63,417 nucleotides of DNA from a virus: IMG/VR virus record IMGVR_UViG_3300047552_000359, positions 1-63,417 of that record, one strand, 5' to 3'. The notes under the pieces are model-generated. The model did no database searches. It saw only the letters and a list, made by a program, of their open reading frames with translations, and was not told the origin of the DNA. The position numbers and the translations under genes are program-made. Shown here one piece after another: positions 1-63,417 of this stretch (its first letter is position 1; each line of letters opens with the position of its first letter).

Positions 1-7
1 TATCACC

Positions 8-304
8 ATGACAAAGGCACAAATCGACAAGCTCGTAGCAGACGCAGTAGCGAAGGCCGTGCAGGATACGCTCGCATCCGTGAAGCAGGCTCCGGCGGCG
101 AAGGTCTATCAGGCCGAGATGTTCATGAAGGGCGAGAAGCTCACCGTACCCGAAGGGCACGTAGCCCTGCTCGTACCGGTGCTCACGACGGAGAAGCAGA
201 CTGGTAAGGGACTCCGCTACATCGCGGAGACTCGTGGGGTTGCGCTTCATCAGGCAACAGGTAAGGGCGTGAAGTTCGGCTTCTGGGCAACGGAAGCGGA
301 ATAG
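8..304 (+). CDS. hypothetical early protein, 98 aa, GC-rich
   Basis: I do not recognise this protein. It has an Ala/Lys-rich, probably helical N-terminus (residues 1-35), a middle part reading like a small beta domain (KLTVPEGHVALLVPVL) and a C-terminus rich in Gly/Lys/Phe. The codons use G and C in third positions much more than genes further right, so it may be a recent acquisition from a GC-richer genome. Its ribosome site is not in this copy. The near-identical copy of the start at 63,381 is preceded by AGGAGG, which supports the ATG at 8 once the genome is closed into a circle. A strong terminator follows, so it forms its own transcription unit. Confidence 0.8.
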   Translation: MTKAQIDKLVADAVAKAVQDTLASVKQAPAAKVYQAEMFMKGEKLTVPEGHVALLVPVLTTEKQTGKGLRYIAETRGVALHQATGKGVKFGFWATEAE

Positions 305-317
305 TATGGAACGGAAT

Positions 318-346
318 GCGGGGGAGAAATCCCCCGCTTTTCTTTT
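318..346 (+). terminator. intrinsic terminator after the first gene
   Basis: A seven-base perfect stem (GCGGGGG at 318-324 pairing with CCCCCGC at 331-337) with a six-base loop is followed by TTTTCTTTT. It lies 14 bases after the stop codon of the 98-aa gene. Confidence 0.9.
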
Positions 347-360
347 GTCTTTCTTTTGGG

Positions 361-375
361 GCTAACGCCGTTAGC
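361..375. promoter_or_regulatory. short palindrome, possible operator
   Basis: GCTAACG-C-CGTTAGC is a perfect inverted repeat with a one-base centre. It lies just after the first terminator and upstream of the tRNA. The half-site CGTTAGC recurs in the divergent region at 62,807-62,813 and inverted near 62,938. It could bind a dimeric repressor or be a small hairpin; nothing else supports either. Confidence 0.3.
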
Positions 376-468
376 TCTCAAAACAAACACAAAAGACACG
401 CAACACACAAACAAAAGGAGATACAAATTATTAGTAAAATATGAAGTAGGTTACTACCCCTAACATAA

Positions 469-555
469 GCGGGATTGGTGGAAATGGTAGACACAAGGGA
501 CTTAAAATCCCTCGGCAGTAATGCCGTATCGGTTCGAGTCCGATATCCCGCACCA
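469..555 (+). tRNA. tRNA-Leu (anticodon UAA) with encoded CCA
   Basis: The acceptor stem GCGGGAT pairs with ATCCCGC and is followed by a discriminator A and an encoded CCA. The anticodon stem AGGGA/TCCCT closes the loop CTTAAAA, giving anticodon UAA. There is a long variable arm (CGGCA.../...TGCCG), as expected for tRNA-Leu, and the T-loop reads TTCGAGT. It reads UUA, which is very common in the AT-rich genes of this phage, so it probably supplements a GC-richer host. It is not a suppressor of the UAA stop codon. Confidence 0.97.
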
Positions 556-576
556 ATTAAACAAAGGAGATAGACT

Positions 577-765
577 ATGAAAACTACTGTAACTAGGAAA
601 GATAATAAGCCAATATTCAAACCAGTTATTCTAAATGTAGAGATTGTGTTGGGGTCAGTAGATGCTGTTGACCTCTTTAAGGAGGATATAGCTTATATAA
701 TAGACGCAGATAGAACATCAAGTTCCTTTGCAGCTATGTTGCTTAATATAAGAAAAGAACTTTGA
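577..765 (+). CDS. hypothetical protein, 62 aa
   Basis: A small soluble protein directly after the tRNA, preceded by AAAGGAGATAGACT, a good ribosome site. The N-terminus is basic (KTTVTRKDNK) and the middle alternates hydrophobic residues (ILNVEIVLGSVDAVDLF). I do not recognise a family. Position and signal suggest an early gene. Confidence 0.7.
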   Translation: MKTTVTRKDNKPIFKPVILNVEIVLGSVDAVDLFKEDIAYIIDADRTSSSFAAMLLNIRKEL

Positions 766-829
766 TAACTTCCTGTTCTTCGAAGCTAAAAGTAGTTCAC
801 CCTAAAACCTCATAAAGGAGGCCATTACC

Positions 830-997
830 ATGAAGAAAACTTACCAAACATTCCCTATGAAAGCAGGTAGCACTTCACGTTGTTTCAACCTCGGCCACCG
901 TCAACAGATTACCCCACTGAATATGAATGCTCTGCCTTGCAACAATAAGTCCGAAGTTGTAAGGCTTAACGATAACATCGTAAGGCGTATTAAATGA
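830..997 (+). CDS. hypothetical protein, 55 aa
   Basis: ATG preceded by AAAGGAGGCCATTACC. The product is basic and polar (MKKTYQTFPMKAGSTSRCF...VRRIK) with no recognised domain. Its TGA overlaps the ATG of the next gene (ATGA), so the two are probably translationally coupled. Confidence 0.65.
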   Translation: MKKTYQTFPMKAGSTSRCFNLGHRQQITPLNMNALPCNNKSEVVRLNDNIVRRIK

Positions 998-1140
998 TTT
1001 TATTTCTACCTTTATTATTAATTGTTGTTTGTTATATGATTATGCTTATTAAAAAACCAACTTGTTGTAGTTCAGACCATTACAATACAAAAAAAGGAGT
1101 AAGCAATGACCACTACTATAACAGCAACATCAACTCCTAA
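994..1140 (+). CDS. small membrane protein, 48 aa
   Basis: The first 20 residues form one hydrophobic segment (ILFLPLLLIVVCYMIMLI), followed by a short basic and Cys-containing tail (KKPTCC). The start overlaps the preceding stop. The end overlaps the next gene's ribosome site and start, so the C-terminus is dictated by the overlap. Function unknown. Confidence 0.55.
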   Translation: MILFLPLLLIVVCYMIMLIKKPTCCSSDHYNTKKGVSNDHYYNSNINS

Positions 1141-1306
1141 GTGCGTATGCAAATCATGTGGTAAGCAGGGCTTTTGTAAGTACGAAGAACAAGTAAACAT
1201 GTCTTATTGTCCGACGTTCATTCGTAAGCGTATTGATGTGAAGAAAACACTCACTAACTCTCCCTTTAAAGTACTCTCTTCGCTTCATATTTCACCCAAG
1301 AAGTAA
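1106..1306 (+). CDS. small zinc-binding protein, 66 aa
   Basis: The sequence contains C-x-C-x2-C and further cysteines (CVCKSCGKQGFCKYEE...SYC) within residues 14-36, consistent with a small zinc knuckle, followed by a basic tail. The ATG follows AAAAAAAGGAGTAAGCA. Reminiscent of small regulatory or nucleic-acid-binding phage proteins, but I cannot name a family. Confidence 0.65.
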   Translation: MTTTITATSTPKCVCKSCGKQGFCKYEEQVNMSYCPTFIRKRIDVKKTLTNSPFKVLSSLHISPKK

Positions 1307-1447
1307 TAAAATATAAAAGGAGATACTTACTATGACTATGCTTAATATATATATTTATTTACAAGGATTCCTTCCCTTATATCAGTAAACAAAATTCTGT
1401 TTATAGCATTATTATTTTTAGACATTATACTAATTTTAACTTGGCTC

Positions 1448-1729
1448 ATGGAGTGCTCACTTAAAGCAAAGAAAACCCTTCTTAATATATCTACTCCCTT
1501 GACTTTAGTATTCTTATTTTTGCTTGTAGCTATACCTAATCAAAAGGAGTTGGCCGCTATATATTTGTTGCCTAAGATAGCTAACTCTAATGCTATGAAA
1601 GAGGCAGAGAAAGTGCCAGAGAATCTAGCTAAGATAATGCGATTGAAGTTGGATAAATATATACAGGATATGGAAGCTGACCTCACTCCACCGGTAAAGG
1701 AGAAGAAGAAAGATGAAGGTGATAATTAA
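1448..1729 (+). CDS. membrane protein, possibly N-terminally frameshifted
   Basis: The listed ATG gives 93 aa with a hydrophobic segment at about residues 17-34 (PLTLVFLFLLVAIP) and a charged tail. Upstream in the same frame the sequence stays open back to about 1347 and encodes a second hydrophobic helix (ILFIALLFLDIILILTWL), but no ATG lies there. A start with a good ribosome site (AAAAGGAGATACTTACT) sits at 1332 in another frame and stops at 1388. The real gene may span 1332-1729 with a frameshift near 1370, giving a two-helix membrane protein, or it may use a non-ATG start. Confidence 0.5.
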   Translation: MECSLKAKKTLLNISTPLTLVFLFLLVAIPNQKELAAIYLLPKIANSNAMKEAEKVPENLAKIMRLKLDKYIQDMEADLTPPVKEKKKDEGDN

Positions 1730-1835
1730 ACCTAAGGTAAGGATATTAATACCACCGGCTAGAAAGATTAAATCTATTAAAGACTATAACAGAATACAAA
1801 ATAAACAAACTATAAAGGAGCAATACAATGACTAA
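1713..1835 (+). CDS. hypothetical basic protein, 40 aa
   Basis: A short Lys/Arg/Ile-rich product (MKVIIKPKVRILIPPARKIK...) overlapping the end of the membrane-protein gene and the start of the next gene. The ribosome site is GTAAAGGAGAAGAAGAAAG. No recognised family; accepted because overlapping tiny genes are the rule here. Confidence 0.45.
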   Translation: MKVIIKPKVRILIPPARKIKSIKDYNRIQNKQTIKEQYND

Positions 1836-1968
1836 AATTAAAAGCTGTACTTGTACTTCTAAGCAACAAGATGATATGTATGGTGCAGGTAACAGGGTTA
1901 TGAACACTACTGTAAAAACCAATCCTACTATATATAGATGCACTGTATGTGGTAAGACTACAGAGTAA
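1828..1968 (+). CDS. small zinc-ribbon-like protein, 46 aa
   Basis: Has the pattern CTCTSKQQDDMYGAGNRVMN early and RCTVCGKTTE at the C-terminus, so two Cys pairs that could hold zinc. This arrangement (C-x-C, QDxxYGxGxRVxN, then CTVCG) recurs in short proteins of many phages, as far as I recall, with no known function. The ribosome site is ATAAAGGAGCAATACA. Confidence 0.75.
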   Translation: MTKIKSCTCTSKQQDDMYGAGNRVMNTTVKTNPTIYRCTVCGKTTE

Positions 1969-2057
1969 TGTGTCAGTCTGGTTGTAGTTGTAAGAAGCCA
2001 TGTCCTACTTGCAATTGTAGTAAACAACAAGTAAAGGAGAGCACTAATGGACGTTAA
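1968..2057 (+). CDS. cysteine-rich microprotein, 29 aa
   Basis: MCQSGCSCKKPCPTCNCSKQ contains seven cysteines in the first 17 residues. The ATG overlaps the previous stop (TAATG) and the stop lies inside the start of the following gene. There is no separate ribosome site, so translation would depend on coupling. Possibly a metal-binding peptide, but it could be spurious. Confidence 0.4.
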   Translation: MCQSGCSCKKPCPTCNCSKQQVKESTNGR

Positions 2058-2655
2058 GAAGAAACTCTTTGAAGCGTATGGTCTTGAGTCCAAGGCATCT
2101 GCTATATATGATAATATATTCAACCACTTCACACCTAAACAACTTCAGAATATACAGCAGGCGTTGATTGATATCATCTTCTTAGGTGATTGTGAGTTGT
2201 TCAAAGAAATCAACGGCATCTATAAGAGTGAGTCTAAGCATGAGCTTAGTGAACAGCACTTGAAAGAGATTCAAGTCTTTCATCGTAGTGCTATGGCCTT
2301 TAGTAGAAGGAAGGCTAAAGAATCTGATTCAGTAATTGCGCTATTAGCTGAGTTGGAGCAGGTAGCTAACCCAGTTAGCCAGATAGTTTCTACTCCTACT
2401 CCTGCTAGTAGTACAGCAGATAGAAAAGAAAGAACAGTTAAACCAACAAAAGAGTTGACCGAAAAAGATGCAGAGAAGTTAATAGTAAAAGCACTGGATG
2501 TTATTAAGAGGAATGATGTTAAAGCCCTACTTCAACAAGCGTTGATTCAATTGAAGTTGAGTGTACCCATAGCACAAGGTAAACACTTCTGTGCTACTGA
2601 GAATCTCAATGAAACATTTACATCTGAAAGTAAAGGAAGTGCTTGGTGGCTATAA
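2047..2655 (+). CDS. hypothetical protein, 202 aa
   Basis: Starts after AAAGGAGAGCACTA. Residues 1-100 are predicted helical. A Pro/Ser/Thr-rich linker follows at about 113-125 (STPTPASSTADRKE), and then a Lys-rich helical segment (residues 130-172). Two helical domains joined by a flexible linker suggest a regulatory or scaffolding protein. I do not recognise it. The C-terminus overlaps the next gene's start. Confidence 0.7.
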   Translation: MDVKKKLFEAYGLESKASAIYDNIFNHFTPKQLQNIQQALIDIIFLGDCELFKEINGIYKSESKHELSEQHLKEIQVFHRSAMAFSRRKAKESDSVIALLAELEQVANPVSQIVSTPTPASSTADRKERTVKPTKELTEKDAEKLIVKALDVIKRNDVKALLQQALIQLKLSVPIAQGKHFCATENLNETFTSESKGSAWWL

Positions 2656-2930
2656 TAAAAGAATTATTCGAAGGATTAACTTATATAAATATAGAGGGTG
2701 ATAAAAGATTTAGAAAGCTAAATGAAGGTGAAGAAATAATAGAAGGAGACTTCTTTTTTGAAAGCGGTAAATACGATGTTTGTTTTGTAGGTAAATCTAA
2801 ATATACTCCCTTACGGATAGGGGGTAAAGCACAACATGAGGATAGTGGTTATGTTAATGTGTATCGGGTATTAACAACACCGAAAGGAAACAGACGACCA
2901 TGGTTACTTTCTTTAAGTGGTATACATTAG
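2643..2930 (+). CDS. tagged small protein, 95 aa
   Basis: Starts with TTG at 2643 or GTG at 2646, after TAAAGGAAGTGC. The fold is not recognised, but the N-terminal half reads (F)RKLNEGEEIIEGDFFF. The same (Y/F)RxLxxGExIxxGD pattern appears in tagged proteins at 12,205, 12,435 and 14,603, so these form a small paralogous group. The shared peptide TPKGNRR is at 2877-2897, followed by ten extra residues that overlap the next gene. This is the first tagged gene in the genome. Confidence 0.7.
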   Translation: MVAIIKELFEGLTYINIEGDKRFRKLNEGEEIIEGDFFFESGKYDVCFVGKSKYTPLRIGGKAQHEDSGYVNVYRVLTTPKGNRRPWLLSLSGIH

Positions 2931-3076
2931 CTGTATTTTTCTCGCTTATGCTTAGGATATATATCATAAGTTATGAATCTTATCCAAGAAAGATTAGTAA
3001 AGATACTGATGTATGGAGCGCAATTCTTAGTGTACCTTACCTTGCATTTCTTTTATTCTTATGGTTGGCATCATGA
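2900..3076 (+). CDS. small membrane protein, 58 aa
   Basis: Two hydrophobic stretches (residues 4-20 and 41-56) flank a short polar loop containing KISKDTD, consistent with a two-helix inner-membrane protein. The ATG lies 11 bases after the GGA of the upstream tag codons and the stop overlaps the ligase ATG (ATGA). The function is unknown. Confidence 0.6.
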   Translation: MVTFFKWYTLAVFFSLMLRIYIISYESYPRKISKDTDVWSAILSVPYLAFLLFLWLAS

Positions 3077-3930
3077 AACCTATGCTTGCCTGTACTGTAT
3101 CAATAGATGAAGTAAATTACCCTTGCTATGTATCACCTAAGTTGGATGGTATACGTTGCCTTGCTATTAATGGGGTAGCATACTCACGTTCAATGAAAGA
3201 GATACGCAACAAGCACATCCAGAAATTCTTTCAAGATAATAATCTTGATGGGTTGGATGGTGAGTTGATTGTAGGTAGTACATTCTCTGAAACTTCTTCT
3301 GCTGTTATGGCAGTAGGTGGTACACCTGACTTCTCCTATCATGTCTTTGATTATCCTGCCTCTCATGCTACATTTAATGTACGCTTGTATAAACTTAAGG
3401 CGTATATTAAATCTCTCCAGCTAACTCAGTTAGTTCTTGTTCCTCAGTATGAAATAAATAATAAAGAAGAATTAAATAAGTATATAAGTTTGTTTCTTTT
3501 TCAAGGATATGAGGGTGCTATTACTCATTATCTTTATGGCTTGTATAAGCAAGGTAGAAGTACGCCAACAAGTCAGGAGCTACTCAAGTTCAAGCCCTTC
3601 CTTGATACAGAAGCAGTATGTATTGATTACATTGAACAGATGCAGAACAATAACGACTCATTCGAAGATGAGTTAGGCAGAACAAAGAGAAGCACACATC
3701 AAGCAGGTATGGTAGGTAAGGATACACTTGGTGCGTTAGTAGTAGACCACCTTGAGTTTGGTGTTCTATCTATAGGCACTGGCTTTGATGATGCTACTCG
3801 TAAAGCAATCTGGAATAATAAAGATAACATCTTAGGTAAGTTAATTAAGTTTAAGTATCAGGCAGAGGGCATGAAGGATAAACCTAGGTTTCCTGTGTAC
3901 TTAGGGATACGAGATGAATTGGATACATAA
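3073..3930 (+). CDS. ATP-dependent DNA ligase
   Basis: Seals nicks in phage DNA during replication and repair. The adenylation motif SPKLDGIRC (motif I, K-x-D-G) is near residue 22. DGLDGELI follows as motif III, YEGAI fits motif IV, and LLKFKPF is motif V (K-x-K). The C-terminal part looks like the OB domain. At 285 aa it is a minimal phage-type ligase without accessory domains. An ATG four codons upstream (3061) is possible, but the start at 3073 overlaps the previous stop in ATGA and fits the coupled layout. Confidence 0.93.
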   Translation: MKPMLACTVSIDEVNYPCYVSPKLDGIRCLAINGVAYSRSMKEIRNKHIQKFFQDNNLDGLDGELIVGSTFSETSSAVMAVGGTPDFSYHVFDYPASHATFNVRLYKLKAYIKSLQLTQLVLVPQYEINNKEELNKYISLFLFQGYEGAITHYLYGLYKQGRSTPTSQELLKFKPFLDTEAVCIDYIEQMQNNNDSFEDELGRTKRSTHQAGMVGKDTLGALVVDHLEFGVLSIGTGFDDATRKAIWNNKDNILGKLIKFKYQAEGMKDKPRFPVYLGIRDELDT

Positions 3931-4129
3931 TATAAGAGAAGTACAATCAGAATTAGATTATGTAATTGGACGTTACCAAATTGATTGTAAAGAATGTCCA
4001 CATTTATGTATGAATAGTGGTGGCGATTGTTTATTAATTGGTTTAGATATAAGTGGTTGCCCTTCTAAAGCCAGTGTTATTTTATTTAACACCTCTAAAC
4101 GTACACCCAAGGGAAATAGAAAGGTATGA
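3914..4129 (+). CDS. tagged Cys-rich small protein, 71 aa
   Basis: The start overlaps the ligase end. The body has CKECPHLC, a further GDC, and then SGCPSKAS before the C-terminal RTPKGNRKV (tag at 4103-4126). The following gene has the same arrangement (Cys-rich core, C..GCPTRKS, tag), so the two are tandem paralogues. Five cysteines suggest a zinc site. Function unknown. Confidence 0.7.
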   Translation: MNWIHNIREVQSELDYVIGRYQIDCKECPHLCMNSGGDCLLIGLDISGCPSKASVILFNTSKRTPKGNRKV

Positions 4130-4368
4130 ATGTTCCACAATTAATATTACATAAATTAAGCAACTTAACTTACTCTAAACGTGGAGAACCTATTGTGTCT
4201 TGCTTTTGTAATAGTTTACAACTTACAAATTGTCCTCATGTAAATCAATCTGCTATGCTATGTTTAATAGCAGATTTATGTATAGGTTGCCCTACAAGAA
4301 AGTCTTATCTTGACGCATATTCAAGAACCCCTAAGGGTAATAGATGGGCACGAGTGCGTAATGACTGA
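4126..4368 (+). CDS. tagged Cys-rich small protein, 80 aa
   Basis: Paralogue of the preceding gene: CFCNSLQLTNCPH, then CIGCPTRKS, then RTPKGNRW (tag at 4327-4344) plus a seven-residue extension. The ATG overlaps the previous stop (ATGA). The extension after the tag is unusual and runs into the tiny gene that follows. Confidence 0.7.
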   Translation: MNVPQLILHKLSNLTYSKRGEPIVSCFCNSLQLTNCPHVNQSAMLCLIADLCIGCPTRKSYLDAYSRTPKGNRWARVRND

Positions 4369-4432
4369 TAACTTTATGTTACTTATATTACTACTCTTTG
4401 CGTTAGGTGTACTAATTAAAGCGAGGAACTAA
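4361..4432 (+). CDS. putative membrane micropeptide, 23 aa
   Basis: MTDNFMLLILLLFALGVLIKARN would be a single transmembrane helix with a positive C-terminal end. The ATG overlaps the end of the upstream gene and there is no clear independent ribosome site. It is plausible only because its neighbours are similarly packed. Confidence 0.35.
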   Translation: MTDNFMLLILLLFALGVLIKARN

Positions 4433-4434
4433 CG

Positions 4435-4761
4435 ATGTTAGTTAAGATAGTAGGGGATTGTATCCATTATACCGTCGATGGTGTACCTAGGATATTTAAA
4501 TTAGGAGATGTTTATAAAATAGTAGATAGGCCCACTCACATTAATACAACACCACTTATATGGCCTGTTGGTACATTAGTTAAGATATATTCCTTAAGAT
4601 TATTTCTAGATGGTTTAAGTACATCTTGGTATACAGACGCAAACTACTCTCCAGTTGTAGATTGTACTAGTGTAGGTGAGGCAAAGACCTCCCTTAGATG
4701 GTGGGTAAGTTTACATTGTCTACAAAAAACTAAAACACCTAAAGGTAATAAGATAGTATAA
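4435..4761 (+). CDS. tagged small protein, 108 aa
   Basis: The protein is beta-rich (LVKIVGDCIHYTVDGVPRIFKLGDVYKIV...), reminiscent of small SH3-like barrels with a GD turn. It ends KTKTPKGNKIV (tag at 4735-4758). The weak ribosome site GCGAGGAACTAACG precedes ATG. No recognised family. Confidence 0.7.
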   Translation: MLVKIVGDCIHYTVDGVPRIFKLGDVYKIVDRPTHINTTPLIWPVGTLVKIYSLRLFLDGLSTSWYTDANYSPVVDCTSVGEAKTSLRWWVSLHCLQKTKTPKGNKIV

Positions 4762-4941
4762 ATGCCAAAACAATTTGAGTATAAAATATTTTATCTTTGG
4801 ATTGATAAGGAGGATGTATTAAATAGGTTAGGTAAAGAGGGATGGGAATTAGTTTATGTAGATGGGAATGAATGCTATTTCAAAAGAGAGTTAAATGTAG
4901 TACAACCCAACATAATCAATAAGGAGAAAATCAATGAGTAA
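4762..4941 (+). CDS. DUF4177-like small protein, 59 aa
   Basis: The pattern FEYKIFYLW...LNRLGKEGWELVYVDGNECYFKRE matches the short DUF4177-type proteins (an N-terminal strand, LGxEGWEL, then a strand ending in F-K-R), whose function is unknown. The ATG lies directly after the stop of the tagged gene. It lacks the tag. The C-terminus overlaps the amidoligase start. Confidence 0.65.
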   Translation: MPKQFEYKIFYLWIDKEDVLNRLGKEGWELVYVDGNECYFKRELNVVQPNIINKEKINE

Positions 4942-6592
4942 GATTAAAATCAATGTCGTAAGTGAAATAGTAGATGTAGTGAAATTTACTATTGCAGAAT
5001 CACCAAGAAACTCAGACTTTACGTACACTTCTGGGTATTTTATGCTCATTTCTGATGCAAGTCCTGAGTTTGTAGACAACTGCCTTTATGTATTAGGTAG
5101 TGATTCTACTGGTGATAGGGATGTACTGGAAGCATCTACAAAAGACTTTGCAAAACTCCTTGTAAGTATTGAGGAGTATAACGTACAAGTTTGTGGTTGC
5201 AAATCTAATATCCCTGACTTAATTAGTTGCTGTGGTCATCTGTATCTCAATGCAAAGGATTGTGCTTGTAAATTCCATACTTGCGCTATCTGCTCTAAAG
5301 TAAATCATGAAGATGACTCAAAATCTATAAATGTTATGGGTGACATTGTTTATATTTGTACGGAACACATTGAAGATAAAGTCTGCCTCATTTGTGGCAG
5401 TACAAATTATATGCTTCATCCTCATGCACAGCATGGTACTAATGTGCAAGTTTGTGAGCGTTGCATTAATAGTAACGTGCAGTTTGGACATCAGCACAAC
5501 TACTCATATAAGCCATCCCCCCTCTTCCATGATATAGTCAAAGGTAGGATTAAAAAGTATTCACTGGATGCCTTTAGGGATGATGTAGATAAAATTAATC
5601 GTAAGTTCTGGATGGGGCATGAAGTAGAGCAGCAGTTTCCGCAGGGAGCTAATCGTGGTATGTTGATTGGCGATATGGAATCTAAGCAGGGTAAGTTGAT
5701 TTACTGTAAATCTGATTCATCTATAGGTAATGGTACTGAGTGCGTTACTCATCCATTCTCTTGGGAATTCTATAAAAAGCGTAATTGGGATGGTATCCTC
5801 AATAAACAGGTAAAAGATTGGAGAAGTAGTGGTTGTAGTGTAGGCCATCATGTGCACATAAACAGAGGGGCATTCACAAGGTTGCATATGTATCGTTTTA
5901 TTAAATTCATGGCCACTAATCGAGCTTATGTTGAGTTCATTTCTCAGCGTAGTATGGAAAATTACTGCAAGTTTTCAGGAGATTCCCTCGCAAAAACTAA
6001 AAATAAGAGGAGCAGTGACCACTGTGATTTTATTAACATGACTCCTAATACAATAGAGTGGCGTGCTTTTGCTTCTCCTATTAACCTACTTGAGTTCAAA
6101 AAGAATGTTGAGTTTATATATGCTGCATATCTCTTCACAAAAGACCTCTGTAATAAAGAGTTGAAGAGTTCTTTATTTGAGTCTTATGTTATTACAAATA
6201 CAGAGGAGTACCCTAATCTCGCATCATATATTCATAATAAAAGCTCTGATAATGCGAGTCGATTCACACCTAATGAGGAGTATTCTGGGAATAGTCCCTC
6301 TAATATTAGGGCTGATGTGTGCTTTATTTGTAATAAGGGGGTAGTTAACACCACACAAATAATAAATCATGAGTTGGATACGCATGTTTATATTTGTGAA
6401 GAGCATATGAAAAATATCCCTATATGTAGTCATTGTGGAGCACCTTTTATCGGTGTCCAGAAGTTTGATGAGGATGGTGAATTGGTTTGTGAATTGTGCC
6501 ATGTTGATTTGCAATCTAGTAGTGATGTTCATGAAGTTAGGACATGTGAATACGACGATGAGATAGAGTACGATGAAGATTGTGATGATTAA
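4934..6592 (+). CDS. amidoligase-like enzyme with zinc-ribbon insertions, 552 aa
   Basis: The middle part (about residues 230-400) fits amidoligases of the carboxylate-amine ligase superfamily: MGHEVEQQF, KSDSSIGNGTECVTHPF, GHHVHIN and TIEWRAF supply the acidic and basic residues expected to bind ATP and metal. Cys/His clusters lie on both sides. These are CCGHLY...CACKFHTCAIC, CLICGSTNY and CERC in the N-terminal third, and CFICNKGV, CSHCGAP and CELC at the C-terminus. They suggest several treble-clef or zinc-ribbon units. The acidic tail is DDEIEYDEDCDD. The ribosome site is AAGGAGAAAATCA. Followed by GATase and ATP-grasp genes, it probably forms amide bonds on peptides or proteins. Confidence 0.8.
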   Translation: MSKIKINVVSEIVDVVKFTIAESPRNSDFTYTSGYFMLISDASPEFVDNCLYVLGSDSTGDRDVLEASTKDFAKLLVSIEEYNVQVCGCKSNIPDLISCCGHLYLNAKDCACKFHTCAICSKVNHEDDSKSINVMGDIVYICTEHIEDKVCLICGSTNYMLHPHAQHGTNVQVCERCINSNVQFGHQHNYSYKPSPLFHDIVKGRIKKYSLDAFRDDVDKINRKFWMGHEVEQQFPQGANRGMLIGDMESKQGKLIYCKSDSSIGNGTECVTHPFSWEFYKKRNWDGILNKQVKDWRSSGCSVGHHVHINRGAFTRLHMYRFIKFMATNRAYVEFISQRSMENYCKFSGDSLAKTKNKRSSDHCDFINMTPNTIEWRAFASPINLLEFKKNVEFIYAAYLFTKDLCNKELKSSLFESYVITNTEEYPNLASYIHNKSSDNASRFTPNEEYSGNSPSNIRADVCFICNKGVVNTTQIINHELDTHVYICEEHMKNIPICSHCGAPFIGVQKFDEDGELVCELCHVDLQSSSDVHEVRTCEYDDEIEYDEDCDD

Positions 6593-6661
6593 AGTGTTTT
6601 GTAGTATTCTTAGTAGTAGACTTGTTAATAACTACAATCATTAATAAAAGGAGTAACATAT

Positions 6662-7654
6662 ATGTGTATTGCAATTGCTAAGTACAAGGGTAACTTCATC
6701 ACCAAAGAAACGCTGCAAAATTGTTGGGATTCTAATCCCGATGGAGCAGGGTTTGCCTATAAAAATGAAGAGGGGTCTGTTGTAGTACAGAAGTTTATGC
6801 GATTTGAAGATTTCTATAAAGCGTATGCTGAGATTGATAATCTTTATGGAGATACTCAAGATATGGTGATTCATTTTAGAATCACAAGTAGGGGAGCTAC
6901 TGCTATCTACAACTGCCATCCCTTTATTATTGATGATAAGATGGCATTTATTCACAACGGAACCATCACGTCAATGCCCATCAGCAAAGAACATGATTAC
7001 TCAGATACATTCATGTTCAATGAGTTGATTCTTAAAAAGTTGCCTGCGGGTTGGGAAGATAGCATTGGAGTAAAGCATCTTATAGAGGATATGATATCTT
7101 ACTCTAAGATTGTAGTACTTCATGTAGATAAAGGATTATATATTTACAATGAATCTAAGGGAGTTAAGTTTGGGGGTAATTGGTATTCTAATACTACATA
7201 TGAACCCTCACGAGTAATATACAGAGGCAAAAATTGGTGGAGGAAAGCAGATAGTGATACAAAAGATATAAAGTATATATCTCAGCATGAAGATTGGGAT
7301 TGGGAGAAAGAAACCTACAAAGAATATAAGGAGAGAATGGACGCAGAAGATAAAGAAAAAGCAAGACAAGAAGAACTATTCTTTCAGGAGTTAGCAGAGG
7401 ATGCAGATGAAGGTACTAAAGAAGTTGAGAATATTAGTGCCTCTATTCTCATCCCCTGTGATAAGTGTAATCATTGGGTAGACGAAGAGGATATGTATAC
7501 AATCAACACATCTAATATACCTCAGAAAATTGAGTTCTATTGTGAGGATTGTGTTATTGATTTGGAACGTAAATATATTCCTTATGAGCCTATCTATTTA
7601 GATGAAGCTAGGCAGAGGTCGCTATTCTTGCGTAAAGGAGTTAAGGTTCAATGA
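6662..7654 (+). CDS. class II glutamine amidotransferase-like protein, 330 aa
   Basis: Begins Met-Cys, putting the N-terminal nucleophile Cys where Ntn glutamine amidotransferases need it. IHFRITSRG, CHPFII and FIHNGTI follow at about residues 80-108, matching the substrate-binding loops of the class II GATase fold. It would release ammonia from glutamine or act as an amidohydrolase. A charged helical segment lies near 215-255, and CDKCNHW...CEDC near 270-300 looks like an added zinc ribbon. The ribosome site is AAAGGAGTAACATAT. Second gene of the amidoligase trio. Confidence 0.85.
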   Translation: MCIAIAKYKGNFITKETLQNCWDSNPDGAGFAYKNEEGSVVVQKFMRFEDFYKAYAEIDNLYGDTQDMVIHFRITSRGATAIYNCHPFIIDDKMAFIHNGTITSMPISKEHDYSDTFMFNELILKKLPAGWEDSIGVKHLIEDMISYSKIVVLHVDKGLYIYNESKGVKFGGNWYSNTTYEPSRVIYRGKNWWRKADSDTKDIKYISQHEDWDWEKETYKEYKERMDAEDKEKARQEELFFQELAEDADEGTKEVENISASILIPCDKCNHWVDEEDMYTINTSNIPQKIEFYCEDCVIDLERKYIPYEPIYLDEARQRSLFLRKGVKVQ

Positions 7655-7893
7655 TTAATCCTGACTTAATAAAAAAGTTGCGGGGAATAGATAAGGCTGC
7701 TGCAGATTATTTGGAATTTGTAGTAGCAAAGTCTCCTAAACAGTTAGCATATCCTCGCATGTGTAATACTATAGACTCCTGTATGACTTGGGCAGATACA
7801 CCACAAGGACATGAATATTGGAATGACTTAGATAGTATAATTGGAAGAGTGCCTTATAACCCAAAAACCCTGAAAGGAAATAGAAGAATATGA
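7651..7893 (+). CDS. tagged small protein, 80 aa, variant tag
   Basis: The ATG overlaps the end of the GATase gene (ATGA). The body is helical (LIKKLRGIDKAAADYLEFVVAKS) with an acidic middle. It ends KTLKGNRRI at 7864-7890, the shared peptide with Leu in place of Pro. It sits between the GATase and ATP-grasp genes, inside the trio, so it is a candidate substrate or partner; that is only inference. Confidence 0.7.
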   Translation: MINPDLIKKLRGIDKAAADYLEFVVAKSPKQLAYPRMCNTIDSCMTWADTPQGHEYWNDLDSIIGRVPYNPKTLKGNRRI

Positions 7894-8642
7894 AACTTTA
7901 TATGTATCCTTATAATATGGGTAGTGATTCCGCAAAGAAGATAGCACAAGCTTTGGAAATAGTTAGAGTATTTCCTGATGGTAAATATAAATCTAAAGAA
8001 GGTCATGCTATTATTAATTGGGGTAATAGCAGTCTACCTTCTTGGCATAAGGCAGATACAAAGTACCTTAATCACCCAACTCATGTTGGTAATGTTACTA
8101 ATAAGCTTAGGTGTTTTAATATACTGCAAAGGGCTGGTATTGCTATTCCTAAGTACTTCAGTTCTAAGCGGGATGTTATCCATTATACCGAAGGTCTTTC
8201 CGAATTCCCTATTATTTATTGCCGTACTAAATTGAGTGGGCATAGTGGTGAAGGTATTGTGCTAGCTAACAGTGTTAGTGAGTTAGTAGATGCCCCACTC
8301 TACACTGTATATTTTAATGCAAGAAAAGAGTGGCGAGTTCATGTATGTAATGGTAAGGTAATTGACTTTGCTAAGAAGGCCTACAAGAATAATGAAAGAC
8401 CTGATAGGCTTATTAGGAATGTGGCTAATGGTTGGATTTTTAGGCGGGGTGGTTTAGAGTTGCCTGATTATTTAGCTAAGGAATCTATTAAAGCTATTGA
8501 GGCTTGTGGTTTGGATTTTGGTGCAGTTGATATAGCTGAAGATAGGGAAGGAAATATGTGTGTTTATGAAATTAACTCTGCTTGTGGTGTAGGTGGGGAT
8601 ACTACATTAGAGAATTATGTGAGGGCTTTCAATGAGTACTGA
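7890..8642 (+). CDS. ATP-grasp ligase-like protein, 250 aa
   Basis: The order of features fits a small ATP-grasp enzyme. AGIAIPKYF starts the ATP-grasp domain near residue 90. PIIYCRTKLSGHSGEGIVLA (about 128-147) is the glycine-rich loop. EWRVHVCNGKVI and later GAVDIAEDREGN...VYEINSACGVGG supply the metal-binding D, E and N residues. Such enzymes join a carboxylate to an amine through an acyl phosphate. The start overlaps the tagged gene and lies 11 bases from its GGA. Third member of the predicted peptide-modification trio. Confidence 0.85.
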   Translation: MKLYMYPYNMGSDSAKKIAQALEIVRVFPDGKYKSKEGHAIINWGNSSLPSWHKADTKYLNHPTHVGNVTNKLRCFNILQRAGIAIPKYFSSKRDVIHYTEGLSEFPIIYCRTKLSGHSGEGIVLANSVSELVDAPLYTVYFNARKEWRVHVCNGKVIDFAKKAYKNNERPDRLIRNVANGWIFRRGGLELPDYLAKESIKAIEACGLDFGAVDIAEDREGNMCVYEINSACGVGGDTTLENYVRAFNEY

Positions 8643-8820
8643 TAAAATTGAAGTAGGTGATATTATTATCTCTAGTCATGTTAGGGGTAAGATAGTTTAT
8701 ATAGTTGATGATAGACTTTATGTAGAGTTAGAGATTGCAGGATTAGGTTGGAATAGTGAAATAAGTGATTATATGATAGTAAAGAAAGGATTAACTCCTA
8801 AAGGAAACAGAAGATTATGA
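8632..8820 (+). CDS. tagged SH3-like small protein, 62 aa
   Basis: KIEVGDIIISSHVRGKIVYIVDDRLYVELEIAG reads like a five-strand SH3-like barrel with a VGD turn. Related layouts occur in the tagged proteins at 9,014 and 10,327. It ends LTPKGNRRL (tag at 8794-8817). The start overlaps the ATP-grasp gene end. Confidence 0.7.
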   Translation: MSTDKIEVGDIIISSHVRGKIVYIVDDRLYVELEIAGLGWNSEISDYMIVKKGLTPKGNRRL

Positions 8821-9035
8821 ATTATTTTGATGCATTTCCTTCTGAATATGGTAAATACTTTAGTAAACAAGATGAATTATTTCCTGTAATATGTACTAAT
8901 TGCAATAAATCATTTAGGTTACATTTTGAATTTTTACGTGTAGTATATTGTAATTCAAGACATAATGACAAATTTAATGCACCTAGGTTACTTACTCCAA
9001 AGGGGAATAAGAGATGCAGTATACCTTCAAGATAG
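8817..9035 (+). CDS. tagged zinc-binding protein of the FPxEY family, 72 aa
   Basis: The layout is F-P-S-E-Y, then ICTNCNKSF, then a second Cys/His patch, then FNAPRLLTPKGNK (tag at 8994-9011) with a seven-residue extension. Two further genes (10,599 and 10,778) share FPKEY, the ICxxC pair and the (F/S)xAPxL-x-TPKGN ending, so the three are paralogues. Possibly a small nucleic-acid-binding zinc protein. Confidence 0.75.
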   Translation: MNYFDAFPSEYGKYFSKQDELFPVICTNCNKSFRLHFEFLRVVYCNSRHNDKFNAPRLLTPKGNKRCSIPSR

Positions 9036-9268
9036 GCGATAGGGTTATAATAAATAAAGACTGTCCAAGCTACGATGATGGCATAACCGGCACATTGTTT
9101 CATATATGTCCAGAAAAAGATGCAGGATTAATGCATAGGGATGATGGGGATGGTTGGGATGATAATGAAGATGGCATAGGAGAAGTAACTAATGCTTGGT
9201 ACGTTAATTTATGTAGCTTAAGCCCACTAAATACACCAAAAGGAAATAGACGATATGTTAAGCAATAA
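9014..9268 (+). CDS. tagged SH3-like small protein, 84 aa
   Basis: FKIGDRVIINKDCPSYDDG followed by ITGTLFHI and WYVNLCSLSPL fits an SH3/KOW-like barrel. A very acidic loop (DDGDGWDDNEDG) sits in the middle. It ends NTPKGNRRYVKQ (tag at 9233-9253). The start overlaps the upstream extension, eight bases after that gene's GGG. Confidence 0.7.
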   Translation: MQYTFKIGDRVIINKDCPSYDDGITGTLFHICPEKDAGLMHRDDGDGWDDNEDGIGEVTNAWYVNLCSLSPLNTPKGNRRYVKQ

Positions 9269-9294
9269 AGAAAGAGATAAATAAAGGAGAGGTG

Positions 9295-10080
9295 ATGGCT
9301 GAGGAAGTAAAGTCCAATTGTCCTCGTTGTGGTGATACAAGAGAAAGATTATACACAAAGAAAGTACAAGGTGGTTATGTACGTTTTTGTCATAATGCAA
9401 ATTGTTATAAAGACGATTCATTTGTAAGAGATAAGCAACAAAGCCCCACAGATATTATACAACAAGCAAACCTTCTACATAAAACACAAGAGTCCTTTGA
9501 ATATGAAAATAAGCTATTAGAACTACCTTGGGATTTTTCTACAGAGTTATCTAGGGAGTGTATCTTATGGTTAAGTAAATATAATATTACATCAGAAGAA
9601 GTAAGAGAATTCAATATAGGATTCTCTAAAAGAATGAATAGATTAATACTACCTGTATATAATGAAGATGGTGTGTTAATTTATTATCAAGGTAGGAACT
9701 TAGGTAATGTGTCTAAGCATAATCCTAAGTATTTGAATGTACGGCAGATTGGTGCTAAAAATGTATACTTCAATAACTACACTCGTGCCGTAGAATCCCC
9801 TAATGCCTTGTTTATAGTTGAGGATATATTATCAGCTATAAAAGTAGGTAGGGTATATAAGAGTAAAGCCTTACTAGGGTCATACTTCCCTAAGGATTTT
9901 TATTCCACTATACCGTTAGATATAGAGGCCATTTATATTTGGTTAGATGATGATAAGTATCTAACTGCGTTAGCTGAGGCTAAGAGATTAAAGTTGTTGA
10001 CAAATAAGTTTATCCGTGTTATAAAGACACAACAAGACCCTAAGTGCTATGATGCACAATATATTAAGGAGCTTATATGA
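9295..10080 (+). CDS. DNA primase, zinc finger and TOPRIM
   Basis: Makes RNA primers for phage replication. The N-terminus has CPRCGDTRERLY...FCHNANCYK, a four-ligand zinc finger. A middle region (LPVYNEDGVLIYYQGRNL) leads into a TOPRIM domain: ALFIVEDILSAIKVGR holds the catalytic Glu and AIYIWLDDDKY the DxD motif. It is a DnaG-type primase, at 261 aa shorter than cellular ones and lacking a helicase-binding domain. A GTG lies one codon upstream (9292); ATG is preferred after AAAGGAGAGGTG. The helicase gene is nearby. Confidence 0.9.
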   Translation: MAEEVKSNCPRCGDTRERLYTKKVQGGYVRFCHNANCYKDDSFVRDKQQSPTDIIQQANLLHKTQESFEYENKLLELPWDFSTELSRECILWLSKYNITSEEVREFNIGFSKRMNRLILPVYNEDGVLIYYQGRNLGNVSKHNPKYLNVRQIGAKNVYFNNYTRAVESPNALFIVEDILSAIKVGRVYKSKALLGSYFPKDFYSTIPLDIEAIYIWLDDDKYLTALAEAKRLKLLTNKFIRVIKTQQDPKCYDAQYIKELI

Positions 10081-10241
10081 ATGAGCATGATTTAAAAAAG
10101 TTAAGATATCATCTAGTAAATAGAGGGGAATTAATTAATAATACTGCAGTTAAGGTAGGTGGGACTCGGAATATGTATGTACCCGTTGTTATGAGTATAG
10201 GTAGGTATTGGAGTAATGGATTAGTACCTATGTGGCAATAG
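10077..10241 (+). CDS. small hypothetical protein, 54 aa, possibly truncated
   Basis: The ATG overlaps the primase stop (ATGA). The product (NEHDLKKLRYHLVNRGELINN...) has no recognised domain and stops at TAG. The shared tag appears about 60 bases later in another frame, inside the tiny gene at 10,250. This gene may therefore have lost its tagged end by a frameshift or a stop. Confidence 0.5.
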   Translation: MNEHDLKKLRYHLVNRGELINNTAVKVGGTRNMYVPVVMSIGRYWSNGLVPMWQ

Positions 10242-10249
10242 GTAGAACA

Positions 10250-10336
10250 ATGGCTAGAAATAGGGATACAGGTATTGTATGGCACATACGGCTTATAGGC
10301 CTAACTCCGAAAGGGAATAAGATAATATGCAAATAG
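10250..10336 (+). CDS. tagged fragment, 28 aa
   Basis: Only MARNRDTGIVWHIRLIG precedes LTPKGNKIICK, so this is mostly the tag (10,304-10,321). It overlaps the next start. It could be a real micropeptide or the out-of-frame end of the preceding gene. It shows that the tag coding persists even where its carrier is minimal. Confidence 0.45.
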   Translation: MARNRDTGIVWHIRLIGLTPKGNKIICK

Positions 10337-10599
10337 GAGATAAAGTATCATTCGACCATGATGGATTAACTGGCACAGGAACTATTTTATGTATAGATTT
10401 ATATAGTAGAGGTAATAGTAATTGGGTAATTAAATTGGATGGTGACCCTGATAAAGGCTGGAGTAGAGATTTTGATAGTCCAATACACGCAGTATTTAAA
10501 GAGAAGTACCCACATTTAGGTTATATTAGGGGTTTATGGAGCGTACCTGAGAGAAAGTTAAAATCAATGCTTACACCTAAGGGTAATAGGAGGATATAA
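10327..10599 (+). CDS. tagged SH3-like small protein, 90 aa
   Basis: MQIGDKVSFDHDGLTGTGTILCIDL...NWVIKLDGD has the IGDKV turn and strand pattern of an SH3/KOW-type barrel, close to the gene at 9,014. It ends MLTPKGNRRI (tag at 10,573-10,596). The ATG lies 11 bases after the GGG of the previous tag. Confidence 0.72.
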   Translation: MQIGDKVSFDHDGLTGTGTILCIDLYSRGNSNWVIKLDGDPDKGWSRDFDSPIHAVFKEKYPHLGYIRGLWSVPERKLKSMLTPKGNRRI

Positions 10600-10781
10600 T
10601 GTGGAATAGTTATTTCCCTAAAGAGTATTGGGATATGCGCGAAGAAGATTTATTTAATGTTATTTGTACAAGATGTAACATTAGATTTGGTGCACACAGT
10701 TCTGAGGGATGTCCGGATGAACTAGGAGCTTTTAGTGCCCCGCCTTTAAAGACACCAAAAGGGAATAGAAAAATTAAATGA
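10599..10781 (+). CDS. tagged zinc-binding protein of the FPxEY family, 60 aa
   Basis: YFPKEYWDMREEDLFNVICTRCNIRFGAH is followed by CP, then FSAPPLKTPKGNRKIK (tag at 10,752-10,775). The FPKEY motif and ICTRC pair align with its neighbours at 8,817 and 10,778. An AGGAGG formed by the last codons of the upstream gene serves as ribosome site. Confidence 0.75.
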   Translation: MWNSYFPKEYWDMREEDLFNVICTRCNIRFGAHSSEGCPDELGAFSAPPLKTPKGNRKIK

Positions 10782-10990
10782 ACTCATGGATGCATATATT
10801 TCCAAAGGAATATACTAAACATACAGATTATGAAATATTAGCCATAATTTGCGAAAATTGTGGAGAAAGATTTGGTCAACATATTGGAGCTAGATGCCCT
10901 GAGTGCCTAAGCATAGCCGTTAAAAATGGCAATTATAACTTTATAGCACCTAAATTAACTACTCCTAAAGGAAACAGACGTGTCCTATAG
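10778..10990 (+). CDS. tagged zinc-binding protein of the FPxEY family, 70 aa
   Basis: IFPKEYTKHTDYEILAIICENCGERFGQH and CPEC give four cysteines for one zinc ion. It ends FIAPKLTTPKGNRRVL (tag at 10,961-10,981). Third member of the family and the clearest zinc ribbon. Its last codons overlap the GTG of the helicase. Confidence 0.75.
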   Translation: MNSWMHIFPKEYTKHTDYEILAIICENCGERFGQHIGARCPECLSIAVKNGNYNFIAPKLTTPKGNRRVL

Positions 10991-12215
10991 TCCTGAATTG
11001 TATATACTAAAGTTATTTATTAAAGATAAGGATTCATTTGATTTATATTACCCACAAATAAAGGAATTTAATTATGATGTAGAAATTAAAACAATACTAT
11101 TCTGTATTAATAAATATTATGTTAATTACCCTACTCACTTATACATAGGGAAAGAAGAATTAAGAACCTATTACAACAGCATGTATCCACTAGATAAAAA
11201 TAAGCAGATAGTCTCTGATATCTTGGATACAATCTATAGTATTGAAGTATCAGATAGTATCATAAGGGATATTATAAAGAATATAATAGAAAAAGAAATA
11301 AGCCTTGCCATAATAGGTAAGCTAACTTCTGTAATAACAGAAAATAAGTATGGGGTATTACCTACTGTTACTGAGGATATAGCTAAATTTGACCAGTTAA
11401 TTGTCCAACAAGACCCTGAGGAAATCTTTGTATCATCTGATATAGAAGAACTACTGGAAATTAAGAAACAACAGGGTATTATTAAATGGAGGAATCCTGC
11501 CATACAAGAAGCCCTTAAAGGAGTATGTGGGGCTACCTTAGGTCACGTATTTGCTAGACCTGAGACAGGTAAGACATCTTTTCTAGCTTCTGAATTAACT
11601 TATATGTCTAGGCAATTTGCTGAGGATGAGTGCGCATTATGGTGTAATAATGAACAGGAGAAATCTAAAGTAGTTATGCGTAATTATACAGCAATGCTTA
11701 ATCAACCTGAGGATGTTATCATAAACAACATAAGCAGGGCTAGGGATGCTTACCTTAAGAATGGTGGATATAAGATTAAACTTTACGATAATGCTTATAT
11801 CTCAATAGACATGCTACGCAAGTTAATTAAAACCTTTAGACCTAGGATTGTTGTAATAGACCAAGGAGATAAGGTAATTTACAGTGGGGCATCTAAATTA
11901 GACGGACACGTTAGACTTAAGGAATTGTATAGACAGTTTCGTGAGTTAGCTAAAGAATTTAATACACATATACTCACTGTTGGACAAGCAAGTGGTGAGG
12001 CAGAAGGAAAGCGTTGGCTTCAAATGACTCACATGGATATGTCTAAAACAGGTAAGCCGGGGGAAATGGATTATGTATTAGGCATAGGCAAAGAGTCTAC
12101 AGAAGGGGAGGATACTGGATTACGCTACTTTCACTTCTGTAAGAATAAAGAAGGTAAACACTCTAAATTTGTTCTACAACTAAATTCAGATACAGGGAGA
12201 TACAATGAGATATAG
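10980..12215 (+). CDS. DnaB-like replicative helicase
   Basis: Unwinds DNA at the replication fork. The C-terminal half is a RecA-type ATPase: GHVFARPETGKTSFLASE (Walker A, about residues 188-205), WCNNEQEKSKV, and PRIVVIDQGDKV (Walker B, about 294-305), followed by THILTVGQASGEAEG and a C-terminal motif region. The N-terminal 150 residues are helical, as in DnaB family proteins. The GTG start follows the tag codons of the previous gene. At 411 aa it matches single-domain phage helicases. Primase, helicase and polymerase lie close together. Confidence 0.88.
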   Translation: MSYSPELYILKLFIKDKDSFDLYYPQIKEFNYDVEIKTILFCINKYYVNYPTHLYIGKEELRTYYNSMYPLDKNKQIVSDILDTIYSIEVSDSIIRDIIKNIIEKEISLAIIGKLTSVITENKYGVLPTVTEDIAKFDQLIVQQDPEEIFVSSDIEELLEIKKQQGIIKWRNPAIQEALKGVCGATLGHVFARPETGKTSFLASELTYMSRQFAEDECALWCNNEQEKSKVVMRNYTAMLNQPEDVIINNISRARDAYLKNGGYKIKLYDNAYISIDMLRKLIKTFRPRIVVIDQGDKVIYSGASKLDGHVRLKELYRQFRELAKEFNTHILTVGQASGEAEGKRWLQMTHMDMSKTGKPGEMDYVLGIGKESTEGEDTGLRYFHFCKNKEGKHSKFVLQLNSDTGRYNEI

Positions 12216-12438
12216 AGAAATAGCAGGTGATGAAAAAATTAAAGAAGGTTACGTCTACTCTTATAAGAAACTGCCATTAACAAAATTAGGAGAGATAGTA
12301 TACACAGCCGACCTAGAAATAAGAACAAATAAGTGTAGGTGTAGTATAGGAAAGACAATAAACACACATAGAGTAGTAACACCTTATTATGTGTATGAAT
12401 TATTAAACACTACTCCAAAAGGAAATAAAATAAGATGA
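12205..12438 (+). CDS. tagged small protein, 77 aa
   Basis: MRYREIAGDEKIKEGYVYSYKKL belongs with the (Y/F)RxLxxGExIxxGD group (2,643; 12,435; 14,603). It ends TTPKGNKIR (tag at 12,412-12,435). The start overlaps the helicase end. Confidence 0.7.
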   Translation: MRYREIAGDEKIKEGYVYSYKKLPLTKLGEIVYTADLEIRTNKCRCSIGKTINTHRVVTPYYVYELLNTTPKGNKIR

Positions 12439-12665
12439 GTACTTTAATGCATGAAGGAAGGCGGTATAGGCGTATGTTAGAGGGGGAAAAATTAACCAAT
12501 GATTGTATATATACAGATGCTCCCACACATGGTTATTTATATTCTTGTAGATATATGAATGGTCACGCTATTAAACCTGAATGGCTTCTACATGATGCAC
12601 ATAGATTTTATATGCTAGAAACAAAAACACCAAAGGGGAATAGGGTATGCCATTATTTGAAGTAG
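12435..12665 (+). CDS. tagged small protein, 76 aa
   Basis: RRYRRMLEGEKLTNDCIYTDAP repeats the N-terminal pattern of the preceding gene, so these are tandem paralogues. The tag TPKGNRV is at 12,627-12,647 with a five-residue extension (CHYLK) into the next gene. Confidence 0.7.
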   Translation: MSTLMHEGRRYRRMLEGEKLTNDCIYTDAPTHGYLYSCRYMNGHAIKPEWLLHDAHRFYMLETKTPKGNRVCHYLK

Positions 12666-12802
12666 TATGTATAGAGTGTCATAATAAAGAGACTGTATTA
12701 GTTCACCATAGTGAGATACATAAAATACATTGTGCTATATGTGGCTCACCTACACAACAATTAGTAAGTCCTATAGCAAAGACACCGGAAAGGTGGAAGT
12801 AA
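12647..12802 (+). CDS. zinc-ribbon small protein, 51 aa, degenerate tag
   Basis: Two Cys pairs, VCIECHNKE and HCAICGSP, 19 residues apart, make a classic small zinc ribbon. It ends AKTPERWK (12,779-12,799), which at DNA level resembles the shared tag with one shift (ACACCGGAAAGG). The start follows the previous tag by eight bases. The stop overlaps the next ATG. Confidence 0.65.
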   Translation: MPLFEVVCIECHNKETVLVHHSEIHKIHCAICGSPTQQLVSPIAKTPERWK

Positions 12803-13131
12803 TGCGTATTACATTTAAGTATATAACTCAATTGGCACAAAGGGCTGGAATTAGAGTTAGGCATTGTAGGGAACATAGGTTTGTATATGGTAGTAGGGGT
12901 TATTTAGTATACGATGGTGGTTTATTTCCAAGTTGGTTTGGTGTATTAACAGATGTTGAGAGATATATTAAAGATAAATACACTACACCTAAAGGTAATA
13001 TTAAACGAAAAGAAGAACCTAAAATACAAGAAATAAGAGGAGTAGGCTCTAGTTTTAGTACTAGCTTTACTACTAGGGCTAGACCTACATGGTATAGTGA
13101 CAATGAGCCAACTGAAATATCTGGCTTTTGA
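12802..13131 (+). CDS. tagged protein with C-terminal extension, 109 aa
   Basis: The first 60 residues form a compact basic domain (RITFKYITQLAQRAGIRVRH). TPKGNIKRK follows at residues 62-70 (12,985-13,011), but unlike its relatives it continues for about 40 more residues (Ser/Thr/Arg-rich) that overlap the DNA polymerase start. A longer in-frame start exists upstream (12,730). The ATG at 12,802 overlaps the previous stop, and GGAAAGGTGGAAGTA is its ribosome site. Confidence 0.65.
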   Translation: MRITFKYITQLAQRAGIRVRHCREHRFVYGSRGYLVYDGGLFPSWFGVLTDVERYIKDKYTTPKGNIKRKEEPKIQEIRGVGSSFSTSFTTRARPTWYSDNEPTEISGF

Positions 13132-14302
13132 TTTTGAGACAACTCGCACCTATAATATGGGGTATGATGATAGGGCATACCCCATCTTACTAGGGATAAT
13201 AACATCTACAGGAGATAAATACTCTTGGATTTTTAATCACGATACTGTAACCCCATTGGATATAAATAAAGCAAGACAAGAAATACAGGATTTAATAGAT
13301 AACACACAAGTAATTATAGCTCACAATATTAAGTTTGATTTACATTGGCTGAGGAGATTAGGTATTGATTATAGTAAAGTTAAGTTATATTGTTCTCAGA
13401 CTGCAGAGTATCTTATTAATGGGGAGAATAATAGGGTTAGGTATGCTCTAGCAGAAACATCCCTTCGTTATGGGATACCTGCTAAACATGATGCTGTTAA
13501 GGATTGGTGGGATGCGGGGTACGAGACTAACGAGATACCTTTAAATATCTTAGTGCCATATTGTATGCAGGATACAGCTAACACGTTAGCATTGTATCAG
13601 AAACAGCAATCCATTATACTGTCGAAGAATTTAACTAAGCTGTGTAACTTATCTTGTGAGCTAATACGAACTCTACAGGAAATAGAATGGAATGGTATGA
13701 AGCTAGATGTTGAGCTTTGTACTAATTACTCTACTAGTTATGGAGAACAAATTGAAAATCTGTATACTAAACTTAATTCTTTTATCCGGTCTAATATTCT
13801 GGACTTACATGAACTGCCCTTAAGAGATACAGCTAATAAACCACTACCTAATTTTGGTTCAGGAGAGCAATTATCTGCATTACTATTTGGAGGTGAGTTA
13901 AAATATAAAGGGAGGGTAGCTGGTGCTAAAGAAGGAACAACTAAAAATGGGACAGTCATATTACGAACTACTGGACTGGGACTCGTTCCTAGAGATGGAA
14001 CGGAAACTAGCGTTGATGGCTATTATCAAACCGATAAGGCTCAACTACAAGGACTTAAAGTAAAGAATAAAACACAACGTGTATTTCTAGAACAGCTATC
14101 AGAATTATCTAAATTAGAGAAGATGAAGGGCACTTATTTTGATGGTATGCTAACACATGTATATAAAGGAATAGTTCACTGTAATATAAAGAATACACGT
14201 ACAGTAACAGGTAGACTATCTGTTACAGACCCTGCACTTCAAACCATACCAAGGGGGAGTACAAGTCCAGTAAAACAAGTCTTCATATCTAGGTACAATT
14301 AA
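13103..14302 (+). CDS. family A DNA polymerase, N-terminal half (exonuclease and start of palm)
   Basis: This is the 3'-5' exonuclease and first part of the polymerase domain. LAFDFETT (Exo I), IIAHNIKFDLHWL (Exo II) and YCMQDTANTL (Exo III) are all present. The thumb follows, and then TGRLSVTDPALQTIP, the conserved segment before motif A. Translation stops at TAA (14,300-14,302) after QVFISRYN. The polymerase reading resumes in frame beyond the stop as YGGKLIIL up to about 14,329, then is lost. The remaining motifs lie 2.9 kb away at 17,238-19,163. A GTG two codons upstream (13,097) is an alternative start. Confidence 0.9.
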   Translation: MSQLKYLAFDFETTRTYNMGYDDRAYPILLGIITSTGDKYSWIFNHDTVTPLDINKARQEIQDLIDNTQVIIAHNIKFDLHWLRRLGIDYSKVKLYCSQTAEYLINGENNRVRYALAETSLRYGIPAKHDAVKDWWDAGYETNEIPLNILVPYCMQDTANTLALYQKQQSIILSKNLTKLCNLSCELIRTLQEIEWNGMKLDVELCTNYSTSYGEQIENLYTKLNSFIRSNILDLHELPLRDTANKPLPNFGSGEQLSALLFGGELKYKGRVAGAKEGTTKNGTVILRTTGLGLVPRDGTETSVDGYYQTDKAQLQGLKVKNKTQRVFLEQLSELSKLEKMKGTYFDGMLTHVYKGIVHCNIKNTRTVTGRLSVTDPALQTIPRGSTSPVKQVFISRYN

Positions 14303-14385
14303 AATTATGGAGGTAAATTAATTATTCTTAAAAATTATATGCACCTAAATTAAAAAAGCTTACGTTTTCAAATAATCTTACACCT

Positions 14386-14613
14386 ATGTATTTAATTCAA
14401 TTAGGTATATTTCCTATCTATCTTGATATAGATAGAAGCAGTTATTGGGAAGAAAATCTATGGAGATTTAGTTGGAAATTTACAGCTATACAATATGCTA
14501 CTGCTGATAAAGAACGAGCTACTACTATGCTTGCTAGATGTACATATTGTACAACAGTAGTATACACAACTAAGAAAGGAAATACATTGAGGATAAATAA
14601 AGATGCCATTTAA
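14386..14613 (+). CDS. hypothetical protein with degenerate tag, 75 aa
   Basis: The frame is open upstream to about 14,330, directly at the point where the polymerase reading is lost. The first ATG is at 14,386 without a good ribosome site, so this gene may be N-terminally truncated by the event that split the polymerase. CTYCTTVVYTTKKGNTLRI near the C-terminus contains TKKGNT (14,569-14,586), a degenerate version of the shared peptide. Confidence 0.5.
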   Translation: MYLIQLGIFPIYLDIDRSSYWEENLWRFSWKFTAIQYATADKERATTMLARCTYCTTVVYTTKKGNTLRINKDAI

Positions 14614-14836
14614 ATTATTAGAAGAAAATGAGATTATTTGTGTAGGGGATAGGTGTTTACAGACCAATAATATTCCTACACCTAGTGAGTATGTGTTTAG
14701 GCAGATGTTTCCTTGTTGGGGGAGTGTGGGTTATACACCTCGTAAATATAGAGAACGATTTGGTATTGAGTTTTATGTTATGCGAGAGATTAAATTAACT
14801 CCTAAGGGGAATAGAATATATGACTCTAAAAGATAA
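14603..14836 (+). CDS. tagged small protein, 77 aa
   Basis: FKLLEENEIICVGDRCLQ matches the (Y/F)RxLxxGExIxxGD group. The C-terminus reads KLTPKGNRIYDSKR (tag at 14,798-14,815), overlapping the sigma factor start by a few codons. It is the last tagged gene in the genome. Confidence 0.7.
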   Translation: MPFKLLEENEIICVGDRCLQTNNIPTPSEYVFRQMFPCWGSVGYTPRKYRERFGIEFYVMREIKLTPKGNRIYDSKR

Positions 14837-15422
14837 GAAGAATAAACTAATATGTGATTATATGCCGTATGCACAAAAGCAAGCTAATATATTTGTGACA
14901 AAATATAATATAGAGAATTACCTAGATGATTTTGTATCAATAGCATACTTAGGTTTATGTAAGGCTGCTAAGAAATATAGATTCTCTAGGAAGCATAACT
15001 TCGCACACTTTGCAGCTATCTATATTATAGGGGCTATGTTAGATGAATTTCGTAAGATGGATTTACTTACTAAGAGTGAACGTAAAGCTAAGATAGCAGG
15101 GGAGTCTGATACTCACTTACAATTAGTAAGTATAGATGAGGAACAAACCTACGATTATAATACAGGAGAATCTTATACCATAGCAGATATGCTTGAATCA
15201 GATGATATTGGGCTAGATGAGCATATACAAAAACAAGAAGCACTACAGAAGATACAAGATGCTGTATGTAAGTTACCTAAACAGGAGCAGTTAGTATTTT
15301 GTCTTTATATGAATAATAATTATACAACCTATAAAGAGATTGGGCATATATTAGGTATGTCAGAAGCAAGGGTATCTCAACTACTACATAAAGCTAAGGA
15401 ACTTATAAAGGGGGATTTATGA
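14820..15422 (+). CDS. RNA polymerase sigma factor (sigma-70 family, FliA-like)
   Basis: Redirects host RNA polymerase to phage promoters. Region 2 is visible in residues 8-80 (YLDDFVSIAYLGLCKAAKKYRFSRKHNFAHFAAIYIIGAMLDEFRKMD). Region 4 is a helix-turn-helix at about 150-198 (LPKQEQLVFCLYMNNNYTTYKEIGHILGMSEARVSQLLHKAKEL). At 200 aa it lacks region 1, as in small alternative sigma factors. It lies inside the block that separates the two polymerase halves. It is a natural candidate for switching on the - strand late genes, though no matching promoter set was identified. Confidence 0.9.
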   Translation: MTLKDKKNKLICDYMPYAQKQANIFVTKYNIENYLDDFVSIAYLGLCKAAKKYRFSRKHNFAHFAAIYIIGAMLDEFRKMDLLTKSERKAKIAGESDTHLQLVSIDEEQTYDYNTGESYTIADMLESDDIGLDEHIQKQEALQKIQDAVCKLPKQEQLVFCLYMNNNYTTYKEIGHILGMSEARVSQLLHKAKELIKGDL

Positions 15423-15565
15423 AATACTATTGTTATCAATGTGATGCTGAGGTTGATTGGTTAGCTCCTGATAGCCGATGTAAGAAGTGCACTAGATTAA
15501 CTGTAGAAGAAGTTAAAGGAGAGTGCCCTTGCTGTAGCGGCCCGTCCGGTGGTACGGATGGTTAG
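15419..15565 (+). CDS. zinc-ribbon protein, 48 aa
   Basis: Six or more cysteines in pairs: YCYQCDAE, RCKKC, ECPCC. The ATG overlaps the sigma stop (ATGA), so it is coupled to the sigma factor and may act with it. The C-terminal codons (GGC CCG TCC GGT) shift abruptly to high GC, marking the left edge of a GC-rich patch. Confidence 0.65.
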   Translation: MKYYCYQCDAEVDWLAPDSRCKKCTRLTVEEVKGECPCCSGPSGGTDG

Positions 15566-15574
15566 GAGAGGGAG

Positions 15575-15826
15575 ATGGATATTAAAAATATCAGCCAAAT
15601 AATCGAGGATTTACAGAGTGTTAAAGAAGCCCATTACAAAGAAGTCAGTTTCCATATCAATGATTGCATTGAGGCGCATAAAGAAATAACTAGGCTTGAA
15701 TCACAACTCGCCACCATCCGCCAAGACACGGCGCGGGAGTGCGCGGAGATAGTGGAAAATACGGGAGTTCCGTGGGCTTGTTACGATTTAGCAGACTCCA
15801 TCCGCCAGCGGTTCGGGGTGGAGTGA
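15575..15826 (+). CDS. coiled-coil protein with GC-rich 3' half, 83 aa
   Basis: Helical throughout (IIEDLQSVKEAHYKEVSFHINDCIEAHKEITRLESQLATIRQDTARECAEI). The ending (AECAEI-type helix, then IRQRFGVE) is a common one among small prophage proteins as I recall them. The first half uses AT-rich codons and the second half strongly GC-rich ones, suggesting a recombination joint inside the gene. The ribosome site is GGAGAGGGAG. Confidence 0.65.
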   Translation: MDIKNISQIIEDLQSVKEAHYKEVSFHINDCIEAHKEITRLESQLATIRQDTARECAEIVENTGVPWACYDLADSIRQRFGVE

Positions 15827-15843
15827 AAGAGGGGTGGGATATA

Positions 15844-16125
15844 ATGGGAAGAAAATTAGGTAGTAAAAATAAACATAAGATAATGGAACCTGCAGGTATA
15901 TCAGATATTCCTAAGGAAGTGGTCGCAGAAGCAATACAATTAGTTAAAGAAAAAAGAGAAGCTAAAAATACTTTAGATGGGTGGGTTAATATTTATAGAT
16001 TTGAGAGGGAAGGTAAGATAGACTTCTTTTCAGGGACAGATATCCATAGGACACAAGATGCTGCTAAATTCATGGCACAGCGTGGTTGTATTGGACAAAC
16101 ATATATTTCAGTGGAGGTTAAGTAA
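15844..16125 (+). CDS. hypothetical DNA-binding-like protein, 93 aa
   Basis: Begins MGRKLGSKNKHK, the small basic GRPxGSxNK-type motif often found in AT-hook-like tails. Then follow an amphipathic helix (EVVAEAIQLVKEKREAKN) and a beta-rich end (WVNIYRF...CIGQTYISVEVK). AT-rich codons resume here. The ribosome site is GAGGGGTGGGATATA. Confidence 0.6.
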   Translation: MGRKLGSKNKHKIMEPAGISDIPKEVVAEAIQLVKEKREAKNTLDGWVNIYRFEREGKIDFFSGTDIHRTQDAAKFMAQRGCIGQTYISVEVK

Positions 16126-16641
16126 TTGATTTGGTTTACAGCAGATGAGCATTATTACCATAGTAATATTATCTCAAATAGGTTTAGGGAAAGGAGGCCT
16201 TTTAATACAGTAGATGAAATGAATCGCACATTAATTAGAAATCACAATGAGTTTGTAAGTGATGGTGATTTAGTATACCACCTAGGTGACTTTACTTTCT
16301 CTAAAAATTTACCAGAAGCTCGTACTTTACTAAGTAAACTAAAGGGTAGGCATATATTAATTTTAGGCAACCATGATTTATTTAAGCCTTTTGATTACAT
16401 CGAAATGGGTTTTGAGGGTGTACATACTTCTTTAGAACTTAATACGATGTTTGGTACTGTAGGTAGACCCACCCTTATACATGACCCTGCAGTAGCGGGA
16501 GTATTTAAAGAGGATTATTTTATTCATGGGCATACTCATGGGTTGGGATTACATTTAGCCCACAATACTTTTGGTGTATCTGTGGAATTACATAATTATC
16601 ATCCAGTATCAATACAGGATATTACTTTTAAGGAGAGGTAG
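16126..16641 (+). CDS. calcineurin-like metallophosphoesterase, 171 aa
   Basis: All family motifs are present: FTADEHYYH (D-x-H), VYHLGDFTF (GD), LILGNHDLF (GNHD), LIHDPA and HGHTHGLG (GHTH). It is a small two-metal phosphoesterase, probably acting on nucleotides or a small phosphodiester, in the cytoplasm. Starts with TTG directly after the previous stop. It is one of three metallophosphoesterases in the genome (also 22,334 and 25,135) and lies within the polymerase-splitting block. Confidence 0.88.
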   Translation: MIWFTADEHYYHSNIISNRFRERRPFNTVDEMNRTLIRNHNEFVSDGDLVYHLGDFTFSKNLPEARTLLSKLKGRHILILGNHDLFKPFDYIEMGFEGVHTSLELNTMFGTVGRPTLIHDPAVAGVFKEDYFIHGHTHGLGLHLAHNTFGVSVELHNYHPVSIQDITFKER

Positions 16642-16643
16642 CT

Positions 16644-16838
16644 ATGGGTGAGCAGGCAGATTATATAGTTGATATGATGATGGATGGTAAGTATCATTCT
16701 GGCTATACTACTAGTAGAAGGCGAACACTTAAGTGTAATAAATGTGGTTCCACCAACGTGCATTGGCATCAATAACCATCAGGTAAGTGGTTTTTATTTA
16801 CAGGAGAGGAGGCGCATAAGTGTGAAGAAAAAACTTAA
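16644..16838 (+). pseudogene. zinc-ribbon protein interrupted by an in-frame TAA
   Basis: The ATG follows AAGGAGAGGTAGCT. The product reads MGEQADYIVDMMMDGKYH...LKCNKCGSTNVHWHQ and stops at TAA (16,773-16,775). In the same frame it continues PSGKWFLFTGEEAHKC, which supplies the rest of a familiar phage zinc-ribbon pattern (CxxCG...W...GKW.LF....HxC). So 43 aa are made, or 64 aa by readthrough. It may be a broken gene, a sequencing error, or a third stop bypassed by the ribosome. Confidence 0.55.
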
Positions 16839-16944
16839 AGACTTAAGTTATAAAGATTATACTTTGCTATTAAAGTCTGGATTACTTTGGGAATTATACC
16901 CAGAGGCAACTGGAGATTATTATGTTGATACATGCTGGAAATAA
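16822..16944 (+). CDS. hypothetical protein, 40 aa
   Basis: GTG start about ten bases after GAGAGGAGG. VKKKLKDLSYKDYTLLLKSGLLWELYPEATGDYY is a short helical, basic-to-acidic peptide whose central pattern (hydrophobic helix then LWELYPEATG) is commonly seen in small phage proteins. It overlaps the interrupted zinc-ribbon gene in a different frame. Confidence 0.5.
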   Translation: MKKKLKDLSYKDYTLLLKSGLLWELYPEATGDYYVDTCWK

Positions 16945-16989
16945 GGTTTGTTTATGTAAAGACGAGTATATAGAAAGTGGTATAGATAT

Positions 16990-17244
16990 ATGATAAAGAA
17001 AAAATTAGAAATTTATTCAGCAGAGTGGGTAGAAGAAGCAACTAAAGACTATTCAGAATTTTTATATGAACCTTGCTCTTCTTGTAAATTAAGAGACTAT
17101 TTTAGTGAGAATAATGAGTATATTTGTTTAGTTAGCGATGGAAGTGATTTACCTAATTGCCCATATTATATGAAACACTCATGCTCTAACGAGAATCCAA
17201 ACATGAGTATCGTTAATAGCGAAAAGGAGGTGGGTCTGTGTTAA
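16990..17244 (+). CDS. Cys-rich hypothetical protein, 84 aa
   Basis: CSSCKLRDYFSENNEYICLV and NCPYYMKHSC give five cysteines, suggesting a zinc-binding domain. The last codons contain AAGGAGGTG, an almost ideal ribosome site that serves the polymerase C-terminal half starting at 17,238. The TAA at 17,242-17,244 overlaps that start, so this gene and the polymerase fragment are probably coupled. Confidence 0.65.
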   Translation: MIKKKLEIYSAEWVEEATKDYSEFLYEPCSSCKLRDYFSENNEYICLVSDGSDLPNCPYYMKHSCSNENPNMSIVNSEKEVGLC

Positions 17245-19163
17245 TTGATGCAGACCTTTAACTTAGCTCACTTGAAGTTAGAGTAGCAGCTTTCTTATCT
17301 CAAGATAAGGTGTTGCTAAGAGAATTACATGCAGGTTTGGATATGCATCAATACAATGCAGAAGAGTTCTTTAAGAATAGTGATGCAGAAACACGCCAAA
17401 TTGCAAAAGTTTTTTCATTTAGGATTAGTAATATAGTCCCTTCAAGTAGAAATACTTGTCGAAAATCTGGTTAATTCAGTGGAACTCCTTAAAGGACAAT
17501 ACTGAGCCAAGCAAAAGCATTAGTAAAGATTTTCTCTTTCTGGCCGATTATATAACTATAAGTTATTATCTTAGGAGGTATATAATGAAAAGAGAAAATT
17601 ACATTAGGGCTATTAGATTGTGCGCTTGCGGAGAAGAATTTATCCCTACAGGACAAAACCAAAAGTACTGTACTAAAGACTGTCAGAAAGAGTATAACTT
17701 ATTTAAAACAAAAATGTCTATAGTAAAGCACTTAATTAAAAAGGGTGTTCATGTTGGAGTAGGTAAAGGAGGTAGGGTTGGTAGTGGTAAAAATAATCCT
17801 GCATACAAACATGGATATGGTATTTGTCTAAGTAAGCGTAGGGAAACTAAAGATAAGATTAGATTCTGTAGGGATTGTGGTAAGGATTTAATAGATGCAA
17901 CTCATTATCAGTGGGTTATACATCATATAGACCACAATAAATATAATAATCCCGAAGACGGCTCTAATTGGACTTTACTTTGTAAGCGATGTCATCAAAT
18001 AGAACATAAATGTTGGAATGCTTTTGAAGGTGCAACGACTAGCTTAATCCGCTTACCTAATGGTAGGTTTGCGAGAGATGAGCGTAGCTCCCAAGAGGGT
18101 AGCGAAATGCCAGATACCTTAACTGTCACCACAGAAGGTAAAGATATAGTCTGAGCTTACAGGTAACTGTAAGAGAGATTACGGACTCGGTAATCTCGTA
18201 ACATAACTGTATTTATGGAGGAACAGCGTACGCATTTTTTATGGATGATGCTATGCCTAAATTCTCTTTAAAGAGATGGGAAAACATTGTACAATCTTTT
18301 TATGATAAGTATCATGATCTGAAACTATGGCAAGATAGAAATTATGCTTTGGTATGTAAGCAGGGATTCTTAGTTAATCCTACAGGAAGAATACTTACAT
18401 TTCATAAGCATAAAGAAAAAGGAGGAATACAGATTTACAATAGGGCTGAGGTATGTAATTATCCCGTTAGTAATAGCGGCTTCAGTAAGTAATTACTGTC
18501 GAATAACTGTGTGAATTCAGGGGAAGCCTAAGTCAAAAGATAAGGTAACCCTGAGCCAAGTTCTAAAGATTAGCAAATAATAATATTACAGAACTTCCTG
18601 TAGGTTTTGTTGTTCATCATTTAGATGGTAATAGAGCTAATAACGCAAGTAGTAATTTAATTATGCTTCGTATTAGTGACCACCTAAAACTACATGCTTT
18701 CTTTAGAAAAGGTGCAACGACTATCTCGAAAGAGAGTACCCCTCAAGAGAGTGGGGAAGCGCACAGCGACCATAGATGCATTTGTGAAACTTTCTATGGT
18801 TGATGATATAGTCTGGCCTATATGGAAACATATAGAGTCTTTACGGAATCGGTAAAGGCGTAACATTAGCGGCAATCACTTGCAACTGCGGATATAGTAC
18901 CTTTAGCTATGGTAGTTATTCACAGAAGATTAATAAAGGAGGGTTTATATGATTACGTGAAAATAATAAACCAAGTACATGATAGTATTATTTTAGATTC
19001 ACCTACAGAATATATTGACAAAGCCTGCAGATTAGTTTATGATGTGTTTAATGAATTACCTAAACTAATATCTAATTACTTTGGCTTTGAATACAATGTA
19101 CCTATGACGGGTGAATGTAAGTATGGGGATAATTGGAACAGCATGGTTAAATGGAAACCATAA
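17238..19163 (+). CDS. family A DNA polymerase, C-terminal half, interrupted by two group I introns
   Basis: Exons 17,238-17,425, 18,210-18,467 and 18,872-19,163 join in frame. Motif A is DADL-(TAA-CTT)-SSLEVRVAAFL, motif B RQIAKVFSFRIIYGG across the first intron, the Q-x3-AD segment NYPVQSLATADIV across the second, and motif C QVHDSI. The GTG start lies seven bases after AAGGAGGT. A TAA at 17,259-17,261 falls six bases into motif A. Removing TAACTT restores DLSSLEVR with the standard D-x4-E spacing. Without bypass, repair or an alternative start this half would not be made. With it, both halves total about 640 aa, normal for phage polymerases. Confidence 0.85.
17426..18209 (+). ncRNA. group I intron 1 of the DNA polymerase gene, with HNH ORF
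   Basis: Splice points are set by the protein: motif B needs K-x3-F-x3-Y, which joining TTTAGGAT to TATTTATGG restores. The exon end GGAT pairs with GTCC at 17,436-17,439 (P1) with the expected U.G at the splice site, and the intron ends in G. The core R element GCAACGACTA and S element GATATAGTCTGA (about 18,145-18,156) form P7. The HNH ORF's stop lies in the S element. Confidence 0.85.
17585..18154 (+). CDS. HNH homing endonuclease inside intron 1
   Basis: Encodes the enzyme that would cut intronless polymerase genes and spread the intron. The start has TTAGGAGGTATATA before ATG. CACGEEFIPTGQNQKYC is a zinc knuckle near the N-terminus. NNPAYKHGYG precedes the HNH core WVIHHIDHNKYNN...NWTLLCKRCHQIEH at about residues 116-147. 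The C-terminal 45 residues run through the intron's catalytic core, so protein and ribozyme share sequence. Confidence 0.88.
   Translation: MKRENYIRAIRLCACGEEFIPTGQNQKYCTKDCQKEYNLFKTKMSIVKHLIKKGVHVGVGKGGRVGSGKNNPAYKHGYGICLSKRRETKDKIRFCRDCGKDLIDATHYQWVIHHIDHNKYNNPEDGSNWTLLCKRCHQIEHKCWNAFEGATTSLIRLPNGRFARDERSSQEGSEMPDTLTVTTEGKDIV
18468..18871 (+). ncRNA. group I intron 2 of the DNA polymerase gene
   Basis: Joining CCCGT to GCAATCA gives NYPVQSLATADI, the expected sequence. The exon end CCGT pairs with GCGG at 18,475-18,478 with U.G at the splice point, and the intron ends in G. Both polymerase introns begin TAGTAATA and carry GGTGCAACGACTA and GATATAGTCTG, so they are close relatives. At 404 nt it is shorter and lacks an intact ORF. 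Confidence 0.85.
18567..18803 (+). pseudogene. relic of an HNH endonuclease in intron 2
   Basis: An open frame without a start codon near its beginning reads ELPVGFVVHHLDGNRANNASSNLIML...DHLKLH, a clear HNH core (HH, N, H). The N-terminal part that normally recognises DNA is gone. It ends in the intron core. The intron probably once carried a full endonuclease and has begun to lose it. Confidence 0.7.
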
Positions 19164-19172
19164 GGAGAATAC

Positions 19173-19760
19173 ATGGCTAACAAAGCTGTAGTAAAAGACC
19201 TGAAATTGAATATTAATAAGACGTTCAAAAGTGGTAAGTCATTTGATGGGGATGAAATTACATTCCAGACTGAGAAGAATCAGAGGAAGACTGAATTTAT
19301 TTTTGCTAGGTCACCTATGCACAAGGTAGTTCAGGGTATTTCTGTTGGAGATACTATTGAAGTATCTTATGAAAAGAATGGAGAATATTTTAATCTCTCA
19401 AACATCACTTTAGTAGAGAAAGGTAGTGGTGTAGTTTCTCCACCACAAAGTAGTGCATATAGCAAACCTAGTGGTGGATATGCAGAGCCTCCTGAAAAAC
19501 AAGCCTCTATTCAAAGACAGAATGCACTTACTAACGCAACGACGCTTGTTACAGCAGCACTAGAGCAAGGCTCTTATAAGAAAGCTACTCCATCTGCTAT
19601 TCTGGTAGATGAAGTACTTAAGATTGCAGAGCAATTCACAGCATTTAATTCAGGAGATTTACAGAAAACTACAGTACTGGATACATCTAGTGTTATTGTA
19701 GGAGGCCGAGAGGAAGATGATGTCCCTTTTGATGTAGATGGTGATGAATTTGGGGCGTAG
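19173..19760 (+). CDS. single-stranded DNA-binding protein-like, 195 aa
   Basis: Coats single-stranded DNA at the fork. Residues 1-85 are beta-rich with basic and aromatic residues (KTFKSGKSFDGDEITFQTEKN...YEKNGEYFNLSNITLV), compatible with an OB fold. A Ser/Pro/Gly linker follows, then a helix, and the C-terminus is strongly acidic (REEDDVPFDVDGDEFGA) like the protein-interaction tails of SSBs. The ribosome site is ATAAGGAGAATAC. It lies immediately after the polymerase. No sequence-level family match is claimed. Confidence 0.65.
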   Translation: MANKAVVKDLKLNINKTFKSGKSFDGDEITFQTEKNQRKTEFIFARSPMHKVVQGISVGDTIEVSYEKNGEYFNLSNITLVEKGSGVVSPPQSSAYSKPSGGYAEPPEKQASIQRQNALTNATTLVTAALEQGSYKKATPSAILVDEVLKIAEQFTAFNSGDLQKTTVLDTSSVIVGGREEDDVPFDVDGDEFGA

Positions 19761-19917
19761 AGTATACTGCTATCTAGTAGAGTGTAAGTATAGTTCTACC
19801 CAATCTGTTAATTTATCATCAGAACGTCCATTCTGTTTGCTGAATAACCATGAAACAGATTCTATAGAACTAGATGAAATAGCTCAGTGTATTACCTTTG
19901 AGCCTATAGAACATTAA
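19744..19917 (+). CDS. small Cys-containing protein, 57 aa
   Basis: VYCYLVECKYSSTQ..., FCLLNNH and CITFEP resemble the small zinc proteins at 19,961 and 21,095, which share CKY/CKF and a later Cys. The start overlaps the SSB-like gene end. Function unknown. Confidence 0.5.
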   Translation: MNLGRRVYCYLVECKYSSTQSVNLSSERPFCLLNNHETDSIELDEIAQCITFEPIEH

Positions 19918-19960
19918 CCCATAGTGCTAGGCATCACTCTAAACTGCCTAAAGGATTGAT

Positions 19961-20062
19961 ATGTGTAGAACATTGAATTGTAAGTTTAATCACAAGGGTG
20001 TTTGTACTAATCCAACATTTGAAACAGAAGACCCAATTCCATGTGGGGCGGATAATAACTAA
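19961..20062 (+). CDS. small Cys-rich protein, 33 aa
   Basis: MCRTLNCKFNHKGVCTNPTF...PCGA has four cysteines spaced like a minimal zinc site. Its N-terminal NCKFNHKGVC aligns with VECKYFSEDSC of the gene at 21,095. AAAGGATTGAT precedes ATG. It is short, so only moderately certain. Confidence 0.5.
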   Translation: MCRTLNCKFNHKGVCTNPTFETEDPIPCGADNN

Positions 20063-20220
20063 TGAGTATTATATCCGCGGCAAATGTAATTGAAGATACT
20101 AATGCACTTATATTAGAATGTTGTGATGATGCTTTATCTGGTGAGTATGATATATTAGAATTAAAAGATTTTCTATATGATATTAAATCACATGCAGACA
20201 CTATAAGGAAGCATATATGA
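20062..20220 (+). CDS. hypothetical acidic protein, 52 aa
   Basis: A helical, acidic product (IISAANVIEDTNALILECCDDALSGEYDILELKDFLYDI). The ATG overlaps the previous stop and its own stop overlaps the start of the nuclease gene (ATGA), so it is coupled on both sides. Confidence 0.6.
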   Translation: MSIISAANVIEDTNALILECCDDALSGEYDILELKDFLYDIKSHADTIRKHI

Positions 20221-21107
20221 AATTAACTAATCGCCACAATCTCCCAGAATCCGTTTATAATCTATTATCTAAGGATAGGTATGTCGGAGGAAATAACACA
20301 GACTACAGCGTAACTACGCTCCTACAACCACCAAGAATAACACAACTCAAGAGACGACATTGGGATAAACTAGAAGAAGATGTAATGGATAATGTGTGGT
20401 CTTTGTTTGGGTCTGTTGCTCACTCCCTATTAGAGGAACATGGTAGTGATAATGCTTTAAGTGAAGAGAGGGTGTATGCTAATATACTTGATAGAAATAT
20501 ATCAGGTCAAGTAGATTCTTATCACTTAGATATAATCACAGACTATAAAGTTACCTCTGCTTGGACTTTAGTATATAAGTCTAGGCTTAAGGAGTGGGAA
20601 GAGCAATTAAATATGTATGCATACTTGTTTAAATACAATGGGCATACTGTAAAAGAATTGCGTATTTGTGCTATACTTAGGGATTGGGATAAGAATACTG
20701 CAAAGCGAGATAAGAATTATCCTCAGACTCCTATCGTAATGATTCCTATTCCCCTCTGGACTATGGAAGAGCAGGAGTGTTTTATTTATGGTAGAGTAGT
20801 TATGCACAAAGATGCAGAACTTATGACTGATTTGAGTCTACCTCCTTGTTCTGAAGAAGATATGTGGTGCCAACCAACTAAATTTGCTCTTATGAAGAAA
20901 GATGGAAAACGGGCTATTAAGTTACATGATACTACAGAAGAGGCTGAATTACACTTAGAGCAAATAGACCCATGTAAAATGAATAGGGATATTTATGAAG
21001 TAAGAGTAAGGCAAGGAAAGCGTACAAGGTGTGAAGGATACTGCTCAGTATGTAGTTTCTGTAACATATATCAGGCTTATTTGAGGGAGCAAGAATGCGA
21101 TGTGTAG
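20217..21107 (+). CDS. PD-(D/E)XK exonuclease, Cas4/RecB-like, 296 aa
   Basis: Probably degrades or processes DNA ends during recombination. FGSVAHSLLEEHG (His/Glu motif), ISGQVDSYHLDIITDYKVTSAW (D...DYK, the PD-DxK core at about residues 99-120) and EQLNMYAYLF (QL..Y motif) follow the RecB-nuclease order. CEGYCSVCSFC near the C-terminus, together with an upstream Cys, may hold a 4Fe-4S cluster as in Cas4 and AddB proteins. It sits with the resolvase in a recombination group. Confidence 0.82.
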   Translation: MKLTNRHNLPESVYNLLSKDRYVGGNNTDYSVTTLLQPPRITQLKRRHWDKLEEDVMDNVWSLFGSVAHSLLEEHGSDNALSEERVYANILDRNISGQVDSYHLDIITDYKVTSAWTLVYKSRLKEWEEQLNMYAYLFKYNGHTVKELRICAILRDWDKNTAKRDKNYPQTPIVMIPIPLWTMEEQECFIYGRVVMHKDAELMTDLSLPPCSEEDMWCQPTKFALMKKDGKRAIKLHDTTEEAELHLEQIDPCKMNRDIYEVRVRQGKRTRCEGYCSVCSFCNIYQAYLREQECDV

Positions 21108-21292
21108 CGGTTGAGTGTAAGTATTTCAGTGAAGATTCCTGTACTTTGTCCGATATTATAATAAAGCCTTTGACCATGCCTAGTGAAGAAGGTAGAGAAG
21201 TTATCATTGCCTTTGTGTGTGGTGAAGGCACTTCGGATTTATATAGGGAGATTGAAAATGACACATATAGGGAGCAACTGCAATTACTATAA
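21095..21292 (+). CDS. small Cys-containing protein, 65 aa
   Basis: MRCVAVECKYFSEDSCTLSDIIIKPL and a later FVCGEG. Similar to the small zinc proteins at 19,744 and 19,961. The start overlaps the nuclease end and the end overlaps the HNH gene, which is in another frame. Confidence 0.55.
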   Translation: MRCVAVECKYFSEDSCTLSDIIIKPLTMPSEEGREVIIAFVCGEGTSDLYREIENDTYREQLQLL

Positions 21293-21524
21293 AACACTAG
21301 CCAATGGCTACCAACAGAAATATATGGGCAAGAAGAATGGTAAAGAGATATGGAAGTATGTACATAGACTAAAAGTAGGAGCTAAGGATGGTGAGATAGT
21401 TCATCACAAAAATGGTAATAAGGCTGACCAAAGTGCAGATAATTTAAGCCGTGTCTCTAGTAGAGGTAGACATAATACTATAGATGAGGCACTGCACAAT
21501 GGTGGGAGGGGGAAAGGAAAATAG
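21258..21524 (+). CDS. free-standing HNH endonuclease, 88 aa
   Basis: WKYVHRLKVGAKDGEIVHHKNGNKADQSADNLSRVS...RHN contains the HNH core (HH, N, N-L, H). It is about the minimum size for an HNH nuclease and carries no DNA-recognition extension. The start overlaps the upstream gene after ATAGGGAGATTGAAA. It lies between genes of the recombination group and is probably a selfish element; an in-frame ATG at 21,183 is less likely. Confidence 0.85.
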   Translation: MTHIGSNCNYYKTLANGYQQKYMGKKNGKEIWKYVHRLKVGAKDGEIVHHKNGNKADQSADNLSRVSSRGRHNTIDEALHNGGRGKGK

Positions 21525-21754
21525 TGACTATACTTGGGGATAAGGCTTTTCTTGTAGCACTAAACCCCCTGCTCCTAGATATTATAAATAAGAATTTATC
21601 TAGGAAGCAAAAATACTATTTACGTAATAAACATAAACTATCAGATACTAAAAAAGAAGAAGTAGGAATCCTAATTAAAGGGGAGATAAGTGCTAAAGCC
21701 ACAAGGGAAAAAGCTAAGAAGCTCTTACGAAGAACTAATAAGAGACGACCTTGA
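21524..21754 (+). CDS. hypothetical basic protein, 76 aa
   Basis: Starts with GTG overlapping the HNH stop. Strongly basic and helical (NLSRKQKYYLRNKHKLSDTKKEEVG...LLRRTNKRRP), suggesting nucleic-acid binding. It overlaps the start of the resolvase gene by about 65 bases in another frame. Confidence 0.55.
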   Translation: MTILGDKAFLVALNPLLLDIINKNLSRKQKYYLRNKHKLSDTKKEEVGILIKGEISAKATREKAKKLLRRTNKRRP

Positions 21755-22094
21755 TGCTAAAAACATAAAATACGAATATGAAAAACTCAAACTAACTTAT
21801 GTCAAAGAACGATGTTCACATTGTGGACACCCCTCAAAGCAAGGAATCTATACCCCAGACTTCGTCATTGGAAACATTATTGTGGAGTGCAAGGGAAGAT
21901 TCGAATCATCAGACAGAACTAAGATGCTTAATGTCCAAAGAGACAATAAGGAAATTAGCATACGTCTATTATTTCAAAGGGATAATAAACTAAATAAGAC
22001 AAGCAAGAGAACCTACACACAATGGGCTAAAGCACATAATTTTATTTGTGCTGTAGGTAATGCTGTGCCTGAGGAGTGGCTACGTGAAGCCTAA
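21690..22094 (+). CDS. T7 endonuclease I-like Holliday junction resolvase, 134 aa
   Basis: Resolves branched DNA before packaging. SSYEELIRDDLDAKNIKYEYEK (catalytic Glu), YTPDFVIGNIIVECKGRF (D, E-x-K) and a C-terminal TYTQWAKAHNF region match the T7 gp3 layout. CSHCGHPSK is inserted in the middle as in many phage homologues. The length fits the family (about 130-150 aa). The GTG start follows AAAGGGGAGATAA. Confidence 0.9.
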   Translation: MLKPQGKKLRSSYEELIRDDLDAKNIKYEYEKLKLTYVKERCSHCGHPSKQGIYTPDFVIGNIIVECKGRFESSDRTKMLNVQRDNKEISIRLLFQRDNKLNKTSKRTYTQWAKAHNFICAVGNAVPEEWLREA

Positions 22095-22212
22095 ACGATG
22101 TCCAAAATGCAGTTATTGGATGGATGAAGATTCTAAAGAACGATGGTGTAATGAGTGTGATTATACAGAATCCATTATACCGAAATCAAAGTGGTGGGAG
22201 GTTGATGAATGA
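22084..22212 (+). CDS. small zinc-ribbon protein, 42 aa
   Basis: RCPKCSYWMDEDSKERWCNECDY has two Cys pairs, 15 residues apart. The GTG start overlaps the resolvase end. The weak ribosome site (GAGGAGTGG) is within that gene. Confidence 0.6.
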   Translation: MKPKRCPKCSYWMDEDSKERWCNECDYTESIIPKSKWWEVDE

Positions 22213-22334
22213 TTAGACGAAGTATACATACTATAATGGATGTTATGTTGAATTTAAGTTTATGTTTTGCATTAATAGCATTTGGTTTGGCTATGTTTAA
22301 AATTGCTAAATCATTTGTGGTATCAGGTATATAA
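22209..22334 (+). CDS. small membrane protein, 41 aa
   Basis: One hydrophobic helix (LNLSLCFALIAFGLAMF) with a basic N-terminus. The ATG overlaps the previous stop and its TAA overlaps the ATG of the next gene. Confidence 0.5.
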   Translation: MIRRSIHTIMDVMLNLSLCFALIAFGLAMFKIAKSFVVSGI

Positions 22335-23851
22335 TGAAAACACATGCTATCATACCAGATTGTCAAGTTAAAGAGGGAGTACCTATAGACCACCTGCTTT
22401 GGGCAGGTTCTTATATAGCAAGCAAACACCCTGATGTTATTGTTAATTTAGGTGATTTTGCTGACATGCCTTCCCTCTCTTCCTATGATGTAGGCAAGAA
22501 GTCATTTGAAGGTAGGAGATATACTAAGGATATAGATGCAGCGCATAAAGCAATGCAATTATTCCTATCCCCTATTAGACAAGAACAAGCTAGGTTAAAA
22601 AGGAACAAAGAAAAGAGTTGGAATCCTAGGATGATTATGGTATTAGGTAATCATGAAAATAGGATAAATAAAGCTATTAATAATGACTCTAAACTAGAAG
22701 GATTAATTTCCGTAAAGGATTTAGGTTATGAAGATTATGGGTGGGAGGTCATTCCTTATCTTGAGCCAATTGTCGTGGATGGGGTCGCTTATTGTTTAGA
22801 AGAGAATCATAAGGTATTAACAAAAGACTTGCAATATGTGAAACTTAAAAATATACAAGTCGGGGATGAATTATTAGCATTTGAAGAAGACAATCAAGAG
22901 TCTAATTGCGGTAGAAAGTATAAAACAAGTATTGTTACAAAAAAGCGAATAACTCCTGCAGCAGTTTATAAGGTAGTATTATCTAATGGTAAAGTATTTA
23001 CAGTAACAAGTGACCATAGATGGCTAGTTAGAAATACTAGAGGGGGTACTGGATGGAAACACACCCATGAACTTAAGCCATCTGACATAATACCTCGTTA
23101 CTTTGATGAGTGGGAAACTGTAAATACAAAGGATGCAGGATACTTAGCAGGAATATTTGATGGAGAGGGGTATATATCTAAACCTAATACTAAACAAGGG
23201 GGCATACAAATAGGATTTGGTCAAAATGATGGATTAGTTTTAAACAAGAGTTTAGATATAATTAAAAAATTAAATTTTAAAACATTAGAGTATTATAGTA
23301 GAGATTGCAGACAAATTAAAATAGGAGGTACTTCCGCGGATAAAATTAAATTTTTAGGTAGTATTAGACCTATTAGACTTATTGAAAAGTTTAAGCCAGA
23401 AATGTTAGGTCGTATGCAGACTATTGAAAATTCCTATGTAGCATCCGTTACGTATCAAGAAGAAGCAGCTAATATAGTAGAAATAGAAACTACTACATCT
23501 ACATTAATTGTAGATGGGTATGCTCACCACAATTGCCATTACTTTGTCTCAGGGGTATTGGGACGGGCTGTTACTTCCGCTAGGATGCTTCTTACTAAGC
23601 ACCATATGTCTTGTGTTGCTGGTCACCAACAAGGTAGGGACATAGCCTACAGCCAACGTGCAGATGGTAAAAGGATGACAGGCATTATTAGTGGTTCCTT
23701 TTATCAGCACGACGAGGAGTATTTAACAGCACAAAATAACGAGCATTGGCGTGGCATATGGTTTGCCCACGAAGTATCTGACGGTGCATTTGATGAGATG
23801 CCTTTGAGTATGGAATATCTTAAATCTAAATATACAAGGAGTGTAAATTAA
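22334..23851 (+). CDS. metallophosphoesterase containing an intein, 505 aa (258 aa after splicing)
   Basis: The phosphoesterase parts read IIPDCQVKEGV, VIVNLGDFADMPSLSSYD (GD), MVLGNHENR (GNHE, about residue 105) and CVAGHQQGRD (GHxxG). They flank an intein at residues 154-400. The family is a phage calcineurin-like phosphoesterase of unknown substrate. The intein splits the sequence between VDGVAY and CHYFVSGVLGR, right beside a histidine that probably binds metal, so the enzyme is inactive until splicing. There is no obvious ribosome site besides coupling to the upstream gene. Confidence 0.88.
   Translation: MKTHAIIPDCQVKEGVPIDHLLWAGSYIASKHPDVIVNLGDFADMPSLSSYDVGKKSFEGRRYTKDIDAAHKAMQLFLSPIRQEQARLKRNKEKSWNPRMIMVLGNHENRINKAINNDSKLEGLISVKDLGYEDYGWEVIPYLEPIVVDGVAYCLEENHKVLTKDLQYVKLKNIQVGDELLAFEEDNQESNCGRKYKTSIVTKKRITPAAVYKVVLSNGKVFTVTSDHRWLVRNTRGGTGWKHTHELKPSDIIPRYFDEWETVNTKDAGYLAGIFDGEGYISKPNTKQGGIQIGFGQNDGLVLNKSLDIIKKLNFKTLEYYSRDCRQIKIGGTSADKIKFLGSIRPIRLIEKFKPEMLGRMQTIENSYVASVTYQEEAANIVEIETTTSTLIVDGYAHHNCHYFVSGVLGRAVTSARMLLTKHHMSCVAGHQQGRDIAYSQRADGKRMTGIISGSFYQHDEEYLTAQNNEHWRGIWFAHEVSDGAFDEMPLSMEYLKSKYTRSVN
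22793..23533 (+). other. intein with LAGLIDADG homing endonuclease
   Basis: Starts with Cys (CLEENHKVLT, block A, with VGDEL following). Block B is VTSDHRWLVR (T-x2-H). The endonuclease domain has DAGYLAGIFDGEGYIS as a LAGLIDADG motif, and a second half is less clear. It ends in YAHHN, followed by Cys of the C-extein (block G). At 247 aa it is small for an endonuclease-bearing intein, so the nuclease may carry only one LAGLIDADG motif or be in decay. Confidence 0.92.
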
Positions 23852-24006
23852 TGGAACTTACATTTGAAGAGTATGTAGATAGATTTGCACAAGAAGCAGG
23901 CTATAAGGATTCCTGTGATATGGCAAATAATGAAATGGAGTATGCCTTAATTTTTAAAGCACTTAAATTTAATTATGAAGTTGGAGATGACATCACAAAA
24001 ATATAA
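23851..24006 (+). CDS. hypothetical acidic protein, 51 aa
   Basis: A helical, acidic product (MELTFEEYVDRFAQEAGYKDSCDMANNEMEYALIFKAL) starting at the last base of the preceding stop. The ribosome site ACAAGGAGTGTAAATTA is good. No known family. Confidence 0.6.
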   Translation: MELTFEEYVDRFAQEAGYKDSCDMANNEMEYALIFKALKFNYEVGDDITKI

Positions 24007-24022
24007 TAACAAGGAGTGCCCT

Positions 24023-24166
24023 ATGAAATTAAATACCACACTTTACTTTAAATGTTTAATACGCCTAATGGGGGATGGTTATTGTGAATTCAAACGAATC
24101 AAAGACGGGATTGAGAGATGGGAGCAAGATAACAGCGGTAGACGGCTTCTCTCAGAAATTAAATAA
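24023..24166 (+). CDS. hypothetical protein, 47 aa
   Basis: ATG after ACAAGGAGTGCCCT, the best ribosome site locally. The product is basic with a WEQDNSGRR stretch. It overlaps the next gene in another frame over its second half, so one of the two may be shorter than given. Confidence 0.5.
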   Translation: MKLNTTLYFKCLIRLMGDGYCEFKRIKDGIERWEQDNSGRRLLSEIK

Positions 24167-24371
24167 ATTAATAGATGCCCATTGGAGCTACATAGAAGCA
24201 CTACTGATAACGCATGGTCAGGATGACCAGACAATAAAAGAAATAGGTTTCCACTACCGCACAGCATTTAGGCATGGATATAAACATGCTAAAGAAGAGT
24301 CTGTTATGTATAATTACTCTGCTGTACCTTTATATCTTAAGCCGTATGGTACAATAAAGTGGGAGAAATAA
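24075..24371 (+). CDS. hypothetical helical protein, 98 aa
   Basis: From residue 27 on, KLNKLIDAHWSYIEALLITHG...IGFHYRTAFRHGYKHAKEE is a compact helical unit typical of short phage proteins of unknown function. The true start may be later than 24,075 because the first 25 residues are polar and overlap the previous gene. Confidence 0.6.
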   Translation: MVIVNSNESKTGLRDGSKITAVDGFSQKLNKLIDAHWSYIEALLITHGQDDQTIKEIGFHYRTAFRHGYKHAKEESVMYNYSAVPLYLKPYGTIKWEK

Positions 24372-24602
24372 ATGACTGAGTTAATGAAACTAAAAGATGA
24401 TTTGGATGTGTGTTATATATTATCCTGTGCTGCTTATGGTAAGGAGTTTGTAGATGCTCAGTTGCATGAGCCTTGTGAGGATGATGCTGAACTCCAGTAT
24501 GCCATAGAAGAGACTAGGAATATACTAACACCTATAATTAAGGATGAGCCATCTACAGATGGTCTTGCAGAAGGATTGTGGAAAGAGGATACTAATTGTT
24601 AA
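24372..24602 (+). CDS. hypothetical acidic protein, 76 aa
   Basis: Starts one base after the previous stop. Helical and acidic (LMKLKDDLDVCYILSCAAYGKEFVDAQLHEPCEDDAELQ). No recognised domain. The end overlaps the TTG start of the dUTPase. Confidence 0.6.
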   Translation: MTELMKLKDDLDVCYILSCAAYGKEFVDAQLHEPCEDDAELQYAIEETRNILTPIIKDEPSTDGLAEGLWKEDTNC

Positions 24603-25024
24603 TTAAAATAAAGAAGCTTAAAGAAGGAATTAAGTTACCAGAGTACAAAACAGCGGGTAGCGCAGGTATGGATTTATATACACCTGAAGAGTTTGTATTA
24701 GAGCCGGGGCAGATTCTTAAAGTGCCTCTTGGTTTCTCTGTAGAAGTGCCAGAAGGCTACGAAATGCAGATTAGGTCTAGGTCTTCTATGGCTGCTGCAG
24801 GTGTAACCGTAGCTAACCAGCCCGGTACTATTGATTCAGATTATAGGGGTGAGGTTGCTGTACTTCTACTTAATCTACAACCTAATCACGTAGTATTTCC
24901 CAAGGGAGAGCGTATTGCTCAGGCAATAGTAGCTCCTTATATTAGAGTAGAGTGGGATGAATCATTAATACTCACAGACACTATACGTGGGGAGGGTGGC
25001 TTTGGAAGTACAGGAAGTAATTAA
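24596..25024 (+). CDS. dut: dUTPase (dUTP diphosphatase)
   Basis: Hydrolyses dUTP to dUMP, keeping uracil out of phage DNA. The five trimeric dUTPase motifs are visible: AGSAGMDLYTP (1), IRSRSSMAAAGVTV (2), GTIDSDYRGEVAV (3), ERIAQAIVAP (4) and RGEGGFGSTG (5). The length of 142 aa is standard. Start TTG at 24,596 after AAAGAGGATACTAA; motif 1 begins about residue 17, as expected. It works with the ribonucleotide reductase downstream. Confidence 0.96.
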   Translation: MLIKIKKLKEGIKLPEYKTAGSAGMDLYTPEEFVLEPGQILKVPLGFSVEVPEGYEMQIRSRSSMAAAGVTVANQPGTIDSDYRGEVAVLLLNLQPNHVVFPKGERIAQAIVAPYIRVEWDESLILTDTIRGEGGFGSTGSN

Positions 25025-25154
25025 AACTATAAAAGCCATATGTCCTATGTGTAATAGAAAGTATACGATAAATGCTTCTCATTTAGGTAATATAAGTTGT
25101 GGTAATTGTGGGAATTGGAGGTTAATAAGAGATAATGGCAATAATAGCCAGTGA
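24996..25154 (+). CDS. zinc-ribbon protein, 52 aa
   Basis: AICPMCNRKYTI and ISCGNCGNWRLI give a four-Cys zinc ribbon. The GTG at 24,996 follows ACGTGGGGAGG and overlaps the dUTPase end; the end overlaps the phosphoesterase start. It was too short for a routine gene call but the spacing and motif are convincing. Confidence 0.65.
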   Translation: MALEVQEVIKTIKAICPMCNRKYTINASHLGNISCGNCGNWRLIRDNGNNSQ

Positions 25155-25794
25155 TTTTCATGGTAACTACAAGAAGCTAAGATTATTCCTAGAATATAAA
25201 CCTGAGGAAGAACACATCTATTTAGGAGATATACTAGACTCCTTCGCAGAAAGTCCAACTAGCCAGCTTAAGTGCTTAAATACTTTATTAGAATCTGATA
25301 CTAAATTAGTGTGGGGCAATCATGAACTGCACTACAGAAAGAAAGCACCATTTTCCTGCTCAGGTTTACAATATGAGCAGCGTCCTATCTTTCAGGAAGT
25401 ATTAGAGGCTAATAAACATAGATTTAGTAATGCTGTCTTTGTTGATGGGTATGTATGCACTCATGCAGGTTTAGCAAATAAATTTGTTAAGTGCACAGAC
25501 CCGAAGAAAGAAGTAAGCTTATTAAATCAAACAAAGAAAGTAAAAGACTACATCTATAATATTGGATATAGTCGAGGTGGTTGGGATACTAAGGGTGGTA
25601 TTTTTTGGTATGACCACATTAGAGAAGAAGGATTATCTACACAATACAATCAAGTATTTGGGCACACAGCTAGTGAAAGGCCAGTAGAGTATGTGGGAGA
25701 TTCTTATCACCACGTGTGCATAAATACTTGGGATACTCAGGATGATGTGTATGTATTTGATACTGAGGTAAAGGAGATTAAAAAGATTGGATAA
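25135..25794 (+). CDS. calcineurin-like serine/threonine phosphatase family protein, 219 aa
   Basis: ASDFHGNYKKL (D-x-HG), YLGDILD (GD), LVWGNHELHY (GNHE), THAGL and VFGHTAS are the metal-binding motifs of the PPP-like phage phosphatases (lambda phosphatase group). Lambda-type enzymes act on phosphoproteins or nucleotides; the substrate here is unknown. AATTGGAGG is the ribosome site. Confidence 0.87.
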   Translation: MAIIASDFHGNYKKLRLFLEYKPEEEHIYLGDILDSFAESPTSQLKCLNTLLESDTKLVWGNHELHYRKKAPFSCSGLQYEQRPIFQEVLEANKHRFSNAVFVDGYVCTHAGLANKFVKCTDPKKEVSLLNQTKKVKDYIYNIGYSRGGWDTKGGIFWYDHIREEGLSTQYNQVFGHTASERPVEYVGDSYHHVCINTWDTQDDVYVFDTEVKEIKKIG

Positions 25795-28271
25795 ATATCA
25801 CTTCAAGACTCCATTTGCGGAGACGACTTTTAAAATGAAGTATGCACAGGGGGCCACGGATTCGTGGCCTCAGTTGTCTAGGCGTTTGGTAAATGATGTA
25901 TGTGGGGATAGAAGTATGTGTGCTAAACCCCTAGACAATCCTCTTATGTCTGCATCAGACCAAGCACAACTTACTCAGTATATTATTGATATGAAGTTCA
26001 TCCCCGGAGGCCGATATCTATATTATGCAGGTAGGCCCGTAAGCTTCTTTAATAATTGTTTTACATTAATAGCAGAGGAGGATACCCGTGAAGAATGGGG
26101 AAATATCTGCAAAAAAGCTAGCGATTGTCTCATGTCTGGAGGAGGCATTGGAGTTGATTACTCGCTCCTACGCCCTTCAGGAAGAACTCTTTCTAGGACA
26201 GGAGGAATCAGTTCAGGACCGCTTCCCCTTATGTCTTCGATTAATGAAATCGGCAGAAACGTCATGCAAGGCGGCTCTAGGAGGAGTGCGATATATGCAA
26301 GCCTTAACTGGCAACACGAAGACATAGAGGCTTTCTTAGCAATTAAAGATTGGCCTCAGGTTATTAGGGATTTAAAAGCACAAGACTTTAATTTCCCTGC
26401 TCCGCTAGATATGACTAATGTATCTATTAATTGGGATACAACTTTTATTGAATCAGTAGCAACACGAGATAGAGAAGGATATGTAAATATTTTAAATAAA
26501 GCACCACAACTTTGGTATGACTCTGTATTGAAGATGTGTAAGAGTGGGGAACCGGGGCACTCTTATAACTTCTGGGAGAATGAGAAAGATACAGGGCGTA
26601 ATGCGTCAAATTCTGTAGGCGCACACTGTTAGTAATAGCAGTGAAATAAACCAAGCGAAAAACGGGGAAAGGTTACTGACCCAATCCCGTGCCAACTCGT
26701 TATGAGAGGTGTAGAGACTATGACTAAAAGAGAATTAATAAAATATGTTAGTGCTTTTACAATGGGAGATGGTGGTGTTTATTATTCAGGAAAACATTGT
26801 AGATTTATATGTAATCAAATTGCTGCTAATAGAGATTATATAGACTGGCGAGCAGGTATATTAAGTAATATTACATCAGTCAATATATTTGAAAACCAGC
26901 AAGAAAATAAACAATTAATTTTATGCACTCAAACTAAAACACACCCTATCTACACTAATGTGCGTGAAAGATTGTATATAGATTCATATAAATCAGTGGA
27001 CCCTCACTACTTAACTCTATTGGATTGGGAAATGTTAGCTATTCTATATCAAGATGATGGTAGTATTTATAAAGACACTAGGTGTGATGCAACCCCTAAT
27101 GTACGATTAAATACTAAAAGACTATCTTATGGCGATTCTTGGTTACTTAAAAAAGCCATAAAAGAAAAATTAGATATAGAATTTAATGTTAATAAGCACT
27201 ACCATAGATATTTTCTATCTCTTCGTACTAAAGACTATGATAAATTCAAGTCTGGAGTCGAGGATTTTATTAAACCGAGCTTTTTACATAAGCTAATTTA
27301 GTCGTATGCTTGGCCCCATAGGTATATTTATGGGTGGTGATATAGTCCGACCCTTATAGTAATATAAGGAGCTAATCAGAAATGAATTAGCCTTGTAACA
27401 AAGTGGTACAGAATTTACTTCGGAGGATGATTCTGATGTATGTAATCTAGGGAGTATTAATCTAGGTAATATTAATTCTATTGAGGAGCTTAGGGATGTT
27501 ACAACTCTTGCTAGCAAGTTTCTTATTTGCGGTTCTATTCGAGGGGATTTACCGTATGAAAAAGTCCGGTTAGTTAGAGAGCGTAATCGTAAGATTGGCT
27601 TAGGACTTATGGGTATACATGAGTGGCTTCTTAAGAGAGGTAAATCGTATGAGGTAGATGATGAACTCAAAGCATGGCTACAAGTATATAAGTATGAATC
27701 TGAAGCAGCAGCTAACGAACATTGTGACAGATTTTTTATCAATAGACCGAAAAAGTATAGGTGTATCGCCCCTGCCGGAACCATTGGTATACTCGCATCA
27801 ACTTCTACGGGAATTGAGCCAATATACGCAGTGGCGTACAAACGACGTTATCTGGAGCAAGGCTCAAAGTGGAAGTATCAATATGTTATTGATGCGACTG
27901 CTCAAAGAATCATTGAAGAAACAGGATGTGACCCAGACAATATTGAAACAGCCTTGTCACTTGCGGCTACTCCCGAAAAGAGGATAAAGTTTCAATATGA
28001 TATTCAAAAGTACGTAGATATGGCCATTAGTAGTACAATCAATCTACCTGAATGGGGGAGTAAATTAAACAATGAATCAACATGCAAGGAATTGGCGGAT
28101 ACTCTGCTTCAGTATTGTCATGGTCTTCGTGGCATCACTGTGTACCCTGATGGTAGCCGTGGTGGTCAGCCCCTAACCGTAGTACCTTACGAGCAGGCTA
28201 TGCACCATAAGGGAACTATATTTGATGAAAATGAAGAAGGGCCGTGTAAAGGGGGAATTTGTGGAATCTAA
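25787..28271 (+). CDS. nrdJ: class II (B12-type) ribonucleotide reductase, interrupted by a group I intron
   Basis: Reduces ribonucleotides to deoxyribonucleotides. Exons 25,787-26,606 and 27,406-28,271 join in frame to give 561 aa. FIPGGRYLYYAGR, FNNCFTL, GGGIGVDYSLLRPSGR and GSRRSAIYASLNW lie in exon 1. Across the junction RNACTEFTSEDDSDVCNLGS holds the catalytic N-x-C-x-E. IAPAGTIGILASTSTGIEP and the redox pair in CKGGIC at the C-terminus lie in exon 2. The layout resembles adenosylcobalamin-dependent NrdJ, so no small subunit or activase gene is needed; none is seen. TTG start overlapping the phosphatase gene. Confidence 0.92.
26607..27405 (+). ncRNA. group I intron in the ribonucleotide reductase gene, with LAGLIDADG ORF
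   Basis: Joining GTAATGCGT to GTACAGAA rebuilds RNACTEF. The exon end TGCGT pairs with GCGCA at 26,620-26,624 with U.G at the splice site, and the intron ends in G. TAGTAATAGC and CAAGCG resemble the polymerase introns, and GATATAGTCCGAC at about 27,340 is the S element. Its boundary lies inside the codon of the active-site Cys (T|GT). Confidence 0.87.
26702..27301 (+). CDS. LAGLIDADG homing endonuclease inside the reductase intron, 199 aa
   Basis: Two LAGLIDADG-type motifs, YVSAFTMGDGGVYY (about residue 15) and LAILYQDDGSIYK (about 112), make it a single-chain two-motif enzyme of the intron-encoded type. A second start (MTKRE, 26,720) is possible. It would cut reductase genes lacking the intron. 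The ORF ends before the S element, so it is independent of the ribozyme core. Confidence 0.88.
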   Translation: MRGVETMTKRELIKYVSAFTMGDGGVYYSGKHCRFICNQIAANRDYIDWRAGILSNITSVNIFENQQENKQLILCTQTKTHPIYTNVRERLYIDSYKSVDPHYLTLLDWEMLAILYQDDGSIYKDTRCDATPNVRLNTKRLSYGDSWLLKKAIKEKLDIEFNVNKHYHRYFLSLRTKDYDKFKSGVEDFIKPSFLHKLI

Positions 28272-28392
28272 AGTAATTAAAAAGATTATAGTCACTGAAG
28301 ATTTTGTGTATGGAAACTATGAAGTAATGCTTAAGAAGATAACTACAACAGAGTATGTATTTGAAGAGGAACCTGATGCAGATACCCAATAG
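28261..28392 (+). CDS. hypothetical acidic protein, 43 aa
   Basis: GTG start overlapping the reductase end, after AAAGGGGGAATTT. The product has a basic N-terminal half and acidic end (EYVFEEEPDADTQ), no known family. Confidence 0.5.
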   Translation: MESKVIKKIIVTEDFVYGNYEVMLKKITTTEYVFEEEPDADTQ

Positions 28393-28672
28393 TATACAGT
28401 TAATGGGACACACTATAGATATTGTGTGGTCTACTACTCTTGTACATGACCATGATGCATTAGGTATGTCTGATTACAGAAATCAGCGTATTATTCTACA
28501 AGAGAATACATATGTATATCCTGTACCAAGGACAATCATAGAACAAGCATACCTGCATGAATTGATTCATTTTATATTTGGGTGCTTAGGTGAGATTGAC
28601 TTGAGGGATAATGAACAACTTGTGGATAATGTGGCAGGGTTACTTAATCAGGCCCTACAAGAAACAGAATAA
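28376..28672 (+). CDS. small zinc metallopeptidase-like protein, 98 aa
   Basis: YLHELIHFIFGCLGE contains the HExxH zinc motif at about residue 63. The protein resembles the small phage and SprT-like putative metallopeptidases. Starts with ATG at 28,376 after GAAGAGGAACCTG; an upstream ATG (28,355) is possible. Last gene of the + strand block. Confidence 0.75.
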   Translation: MQIPNSIQLMGHTIDIVWSTTLVHDHDALGMSDYRNQRIILQENTYVYPVPRTIIEQAYLHELIHFIFGCLGEIDLRDNEQLVDNVAGLLNQALQETE

Positions 28673-28684
28673 ATAAGATAAACA

Positions 28685-28710
28685 AAGGGCCTCAAAACAT
28701 CGAGGCCCTT
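28685..28710. terminator. bidirectional terminator between converging gene blocks
   Basis: AAGGGCCTC (28,685-28,693) pairs with GAGGCCCTT (28,702-28,710) around an eight-base loop. ATCTTT follows on the + side, and the reverse strand continues TGTTTATCTT. It lies between the ends of the last + and last - strand genes. Confidence 0.9.
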
Positions 28711-28723
28711 ATCTTTACCTACA

Positions 28724-29074
28724 TTATTTAGGTCTAGCTATAAGAGATGAAATAGGAAATACTGCAGTACCTACTCCATCTGTAAAGAAATAAGCAGTAG
28801 CTGCTGTCCTAACAGATGCTGTCTGAACACATTCAATTTTATAATCAACACTATTATCTACAGTAAAAGTACTTGTACCTGTCTTAAGCAAAGCATATGA
28901 GGTCACATCTTTAGCCGTAAAGCTATTATCTACGTTAGCTTTACCAGAAAAAACAAAGCAGGTAGTATTTGAGTTTCCACCTAGAGCAGAGGAATATCCT
29001 TTAAAGCCCCAAGTAGCACTAAATGCAACAGTAGGAATTAAACAAAGAGCAACAGCAAGAATTACTTTTTTCAT
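28724..29074 (-). CDS. exported hypothetical protein, 116 aa
   Basis: MKKVILAVALCLIPTVAFSATW is a textbook signal peptide with cleavage after FSA. The mature part is small, Thr/Ser-rich and beta-like with two cysteines (TTCFVF and IECVQT) that may form a disulfide in the periplasm. The ribosome site is AAAGGAGATTATT. Last gene of the late block; role unknown, perhaps in lysis or host-envelope alteration. Confidence 0.75.
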   Translation of the reverse strand: MKKVILAVALCLIPTVAFSATWGFKGYSSALGGNSNTTCFVFSGKANVDNSFTAKDVTSYALLKTGTSTFTVDNSVDYKIECVQTASVRTAATAYFFTDGVGTAVFPISSLIARPK

Positions 29075-29085
29075 AATAATCTCCT

Positions 29086-29526
29086 TTATTTTTGTAGAAA
29101 TACACGAGCCTTAATTCTATCAGGCGTAGGGTCTACATTAGTTCTAAATTGTACGTACTTCCAATCATCTTCTATGCCAAAGGTGTATGTCTCTCCTGCA
29201 TAAATCTCCACAGCATAATTACCATTAATAAGCATAGTACAATCTGCAGTAGATTTCTTAAGCTGTGCGCCTGCTGTGTAATGCTTAAAGCAAGATACTT
29301 GCATAGCTGTTGCTTTCATGGTACTAGTATTAGTACTTAAGTTCATAAATGGCGCAGAGTACTCAGCACGCTTCTGCCATAGGTTATTTATATTAGGGGT
29401 AAAGTAAGGACTTACAGCCCCATGTTTATCCCTAGGAAATATACCTAGTGTGTCAGTAGCTATAGCATAGCTACCTATAAATATACCCAATACACTGATT
29501 GCTACAACCTTATGCCATCTTTTCAT
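29086..29526 (-). CDS. exported hypothetical protein, 146 aa
   Basis: The N-terminus RWHKVVAISVLGIFIGSYAIA is a signal peptide or anchor. The remaining beta-rich domain (VSCFKHYTAGAQLKKSTADCTMLINGNYAVEIYAGETYTFGIED...) has two cysteines and could fold as a small beta sandwich in the periplasm. It lies next to the endolysin. Might be a spanin-like or envelope-modifying protein, but nothing specific shows this. Confidence 0.7.
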   Translation of the reverse strand: MKRWHKVVAISVLGIFIGSYAIATDTLGIFPRDKHGAVSPYFTPNINNLWQKRAEYSAPFMNLSTNTSTMKATAMQVSCFKHYTAGAQLKKSTADCTMLINGNYAVEIYAGETYTFGIEDDWKYVQFRTNVDPTPDRIKARVFLQK

Positions 29527-29534
29527 ATTCTCTC

Positions 29535-29987
29535 CTATCCTATTTTTATTTTACCTGCTTTCCAATCAGCACGATGCTGTCTCCAATCTGCAGATTCTAC
29601 ATGTGGGTTATCTTTTAATGATGTGAAATGCCCACCCCAAGTAAGACCCATTCCTTCAGCTAACTCACCTAGAGCTTCCCAATACTTCTTAGGAGCATCC
29701 CACCATTCTTTACCATCTTTAAGTGGCACAAAGTCAATAGCATCCCCGAAATTATGAGGAGACTGCCCACCTCTCGCATTGGTTACTTTCTCATCAGCTT
29801 CATCTATTTTACCATCCCTATCATTATCTATCTTATCTGTAGGTCGATTATATAGACTATCTTGATAAGCTATAGTACGCCTAGCTTGTACAATAACCCA
29901 TTCAATACCTGTAGACTTCTCTAAAGCTTCTATTAGTATAAGTACTTGAGCTTTAAAGTCTTCATTAAGTGTATCTATCTTAGCCAT
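29535..29987 (-). CDS. endolysin, M15-type peptidase with EF-hand-like calcium loop, 150 aa
   Basis: Cleaves peptidoglycan cross-bridges at lysis. QSPHNFGDAIDFV (S-x-H-x6-D, zinc ligands) and DNPHVES (catalytic and zinc His) match VanY/L-alanyl-D-glutamate peptidases; WGGHF sits between. Residues 58-69 (DNDRDGKIDEAD) are a perfect EF-hand calcium loop placed before the first zinc motif, as in the calcium-regulated T5 endolysin. There is no signal peptide and no wall-binding domain, typical for Gram-negative phages; export would use the holin. Confidence 0.9.
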   Translation of the reverse strand: MAKIDTLNEDFKAQVLILIEALEKSTGIEWVIVQARRTIAYQDSLYNRPTDKIDNDRDGKIDEADEKVTNARGGQSPHNFGDAIDFVPLKDGKEWWDAPKKYWEALGELAEGMGLTWGGHFTSLKDNPHVESADWRQHRADWKAGKIKIG

Positions 29988-29990
29988 ACA

Positions 29991-30362
29991 TTACCACCTA
30001 TACCCTGTCTTTATTTTGATTGTCTCTATATTACCTACCCCATTCATAGCCTGCCACATATTATATTCAGCATCTACGTAAACATTATCTGTTATTTTAT
30101 AACTACACCCTATTTCATAAATACCACTTGTAGGGATTATACCTGTGGTAGATACTTCACTTAAAGTAATATTAGTAGCAAATCTAGGAGTAAATTCATT
30201 TAGTTTCTTGTCAAATAAGAAACCTATATCATACTTAGTTATATATTTCTTATTAGCTTGTCCTGCTATATCACTATGAGGATATGTAGTAATAGATACC
30301 TCAGAAGCAAATGCATAAGAAGAAAGGATTATACTGCTAAGAATTATTAGTAATGTTTTCAT
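29991..30362 (-). CDS. exported beta-barrel-like protein, 123 aa
   Basis: Signal peptide MKTLLIILSSIILSSYAFAS. The rest alternates polar and hydrophobic residues in strand-sized pieces and ends IKTGYRW, an aromatic terminus like outer-membrane proteins. It may insert into the outer membrane, for example to block superinfection or aid lysis. The function is inferred from shape only. Confidence 0.65.
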   Translation of the reverse strand: MKTLLIILSSIILSSYAFASEVSITTYPHSDIAGQANKKYITKYDIGFLFDKKLNEFTPRFATNITLSEVSTTGIIPTSGIYEIGCSYKITDNVYVDAEYNMWQAMNGVGNIETIKIKTGYRW

Positions 30363-30921
30363 TTAAGTATCCTTTTATATAATGGTCGGATATATCTAGT
30401 ATATCTTTATCTTTATCTTTGATAATATATGGTTCTGTTCTATGACAGTAAGTAAAATAAGGCATTAGTGGTATAGGGTCATCATCTCTTATTACCCTAA
30501 TGTGATTCAATTCTGGGTGAGTACTGAATCTAAAATATACTCTAGGGCTTCCAAATGTGACTAAGGTGCCTCCAAAATATTCACATAATAGCGTAGCGAC
30601 GGCACCACCAAAACTATGCCCTGTGAATACTAATTTATGATTATCTAGTTTTCTTAGTTTGTGTTTTACGTTAGTAATTATTTCTTTATAACCTGACATA
30701 AATCCTGCATGACATAAGTAGCCTTTAGGAGATACTACAGGTAAAGCTAGTATATCCCTCAATCCATTAGTAATATTTTTAGTGCCACGTACTACTATGA
30801 AAGCTGTATTCTTAACTACAAATACACCAAATCTCATATCCTCATGATTATTAAATCCTTTAGTATCTACAATATAACTTGCTTGACATAATGTTTTACA
30901 TTTTCTAATAAGGTCTATCAT
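30337..30921 (-). CDS. class 3 lipase-like alpha/beta hydrolase, 194 aa
   Basis: HKLVFTGHSFGGAVATLLCEYFGG carries the nucleophile elbow G-H-S-F-G, as in class 3 lipases. VVRGTKNI upstream fits the oxyanion region. RDDDPIPLMPY and a later His (DISDHYIKG) supply the Asp and His of the triad. No signal peptide. It lies in the lysis region and could degrade host membrane lipids to help release, an unusual gene for a podovirus. Confidence 0.85.
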   Translation of the reverse strand: MIDLIRKCKTLCQASYIVDTKGFNNHEDMRFGVFVVKNTAFIVVRGTKNITNGLRDILALPVVSPKGYLCHAGFMSGYKEIITNVKHKLRKLDNHKLVFTGHSFGGAVATLLCEYFGGTLVTFGSPRVYFRFSTHPELNHIRVIRDDDPIPLMPYFTYCHRTEPYIIKDKDKDILDISDHYIKGYLNENITNNS

Positions 30922-31340
30922 ATACCAAACAAGCCTCCTGATTCTTTATTATGAGTTCTTTCCATAGCCTCTATAGTCCTTGCCTTTTCTACAGCAGAAG
31001 AACAACTATCACATATAGATTGTACAGTAATAACTCTATCAAGCTTTTCATTCATATCTCGTTGCTGTTGTTTCATTTCTTTAATGCCACCTAGAATCTG
31101 CTTACCTACAAACCAACAGACTGTAGTTAAAGAGCCTATTAGGAATATAATGATAGTTATTAAAGTAGTAAAGCCTTGTTTTATTATAGGTATAGCTATA
31201 TCTTTATGTTCCTCTAATGTCTTAAAGTTAGCTTCTGTTGCTGAAGAGCAGAAGTTTACTATAAATAGAGAAGCTATAAAACCTAGAAGTAATAAAGTCC
31301 CGCTTGATACCCACAAAGTTGCTTTACTATCTTTATCCAT
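30918..31340 (-). CDS. putative holin, 140 aa
   Basis: Two hydrophobic helices (about residues 9-29, LWVSSGTLLLLGFIASLFIV, and 55-78, TTLITIIIFLIGSLTTVCWFV) and a charged C-terminal coiled coil (IKEMKQQQRDMNEKLDRV). Location between fibre genes and endolysin suggests a holin that opens the inner membrane. Could equally be a holin regulator; family not recognised. Confidence 0.6.
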   Translation of the reverse strand: MDKDSKATLWVSSGTLLLLGFIASLFIVNFCSSATEANFKTLEEHKDIAIPIIKQGFTTLITIIIFLIGSLTTVCWFVGKQILGGIKEMKQQQRDMNEKLDRVITVQSICDSCSSAVEKARTIEAMERTHNKESGGLFGI

Positions 31341-31357
31341 ATATTACCCCTATAATA

Positions 31358-31735
31358 TTATAATAATGATGCATCTTTAAACATATTATCTGTTTGCTCT
31401 TGAGTCCATCCAAACATTAGTCTTAACTGCTCTACCATAGGATTACTACGCCATATATCTTTAGAAGTGTCCCACTCTATTTTTTCCCTTCGTGATAATT
31501 GTGGAACTACATCTTCTATTATAATATCTAATACATTACGCCCATTTATTAATGGTAAGTTATCTAAATATAACTGACACTGCCTCATAGTTATGATTTG
31601 TGGAATAATCTCTGTAAATGTTATTTCTTTTATTGGGGTAGTTATAACCCACCCTTTTTTAGGGAGAGAACTGGCATTAAATTCATCTTCTGTACCAGAC
31701 CACTCACTATATTTATCCCCAAGTTTTATCCACAT
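31358..31735 (-). CDS. tail fibre assembly-like protein, 125 aa
   Basis: ITMRQCQLYLDNLPLI, IEWDTSKDIWRSNPMVEQL and GWTQEQTDNMFKDASLL follow the pattern of small proteins found after tail fibre genes, which end with a (D/E)xxFxxA motif. Such proteins are often annotated as chaperone-like. The exact role is unproven. Confidence 0.65.
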   Translation of the reverse strand: MWIKLGDKYSEWSGTEDEFNASSLPKKGWVITTPIKEITFTEIIPQIITMRQCQLYLDNLPLINGRNVLDIIIEDVVPQLSRREKIEWDTSKDIWRSNPMVEQLRLMFGWTQEQTDNMFKDASLL

Positions 31736-31743
31736 AGTATCTC

Positions 31744-32403
31744 CTATAATAGATGTTTTTTATTATTTAAATATAATAATTTAATTTCATTAGCAGTTAA
31801 TTGTCTATTATATATTTGTAGATGGCTTATTGTACCATCCCAAACACCACCACCAAAGTACCATTTACCCAAACAAAAATCAGAACTATCCCCAAAATTT
31901 ACATTCATTGTACCAGACCCATATGAGACACCATTAACATATATATCTGTTTTATGATTACTTGTTGGTATATGTGTAACTACTACCTCAAATGGAATAC
32001 CTGCAGTAGGAGTAAATGTACTTAAAAAATAACTGCCTGCACCATTTGCTGAATATTCTATTTGTATTACTCCTTGATATAGTCCAACAGTCCACCATTG
32101 AGTTACATTAGTGTTATAATTACGAGTACTAAATAGAGCATAGTAACTAGATGTAACATTTGTTTTAGCCCTCAATCTAACAGACCAAGAGCCGGAATAC
32201 CAAGACACAGGTGATGTATCTGCCACTAAAGTCTTATTATTTACATTCCAAGCTCCACCCATAATACCAGTAATATAATCTGGCGTTGCTGCGCTATCAT
32301 TTAAATCTCTACAATATAATGATGGAGATGTTCCTATTTTATCCTCTAGTGAATTTTGTAGTGGCCAGTAATTAGTACACCCAGTTAATATACTATTATT
32401 CAT
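31744..32403 (-). CDS. laminin-G/concanavalin-like tail protein, 219 aa
   Basis: WSVRLRAKTNVTSSYYALFSTRN...FCLGKWYFGGGVWDGTISHLQIYNRQLTANEIKLLY is a concanavalin-like lectin domain (LamG-type) with its usual ending. It lies right after the fibre gene with overlapping ends and probably binds surface glycans, as a separate receptor-binding part. Confidence 0.8.
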   Translation of the reverse strand: MNNSILTGCTNYWPLQNSLEDKIGTSPSLYCRDLNDSAATPDYITGIMGGAWNVNNKTLVADTSPVSWYSGSWSVRLRAKTNVTSSYYALFSTRNYNTNVTQWWTVGLYQGVIQIEYSANGAGSYFLSTFTPTAGIPFEVVVTHIPTSNHKTDIYVNGVSYGSGTMNVNFGDSSDFCLGKWYFGGGVWDGTISHLQIYNRQLTANEIKLLYLNNKKHLL

Positions 32404-35400
32404 ATATAGTAACCCCCACTACCATAGTATCTGCAGCACTGCTATCTGTTGCAGATAATCTACGTATATATCCTCGCCATACTTGGCCAGCAGAAATAGT
32501 ATCTGTTGTTGCTATTGTAATAAGCATTCTCCTCATATAAGCTGCGCCATTTTCACCAGAGGATGTAAATGTATAAGTAGTATCTGAATACCCCGTACTA
32601 GACGTAGGTAATGCTGTACTTCCTATTTGGTCGCCTCCCTTAGTTGCATAATTTAATTCTTTTATGCCACACGCCATTATCATTGTTTCATTATTTGTAA
32701 GGGTACCTGACATATAATAATCTATAGCTACTTTTATAGTGCCCCCTGTATAATACGCTGTTAAGCCAGAGGGGATTGTAAAATAAGCCATCATACCAGA
32801 AGCATTTGCTCCATCAAATTCAAGATAAAAATAATCATTAGTAGAATCTGCACCATATAAAACAGGCTCTGTAGTAGCCCCTATTAAATCAAAAGAACCC
32901 GGAAGTAATCCCACTCTAAATTTATTGCCTGCTGATAATTTATTAATACTTTGTAGAATTGTATCTCCAGCTGCTACTGCACCTAATCCCTCAGAAAAGT
33001 TGGTTAATGTTTGTCCCGTAATGTCTACATCTGCTGCAGTAGATAATGCACCTGTTGACGTAGTAACCTTAACAAGTCCCGTAGATAATGCGCCTAAAGT
33101 ATTATAATTAACTCTATTATCTAAAGCACCCTGAACAGTAGTCACTACTTCAGGAGTAGTAGGAGTGTATGTAATAGAAGAGGCATTACTAGATGCTATT
33201 GCACCACCTGATATGCTAGAGGTAGTTCTATAATCATCTACAGTAGCCTTAGGTTGTATTAAACCTGCACCATTAACTATAACTCGCCATAAGAGTTTAT
33301 ATTCTGCGCTTAATCCCATAGCAGCTACGCTAGGGGGTGCAACGGCCCTTGCATTAGCGACTGATGTGTAGCCAGCTATGTTTCCTACAGCTACAGTCTC
33401 AACAAAACAATAAATAGGTTTTTCTACATCAGTTGTACCAAATAAGAAGAAATTAAAATATCTAGACGATTGATTTGTTGTTACTAAAGCATACGTGTCT
33501 GCCCTCACAGCCTGTATTCCCCCACTATATAAATAAGGCAGAGTGCTTGATTCAGACACAAGTGCATATGCTGTTGCACTTGTCTGTCTGAAAATTCTAC
33601 AGGTTGTTTGGGGTGCCACAGTGAATGCTAAATCCTCATCATATAAGGCCCCTTGGTCTATTGCAAAGGTAGTTCCCGTAAATGTGAAATTAAGCCCAGA
33701 GCCACCATAACGGGCACCAATAGTTTGATGTGCCCATAAGTGCCAAGCGGTATCTCTATCATAGCCGTGTCGTTCATCATTTACAAGACCTACCGTACCA
33801 TCCCACCAAACAGTAGCTATAATAACATTACCTGATTCTGCAGTTAGTCCGGGGAATACCTTAGACTCAGTTAAAGTACCTGCGCTGTTAAAGTAAATAA
33901 AATGTATTCCATTTATAGACCCACCTGTAGTATCTGTTAATACTACCTCTTTTAAAGTGTTTACTATAATACGAGTACCATTATTATAGTAAGTCATAGG
34001 TGTAGTATTACAAGCTAAACTAAAGGTTGTAGTAGTTAATTTAGTTGGTAATGGAGATACTGTAGTCCTAGAAACAACTCCATGAAAAGCATGGGCATTA
34101 ACATCAGATGCCACTAAAGTGTCTGTTCCAGTATTTTTATTGTGCGTAGATGCGTGTGCTAAAGGTGTTCTAGCATCAGATAATCTGGAATCTAATGTAT
34201 TAACTGGAGTAAATCCTAATGCGGGCTCTGCACCTATATCTGAAGGGACTGCACCACTTTTACTTACTCTACCCCAAGGTAGTAACCCACCAACCCAATC
34301 CTCAAATATATGTTGTTCAATTGACCAAACATTACTTCCATTGTACGTTAATTCTATAGTGTCATATGTGAATGACACAAAAGTAATAAAATACTGATTC
34401 ACTCCTGTATCTAGGTAATAATACAACCCAACTGTGTTAGTAACTAAGGCTATAGCCGCATCCTTTTGGGCATCATCATAGCCTGTAAAGTCACCAAGAT
34501 AAGTAGGAATAACACCACTGGCTGCAAATGACGCACTAGGTGGAAGAAATACAACCTGTGGGTCGCCAGCCATATCTGTAAAGCGAACCTTTGCTCCTTG
34601 GGCGAAATCATTAAGTAATTGAATTCTATTACTATATGTACTATATAAAGCTATACAAAAGAAAGTCTGATTATACCTTGCCCTATCAACACCTGTGCCA
34701 TCTTCATCCTCTACCTGACCTGTATATGCCCCAGATATTTCTGTAAGCACTCCAGAAGTAAGGTCAGTCCTTACTCCTATATCGTCGAAAATCTGATTAT
34801 ATTCTTGAGGCGAAAGGTATTGAACACTGCCTGTACCATTCCACCCTATAAAGCCACCACGAGGTACGTTTGTATTAAGAGTCCAAGGGGCTGTAGTACA
34901 ATTCCAAAAGGCGTAATCTCCATTGATTTCAGCAGAGAATGTAATTGTTATATCTCTTACTCGTATCATCGGTACTGTAGTACCTAGAGTTGTACCCCCC
35001 ACTTGATATTTTTCCGGGATAACATAAGCACTTGAGCCATTACCTTGTATTTTAAGGGCATAGTCACCAATCGGATTAGTGAGCCACACTAGCAACGAGT
35101 TTGAAAGCTGCTTAGTTATTAATCCCTCAGAACCATTAGAAACGTATAGGTAGGTATTCGGAAAATTAAAGGCATAGTTTCCTGTATCAGGATTAGGTAA
35201 GAACTCTACCCACATCAAAGGTTGGTCGTAGTCAGCAGCTTGAGCGAACCAGTGAGAAGTAATAACCTCCTCTCCTACCGTTATATCAAACGTAAGCCAA
35301 GTAGCCTCCCCTACTCCTGCAACTACGTCTGCAGATATAGGTGTGTAGTCATCGGGCACACCGGAAGTAAGGGTCCTATAGTTGGGGTGCGGATTACCTA

Positions 35401-36214
35401 GTCCATCCCAATCCGAGAGCGTCCGACTATAAGTATCCGGTATTATCACACCCTCAAAGAATGATACTTGAAGAGCCCCACAACAGTTCATAAACACTTT
35501 AGTGTTAATGGAGTCAGTCTTTTCATTCGTCCTTGGCACGAAGAATAATGCCAAGTTACCTGACGGAACCCATTGGTCAGGAGAATAATACTCAAACTGC
35601 CAGTGCTCGTGACAGCCTAGTTTTAACCCGTAATCTGCTAATCTATTTGGGTATTCTCCTGTAATAGAAAAATCGTGAGTAGTCATGTGCCCAAAATTAC
35701 TACAAAATGCAACACAAGATATTCCATTAGTTATAGCATTAGCGGAAGTATCTATCTCTAATTTAAAATCACTAGGTAATGTAGTATTTATACCTACTGG
35801 TAATAAAACATACGCAGTTATAGGCGTAGTAGAACTCCTAATAACTATACGAGACTCTCCATAAGTACCTGCTATGTAGGGGTCAGCAGGGTCAAATCCT
35901 TCTATAGATGGGTCTAGGTAATAATCCCCACCTAGAATTACATTTTCCTCATCCCACACACCCCTTACAGAATTATCTAAAGTTCCTGTAGGTATAGGAG
36001 GTAATCCGCCACTCTCTATAATAACATCTCCCGTTAAGCCATTAACAGATGTTACAGGATTTAGTAGTGGGTTGTGATTATATGTTGTTTCATGAGAAGG
36101 TACATCACCATGCACTACATTAACTATAGTAGGTGTTGTAGTTATCTCTGTAGTTACAGGTAGCACCGTGATGTTTATGTTTTCAGAATCTATTGTGATT
36201 ATAGTATCACTCAT
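32396..36214 (-). CDS. tail fibre protein, 1272 aa
   Basis: The N-terminal 80 residues contain short repeats and VTSVNGLTGDVIIE, a common phage fibre hinge with SVNGxTGxV. Long beta-rich tail regions follow with many T, N, G and Y. LSDARTPLAHASTHNKNTGTDTL (about residues 680-700) is a familiar fibre linker motif, and MAYFTIPSG and ITIATTDTISAGQVWRGYIRRL are near the C-terminus. It mediates host attachment. Codon composition is patchy, notably GC-rich around 35,000-35,600, suggesting mosaic assembly. Confidence 0.9.
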   Translation of the reverse strand: MSDTIITIDSENINITVLPVTTEITTTPTIVNVVHGDVPSHETTYNHNPLLNPVTSVNGLTGDVIIESGGLPPIPTGTLDNSVRGVWDEENVILGGDYYLDPSIEGFDPADPYIAGTYGESRIVIRSSTTPITAYVLLPVGINTTLPSDFKLEIDTSANAITNGISCVAFCSNFGHMTTHDFSITGEYPNRLADYGLKLGCHEHWQFEYYSPDQWVPSGNLALFFVPRTNEKTDSINTKVFMNCCGALQVSFFEGVIIPDTYSRTLSDWDGLGNPHPNYRTLTSGVPDDYTPISADVVAGVGEATWLTFDITVGEEVITSHWFAQAADYDQPLMWVEFLPNPDTGNYAFNFPNTYLYVSNGSEGLITKQLSNSLLVWLTNPIGDYALKIQGNGSSAYVIPEKYQVGGTTLGTTVPMIRVRDITITFSAEINGDYAFWNCTTAPWTLNTNVPRGGFIGWNGTGSVQYLSPQEYNQIFDDIGVRTDLTSGVLTEISGAYTGQVEDEDGTGVDRARYNQTFFCIALYSTYSNRIQLLNDFAQGAKVRFTDMAGDPQVVFLPPSASFAASGVIPTYLGDFTGYDDAQKDAAIALVTNTVGLYYYLDTGVNQYFITFVSFTYDTIELTYNGSNVWSIEQHIFEDWVGGLLPWGRVSKSGAVPSDIGAEPALGFTPVNTLDSRLSDARTPLAHASTHNKNTGTDTLVASDVNAHAFHGVVSRTTVSPLPTKLTTTTFSLACNTTPMTYYNNGTRIIVNTLKEVVLTDTTGGSINGIHFIYFNSAGTLTESKVFPGLTAESGNVIIATVWWDGTVGLVNDERHGYDRDTAWHLWAHQTIGARYGGSGLNFTFTGTTFAIDQGALYDEDLAFTVAPQTTCRIFRQTSATAYALVSESSTLPYLYSGGIQAVRADTYALVTTNQSSRYFNFFLFGTTDVEKPIYCFVETVAVGNIAGYTSVANARAVAPPSVAAMGLSAEYKLLWRVIVNGAGLIQPKATVDDYRTTSSISGGAIASSNASSITYTPTTPEVVTTVQGALDNRVNYNTLGALSTGLVKVTTSTGALSTAADVDITGQTLTNFSEGLGAVAAGDTILQSINKLSAGNKFRVGLLPGSFDLIGATTEPVLYGADSTNDYFYLEFDGANASGMMAYFTIPSGLTAYYTGGTIKVAIDYYMSGTLTNNETMIMACGIKELNYATKGGDQIGSTALPTSSTGYSDTTYTFTSSGENGAAYMRRMLITIATTDTISAGQVWRGYIRRLSATDSSAADTMVVGVTIYE

Positions 36215-36627
36215 TACTTAGTCGCCTCTCCTACAACTTTAGCTTTATTTCCTGCACCAAAAGGTTTAAACACATAAGGAGTAGCATCATCATTATAAAG
36301 TTCACAATCCCAAAAACCCTTACCTGCTACCATTCCTGCAGTTTGTACTGATGTAAGTTTAAGAGAGCAAGTTAGTAAGGTGGTAGATGTCTTTACTATA
36401 GTACCCGCAAAATCTACTGATGATACACTATCTAAAGATGTTCTGTATTTAGCTCTTAGCCCAGTACCTGTATCTAAGGCACCACTTACTACCCTACCCT
36501 CACAGAACATAGCCATTATATTAGCAGGTAGTGTGATTGTGAAATCTAATATAAATGTAGAACCCTGCTCAATAGGGGGATTATCTACTCTATTTATAAC
36601 ATCATAATATCCTATATCGTATCCCAT
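36214..36627 (-). CDS. tail or fibre-associated protein, 137 aa
   Basis: YDVINRVDNPPIEQGSTFILDFTITL...TCSLKLTSVQTAGMVAGKGFWDCELYND is a beta-sandwich typical of small structural proteins that sit just before fibre genes (for example BppU-type N-terminal domains). The stop of this gene overlaps the fibre start. Confidence 0.6.
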   Translation of the reverse strand: MGYDIGYYDVINRVDNPPIEQGSTFILDFTITLPANIMAMFCEGRVVSGALDTGTGLRAKYRTSLDSVSSVDFAGTIVKTSTTLLTCSLKLTSVQTAGMVAGKGFWDCELYNDDATPYVFKPFGAGNKAKVVGEATK

Positions 36628-36638
36628 AGTGTCTCCTA

Positions 36639-39600
36639 TTAAGTTGTATAGTTCTTAGCTATCTTATTAGCTTGTGCTCTAAGTAATTTAATTCTAGCTT
36701 GTTTTTGATAGCCATCTAAATTAGGGTTAGCTTCTATTTTTCTTATCTGACTATTTATCTCAGTAAGTCTAGTCTTAACACTATTAGTCTTACTGTACTT
36801 AGATAATAATTCTTTATTCTCTGCTTTAAACTCTCTAGCTCTTTCTGGATTCTCCTCTGAAATATGCTTATGAGTTTTATAAGCCTCTTCTATTTCTTTT
36901 AGTTGGTCATAGAAGACTGTCCTAAAACTATTATTAGATGCAGGTAGTTCTTCTATAAGTCTCCTAGTAAGAGTAGCCATAGGGTCCCTTGCAGGCCTTT
37001 CGTTATCCCCTACTGCCTTTACAGGTAAATCACCTAACATCAATACCATAGAACCAAGCCAACCAAAATAACCTTGTACGAGGTAATCAGCTTGTGTAGG
37101 TGAGGGTGCTATAGGAATATAATCAGAAGCTTTACCTACAACATTAGCCATCCACGTAGTATTAATAGTACTTCTCTCAGAAGGCTTAAGAGCTTGCATA
37201 TGAGGATTCTCTATAGGCTTCCCAGTAAAGTAGTCTTTATTTCTAGCTACATTAAGTATAGGACGGAATGCTTGAGGTACAATATCTATGCCAAATGTAC
37301 TCTTAACCATAGAACCCATATTAGTAGCAAACTCTTTGCCAGTTGCTTGACCATTCATATACTCATACATTCTAACAGCAAGACTAGAAGGTAATCCCAA
37401 CTCAAAAGGCTTAGGTAATCTGTAAGCTGTATTACCCACCTTCCACCACCAGAATGAATCCTTATCCCAACCTTCTCTAGCTTTATAATCTTCATCATCT
37501 TCAAAAGCTAAAGTAAGAACTAAGGAAGCAAGTATAGTACCTGCTATAACTACTTGAAATCTCTTAGGGTCTTCTTTATACCCTCGTGACATTTTATCCA
37601 GACCTTGTATTCTAGCATTAAGGAATGGTATAACACTAGTGAGGAATCTAACTGCACCAGAAGTACCTCCCATAGAGAAGTCAAGAGTATCTCGTGCTGC
37701 ATAAGCAGCCTCTAAGTCAGTTGCACCCTTAGCCTTTAATTGCTTATAAAGTGCTGCCCTATTTATACCCTCAGACATATCGGATAACTTATTATACTTA
37801 TCTCTCCACTCAGTCCACATATCCTTCAGGAACTCACCTCTAGTTATGATAGTATTTCTTTTTACACCACTATTGATTAGCTCCTGTACTCGTTTAGAAG
37901 ATTTAGCTTCATAACCCTGACCAAAGCGAATAATACCACCAGAGGCAAGCAGGTCTACGTAATCCTGTGCATCTTTAGTAAATACATCCTTCTGCCCTTC
38001 TTTCATTATTCTAGTGCCTTGAGATAAGTTTCCAAATACATTCTTAGATATTGGATTTAATGCAACTACTGCTTGTGTATCCCTCATAAGGTTTTTAACC
38101 TTCATAATAGGGTCAGCAGTAACACCTAAAGTAAGATAATGTTTAAATTTCTCTAAAACCTGTACAGCCTTACCATTTAAACCTGTGTACGCTAATGCAG
38201 TGATTGCATCTAATACAGGCTCATTATCTACTCGCATATATTGTTTCTTACCGTCTTTATAAAAGAATACTCCTTTAGGGTCTTTACTAGATGTTCTGCT
38301 TATACCTAACTTAGGATTATTCAAAGCATTAGTAAATACAGTAGCTACTGCTGCATTCTTAGCTGAAGCATTAAGTAATGACGCCCAATTAGATAATACG
38401 TTAGCCATCATATCCTGATTAAGTGGGCTAGTACTTTCTCCAGAGAGCTTCTTAATAACCTTGAGGTCTACAAACCCACCTTTGGATATATTGTAACTCA
38501 TCTTACCATCTTCAATAGCACGGTAGAATGGTATGTACGTATACTTCTTCCAAGCCTCTGCACTCTCTTCTGTAATAATACCAGACTGCTTTGCTATATC
38601 TAATACACTGTTGTGTATCCTCCTGTATTCAGCTTCTACTTGACCATATATAATCTTTCTACTTGCTCCACTAGGAAGTTGGTCTTCATCTAATTTCTCA
38701 AGTGCATCTATTTCATCAGCAGATAACATAGCTTCTTTACCTACAGCCAATAATTCCTTAGCTCTCTTAGCTGCAATCCACATATGAAACCTATTAATTT
38801 CCCCCTCTAATTTCTTGAGGGTATCTTGGTAAGGCGTAGTAGTCCCTACTGTAGCCTTATATACTCCATCCTCAAACCTAAGATTACCTGTTCTAAACAG
38901 TGCCTCTAAGTGTCCTGAAGTATTGCCTGCAGCTAACCTAATCTGCATGTAAGCTTGCTTAGATATCTCCTGAATAGGGTGGAACTGGTCTACTAACTTC
39001 TGTCTCCAGTTACTTAATGCTTGTCCCTTAAGAGCAAGTAACTTCTCTTTGAATGTTACGTTATCTACTAAGCCACCTGCTTTACGCACTACGTCGAGTA
39101 TTTTCTCATCAACTCCTGCATATTCTCTCTTAAGATGTTTATCGCTAATCTTAGAGAACTTAGGACCAAACCTCTTAGCCTCAGCTTTAAGTGCAGGAGA
39201 TAAAACTAATGCATTAAGAGTATGTATTTTATCTGGTTTACCTACTGTGCGGATATCTTCTCCCGTCATTGCAGGTACTTCTACTTGAGTTACTTTACCA
39301 CCATATTCTTCTACTAATTTATTAAGATATTTAGGAAGACGATTAATCATTCTATCTATAATAGAAGTTACATCTTGGTTATGAGTAAAATATCGTAATT
39401 TAGAATTAGTTAACTCATACTCATCTTGATTCTTATCAACATAGAAAGAACGTTTACCCAAAGTAGCTTTAGTTAAGTTATCTCCTGCTGGAGATTTAAC
39501 ATCTAATGCACCCCAGTTCTCTACTTCAGCTACCTGCTTAGGAGTAGAGGGAAATGTGATAGTATCTATACCCTTCTCTTGAGCATATCGTATAATCTGA

Positions 39601-42600
39601 CGTATAGCATGCTGCATCCAATACTTACCTTCTATTGGAGGGGGTGCTATTTCCTTTCCCTTTGCTCGTAGTTTTTGTCTTATTTCTATAATTCTTAAGT
39701 CGTAATCTGAATCTAACTTCCATAAGCTTTTTAATACCTTATACTCCTGTTTATTAAATTTAATAGGTATTCCTTCTCGCTTAAGCATACTATTAGTATC
39801 ATCTACACTCGTATAACCAAATCCCTCTATTTTATCTTTTAATTCCCCTGCTGTTACTTTACCAGATAAATTAGCCCATTTTTTATAAAAACCATCTATA
39901 TTTTTATTATTTATTTCAATCTTATTCCCATATTCCAGTAATTTTGCTTCTAAATAAATCCTATCTTGTTCTGATAGACTTTCACTACTATTGCTTTTTA
40001 CATATTGCTTATCCCAATCAGATTGCATCTCATTTATGTGTAGGACCTTTTTACCATCTACAGTAGTTCTCTGGTCACCCCTGATGTGAATAGCATTACC
40101 AGTGCCAAAGTGAGTTGATGGTATACCACTATTAGGTGGGTACATGTTATTAGCTACTTCATCTAACCCTGTTAATTTCTTTTTATATTCTCCACTAGCA
40201 TCTACAAGAAGATTAAAAGGATATTCTCTACTACCTGAAAGAGCATAATACTCATAATCTATTTCTTTATTTCGTAAAGCTATATTTATTTCACTCATAC
40301 GTTTAGTAATTATATCTAAAAATTGAATGGCATCTTTTGCTTTATTTTCTGATAATTTATTTACTCCTATTAAATGTTCTCTAAGTAATTTATCTACTTT
40401 CTTTTTATCTTGTATTAGTTCTATATATTCTTGTGATAATGCTTGGTGTGTTTCTTTTGTTTGTTTTTCTTGTAATCTTTTACTTACTCTCTGTGACTCA
40501 AGAAGGCCATCCAACCAAGATTCAATAGAAGGAATAGCCCTCTTATTTTGAATTTGATTAGCTTGAAACACATTAAACAAATTACGAATCTTTTCAGCTA
40601 ATGCCTTAAAGAACCTATCAATAACTCCTTCAGGTTTAGACTGACGCTCACGAATATACTTAGCAATCTGCTGTGCTCTATATTCATGGAACAAAGCAGC
40701 CATTCTTTTATCTGCTAACTTAGTACTCTTAGTATCTATCTTACCCTTTGTAGTTAAATAGTCTGCCATATCCTCTTTGAAGTCTTCAAAAGTCTTACCA
40801 TCCCTAATATAAAACTCAGAAAGAGCAGAGACGTCCTTAGCAGTCATCTTATTAATCCAATTGGCAAAGGAATCCCTGATAGCATCCTTAGTTGTTTCAG
40901 ATGCATTATTATAATGGTCGTCTATAATAGCATGACCTATCTCATGAGTTAAGGTATTAACTAAGTGATTACTAGAGGCTACCTTAGTATCATTTAAAGC
41001 AATAATACGATTACCTAAACCATCCCCTATGATTATACCTGCATATTTACCATCAAGGTCTACTATCTCCTGAATAGATTCGTTCTGGTCTTTGAGAGAC
41101 GATAAGTTAATATCAGATTCTGTGGTTACAAATACCTTGCCAGTTAACCCAAAATCCTTCCATAATTGTTCGACAAAGCCTCGTATTTCTTTTCCAATAC
41201 TCTGACTAGCTCCTATGATTTTATCGCCGTCTAGGAAAGTATTATATTCTTTTGCTCCACTAGTAGAGCCCTTACCAAATAATCGCTCACCTGTATTTTC
41301 TGTATCTGCAATATTACTCTTCTTAATACTAATCACTGCTTCTTCTGCTTCTGCTAATCTAGTCTCTGCTTCATCTAAGGCCAACTGTGCTTGTCTTATC
41401 TTAGATTCATCATTACCATTTTCTGCCTTCTGTAATCTAACCTCAGCAGCACGTACTGCTCCTTTAGCAGAAATAACATCCAAATTAGCTTTTTGTTTAT
41501 CTACTGATGGGATAACTTCTACTTCTTTAGCTCTTTTAGCTTTAGCTTTAGGAGAAGCAGACTCTCCCTTCTTAATAGCCTCACGTTCCTTCTTTTCCTT
41601 AGCAGCAGCATCCTGCCTCTCTTTTATAATTTCTGCAGCTAATTCTTGTTTCTTACCTGTTTCTTCTTCTTTCTTTATATTTTCTTCTACTGCTTTATTA
41701 ATCTCAGCACCTAATTTTAAATCTCCCCCTTCTATTTGAGGGGTGATATCTGACTCAAAAAACACAGCAAATTTCTTGAGTTCAGGTATATTAGATTTAG
41801 CTATTTCCCTTTCTACTTGAAGAAGCCACTTACCTGCTTTCTCTTCTGTTAGGAATTTATCCAACTCTTTGTTTATATTATCTTCAAACTCCTGCATAGA
41901 CCAATTAGGGTCTATCCAACGAATAGCTCTATTTTCCCTAGACACACTATCCGTCTTATCATATGTAGCAGCAGGATTTGCTGGTTTTATCATAACTAAC
42001 CCAGTATACGTATCATCAAAGTAAATTTCACCGGGCTTCTTTGATTTACTAATAGCAGCACTTAGGTTATTTTTATGAGTTGTAATATCACCCTGTTGTA
42101 TGGCTGAAGTGGTCATTTTTTTCCAATTATTTATAGTCTTTTCTTTCATTGCTTGGGATAATTTACCAAATGTTTGCTCCCAAAGCTCTATAAACTTTAT
42201 TGGTGTATATTTATGGGCATCCATAAGTAATGTCTTGCCTGCGTCTATATCCTTTTTTGGCTTATTTTCTTGTTTAATTTTATCTTTCTTCTTGCCTTTA
42301 TCTTTAGGGACTACCAGAGTTGTAGTACCTAAATCAGATACTGTAGTAACTTTAGGAGTAGAAGTCTCTTTCTCACTCTTACTCATCTTTTCTGCTAATT
42401 GTCTTTTAAGTTCCTGATGTCTTTCAGGATTCTCCTTATAAAGACCTTTAGTAGTCCATTCTTTATATAAAGTAGGCTGATTCTCTTTAGCCCAAGCAGA
42501 TAGTACTTTGCCATCTATCTTATCTTCTTTTACTGGTTTACTAGGTTTTGCTACAGTAGGTGTTACAACAGGCTTTACTACTGGTGCGGTTTGCACTGGT

Positions 42601-44258
42601 GCTTCTACAACAGGAGCAGATACTTTACCCCCACGGAAGCCTTCCTCTAATTGTGCTCTAGTAGCCTTCTTTAATTCTGTAGATGTCTCTTTAGCCATCC
42701 ATATCTTGTACAACTCAGGCTGATTTACACTAGCCCACGCTGATAAAATCTTGCCTTCAATTTTACCTTCTTTAGGAGTAGCCTTCTCTTTAGCTATAGG
42801 AGTTTCTACCTTAACTTCAGGTTTTGCTTTAGGTACTTCTTTATTAGCTTTAATTGCTTCCTTCTGAGCATCTACTTGTGCTTTTTGCTCTGCTCTAATA
42901 GCTTCTGTAATTGTCTTCTGAGCTTCTAATTTAGCTTTAGGCGTAGGAATAATATTCCTAGCACTGTCATACATAATACTAGGATGCTGCTTAACATATA
43001 AATCCATAGCCTCAGTTTGAGGTACAGCTTCTCTAGGCACAAATATACGCCTAGGGGTTAATATTGAATTGGGGTCAGATAACCCTGCATCTATTAACTC
43101 ATGTGCATCTGCTTCCTGCTGTGCCTTAAATATAGAGTCTGCTTCCATCTCTTCTGGACTAAGAGACTCTTCTGCAGGCATAGCCTGTTTCTTCTTTTTA
43201 GACTTGCCTACTATAGGTTCTGTATTAATAGGAGAGTCTACAGGTACTTCTTCTGTAGTCTCTCCCTCAAGCACATCTACAGGATTCTTATTATCTTCTA
43301 TTACTGGCTTAGGTGTAGTTAAGGAATTTCCTATAGAAGATATAACTTTACCTGCTCCGCCAAGACCTAGGCCTGCAGCACCACCTGCAAAGAAGGATTC
43401 CTTCATCTCCTCTTGCATCTCAGGAGTGAAGTTACCACCACCTAACATACCACCAGATAGTGCGCCTACTGTATTAAGTATTGGATTCTTGCTTAAAGAT
43501 TCCCCTTCCTTAAATACAGGTTTACCTGCACCCCAAGCTTCCAAGGGAGACTGCACAGATTCAGTCATCGCTTCTGTGCCCATTACTGTAGCTAAGTCTC
43601 TACCTACTCCTAATACCTGCCTAGGAATGCTTTTCTTCACACCTTGCTCTAATACATCCGTAGCAGTTTGCTTGAAAAACTTACTCCCCATCTTACCTGC
43701 TAGATTACCTAGCCCAGTAGAACCTAATCCAACAACACTAGATAAAGATTCCGCAGCAGCGGCAGGGATAGCACCCTTCATAATCTGTGCTCTATTGCCA
43801 TCTACTGTGTCTGCTTCTGATGCTATAATACCAGTCTCTGTTGCTAAGGCAGGAGCAAATGCACCCACGCCACCAGCTACGATAGAGCCTAATTTACCTA
43901 ATTGTAGCGCAGGTGCTAATGCTCTACCACCAATAGCAGCAACTACTGGTCCTACAGCCAAAGGTATAGTTTTAAGGGCATTCTCTGCTATGTACTGTAC
44001 ACCACCCCCTACATTCTCTATATCAGAGAATCGCATGGATGGGTTTTGCTGTTCTAATTCAGCTTGCTTTTGCTTAGACCAATCAACAATACCTTTACCT
44101 AATTTCTCTTTACCTGTAAAGCGAGCCAAACCACCTGCTGCTTGTGTAGCTATAGCTCCGCCCTTCTTTAAACTATCAATTACAGAGAAGGTATTAGTAT
44201 TTTGAGTACCGCCTAGTGCGGCATCCATAGCTGCTATTTGCTGAGGAGTTAGTGCCAT
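36639..44258 (-). CDS. giant internal virion (polyvalent) protein, 2539 aa
   Basis: Probably ejected into the host with the DNA. The first 330 residues have Gly/Ala-rich hydrophobic stretches that may insert into membranes. Two repeats at about 500-525 and 580-605 share G-K-(I/V)-L-S-A-W-A-x-x-N-Q-P. HEIGHA at 1105-1110 is a zincin metallopeptidase motif. MQSDWDKQY (about 1415) and QHAIRQIIRYAQEKGIDTITF (about 1555) are seen in phage polyvalent proteins. DPIMKVKNLMRDTQAV...ARIQGLDKMSRGY (about 2050-2225) resembles the LPD38 domain. It is the largest gene of the genome. Confidence 0.85.
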   Translation of the reverse strand: MALTPQQIAAMDAALGGTQNTNTFSVIDSLKKGGAIATQAAGGLARFTGKEKLGKGIVDWSKQKQAELEQQNPSMRFSDIENVGGGVQYIAENALKTIPLAVGPVVAAIGGRALAPALQLGKLGSIVAGGVGAFAPALATETGIIASEADTVDGNRAQIMKGAIPAAAAESLSSVVGLGSTGLGNLAGKMGSKFFKQTATDVLEQGVKKSIPRQVLGVGRDLATVMGTEAMTESVQSPLEAWGAGKPVFKEGESLSKNPILNTVGALSGGMLGGGNFTPEMQEEMKESFFAGGAAGLGLGGAGKVISSIGNSLTTPKPVIEDNKNPVDVLEGETTEEVPVDSPINTEPIVGKSKKKKQAMPAEESLSPEEMEADSIFKAQQEADAHELIDAGLSDPNSILTPRRIFVPREAVPQTEAMDLYVKQHPSIMYDSARNIIPTPKAKLEAQKTITEAIRAEQKAQVDAQKEAIKANKEVPKAKPEVKVETPIAKEKATPKEGKIEGKILSAWASVNQPELYKIWMAKETSTELKKATRAQLEEGFRGGKVSAPVVEAPVQTAPVVKPVVTPTVAKPSKPVKEDKIDGKVLSAWAKENQPTLYKEWTTKGLYKENPERHQELKRQLAEKMSKSEKETSTPKVTTVSDLGTTTLVVPKDKGKKKDKIKQENKPKKDIDAGKTLLMDAHKYTPIKFIELWEQTFGKLSQAMKEKTINNWKKMTTSAIQQGDITTHKNNLSAAISKSKKPGEIYFDDTYTGLVMIKPANPAATYDKTDSVSRENRAIRWIDPNWSMQEFEDNINKELDKFLTEEKAGKWLLQVEREIAKSNIPELKKFAVFFESDITPQIEGGDLKLGAEINKAVEENIKKEEETGKKQELAAEIIKERQDAAAKEKKEREAIKKGESASPKAKAKRAKEVEVIPSVDKQKANLDVISAKGAVRAAEVRLQKAENGNDESKIRQAQLALDEAETRLAEAEEAVISIKKSNIADTENTGERLFGKGSTSGAKEYNTFLDGDKIIGASQSIGKEIRGFVEQLWKDFGLTGKVFVTTESDINLSSLKDQNESIQEIVDLDGKYAGIIIGDGLGNRIIALNDTKVASSNHLVNTLTHEIGHAIIDDHYNNASETTKDAIRDSFANWINKMTAKDVSALSEFYIRDGKTFEDFKEDMADYLTTKGKIDTKSTKLADKRMAALFHEYRAQQIAKYIRERQSKPEGVIDRFFKALAEKIRNLFNVFQANQIQNKRAIPSIESWLDGLLESQRVSKRLQEKQTKETHQALSQEYIELIQDKKKVDKLLREHLIGVNKLSENKAKDAIQFLDIITKRMSEINIALRNKEIDYEYYALSGSREYPFNLLVDASGEYKKKLTGLDEVANNMYPPNSGIPSTHFGTGNAIHIRGDQRTTVDGKKVLHINEMQSDWDKQYVKSNSSESLSEQDRIYLEAKLLEYGNKIEINNKNIDGFYKKWANLSGKVTAGELKDKIEGFGYTSVDDTNSMLKREGIPIKFNKQEYKVLKSLWKLDSDYDLRIIEIRQKLRAKGKEIAPPPIEGKYWMQHAIRQIIRYAQEKGIDTITFPSTPKQVAEVENWGALDVKSPAGDNLTKATLGKRSFYVDKNQDEYELTNSKLRYFTHNQDVTSIIDRMINRLPKYLNKLVEEYGGKVTQVEVPAMTGEDIRTVGKPDKIHTLNALVLSPALKAEAKRFGPKFSKISDKHLKREYAGVDEKILDVVRKAGGLVDNVTFKEKLLALKGQALSNWRQKLVDQFHPIQEISKQAYMQIRLAAGNTSGHLEALFRTGNLRFEDGVYKATVGTTTPYQDTLKKLEGEINRFHMWIAAKRAKELLAVGKEAMLSADEIDALEKLDEDQLPSGASRKIIYGQVEAEYRRIHNSVLDIAKQSGIITEESAEAWKKYTYIPFYRAIEDGKMSYNISKGGFVDLKVIKKLSGESTSPLNQDMMANVLSNWASLLNASAKNAAVATVFTNALNNPKLGISRTSSKDPKGVFFYKDGKKQYMRVDNEPVLDAITALAYTGLNGKAVQVLEKFKHYLTLGVTADPIMKVKNLMRDTQAVVALNPISKNVFGNLSQGTRIMKEGQKDVFTKDAQDYVDLLASGGIIRFGQGYEAKSSKRVQELINSGVKRNTIITRGEFLKDMWTEWRDKYNKLSDMSEGINRAALYKQLKAKGATDLEAAYAARDTLDFSMGGTSGAVRFLTSVIPFLNARIQGLDKMSRGYKEDPKRFQVVIAGTILASLVLTLAFEDDEDYKAREGWDKDSFWWWKVGNTAYRLPKPFELGLPSSLAVRMYEYMNGQATGKEFATNMGSMVKSTFGIDIVPQAFRPILNVARNKDYFTGKPIENPHMQALKPSERSTINTTWMANVVGKASDYIPIAPSPTQADYLVQGYFGWLGSMVLMLGDLPVKAVGDNERPARDPMATLTRRLIEELPASNNSFRTVFYDQLKEIEEAYKTHKHISEENPERAREFKAENKELLSKYSKTNSVKTRLTEINSQIRKIEANPNLDGYQKQARIKLLRAQANKIAKNYTT

Positions 44259-44259
44259 A

Positions 44260-45927
44260 TTACCTACCTTTTTTAGAAGCCATGTAGTCTGCTATCTGCT
44301 GTGGTGTATAATTCTGAGCAGCAAGTAATTGTTCTGGGGTGGCATTAGGTGGTGCATATACTTCTACTGCAGGTTTCCCTTTAACACCTTTACCTATAAA
44401 CTTGCCGGGTTTCTTCTCTTCTACAGCAGGTGATATCTCATATCTCTTATTACCTTTAAGTGCTTGTCTGTTAGCATTATATAAATCATACATAGCAGCA
44501 GTTGCTTTAGCAGGGTCTTCTGCATACATCTCTCCTAACTTAGGAGCTATAGCAGCCATGAACCTACTTTCCCGCTCTTGCTCTTTAGCTTCTTCTTTAG
44601 TTAATGCTGCTGCTGTCTTTGCCTTAGATTCTTCTATTTGAGCTTTCCTTAATTCTATTTCTGGTTGCGTTAAAGGAGAGCCCATAAGTTCTCTTAATTT
44701 ACCATCTGCTTGTAACATTTCACCTATCTGCTTCTTACGAAGTTCATCCCCTTGAGTATAAGCAGAATTGACTGTGGGTAATGCAGCAGTTGTAGCATTA
44801 GCATTTATGCTTGCTTTATTATCATAAGATTTAGCCAACCTATCTGCTAATCCTACCATTTGATTTGCAGCAGCAATAGCACCTAGTGGATTAGAACTAC
44901 CCATAGGCATAGTAGCTAATCTAGCATCTAACATCTCTTTATGTATGTTAGTAGATTTATCCAAATTACTATTCACACCTGCTAAGGCATCCCCATAGAA
45001 GTTCTTAACTGCTTCTAGTTGCTGAGGTTCGAACTGCTGAGTAGGAGTCTTTACTATACTAGGTAATGCTATAGGTACAGCCGCAGCTTCTGCTTTAGGT
45101 GGCATTGGGTACGTAGCTGGTAAATTTAAAGGTGTTATAGGTGGTACTACCATCTTATTTGGCTCAGGAGTAGGGACTATACTATTAGAAGACATAGAAG
45201 TATTAGTAATTTTAGGGGTATACATTCCTGTTCTAGGGTCTGTAAAACTAATAGCTCCCGTAGATATAGGAGCACCTATTTTATCAGTTTCTTTATTAAA
45301 AGTTCTAGTTTGTGTTGCTACTTGAGTAGGCCCTACCTGACCAGAAGATTCAGCTTGATTTGTAACAGCAGGTACAACTACACTTCCTACCATAGTAACT
45401 GGATGGGCAGCTAATGCCCCTAATCCCCTTGCAGTAAATCCAGCAGCACCCCTAAGAGTCGGAGACATTATCTTACCTGCCTCAGTAGATTTAGCTACAA
45501 TTTCAGGAACTCCTCTAGTAGCTACTTTAGTTTCTATACGCTTTGCTAACTCTAATGGACTTTTAGGCTCAAAAGAAAAAGCAGGTTTCTTTAATCTACT
45601 TGCCCTACTAGCCCTAGCATCTAAAGGCTCAGGCACTACTGGAGGCGTAGGTGGAGTAAGAGGGGGCATATTAGGAGGTAGATTAGGAATTTGAGTTCCA
45701 CCTAAACTACCCACATTAGCTGGCATAGAAGGCAAAACAGGTCTACTAGTATAACTAGTGACCCTAGGTGCAGAATAACTTGCTTTAGGTGTGGCAGTAG
45801 AGTGCTCTGCTATATTGATAGCTTGCTGCCCCGGAACTATACGAGGAGGCACCCCTTCAGGCGTGAAGTTTGTGTTAGGGTAACTATTACGTATTTGAAT
45901 TGGTGTTAATTTAGGTTGTTTTGCCAT
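44260..45927 (-). CDS. internal virion protein, 555 aa
   Basis: Pro/Thr/Ala-rich N-terminus (about 1-300; PNLPPNMPPLTPPTPPVVPEP) is likely disordered, followed by a helical, Gln/Glu/Ala-rich half (300-555). Directly precedes the giant protein, so the pair probably forms the internal ejection apparatus. No enzymatic motif seen. Confidence 0.65.
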   Translation of the reverse strand: MAKQPKLTPIQIRNSYPNTNFTPEGVPPRIVPGQQAINIAEHSTATPKASYSAPRVTSYTSRPVLPSMPANVGSLGGTQIPNLPPNMPPLTPPTPPVVPEPLDARASRASRLKKPAFSFEPKSPLELAKRIETKVATRGVPEIVAKSTEAGKIMSPTLRGAAGFTARGLGALAAHPVTMVGSVVVPAVTNQAESSGQVGPTQVATQTRTFNKETDKIGAPISTGAISFTDPRTGMYTPKITNTSMSSNSIVPTPEPNKMVVPPITPLNLPATYPMPPKAEAAAVPIALPSIVKTPTQQFEPQQLEAVKNFYGDALAGVNSNLDKSTNIHKEMLDARLATMPMGSSNPLGAIAAANQMVGLADRLAKSYDNKASINANATTAALPTVNSAYTQGDELRKKQIGEMLQADGKLRELMGSPLTQPEIELRKAQIEESKAKTAAALTKEEAKEQERESRFMAAIAPKLGEMYAEDPAKATAAMYDLYNANRQALKGNKRYEISPAVEEKKPGKFIGKGVKGKPAVEVYAPPNATPEQLLAAQNYTPQQIADYMASKKGR

Positions 45928-45937
45928 ATATTACCTC

Positions 45938-46990
45938 TTAGCCTTTAGCTAGATTGATAGAGGAGTTACTTGTTGCTCCTGCGATATTAGCCGTATGATT
46001 AGCTATTTCTCTGAGGCATTGTAATCTCTGGCCTAATTTACTAGCAGCCATAGTAGCATCTGCTTGATATTTAGACATGTCTATATTATATTTACCTATA
46101 GCTTCTTTGATATCTATTTCACTTCTGGATTGCTTAAGCGTTTCATTAGTCTTATCTATGTCTGCAGAGGTCTTAACATAATTAAGTACTGCATCCATCT
46201 CTTTGATATATGCCTCAGCAGGAGCTAAGGCTACCTGAATCTCTGCTTTGTACTTCTCTAATATAGCATTAACTAATGTCTTATAAATCTCTACAGAGGC
46301 TGTACAGAATTTGTAAGTGAAGTCCATATGAGCTTGTTCTAAAGTAATCCCATTCTGAATAGCGAATTGATAATTCTGCCTTGCCCATTCAGTAAGAGTC
46401 TTAGATATGGTCCTAGATACTTGAGTCCTATCATATTGATATTTTACTTGAGCATCTAGCTTGAGTGCATTACCATAAGCATTCGTGTATGTAAAACCAC
46501 GAGCACCCGTCTTCGCATCTGCAAGGTCATATAAGTCATTTAATATTACTAAGTTACGTTCAAAGTCTTCATTGAAGATAGCATTCTGATACGTAATATC
46601 AGGAATACCCATTGAAGTAATGTAGTCTGATAAGGAGGATTTAATTTGTTCTGCGAAGGAATCTGACCACATTTGGTGGTCTTCCATTTGAGTATTATTA
46701 GTAGGAAATACAGGAGCCTGTATAGACTCTATTCTGGAAATCCACTCATCCACATTAGATAAGATAGCATCTAGGCCAATAGGCCCTGCATTGATTGATA
46801 TAAGTTTAGGTGCTCCGGGGTCAAACTCAAGAGTAGCTAGAGTCTGCATATCAGCAGGGTCTGCAGGACTATTATCAACATAACCCCCTGCACCTGCTGT
46901 CTTTAGTGTATAGAAAGCATCTTGAGCTATATCCCATATTTCTTTATAAGCAGCATCTTGGGCAGTAAAGCCTGTAGTATAATTAGACAT
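45938..46990 (-). CDS. internal virion or tail-associated protein, 350 aa
   Basis: Largely helical from residue 90 onwards with coiled-coil-like stretches (VNAILEKYKAEIQVALAPAEAYIKEMDAVLNYVKTSADIDKTNETLKQ). No signal peptide. Such proteins precede the internal proteins in several podoviruses. Function unassigned. Confidence 0.65.
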   Translation of the reverse strand: MSNYTTGFTAQDAAYKEIWDIAQDAFYTLKTAGAGGYVDNSPADPADMQTLATLEFDPGAPKLISINAGPIGLDAILSNVDEWISRIESIQAPVFPTNNTQMEDHQMWSDSFAEQIKSSLSDYITSMGIPDITYQNAIFNEDFERNLVILNDLYDLADAKTGARGFTYTNAYGNALKLDAQVKYQYDRTQVSRTISKTLTEWARQNYQFAIQNGITLEQAHMDFTYKFCTASVEIYKTLVNAILEKYKAEIQVALAPAEAYIKEMDAVLNYVKTSADIDKTNETLKQSRSEIDIKEAIGKYNIDMSKYQADATMAASKLGQRLQCLREIANHTANIAGATSNSSINLAKG

Positions 46991-47245
46991 TTATCTCTCC
47001 TGAGTAGCTAAAAAGTATGATAAGCCATATACTATAAAGAAATTAGCATCATACATAAAAGCCCAAAATAAGCTTATCCAAAAACCAGTACACATTCTAC
47101 AATATATAAAAGGTTTAGCTGCGGGATGTAATTGTATTTTTACTTTATTGGTAAAGCCTACCCTAAAGGATTCTAGGATAGACGCAGAAGTAATTAAGTA
47201 GGTACAAACATAAGCCGCAAATACTGCTGATATTATCTCTAACAT
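46991..47245 (-). CDS. small membrane protein, DUF1360-like, 84 aa
   Basis: A hydrophobic N-terminus (MLEIISAVFAAYVCTYLI), CRMCTGFWISLFWAFMY in the second helix and FFIVYGLSYFLA in the third. The CxxCxxFW motif fits the small DUF1360-type membrane proteins of phages and bacteria, function unknown. A GTG two codons upstream is also possible; ATG follows AGAGGTGATT. Confidence 0.65.
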   Translation of the reverse strand: MLEIISAVFAAYVCTYLITSASILESFRVGFTNKVKIQLHPAAKPFIYCRMCTGFWISLFWAFMYDANFFIVYGLSYFLATQER

Positions 47246-47289
47246 AATCACCTCTATATTAATATCGTATTTTTAATAAGAATCTTTAG

Positions 47290-48483
47290 TTATATGGGAC
47301 AAATACTATAGCATACATCTATATTTTCTGGTGTCTTGTCTTCTAGCACGTTATTAGAAACTTCGTATAATTTAGTTCCACCTTCGTATGCTACCATTAT
47401 ATAGTGTTTTCCTGTTTCTGAATCTATAATCCTACTACCTCCAGAGGAAATAGAACTTAAAGGTTTAAGTATAGTTCTAGCTCCATTAAGGAGGGATTGC
47501 TTAATATAATCAGATGCTAAATCAGCACCACTAGGTGCAACCTTAGCCGCTTCAATAATATCATTTACAAAGTTATACTCAGCCCTTGTGTCAGCATCGG
47601 GGAACATCCACTTTGATAAGCCTATCTCCTGTCCATCGCCCGGACCTATATCTATATCACCATTACCGATATAAACCGGTTCCCAATCTTCTACTATTCC
47701 GTAAGGCATATAAGAACCTGCTATATTCACAGGGTCTGTATATGGTACGGCAGGTGTTGGGTTAATCTTAATATGGCTTTCCCCTTTAATAATTATATCA
47801 CTGGCGTTATTCTCTATGCTGAACGTAGGCGTATAGTTTCTAAACCCAACATCATCCGTAAAATCTACCTTGTAGCCACCATCTAGGTTGACATTACCCC
47901 ACCCTACCGGACTACTTGACGTACCATTGGCAACTTCTACCGCTACATTATCGCTATGTGTTGCAACTACGTCATCTATGACATTGACATGTAACAGCTT
48001 CGTGTTGGTGAATGTAAGACTCTCCTGCAGTGTGCCTTGCCATTTGTTGTTAAAGGTACTTTCGTTACCCATTATTGCACCCAAGCACATTCCCGGTTCT
48101 TCTGTCCCACTAAAACCAAAATCTATCTTCCCTGTCACTGGAGGGTCTTGTGATGCATAGTCATACCCAACGGCCAAAGATGATACTACTGCCTCATCAA
48201 AATTAATCAGCGTACCTCCGCCCGATACTTCACCGTCAGCTTGCATATCCCTCTCTGATACTGTTGCGTTCTTGAGTAGATGGCTTCTGGTCGCATTGAG
48301 TCGTGTCACCTTGTTGAATGAGCCAAGAGAGCATATCACTTCATTACCACGGTGCAGAGTGAACGATATTGTGTAGTTGTGGTCAGTATTCACAGTCTGT
48401 TCCTCAAATCCTTTCCGAAGAATAAACTGAAAACAGCCACACTCTTTAGCTTTCGTGAACTCTGTAGTAGGAGTCTGTATCAT
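47290..48483 (-). CDS. virion-associated beta-rich protein, 397 aa
   Basis: Opens MIQTPTTEFTKAKECGCFQFIL and runs mostly as beta structure with Gly/Asp turns (SFTLHRGNEVICSL...). No recognised motif. Base composition is richer in GC than flanking genes from about 47,600 to 48,480. The start overlaps the previous stop (ATGA). Probably a tail or baseplate component. Confidence 0.6.
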   Translation of the reverse strand: MIQTPTTEFTKAKECGCFQFILRKGFEEQTVNTDHNYTISFTLHRGNEVICSLGSFNKVTRLNATRSHLLKNATVSERDMQADGEVSGGGTLINFDEAVVSSLAVGYDYASQDPPVTGKIDFGFSGTEEPGMCLGAIMGNESTFNNKWQGTLQESLTFTNTKLLHVNVIDDVVATHSDNVAVEVANGTSSSPVGWGNVNLDGGYKVDFTDDVGFRNYTPTFSIENNASDIIIKGESHIKINPTPAVPYTDPVNIAGSYMPYGIVEDWEPVYIGNGDIDIGPGDGQEIGLSKWMFPDADTRAEYNFVNDIIEAAKVAPSGADLASDYIKQSLLNGARTILKPLSSISSGGSRIIDSETGKHYIMVAYEGGTKLYEVSNNVLEDKTPENIDVCYSICPI

Positions 48484-48785
48484 CTTACCTGTCCGCCGCC
48501 GCAGGAACCACATCCACTGGTTACTGAGGTTGATTGAGGCTTACTTGCAATACTTGGTGGAATATTGTATTTCTCGTCCCTGAATTTTTCATGGTCCTTG
48601 TAAAGATTTATCCTCCACGCTTCTACATCCTCTATTTGTAGCTTCCTTGCTATCTCATATAACCCGAACAGAGAAAAGACATCATAGCGAGAGAGTACTT
48701 CAACGCCTGAAGCGGTCGATATTTTCACGAACTCGTCATAGTCAGAATAATCTGTCATTGAATTAAAAATATCCAGATACGTCAT
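48480..48785 (-). CDS. small protein ending in Cys/Gly motif, 101 aa
   Basis: Acidic helical body (MTYLDIFNSMTDYSDYDEFVKISTASGVEVL) and a C-terminus TSVTSGCGSCGGGQVR. ATG at 48,785 overlaps the previous TAA (TAATG) and has GGAG seven bases upstream. The CGSCGGG end recalls metal-binding or thiol tails but its role is unknown. Confidence 0.6.
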   Translation of the reverse strand: MTYLDIFNSMTDYSDYDEFVKISTASGVEVLSRYDVFSLFGLYEIARKLQIEDVEAWRINLYKDHEKFRDEKYNIPPSIASKPQSTSVTSGCGSCGGGQVR

Positions 48786-50758
48786 TAACATCTCCATTCG
48801 ATGTTTTTGGTTCGTTCCTTAAACGCTCCTGTAAACCAACGCCAGTCTGTCGGAGTTCTGTAGTTACAGTACCATCCATCAGCCCAGCCGACAGTTCCAG
48901 TCCAAGACATGGGCCAAAGAATAGATGCCTGTGCTACAGCATTGCAATTGTTTGCGGCACAATCTGGGTATGTTATACCTTGCCACCTTTGACCTAGATA
49001 CCGTTTTCCTGAACCAGTACCTGTCACCCACGGTCCATCTGGCAAACTACTATATGTTACGCCACCAAACACCCACGCATTAGCGGTTTGACTACCTTCT
49101 GATGTGTATCCGCTATTACAATCAATTGTTATTGTTTCACCAGCAAGCTCTACCCATGCACCATTAAAGTAAGCCCTCTGCGTTGTCTCATTGTTGCAAA
49201 TGTCTGTGACCTTCACATTCACATAAGCGGCGGATACTCCAGAAGTTCCACACGAAATACCAGTTATTTTTATCTGTGTATCTGACAGCTGTGTATACGT
49301 CATGTTTGGTGTATTAAACGTATAAGGAGCGTAACCACCTGAAGCTGTTATTATAGAATTAACAACTACTGGGTTAGGTATGCTTACAGATACTGTTGCT
49401 GGTAATCGTTGCCCAGAATATCCAGTTTGCCCACATCCGCAATCAATAGCAACTTGCCCCCATTCACAAGGTACACTTGTAATTTCATAGACTCCCTTAG
49501 AAATCTCTGTCATACCTAACATAGGTACTTCACCAGCAGATTCCCAAGACATATTATCACCGCAGAACGTACAAGTAATAATATCACCTACCTCAATATT
49601 GTCTGGAAAATTGCATTGTGGTCCACTACGTTCTCCCTCTGAAACCAATATAGAAGTTGGTTTACTGTAAGTATCTGTCTGATATTTATGAGAAAGTGAT
49701 ACATTAATATCAATCGTTAAGTCAACTATTTCATCGTTTCTATTATAAGCTTTTCCCACCTTCAATATTGTACCACTTCCAGATATACCTAACTCTCTAC
49801 CTGTAGTAGTGTGACCTATATAAGCTTCTCTAGCATCCCAAGCAGCCTTACATGGAGCATCAAGCTCTGCGTATCTTGCTGGCAGCGTGCCCATCTCATA
49901 AAAACCATTACAATCACTAGGTATAACCGGTAGAGGTTCAGCTTCTTTATCAAGGCTTGTGTTGGTGGTTACTATGATGTTGAGTGTATTTTCTGTAGGA
50001 TTACTGCTAGAAAAAGAGCCAATAGACCATGAGTAATCTAATCCATCATAATAAGATACCCCATGAGAACCATCTGATTTAAAACTCCAAATATTATTAA
50101 ACCTACCTACTTTAAGTGTAGTACCTATCTCTCCATCTATATACTCGACTAAAATAAAATTAGTACCATCAAATGCCCTACATATTACTATAAGCCTCTC
50201 TTCATTATAGCAGGCACCTAATACAAATACGCCCTCAGGTGCAGTCCATATTACATCACCATTTTCATATACCTCACTCCCAAATGCAGTGTAATAAAAA
50301 GAAAGACCATCATTATTTTGAAGGTCTTGACTTAAACTATCACCAAAGTCGCCCTCATCTTTTGGGGCTTCTATATTGAAGCCCGGAGAGCCTCTCCAAG
50401 ATAGTACAGTACCCTTACCATGCCAATATACATTACCTGTATTAAATAAATCACCTTCTGGTAGAGTCTCATAAGTTAAATCTTCACTTACTAAACCCCT
50501 TCGAGTATTATCTAATGGATATGGATTGTCTTTGTGAAATTCTGTTGGGTGTGTTGCAAAGATATAATCCTCTGCGTAGATGTATACTTTATTTTGATTA
50601 GGGGTACATATACATTTAAATAGGATACCATTAAGTACCCTACTCTCATAGTGATGCTCCTTATTTAGATTTTTTCTATTCTGCATAGCTTTAGCTAAAA
50701 TATTACGAGCTTCAGCTAAATACTTCTCAGCATTAGTAGATAATGGGTATATTTGCAT
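48785..50758 (-). CDS. large tail or appendage protein with Ig-like repeats, 657 aa
   Basis: The first 280 residues are beta-rich with WIAPEGVFVLG-type strands. From about 370 on, LPATVSVSIPNPVVVNSIITASGGYAPYTFN and ITGISCGTSGVSAAYVNVKVTDIC look like bacterial Ig-like folds, with many Cys (CGCGQTG, CNAVA). Probably a surface-exposed tail decoration. No enzyme motif seen. Confidence 0.65.
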   Translation of the reverse strand: MQIYPLSTNAEKYLAEARNILAKAMQNRKNLNKEHHYESRVLNGILFKCICTPNQNKVYIYAEDYIFATHPTEFHKDNPYPLDNTRRGLVSEDLTYETLPEGDLFNTGNVYWHGKGTVLSWRGSPGFNIEAPKDEGDFGDSLSQDLQNNDGLSFYYTAFGSEVYENGDVIWTAPEGVFVLGACYNEERLIVICRAFDGTNFILVEYIDGEIGTTLKVGRFNNIWSFKSDGSHGVSYYDGLDYSWSIGSFSSSNPTENTLNIIVTTNTSLDKEAEPLPVIPSDCNGFYEMGTLPARYAELDAPCKAAWDAREAYIGHTTTGRELGISGSGTILKVGKAYNRNDEIVDLTIDINVSLSHKYQTDTYSKPTSILVSEGERSGPQCNFPDNIEVGDIITCTFCGDNMSWESAGEVPMLGMTEISKGVYEITSVPCEWGQVAIDCGCGQTGYSGQRLPATVSVSIPNPVVVNSIITASGGYAPYTFNTPNMTYTQLSDTQIKITGISCGTSGVSAAYVNVKVTDICNNETTQRAYFNGAWVELAGETITIDCNSGYTSEGSQTANAWVFGGVTYSSLPDGPWVTGTGSGKRYLGQRWQGITYPDCAANNCNAVAQASILWPMSWTGTVGWADGWYCNYRTPTDWRWFTGAFKERTKNIEWRC

Positions 50759-50759
50759 A

Positions 50760-51704
50760 TTAGTAAATCCTTTGTAATGTTCTTAAAAACACCTCAAAAG
50801 AGTTAATACTAAAATCAGACCCATCTACATTTTTAATCTTAAATTGCCAAGCAGAACCCTTCATCCCCTTAGGTATTTTTACCCTACGGCGATGTGCTCC
50901 AGAACGGTCATCATATCTTATGTAATAATCGCTCCTAGATTCCTGCTCATCAACTATAAATTGTATTTCCATATCACCATCTGTCCTATAGAATAAAATA
51001 GCATCTGAGCAAGATTTGAGCGTTTGTTCACCAAAACCTGACACTGGCAATGCTATCTCTGACTCTATAGCAGAATCAGATGCTCCTAAGTAATCATCTC
51101 GTTCATATCCAAACTCACAAATGTTACCATTAGCATCTAAGCCATAATTTTTATTCCCTACCTTAAAATATGAATCAAAGTTATAATTTGTGTACCTAGA
51201 GTGGGCTGAAGTTATTGTATTAAATGCCCAAGTTTGCTTAGTAGCTGTATAAACCAAAGACCCTAGTGCACTTATAGTAGGTCTTTTTATATTTAAATGT
51301 AATGTGTAATCATTTAATACACCCATATGAGCAGATACTATGGGCTTATTTAAGCTATATTCTAAATTAAATGCATTAGGTATATTTGCTACAATAGATA
51401 AAATAGGTTTTTTACTATTTATATTAGCATTATATGTGTTATTTTGAGTATACGCTGCACTTATATCTACTCTTGTTGGTATATTTATGCTATAGCCAAC
51501 ACTTAAATTAGCAGTTAAACTAATAGGGGTTGTGATACTTAATGCGATATTAAAGCTATTTAGAGTTAAATTTATATTAGGTTTAGATACTAATGTAGAT
51601 GTAGTGCCTAATTGTATAGTAGTTACAGGTTGTATCGCAGTAACATAGCTATTTAAATTAAGTACTATAGTAGGTTTTGCAGTAGTGTTTGTAATGTATG
51701 CCAT
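50760..51704 (-). CDS. tail protein with beta repeats, 314 aa
   Basis: Residues 1-160 hold short imperfect strand repeats (for example NLNSYVTAI, NLTLNSFNIAL, YSLNKPIVSA and LHLNIKRPTISA), about 15-22 residues apart. The C-terminal half reads FDSYFKVGNKNYGLDANGNICEFGYERDDYLG, a domain often attached to phage tail proteins. Its ending, KGSAWQFKIKNVDGSDFSINSFEVFLRTLQRIY, is typical of phage podovirus structural proteins. Confidence 0.6.
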   Translation of the reverse strand: MAYITNTTAKPTIVLNLNSYVTAIQPVTTIQLGTTSTLVSKPNINLTLNSFNIALSITTPISLTANLSVGYSINIPTRVDISAAYTQNNTYNANINSKKPILSIVANIPNAFNLEYSLNKPIVSAHMGVLNDYTLHLNIKRPTISALGSLVYTATKQTWAFNTITSAHSRYTNYNFDSYFKVGNKNYGLDANGNICEFGYERDDYLGASDSAIESEIALPVSGFGEQTLKSCSDAILFYRTDGDMEIQFIVDEQESRSDYYIRYDDRSGAHRRRVKIPKGMKGSAWQFKIKNVDGSDFSINSFEVFLRTLQRIY

Positions 51705-51730
51705 AATAATCCTATATATTACTTGAAATA

Positions 51731-51760
51731 CCTAGTTGGAGGCGTTAACCCCCAACTAGG
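51731..51760. terminator. hairpin between structural genes
   Basis: A nine-base perfect stem (CCTAGTTGG pairing with CCAACTAGG) with a 12-base loop lies between the genes at 51,776 and 51,704 (- strand). In the direction of transcription it is followed by TATTTC rather than a long T tract, so it may attenuate or protect mRNA instead of stopping it. Confidence 0.55.
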
Positions 51761-51775
51761 ATAGCATACATTAAT

Positions 51776-52675
51776 TTAAAGGGTAGGTACTGTTAGTGAG
51801 AATGATGTAAGGGTCTGGTCTACTCCAGAAGTGATAGAGGTAGAGGAGACGAGCATATCAGCACCAGAAGTTCCTACAGTACCATCTATACGCATAACAA
51901 GATAAGCAGCATCACCAGTAGTAGCAAGGTTAATAAGTCCCGTATCAAACTGAGGTGTGCAGAGGATGCGGAACCAACCTGCTGTACCAGTAGCAGACGC
52001 AGTACCTTGCCACGTACCTGAAGCAGTAATTAGACCGGCTACAGCAGGACAAGACATTACAAGCCCATTAGCCATAGCTACGCCAACTACAGAGCCAGTA
52101 AGGGTAGCATCAGCAAAGTAAGTAGCGTTAGTACCTGCTGAAGCACTTGCTGTACCATTATTAAACTTAAGGGTTGTAGTAGAACCAGTACCACTAACAG
52201 GTACTAGGGTAGCCCCATTATAGAAGGTGCCTGAGTTTTTAGGAGCAAGGATATAAAATATACCTGCACCGGATGCATAAGCAGTACCAGAGCCAATAGT
52301 ACCACCAAGTGTGGCATAGTAGTCTGGGTTAGTTGCGTTTGCATTAATAGCTGCGACTATCAGTGACGCATTAGTGCTAGCATTTGTACCAGTAGTAACA
52401 GTGGTATTAAGCAACTCTACCCCACCTACTTTAATGCTAGATACATTGCCTGCATCTGCAGACACCTCTACTTTACATGCAGCCCGTACTTCAGAGGTTA
52501 GTGCCCCCTTACTTAACGTAAATCTGCACAATTCTGTACCTGCAGTAGCAGCCAACTCCGCAGTTGTAGGCTGAGTACCAGAGTACACTACACAAGTACC
52601 ACCTCGAATAATTTCTCCCCAACCCAATCCATGTGCAACACTATTTGCTACTGCTTGTGATAATCTAATAGACAT
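51776..52675 (-). CDS. structural protein, Ala/Gly/Thr-rich, 299 aa
   Basis: Low-complexity, small-residue-rich beta protein (for example TGTNASTNASLIVAAINANATNPDYY, GSVVGVAMANGLVMSCPAVAG). The N-terminus MSIRLSQAVANSVAHGLGWGEIIRGGTCVVYSG is compatible with a minor virion protein. No domain recognised. Confidence 0.65.
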   Translation of the reverse strand: MSIRLSQAVANSVAHGLGWGEIIRGGTCVVYSGTQPTTAELAATAGTELCRFTLSKGALTSEVRAACKVEVSADAGNVSSIKVGGVELLNTTVTTGTNASTNASLIVAAINANATNPDYYATLGGTIGSGTAYASGAGIFYILAPKNSGTFYNGATLVPVSGTGSTTTLKFNNGTASASAGTNATYFADATLTGSVVGVAMANGLVMSCPAVAGLITASGTWQGTASATGTAGWFRILCTPQFDTGLINLATTGDAAYLVMRIDGTVGTSGADMLVSSTSITSGVDQTLTSFSLTVPTL

Positions 52676-52685
52676 AAGTTTCTCC

Positions 52686-53690
52686 TTATCTTTCGTTAAC
52701 TTCTACTGGAATACCTGAGTTATATAGGTTATATTCATATTGACTATCTACATCAAAGGTCACTACATAAACACTAGTGCCTCTCTCGTATTTAATAGTT
52801 GCTGTTCCCGTGGTACCTGTATCAAAAGATACCTCATTGAAGGAATGGTTTAAGTACTTGCCTCCATTACCGCCAGAACATATACCTTGGGAGGTTAAGA
52901 AGATTACAACATTATTTACGTTCTGGCTGTCTGGTAAATACTCTGCATTTGTTTTACAAGCAGTGCCATAAACTACACCTGCTTTCGCTGCTATGATTTG
53001 TTCAAATCCAGACTCTCTTACATCATCCCCACGTAGGAAATATACATACTTCTCCGTACCTACCCAAAGACCATCTTCAACACGCTTACACATAGTAATA
53101 TTATGTTGAAATGTAGCTACTTCTGTAAACCTGATATCCACTCGCTCAACATCAAATGTATCTGTACAATATAACGTATTATATTTACTAAAATATAATC
53201 TACCATTATAAAATTCTAGGCACCTACCTCCAGTAGTAGTTCGTTTAAACTCAGGAGAATATGTACTTATCTGAGTGTAATTACCACCTATAATACCAAA
53301 ATCTACTCCATTAGAGAAAGCAACTACATCATTTACTTGACAGAATTCCATTCTATTTGTAGATGTTAGCCCTGTATATACTATATACGGGGCAGATGTA
53401 CCATCATACTCATAAACATTAGTTCCTGATACCATATATGCTAGGGTTTTATTATCATTACTCCAACCTGAGTGATAATCACCAGAATACACGGTAGCAT
53501 ACCCTGTTCTTCTAGCTACTGACTTAGTATTATCAAATACTACATTTATACCATCTACTACATCCCCTTCATCTATATTTAAATTTAGGGGGTCTATAAT
53601 ATTATTAATGCCATTAAATACATACTGGCATCCGGTTAATTTACCTTGCCAATCTCTCTGGACACCTGATTTATTAGATTGCTTATCCAT
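52686..53690 (-). CDS. tail nozzle-like protein (tail tubular protein B type), 334 aa
   Basis: KLTGCQYVFNGINNIIDPLNLNIDEGDVVDGINVVFDN and RRTGYATVYSGDY are followed by repeated strand pieces with Trp/Tyr (SYSxGxxY-like blades), consistent with a beta-propeller nozzle. This sits next to the adaptor gene, the usual order in short-tailed phages. The family assignment is by layout and order. Confidence 0.65.
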   Translation of the reverse strand: MDKQSNKSGVQRDWQGKLTGCQYVFNGINNIIDPLNLNIDEGDVVDGINVVFDNTKSVARRTGYATVYSGDYHSGWSNDNKTLAYMVSGTNVYEYDGTSAPYIVYTGLTSTNRMEFCQVNDVVAFSNGVDFGIIGGNYTQISTYSPEFKRTTTGGRCLEFYNGRLYFSKYNTLYCTDTFDVERVDIRFTEVATFQHNITMCKRVEDGLWVGTEKYVYFLRGDDVRESGFEQIIAAKAGVVYGTACKTNAEYLPDSQNVNNVVIFLTSQGICSGGNGGKYLNHSFNEVSFDTGTTGTATIKYERGTSVYVVTFDVDSQYEYNLYNSGIPVEVNER

Positions 53691-54463
53691 TATCGAAACG
53701 CATCCATACTATGATTGGGTTTAAGCCTCTGGTCTAGTACAGTTTCCTGTTGTTTAATCTCATCTACATCAGCCTTATATCTCATCTCAAAATCAAGAGC
53801 TTTAACAGCATCAAAAGTCTGAGAGTCTTGTTTAGAATACATTTGAGCTAAAATACCATTAAGCATGAAGTCATGGTAATGAACTCTTATCTCAGGAACA
53901 TCAGAATCTGCCACTAAATCTACTAGAGGCATCCTACGTACTATCAATCTAAGTACGTCAGAGTCTTGTGCTCTAAAGTTAATTGCTAGTTTATTATTTG
54001 AGTAGTCTGTACAATGCTCTGTAGGCATACCTAAAGTCTGCTCCCAATATGGGTTAATCTGCCATTTATTGACAGATACTTTAGGTAGTCTCCATTGCTT
54101 TGTAGTCCACTTAACTTCATCTATGTCTATTACAAAGGGAGATAAGTCAAATACATAGGGAGCAACTAGTTTCTGATACAACCAAGAGTTAGTATCATTA
54201 TAGTATGCTAAATCCTGTGCTGCCCATACATCAGTTGCTGCAGCAGCAGTTAGTGCTGCTAAGTCTGCGTAAGGGGCTACAGTGATACGAGTAAGCGTAC
54301 TAGGGACAGAGTCCCTAATACACTTAGTCTCCCTAGCTATAAAGCGGTAAACACGGTTTATGTAGCGATTCATTTCTGCAGTAGTCCATAGTCGGTCTAT
54401 GTCAGAAGTGCCTACTTCCCGTGCTATATCCCAAGCTTCATTCCTAAGCTGCTGTAGATTCAT
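53690..54463 (-). CDS. head-tail adaptor-like protein, 257 aa
   Basis: Helical N-terminus LQQLRNEAWDIAREVGTSDIDRLWTTAEMNRYINRVYRFIARET is characteristic of podovirus adaptor or tail-accessory proteins. The middle is beta-rich and the end helical. It bridges portal and nozzle. Its stop overlaps the next gene start (ATGA-type). Confidence 0.7.
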   Translation of the reverse strand: MNLQQLRNEAWDIAREVGTSDIDRLWTTAEMNRYINRVYRFIARETKCIRDSVPSTLTRITVAPYADLAALTAAAATDVWAAQDLAYYNDTNSWLYQKLVAPYVFDLSPFVIDIDEVKWTTKQWRLPKVSVNKWQINPYWEQTLGMPTEHCTDYSNNKLAINFRAQDSDVLRLIVRRMPLVDLVADSDVPEIRVHYHDFMLNGILAQMYSKQDSQTFDAVKALDFEMRYKADVDEIKQQETVLDQRLKPNHSMDAFR

Positions 54464-54833
54464 CTATTACCTCATCAGAACCCATAGCCTCTTGAAGCAT
54501 TTTAGCGGATACTTTAAAACCCACTATAGCTTCAATATCTGCGAGTTTAGGTTGACTTTTCCCTTTATACATTACGAACAAATTAGGGGGCAAGATGGCG
54601 ATTGCATTTCGAATAGACTGCATCTTATGTTCATCACCCATAGCCAAGTTATTATCTTTAGTATATACTGCGGTTATTGCTTCCTGTTCTGCTTTCTTAT
54701 CAACCAAGCCATAACTAGCAAGTAGTTCTTCTTCAGTCTCAAAAAGCTGATATTCTGATGGATTTCTATCATAAGCATCTACATCATAAGGGCCATTCAA
54801 TTGTGTTCCAAGTCTACGCATAAATAAGGGCAT
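54444..54833 (-). CDS. hypothetical virion protein, 129 aa
   Basis: LFETEEELLASYGLV...AIAILPPNLFVMYKGKSQPKLADIEAIVGFKVSAKMLQEAM is helical with an acidic tail (GSDEVIDEST). Overlaps the adaptor gene. Location among head completion genes suggests a head protein. No family recognised. Confidence 0.6.
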   Translation of the reverse strand: MPLFMRRLGTQLNGPYDVDAYDRNPSEYQLFETEEELLASYGLVDKKAEQEAITAVYTKDNNLAMGDEHKMQSIRNAIAILPPNLFVMYKGKSQPKLADIEAIVGFKVSAKMLQEAMGSDEVIDESTAA

Positions 54834-54865
54834 TAGTCATGTCTCCTTTAGAGTTTTAAAAATCA

Positions 54866-54904
54866 GGGAGGGGCTTACACCCCGCTACGCAGAGATGCCC
54901 TCCC
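54866..54904 (-). terminator. terminator after the head-decoration gene
   Basis: GGGAGGG at 54,866-54,872 pairs with CCCTCCC at 54,898-54,904 around a 25-base loop that itself contains GCTAC/GTAGC-like pieces. Read on the - strand the stem is followed by TGATTTTTAAAAC, a fair T tract. Confidence 0.7.
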
Positions 54905-54914
54905 TTAATACAAC

Positions 54915-55391
54915 TTAGTTGGTATAGGTAGTGAACGGAGCAGAAGCGGAACCAAGAGCAGCACACACCATAGATACGGTGATTGTTCCGGCAACGCAAG
55001 TACCTGCGCCAAAGGTTACAGAGAGTACGGAATCAGATGCACCAGTAGTTGCTACGTCCTGACTAGCTACAGCAAGTTCACAAGGAACCAAGGTAGTAGT
55101 AAGGGCAGCAGTAGTGGCAAAAGCACCAGACCCACCTGCAGCATTAGAGGCATGATTAAATGCCAGAGTGGTGCTATTCGTCTGAGCAACAGACGACTTA
55201 GCAGCAATACTAAGAATCTGAGTTTCTGCCGGAATAGTGACAAGGGCAACAGAATCAGTGTCGCCAAACCCAGTAGCAGACCCTAGTACAGGGAAAGTAA
55301 AAGTACGTACATAGACAGAACCGGGTTCGTAAACATCCCCAGTAACGCTACCACGCTTTTCGGTGCATACAACAGTAGCTTCAACGGCCAT
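54915..55391 (-). CDS. probable capsid decoration protein, 158 aa
   Basis: Starts MAVEATVVCTEKRGSVTGDVYEPGSVYVRTFTF and ends in a Ser/Ala/Thr-rich stretch. Small-residue-rich proteins of this size directly after the coat gene are usually head decorations or fibres. There is no sequence family I can name. Confidence 0.6.
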   Translation of the reverse strand: MAVEATVVCTEKRGSVTGDVYEPGSVYVRTFTFPVLGSATGFGDTDSVALVTIPAETQILSIAAKSSVAQTNSTTLAFNHASNAAGGSGAFATTAALTTTLVPCELAVASQDVATTGASDSVLSVTFGAGTCVAGTITVSMVCAALGSASAPFTTYTN

Positions 55392-55416
55392 AGTGTTTCT
55401 CCTTTATAAGGTGTTA

Positions 55417-55436
55417 GGGTGGGTAAGAACCCACCC
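55417..55436. other. hairpin after the coat gene
   Basis: GGGTGGGT pairs with ACCCACCC around a four-base loop (AAGA), between coat and decoration genes. No T tract follows on the - strand, so it is more likely an mRNA-stabilising or partial-termination element that could lower downstream expression. Confidence 0.5.
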
Positions 55437-55447
55437 CTTTAGTTGAA

Positions 55448-56413
55448 TTACGCCTGTACCTGCTGATAATCCACGCCAATCATGTTAGCTTTGATACAGG
55501 AGAGGCCATAAACCTGCAGGCCCTGCATCATTTTACCAAATGCAAACGGGTTCTCAATGATACGAGATTCCGTAATCTGGGTAGCAAACGTAGTGGCGTA
55601 TTTATGGCCAAAGAGGATACCTGCCTGATTAGCAGCTTTACGGTCAAGGTTATTGGAAGAGAAAATTTTAAAGCGGTCAATCATACCCACTTTACCATTA
55701 CGGAGCGGGGATACCGAATCACCAGTAAGGTAAGCAAGTTTGAGGTCAGACTGCTTGAGAATCTGGATAGCTGCCGGAGGAAGAACAACGAAACGGTCTT
55801 CATCAGGAACAGCGTTCTCATCAAGGATACGTGCATAAAGCAGAATCCTATCCAAGAGGTTAGTAGCGTAAGTAGCAGTAGTTGCACTATAGATGTCCGT
55901 GCCCGGAGTAGCATAAGTACCAAAGGATGCAGTAGAACCAAGCAGAGAGGTATAAGAACCACCCATAACAAGGGACGCACCGTTAATAGTACCACGAGCT
56001 ACCTGACGCAGAAGGTTACGGTCAATAACCTGCTTCATCTGATTAGTGGCATCTTCTGCCCAAGCAGACATCAGCTTAATGTCGCTCTGGAACTCATCAA
56101 CACGGTCAAGAGCAAAGGAGAAGCCTTCCCCTTGGTCAATCTTGAGAGTAACGAAAGCAGATTCAGGATTCTGTACAGGAAGTACCATACCTTTCCTGTA
56201 AGAGAAGGTTTCAATCGTAGGACGAGTACGGATGTTAACCGTATCACCACTAGATTTAATATCGCCCTCATACATCGTATTAGAAATTTCACTCCATACA
56301 GTAGCAGGGTAAAACTTCTTTACTAGAAGGGCAGAGTAAATAGCAGGGATATAGGCATTAGTACTAGTAGAGCTATAATCAGGGGCTCCGGGGGCTACAG
56401 GATAAACGGCCAT
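55448..56413 (-). CDS. major capsid (coat) protein, 321 aa
   Basis: The N-terminus MAVYPVAPGAPDYSSTSTNAYIPAIYSALLVKKFYPATVW, the middle FALDRVDEFQSDIKLMSAWAEDATNQMKQVIDRNLLRQVARG and the beta-rich C-terminus TFATQITESRIIENPFAFGKMMQGLQVYG fit HK97-fold coat proteins of podoviruses. It follows the scaffold, and its size and strong ribosome site (GGAGGAATAACTT) fit high expression. Identity is from layout, context and these segments. Confidence 0.88.
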   Translation of the reverse strand: MAVYPVAPGAPDYSSTSTNAYIPAIYSALLVKKFYPATVWSEISNTMYEGDIKSSGDTVNIRTRPTIETFSYRKGMVLPVQNPESAFVTLKIDQGEGFSFALDRVDEFQSDIKLMSAWAEDATNQMKQVIDRNLLRQVARGTINGASLVMGGSYTSLLGSTASFGTYATPGTDIYSATTATYATNLLDRILLYARILDENAVPDEDRFVVLPPAAIQILKQSDLKLAYLTGDSVSPLRNGKVGMIDRFKIFSSNNLDRKAANQAGILFGHKYATTFATQITESRIIENPFAFGKMMQGLQVYGLSCIKANMIGVDYQQVQA

Positions 56414-56435
56414 AAGTTATTCCTCCATTAAAGAA

Positions 56436-57359
56436 TTATGCTCGGAATCTTCCATCTTTAGTAGAGGCTAAGATATCTGCCCATATAGCTTGACTTTCTT
56501 CTTCCGAATACATACCTAACCTATCATTAGTTTCAAACTCTTTCATAAGTTCAGTATTCCACATCTTCTTTTCAGAAGAATTAGGTGCACTCGGTGTTTT
56601 TGTCCTAGATGGTGCTATCATAGCCTCTTGCTCTTTTGCAAGACCGGGCTTGGTTGTTTTAGAATCGTTGTATATCTTAAAGATATTTGCCATACCATCA
56701 GCATCCCACTTAGCGTTAAATGCTGTAAGGTATTCACCATATGTGCTCAACCCCATAGGGTCTTTTTGTTCAAGGAACTTTACGAAACCCTTGTCTTTAC
56801 CACTCCAAAGTGTTTCCCAATTTTCCACTTTCTCAGTCAAGTACGACTTAAAACTTTCAGTGGCTGCCTGCTGCTGTGCATCCTCTACGAGGGTGACTTT
56901 TTCTTCAACAGGTGCCATCTGCTCTTGAACGACGGAATTTATGACTTTACGCATCTGTGCTAGAAAATCACTGCCATAAGTGCGTTCAAAATCAGATTCA
57001 TTTTCTTCAGGTGCTTCCTCTTTAGGCTTAGTAGGGGATGTTATTTTTTCAGTGAGTTCTTTGACCTGAGATGCTAATCTAGGTACTTCGGCATCATATT
57101 TACCCTTAAGCGTAAGGTAGCGGTCACGCCATTTCTTAAGCTCCTTAGGGTCTATTTCAGGTTCATCGTCCTCTTCCTCTTCTTCAACATCCTCATCGAC
57201 ATCAGAGGTTTCTTCAGATTCTTCATCTTCAGTAGGTGTCTCTGTGTCTTCTGCTTCGCCTTCGGGATACATCTTCTTAAAGAGTTCCTCTGCAAGTTCT
57301 GCTGCTTCCCCAATCTGGGGTGGCATGTCATACTCTTCTTCGAATTTCTTTCCACTCAT
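56436..57359 (-). CDS. scaffolding protein, 307 aa
   Basis: Highly acidic N-terminal third (TEDEESEETSDVDEDVEEEE) then coiled-coil segments (LASQVKELTEKITSP, VVQEQMAPVEEKVTLVEDAQQQ). This is the usual composition of phage scaffolds, placed between portal and coat. It would guide procapsid assembly and leave before DNA packaging. Confidence 0.85.
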   Translation of the reverse strand: MSGKKFEEEYDMPPQIGEAAELAEELFKKMYPEGEAEDTETPTEDEESEETSDVDEDVEEEEEDDEPEIDPKELKKWRDRYLTLKGKYDAEVPRLASQVKELTEKITSPTKPKEEAPEENESDFERTYGSDFLAQMRKVINSVVQEQMAPVEEKVTLVEDAQQQAATESFKSYLTEKVENWETLWSGKDKGFVKFLEQKDPMGLSTYGEYLTAFNAKWDADGMANIFKIYNDSKTTKPGLAKEQEAMIAPSRTKTPSAPNSSEKKMWNTELMKEFETNDRLGMYSEEESQAIWADILASTKDGRFRA

Positions 57360-57446
57360 TTGTTGCTCCTTCTGGGGCCGACTTAACGGTACTCCCTATT
57401 TGAGATACATATACCGCCCATTAAAGGGTAAGGTTATGTTACATTC

Positions 57447-57692
57447 TCATAGACTCCAAAGTGAGGGGTCTTCTTTCGTTGCTTCCTTACATTTAGTATC
57501 GGCACTTAAGATGAAATCTTTAATCTCATCTATTGCCTGTGCTCTCCCAACATATATTTCACGCAGGGTTGGGTCACAATATTTTATATTTATGTAGTTA
57601 CCTTTAGACAACTCATCTAAATAATTTAATAAGTCTGAACCATCGTCAGAGTATCTTATTCTAGCTATAGCTTTTAAGGATACAATATCCAC
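57447..57692 (-). CDS. small head-associated protein, 81 aa
   Basis: LKAIARIRYSDDGSDLLNYLDELSKGNYINIKYCDPTLREIYVGRAQAIDEIKDFI is a compact alpha/beta protein between portal and scaffold. Small genes in this position are often called hypothetical in podoviruses. The start overlaps the portal stop. Confidence 0.6.
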   Translation of the reverse strand: MDIVSLKAIARIRYSDDGSDLLNYLDELSKGNYINIKYCDPTLREIYVGRAQAIDEIKDFILSADTKCKEATKEDPSLWSL

Positions 57693-59815
57693 TAAGCACC
57701 TCGTTGGAGTTCTGGTGAGCCCATTTGCTCACCTAGTAAGTTTCTACTCATAGGCTTAGTAGGAGAACCCCCATTAGATACTTGGCCATTAACATCCCCA
57801 CCATTATTCTGCCCAGTCAGCGTTGCCATTGCCTGTTGGTCAAGTAGGTCTGCAATCTGCTCGAAGTGGTCTTCGTCTGGAAGATTCAGGTCGTTAGCCT
57901 TAGCTACTTCTTTGAGCATGTACCCAATATTCTTACTTCCCAGTATCTGAGAGAATATGGGATTAGCTGTAGCATTCAGGAATTCTACTTTACGACTAGC
58001 AGCTTGCTCTCTTGCAAGAAGTCCAGCTACTCCTTTAGCAATAACACGTGCATCGCCTTTTACGGATGGGTCATTACTAAAGCGCATATTGTAATCATAG
58101 CACATAGAGATGTATGGAGTTATAACGTCATCATCTATATTAGCTACTACTGCTTTGATGGAGCGTGAAGCTGCGGCTAGGAGTTGGGTAAACACCGTAG
58201 CTGTTCCCGCAGTCACGCCCGATTGTGAAGCACCCTGTGCGTAAGCAGGCACAGAATGTTCGTCCATTAATTTAGCGAAGAAAGTGTAGGCATTAATAAG
58301 ACTCTCTGCCTGCATCTGAGGCTGATAGAAGTTGACAGCCGGACCTTCCTTCATTTGTGCTGATGTAGACTCCCAACGCTTCCAAGGATAGAGTGGTGAT
58401 TTGTCATCACACCTGTCCTTATTGACTTCAACTTGAGGCCCCGAAGCGATACCAACATTATTAACAAGAGCACGAACAATAGCATTACAGATTTCTTCAA
58501 TTGCCTGAATGAATTCAACAAGACCCTCTCCCCAAATCCATGCAGGATTTTTAGCCCAAGATGTTACGTGATAAGGCTTACGCCCTAGGTTATCTGGATT
58601 AAATACAGCCTTGATTACATAATCACCTATCTTCCAGCAATTGACTTGGTATTGCATCTCTGGGTCTATTTCACCTTCCATACCCCACTCAATAAGGTAA
58701 GAGCCGGGAACAGTGCCCCACAACTCCATAGCCTGTACTTTCTTAGTAGGTACGGTAATATTAGTTACATTCTGGTTCTGCTTTACACCTTGCTCTACTC
58801 TCTTGATTTGGGTTTCGTCATCCAACTTAACCCACTCTTCTTTAATTTCACCCTTCTCTAATCCATCCAGTACGGCTCTAATACGTTCTTCTGAGTATCC
58901 GGGAACGCCAATCAAGTCTGTAATAGCTTGTTTAGTGAGAAGGTGCATTTCTATAATATCCCCATCATTAGGGTCTGTAACCCCTGCTGTAGGGAAGAAG
59001 TTAAAAGGAGATACGCAATATACGTCAGGAACTAGCATATCCTCTGTGGATAATACAAATTTCCCTTCTATATCACGCTTCCATACTTGTTTTTTCTTTT
59101 TAGAAAGGATTGGGCCTTTTATGATGCCTGCTTTGGTGCGGGTAAAGTAAAATAAGAACTCTTTAAATGCCTTATTCCACCCACCTTCTTCATTCTGGTC
59201 ACGTATAAGGAGGGCTGCTCTACGACAACGCTCTTTAGCATCAGATATTAGCTCTGTGCGTGCCTCATCCATCAACTTTTCCTGCATTTCCATCAATTGA
59301 TTCTCTATTTGCGAATCAGGAACGACAACACCAGTCTGTTGTGCTATCATATCTGCTTGTGCTGCCATTTCTTCGGCTTTAAGTGCTACTTTTTCTACAA
59401 TACTGGAATAAGTCTCTTCTGGTAGGTCTGGTATTGCGGTTGGTTCCAAGTCCCAAGGGAGAACTGTGTCACCTCTGTAGATATCTTTTATCCAAGACTC
59501 TGCAGCACGGGCTTTATTCTCAGAATTTCTAATAAAGTGCTCAGAACCTTTGAAAGCACGGATAGCCATAAGTTTTGCATCTGAGTATCTACCCTTACAC
59601 TGCTGTAGACCAGACACCATTTCTGTACGGACGTCCCTATTTGCTTCCTTAGCCTTAAGCCAAACGTCATTAAAGTGCTTAGAAAGCTTATCTACTAAGG
59701 CTTCTTTGCGTTTAGCATACTCTTCTTCTATAATAGCCGCTGACATAGCCTGCGCTTCGTGCATTTTAGCTTCAAGGGCTAATGTTTCTGCTAGATTTTT
59801 ACTATCAACAGCCAT
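57692..59815 (-). CDS. portal protein, 707 aa
   Basis: Length and order (terminase, portal, scaffold, coat) fit portals of podoviruses. Helical N-terminus followed by YLxLNP-like palm regions such as VPDVYCVSPFNFFPTAGVTDPNDGDIIEMHLLTKQ. GVTAGTATVFTQLLAAASRSIKAVVANIDDDVITPYISMCYDYNM is the helical stem and crown. The C-terminal tail is Gly/Asn/Ser-rich. It forms the dodecameric ring through which DNA is packaged. Confidence 0.9.
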   Translation of the reverse strand: MAVDSKNLAETLALEAKMHEAQAMSAAIIEEEYAKRKEALVDKLSKHFNDVWLKAKEANRDVRTEMVSGLQQCKGRYSDAKLMAIRAFKGSEHFIRNSENKARAAESWIKDIYRGDTVLPWDLEPTAIPDLPEETYSSIVEKVALKAEEMAAQADMIAQQTGVVVPDSQIENQLMEMQEKLMDEARTELISDAKERCRRAALLIRDQNEEGGWNKAFKEFLFYFTRTKAGIIKGPILSKKKKQVWKRDIEGKFVLSTEDMLVPDVYCVSPFNFFPTAGVTDPNDGDIIEMHLLTKQAITDLIGVPGYSEERIRAVLDGLEKGEIKEEWVKLDDETQIKRVEQGVKQNQNVTNITVPTKKVQAMELWGTVPGSYLIEWGMEGEIDPEMQYQVNCWKIGDYVIKAVFNPDNLGRKPYHVTSWAKNPAWIWGEGLVEFIQAIEEICNAIVRALVNNVGIASGPQVEVNKDRCDDKSPLYPWKRWESTSAQMKEGPAVNFYQPQMQAESLINAYTFFAKLMDEHSVPAYAQGASQSGVTAGTATVFTQLLAAASRSIKAVVANIDDDVITPYISMCYDYNMRFSNDPSVKGDARVIAKGVAGLLAREQAASRKVEFLNATANPIFSQILGSKNIGYMLKEVAKANDLNLPDEDHFEQIADLLDQQAMATLTGQNNGGDVNGQVSNGGSPTKPMSRNLLGEQMGSPELQRGA

Positions 59816-59827
59816 ATATAGCTCCTA

Positions 59828-60232
59828 CTAAGATAAATTAGTGAGTTTGTAAATAGCCTTTTGGTATTTAGCCAATAGGCCGTCTATGAGATTTTCAATA
59901 GTAGATGAACTTTCTGCTATTCCTACCCTATTTGCCTTAATCCAAGAGGCTTCCTGACGTATGTGAGTTAGGATATCGGTAGGTATTTCTGCCTTCTCTG
60001 TGCAAAATCCAGAGAGTATGCCCCGCTCACCCTGAATTACTTCTACCAAATCATCTACATCTTCTACAATCTGCTCATACAAATCACCTAGAGCCATGTG
60101 TGCTGCAAATGATTTAGTGTTCCAGTGTGCGAAGTGCAGTAGATTACGGGTAGTGAATACTTTACTGACTAATTCCTGTATCGTGCCTGCTTCTTCCAAG
60201 GCCTGCTTCATAGTTAGTCTAGGATTAGCCAT
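59828..60232 (-). CDS. ferritin/Dps-like protein, 134 aa
   Basis: VFTTRNLLHFAHWNTKSFAAHMALGDLYEQIVEDVDDLVEVIQGERGIL carries the H-W-N-x-K, LG and D/E spacing of Dps ferroxidase helices. The rest is a second helical pair. Cellular Dps proteins bind iron and protect DNA; short phage relatives are known. It lies between terminase and portal and may protect DNA or be a virion component. Confidence 0.7.
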   Translation of the reverse strand: MANPRLTMKQALEEAGTIQELVSKVFTTRNLLHFAHWNTKSFAAHMALGDLYEQIVEDVDDLVEVIQGERGILSGFCTEKAEIPTDILTHIRQEASWIKANRVGIAESSSTIENLIDGLLAKYQKAIYKLTNLS

Positions 60233-60235
60233 TAT

Positions 60236-60457
60236 TTACTCCTTATCTCTGAGAGAAGGCTTAAGTATTTCTTTTGCTTTATTGCGGATAGTTTTCAAGT
60301 CTGGGATATTAGATGGGGTAGTAGGACTAGTAATAGCTTTGTAGTCTTCTTTAACAGAATCTACACCCTTCTTTATTGTATCTTTGATTGCATTGCCACC
60401 TTTTAAGATAGGCTGCAGTGCAGGAAGTGCTTTGAAAGTTTCTATTGGAGATGCCAT
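60236..60457 (-). CDS. hypothetical protein, 73 aa
   Basis: ATG preceded by AGGAGGAACT (start at 60,457, six codons inside the longest frame). Basic, helical: IETFKALPALQPILKGGNAIKDTIKKGVDSVKEDYKAI. Unknown, between terminase and the Dps-like gene. Confidence 0.6.
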   Translation of the reverse strand: MASPIETFKALPALQPILKGGNAIKDTIKKGVDSVKEDYKAITSPTTPSNIPDLKTIRNKAKEILKPSLRDKE

Positions 60458-60465
60458 AGTTCCTC

Positions 60466-61959
60466 CTAATTCCAAGCTGCGAAGTTAATTACATTCTGTT
60501 TTTTAGGTACTGATTCTATTTGACAAGATGCTATTCTTAAACCAGACATACACAAGTATCTTAAGCAGTCACAAAGGTGGTCATTCTTTTTAACAACAAC
60601 ACCTTTATCATTTCTGTGATATAAACTCAATTCTTTTAATAGATTCGTACATGATTTAAAAATCTTAAGTCTGCCTGTTTGTAGACGTACCCAAACCTCA
60701 TATATACCAGCTTCTACAGCATTCTCTGCGTGCTGAATCTTTAAGCCACACCCGCCTCTTTCTTCAGGCAAGGAATATATCTCAAATAGCTTCTGCCCGT
60801 CTATTTGTGACCTACCTCTAGCAGCAGGGTCTATTACGCCCTTAATCCACTCACCTCTTGCTTTAACTGATTTAGCATGAAGTAAGGGCTCTTGTTCTCC
60901 TGCGTAGTGCTCTGAGTAGATATAGAGAACATCTTGGTCGCGGTCTAGTGCTCCCCAGAGAACTGCAGTCTTATTCCAGCCTACGTCCATGCCATAAGCC
61001 TTTGCGTAGTACTTAGGTATTGGGAAGTCTTTAACAACTACTGAATCTAATTCAAATGGATAAATTCTGCCTGAACCAAGTACGGGGTTTCCATTCTCTC
61101 GTGCGTCTCTCTCGTTAGGTGGAATAGAAGCACGTAATTCTTCTTTAGCTTGCTCAGTAAGGTGCGGGGCATCAGCCCATGTTGCTGTAACGGTGTACTT
61201 GCTTGTGCTCTTCATCGCTGAGTTGTCTGTCTCCATAAAGGAAAGGACTACATCGCTCAAACCTCTCAGCGGAGTAAATGTAAGCATCACCAGACCATTT
61301 GTTGTCATTGTCCTGATTAGTGCTTCGCTGTATATTTCCAGTGGTGGTTCTTCGTCCAGCCAAATCAAATCTATTTCTGTTCCTTGCCATGTCTCTCTCC
61401 CCTGTTCATATGTCTTAAGTACCACAGAAGACACACCACCTGAGATATGATTTACTAGGATTGTCTCAATAGCGTCTGGTACGTTTCTTCTAGGTCTAGT
61501 ATCTTTTATCAGAGATTTATTAATCATCCCTGAACCAAAGTCTCCTATGCTACCCAGCAGTTTCTTTTGAATAATATCTCGGACAGTAGTTGAAGTATCT
61601 CCACCTATCCAAGCTTGTATTGGTCTAGTAAATCTTTTACCTGTCCACCAGTGGGGGTAAATACCTGTAGCGTGACAAGTCAACTCATATGCACCAAGTT
61701 CTGATTTTCCGACTCGGTTTCCTGCAATCAGAAGCCTTTCTCTATAAGTAGCCCCCGCTGCAATGAAGTCCATATGCTTCTTATATTTATCACGGCTATA
61801 CTCCCCTGTATCTGGGAACATAGATTCAAACTTATTGTACTTAGCGTGATTGGCTATAATCTCCAAAGCTTTAATAAGAGTCTCTTGTTCCTGAAAGGAC
61901 TTCTTATCCGTGTATGTAGTTATCAGACTCTTAGTGAGGGATTCAAGGAGGTTACTCAT
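60466..61959 (-). CDS. terminase large subunit, 497 aa
   Basis: Translocates DNA into the procapsid and cuts it. LLIAGNRVGKSELGAYELT (Walker A, about residue 80), IDLIWLDEEPP (Walker B and catalytic Glu, about 205-215), MLTFTPLRG (coupling motif), and a C-terminal nuclease domain with YGMDVGWNKTAVLWG and a late HLCDCLRYL Asp. Length is normal. Confidence 0.95.
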   Translation of the reverse strand: MSNLLESLTKSLITTYTDKKSFQEQETLIKALEIIANHAKYNKFESMFPDTGEYSRDKYKKHMDFIAAGATYRERLLIAGNRVGKSELGAYELTCHATGIYPHWWTGKRFTRPIQAWIGGDTSTTVRDIIQKKLLGSIGDFGSGMINKSLIKDTRPRRNVPDAIETILVNHISGGVSSVVLKTYEQGRETWQGTEIDLIWLDEEPPLEIYSEALIRTMTTNGLVMLTFTPLRGLSDVVLSFMETDNSAMKSTSKYTVTATWADAPHLTEQAKEELRASIPPNERDARENGNPVLGSGRIYPFELDSVVVKDFPIPKYYAKAYGMDVGWNKTAVLWGALDRDQDVLYIYSEHYAGEQEPLLHAKSVKARGEWIKGVIDPAARGRSQIDGQKLFEIYSLPEERGGCGLKIQHAENAVEAGIYEVWVRLQTGRLKIFKSCTNLLKELSLYHRNDKGVVVKKNDHLCDCLRYLCMSGLRIASCQIESVPKKQNVINFAAWN

Positions 61960-62596
61960 TATCTTTCTCCACCTGTGCTTCTATTACATCTGCAGTCTGG
62001 GGAGGAAGTAGTTGTCTTAGCAACTCTGGACTAGACTTAAGCATCTCTAACAAAGCAGGAGCCAGTAGCTCTATTTTAGCTCTAGCTTCTTCTACTGTCA
62101 TCTCTTTAGTAGTTGTCTCTACTTCAGTCTTATTACTCCAGTTATGCAGATTCTGCATATAAGCTAACTTACCTGCAGACTGTCCTTTAGACACGTATAC
62201 ATCACTCTCTAGCCACTCGCTTATAATCAATCTAGCTTGCTCAAAAATAGCTTCGTATTCTGGATATTTCATGTAGGAATAACAACTCTGGGGATTCATC
62301 TTAAGATACAACATCATACCCTTAATCGACGGAACCTTATCCTTCTTCTCACAATCACAGAAATAATCATTAATTCTATTCCGCATTTTAGTTGGGGTAT
62401 ACTTCTTAGGTCTACCCCCTATGTTACCCATGCGTGTAATTGGTTTAGTTACAACTGTGTTAGCTTTCTTTAGTACCTTAGGGTCTGCTTCGTTCTCTCG
62501 CTCATCCTTAGTGTACTTAGCTCTAGGTGGATTCTTCTCTTGTAGTTTAGTTTGGTAATGTTCTTGGTCTGTCTTTACTACACGATTCTCTTGCAT
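61952..62596 (-). CDS. terminase small subunit, 214 aa
   Basis: Recognises the packaging site. GGRPKKYTPTKMRNRINDYFCDCEKKDKVPSIKGMMLYL...SCYSYMKYPEYEAIFEQARLIISEWLES is the helix-turn-helix and oligomerisation region of gp3-type small terminases. The N-terminal 60 residues are charged. Overlaps the large subunit by eight bases. First gene of the late block, after GAAAGGATACTTAGT. Confidence 0.88.
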   Translation of the reverse strand: MQENRVVKTDQEHYQTKLQEKNPPRAKYTKDERENEADPKVLKKANTVVTKPITRMGNIGGRPKKYTPTKMRNRINDYFCDCEKKDKVPSIKGMMLYLKMNPQSCYSYMKYPEYEAIFEQARLIISEWLESDVYVSKGQSAGKLAYMQNLHNWSNKTEVETTTKEMTVEEARAKIELLAPALLEMLKSSPELLRQLLPPQTADVIEAQVEKDNE

Positions 62597-62807
62597 ACTA
62601 AGTATCCTTTCAGGGCTTAGGTATTTTTACTGCCTTTTGCTTATTTTAGGCATAGGTTCATTAGAGGGGGTATACTCTATCATATTATTATAAGTAATAT
62701 GTAGTCATATAACCTCTATTGTGTTTCAATCTGTTTCGTATAGGCTGTATTTATTCAGCAGTAGTTTTAAGCACTACCCAAGCTTAACCCATGTGGGTCA
62801 TGACGTC

Positions 62808-62944
62808 GTTAGCTGAATTATCTTATAGTAGACACAAACATCAAATTAACTGTAGACCTAGATAGTCTTTACGTTTACCCTCGCAGAGCTTATGCCCCTT
62901 GCTGTTTCAGATGGTATCTAGTTATGTTTTGATGTTCAGCTAAC
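62808..62944. ncRNA. candidate structured element with nested inverted repeats
   Basis: GTTAGCTGAA (62,808-62,817) is complementary to TTCAGCTAAC (62,935-62,944), AACATCAAA (62,837-62,845) to TTTGATGTT (62,928-62,936), and CTAGATA (62,858-62,864) to TATCTAG (62,915-62,921). The order is nested, so a long hairpin with bulges could form on either strand. It may be an RNA, an origin or a packaging signal. The strand is unknown. Confidence 0.5.
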
Positions 62945-63280
62945 ACGCCTCTATAACATATTAGCTTGTCTACCAAGTAGCCCCCCTCTTTTAGCTCGTT
63001 TCCTATACGATTGTTTATTACCTCTATGTCTTAAATATCGTACTTAATCTTAAAATCTTAAATCTTTATTTAAATAAATATCTTTTCTGTAGCTTTTTGA
63101 TTAATATAATAGTCTATATATTTTATAGATTATTCTATACCCTCTCCGACTGTAAATCCTTATCTAGTGCACGTTGATGGTATATTCCATACATACACAC
63201 CCCTCATGTCGTGGTGGGTACCCGTAGACCCGCATGAATAGTGCATGTGTGCCAAAGAATCTTCATTACCCCTACCCCTT

Positions 63281-63300
63281 GATTTCGACAGATTTCGAGA
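63281..63300. repeat. tandem 10-bp repeat
   Basis: Two back-to-back copies of GATTTCGA(C/G)A. It lies about 80 bases before the first + strand gene and could be a regulator-binding site. Confidence 0.5.
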
Positions 63301-63373
63301 ATGTGGCATAGTTTGACCATCAGACGGCGACACCCCGTCCCGTCACATCACACAGCGCAAATGCGCAGGAGGC

Positions 63374-63417
63374 TATCACCATGACAAAGGAACAAATCGA
63401 CAAGCTCGTAGCAGACG
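63374..63417. repeat. terminal overlap with window start
   Basis: These 44 bases match positions 1-44 except at 63,391 (A instead of C at 18). The match implies the window wraps around, either because the assembly is circular or because the DNA has short terminal redundancy. Confidence 0.9.
63381..63417 (+). CDS. partial second copy of the first gene's start
   Basis: ATG after AGGAGGCTATCACC. Translates to MTKEQIDKLVAD, one residue different from the full gene at position 8 (Ala4 to Glu). It gives the missing ribosome site of the first gene. Confidence 0.7.
   Translation, partial: MTKEQIDKLVAD

Follow-up and report, generated by a model that had tools for sequence, protein, structure and literature searches.

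The stretch of DNA analysed here, below called the window, comprises the 63,417 bases of an IMG/VR virus record, with an early gene block on the + strand and the virion genes on the - strand. The phage is podovirus-like, with 63 kb of DNA. No close relative was found in GenBank, and in a scan with the terminase (TerL) the nearest relative was IMGVR_UViG_3300020045_002177 (72%), whose contig ends at the SSB gene and lacks the early block. The early genes follow the order amidoligase, class II glutamine amidotransferase (GATase), ATP-grasp ligase, primase, DnaB-like helicase and split PolA, which is also the layout in LUZ24, MEP402, the Alcaligenes phage QDWS535 and the IMG/VR contigs L300 and L301; the window proteins are about 25-40% identical to their counterparts there. 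The slots between these conserved replication genes are filled with genes that carry one and the same short peptide, TPKGN (Table 1), and hold other small genes in L300-L302. Across the tagged region fewer promoters are predicted than in shuffles, which makes these predictions uninformative.

Table 1. Tagged genes, genes with tag-like sequences and the untagged enzyme genes among them
Position	Strand	Product	Tag and remarks
2643..2930	+	tagged protein, (Y/F)RxLxxGE group	TPKGNR 2877-2894, tail RPWLLSLSGIH
3914..4129	+	tagged Cys-rich protein	tag 4103-4120
4126..4368	+	tagged Cys-rich protein	tag 4327-4344; downstream start outside SD range
4435..4761	+	tagged 108 aa protein	TPKGNK 4735-4752
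4934..6592	+	amidoligase-like protein, untagged	28% to MEP402 gp06; weak Amidoligase_2
6662..7654	+	class II glutamine amidotransferase-like, untagged	40.5% to MEP402 gp07
7651..7893	+	helix-hairpin-helix-like small protein (very weak Pfam match)	degenerate TLKGNRRI 7867-7890
7890..8642	+	ATP-grasp ligase (RimK / R2K-like), untagged	38% to QDWS535 gene 39
8632..8820	+	tagged SH3-like protein	tag 8794-8811
8817..9035	+	tagged FPxEY zinc protein	TPKGNK 8994-9011
9014..9268	+	tagged SH3-like protein	tag 9233-9250; next start 51 nt on, with its own SD
10232..10336	+	short ORF (28-34 aa) ending in TPKGNK	tag 10304-10321
10327..10599	+	tagged SH3-like protein	tag 10573-10590
10599..10781	+	tagged FPxEY zinc protein	tag 10752-10769
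10778..10990	+	tagged FPxEY zinc protein	tag 10961-10978; AlphaFold2 model made
12205..12438	+	tagged (Y/F)RxLxxGE protein	TPKGNK 12412-12429
12435..12665	+	tagged (Y/F)RxLxxGE protein	tag 12627-12644
12647..12802	+	FmdB-like zinc-ribbon protein, 51 aa, ending KTPERWK	DNA 12782-12799
12802..13131	+	protein with internal TPKGNI	12985-13002; next start 101 nt on
14386..14613	+	small protein, degenerate TTKKGN	14566-14583
14603..14836	+	tagged (Y/F)RxLxxGE protein	tag 14798-14815

Occurrence and conservation of the tag

There are 15 copies of TPKGN between 2877 and 14815, all on the + strand and in frame, and none in the window outside this early block. Fourteen of the copies read TPKGN[RK] and the one at 12985 reads TPKGNI. 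The DNA pattern ACNCCNAARGGNAAYARR has 14 matches on the + strand, all read in frame as TPKGN[RK]; over the whole window it has none on the - strand, and a reversed control pattern has none at all. A scan of the ORF C-termini using BLOSUM62 gave 15 matches with scores of 26-34, where 0.17 would be expected per genome at a score of at least 24, and a chance origin of the tag was rejected on this comparison.

An earlier note on this DNA stated that the same peptide ends or nearly ends at least fifteen small proteins. The number stands, and the position is right for at least 13 copies, which are found 8-17 residues from the C-terminus of early proteins of 60-108 aa. It is not right for the copy at 12985, which is internal, lying 48 residues before the stop with about 43 residues after it, and the copy at 10304 is in a short ORF. 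This ORF is probably the -1-shifted end of a (Y/F)RxLxxGE-like ORF at 10077-10241, and the shift before the tag may reflect gene decay, an error in the sequence or programmed frameshifting. Degenerate tags are found on two more proteins, TLKGNRRI at 7867, where the P to L exchange is a single C to T change, and TTKKGN at 14566. The DNA at the end of the zinc-ribbon gene 12647, ACACCGGAAAGG, resembles a tag into which a single base has been inserted.

From copy to copy, between 8 and 48 residues separate the tag from the stop, and the end residues differ. What follows the tag is short and contains no membrane segment; a sorting signal of the sortase or CTERM type does not fit, the tag being followed by no hydrophobic segment with a basic end. 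A C-terminal degron of the ssrA/ClpX type, read at the free C-terminus and at a fixed distance, fits neither this variable spacing nor the variable end residues, and degradation, which was among the functions proposed for the peptide, is disfavoured because its distance to the C-terminus is so variable.

Conservation was measured among the copies within this one genome. At codon positions 1 and 2 none of the 150 cells (15 copies, ten positions) is changed, and at codon position 3 as many as 33 of the 75 cells differ from the majority. Three codons are used for Thr, four for Pro and three for Gly, as had been reported. The pairwise third-position differences, observed versus random draws according to the codon usage of the genome, are 0.59 vs 0.64 for Thr, 0.70 vs 0.61 for Pro, 0.51 vs 0.50 for Lys, 0.71 vs 0.70 for Gly and 0.34 vs 0.32 for Asn. 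Third-position use in the tag thus equals genome codon usage at all five positions, so the silent sites are saturated. No K/R, N/S/K or T/S exchange is found inside TPKGN in any of the 15 copies. Because positions 1 and 2 are without changes and the third positions are saturated, it is the peptide and not the DNA which is kept, and TPKGN is clearly under strong selection at the protein level. The earlier view that the peptide rather than only the DNA is conserved is borne out by these counts, by the single reading frame and by three copies which are intact without a nearby start. The opposite pattern, AAGG kept with Thr, Pro and Asn replaced freely, is not what this genome contains, the three residues being invariant in all 15 copies.

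The tag DNA may have a second role. Because a start codon follows the GG of AAR-GGN by 8-16 nt in 12 of the 15 copies, most often by 12 nt, the AARGG bases in these copies probably double as the Shine-Dalgarno (SD) sequence of the next gene. Three copies, at 4327, 9233 and 12985, have their next start 25, 51 and 101 nt away and yet carry the full peptide; a pure Shine-Dalgarno sequence as the sole cause was rejected because these copies are equally intact. It should be noted that Thr, Pro and Asn are outside the SD bases, and that the invariant Asn codon (AAY) after GGN blocks the stronger GGAG or GGAGG.

Tagged proteins and distribution of the tag

With the tag removed, the bodies that carry it fall into about seven groups with paralogues inside them. 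Kinship is clear within the FPxEY trio (z 10-14, about 40% identity); the SH3-like pair 9014/10327 has a z of 5.0, the Cys-rich pair a z of 3.9, and the (Y/F)RxLxxGE group is weak. The bodies of 4435, 7651 and 12802 have no clear kinship to the rest in this comparison, which left out 14386, and no clear similarity was seen between most of the groups, zinc, SH3-like, Cys-rich and other. The description of the tagged proteins as unrelated is therefore correct in that there are several body types and too strong within the groups, above all for the FPxEY trio. On sequence comparison the tag is changing more slowly than the bodies, since even the best-conserved group is only about 40% identical and most groups are without detectable mutual similarity.

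A search of 36,427 ORFs from related or pattern-matched loci recovered no homologues of the bodies. GenBank phages gave no homologue for three bodies, and for a fourth only matches at an E of about 4 or worse; PHROGs and Pfam gave nothing informative. The net charge of each listed tagged tail is +2 to +4 irrespective of that of its body, which ranges from -9 to +4. In the AlphaFold2 model of the FPxEY protein 10778..10990, a modest model from a three-sequence alignment, residues 64-70 have a pLDDT below 50 and the body is mostly at 55-75; in this one usable model the tag is in a low-confidence, extended segment, which is suggestive only. The model of an SH3-like protein was poor (pLDDT 47). 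None of the core enzymes has the tag (ligase, amidoligase, GATase, ATP-grasp, primase, helicase, PolA, sigma), in agreement with what had been said of ligase, primase, helicase, polymerase and sigma.

Relatives were scanned for C-terminal k-mers common to several ORFs, a procedure which finds the tag at once in the window. No repeated C-terminal peptide was found in LUZ24, MEP402, MW202796, QDWS535 and MW202697, in 80 PolA relatives and the whole or large parts of nine TerL relatives, or in helicase relatives, phages with the same gene layout included. A single-protein helicase scan and an FPxEY alignment gave no relatives with the tag, and the tag DNA pattern was absent from 42 TerL-relative records, many of which are fragments without the early block. 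Three 15-base tag patterns, which jointly cover 8 of the 15 window copies, were run on IMG/VR and matched 106, 17 and 55 stretches, all as single isolated matches and in about the number expected by chance; had any relative possessed a comparable set of tags, its matches would very probably have been clustered. The record of the window itself and its near copies were excluded from the IMG/VR and relative scans, and as no relative with the tag appeared, the tag is, as far as sampled, specific to the lineage of this phage. The literature also gave no described TPKGN tag, in line with the statement that none is known in described phages.

The window contains no extended DNA repeats around the tag copies, and a recent DNA duplication or a recombination boundary was rejected for that reason. 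The proposal that the tag has spread between genes can thus not be demonstrated, there being neither a recent DNA duplication around the copies nor a tagged relative. The copies may instead be inherited paralogues with fast-changing bodies.

A proposed recognition tag and the alternatives

Conservation extends to the peptide beyond the SD-like bases, and the best inference from this is that TPKGN functions as a recognised tag. With moderate confidence we favour TPKGN as a trans-acting recognition peptide, by which accessory early proteins with fast-changing bodies would be docked or targeted. The tag would form a constant, flexible, basic C-terminal tail on small early proteins, and one common partner, from phage or host, would dock the tagged proteins or carry them to the same site. 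Bodies of the zinc, SH3-like, Cys-rich and other kinds would do different jobs and the tail would give them a common destination, for which the virion, the replisome, the ribosome or a host target are candidates. We infer that recognition occurs in trans and by a single partner. Since T-P-K-G-N is strict and the residues after it are free, the tag would more likely be recognised by a specific pocket than through general basic charge. The tagged genes probably have accessory functions, for example in host takeover or counter-defence, because they occupy variable slots where relatives carry other small genes.

These observations suggest a common docking or sorting tag not described before. Tentatively, one might go further and propose that the lineage possesses its own protein-sorting code, a five-residue C-terminal address which most of its small accessory early proteins would share and one dedicated receptor would recognise; if true, a new accessory protein could join the system simply by acquiring the tail. 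The majority of small early proteins in phages are of unassigned function, and a shared tag would link more than 12 of them in one genome through one partner. That partner would show where the tagged proteins act, and their role could be tested as a set. Beyond the T-even internal proteins, the tag would give a further natural example of interchangeable proteins that share a short address.

Four other explanations, taken in order of falling probability, have to be weighed. Common ancestry might suffice if the proteins were old paralogues whose last turn and basic tail had been kept because each protein needs them for its structure, solubility, folding or contact with nucleic acid, no shared partner being involved. 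Paralogues are present in the FPxEY, SH3-like and Cys-rich groups, and the tails are basic. However, the different kinds of bodies have no clear mutual similarity, a basic tail would tolerate the K/R, N/S/K and T/S swaps of which not one has occurred, and the tag appears in an extended, low-confidence part of the FPxEY model. We think this explanation unlikely.

A role in cis in translation is likewise unlikely. It would make the tag a coupling cassette, in which AARGG is the SD of the next gene and nascent TPKGN perhaps aids ribosome restart. The spacing in 12 of the copies favours it, as does the precedent of the Cluster K mycobacteriophages, which carry repeated SD-bearing start-associated sequences (SAS) by many non-structural genes (PMC3203893). 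The SAS elements, however, are conserved as DNA, which TPKGN is not. The copies with a distant start are conserved equally well, Thr, Pro and Asn do not belong to the SD and AAY prevents its extension, and there is one reading frame throughout with 8 to 48 codons between tag and stop.

The tag could also be a substrate handle for the amidoligase, GATase and ATP-grasp of the phage, which would modify its Lys or Asn or extend the tail. RimK acts at the exact C-terminus, and the tag is off it. All three enzyme genes are inside the tagged block, and R2K ATP-grasp ligases, of which R2K.2 occurs in caudate phages, have been proposed to modify proteins with peptide tags (PMC4431377). However, LUZ24, QDWS535, L300 and L301 also have the enzyme set and MEP402 the greater part of it, and none of these has a repeated C-terminal peptide. 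A link between tag and enzymes is unsupported by these relatives, and we regard the handle as improbable. An element at the level of DNA or RNA (a binding or processing site or a recombination boundary) translated by chance would account for a sequence repeated at gene boundaries, but is most improbable given that variation is confined to saturated third positions in one frame and on one strand, with no intergenic or out-of-frame copies and no extended DNA identity around the copies.

Comparison with known systems

The amidoligase/GATase-II/ATP-grasp set of the LUZ24-like and related phages is arranged as in the window and likewise precedes primase, helicase and PolA; these phages differ in having no shared C-terminal peptide, whereas the window phage has one. 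The SAS of Cluster K, GGGATAGGAGCCC, is a short repeated element with an SD core near the starts of many non-structural genes. Of the 15 TPKGN copies, 12 have a start 8-16 nt after the GG and 3 do not. The two differ in that SAS is directly upstream of starts, whereas in TPKGN the peptide is conserved, the silent sites are saturated and some copies are without a nearby start.

Selective sorting of phage proteins by a phage-encoded factor is known from PicA of the nucleus-forming phages (PMC11087766). PicA likely recognises its cargo by a surface and not by a terminal signal sequence, in contrast to a terminal peptide such as TPKGN, and the window phage gives no apparent sign of a phage nucleus. 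The capsid-targeting sequence (CTS) of the T-even phages is N-terminal and is cut off by the prohead protease. It is the one conserved sequence on internal proteins with diverse anti-defence bodies, and acts in trans to direct these to a single location (PMC3012670). CTS and TPKGN are alike in being one constant short peptide on many diverse small phage proteins, here 15 copies on about seven body groups. Unlike the CTS, TPKGN is C-terminal or internal, basic, of five residues and found on genes of the early replication block, and because position and terminus differ we do not file it as a CTS. By analogy, the T-even internal proteins may nevertheless serve as the closest working model for TPKGN.

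Interrupted genes

The family A DNA polymerase gene of the window is split into four pieces, and part I is separated from part II by about 3 kb holding other genes, a sigma factor among them. Part II consists of three exons, among which lie an HNH gene and a group I intron (RF00028). The ribonucleotide reductase (RNR) gene is also interrupted, by a stretch which includes a homing-endonuclease-like ORF; a very similar ORF adjoins the RNR gene in L301, an IMG/VR contig with the same early layout. The metallophosphoesterase-like protein carries an insert of about 230 aa which looks like an intein and is absent from the homologues in G001 (an IMG/VR relative) and in the phages QDWS535 and MEP402.

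Features of the window
Feature	Position	Remark
tRNA-Leu(taa)	469-555	
Amidoligase, class II glutamine amidotransferase, ATP-grasp ligase	4934-8642	single block
(Y/F)RxLxxGE-like ORF with TPKGNK tag	10077-10336	probably split by frameshift
Family A DNA polymerase, part I	13097-14302	
Part II	17238-17447, 18208-18480, 18882-19157	three exons
HNH gene	17456-18154	
Group I intron	18458-18835	
Metallophosphoesterase-like protein	22334-23851	with insert
RNR gene	25787-28271	interrupted
Homing-endonuclease-like ORF	26702-27301	
2539 aa protein	36639-44258	virion strand

Other features

The (Y/F)RxLxxGE-like ORF is probably cut off from its C-terminal TPKGNK tag by a shift into the -1 frame, which falls within the interval of about 10217-10241. 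The 2539 aa protein is probably an internal or ejected protein. The tRNA gene lies close to the left end of the record.

The amidoligase block

As far as we searched, no proven function was found anywhere for this block. The same block is present in LUZ24-like phages.
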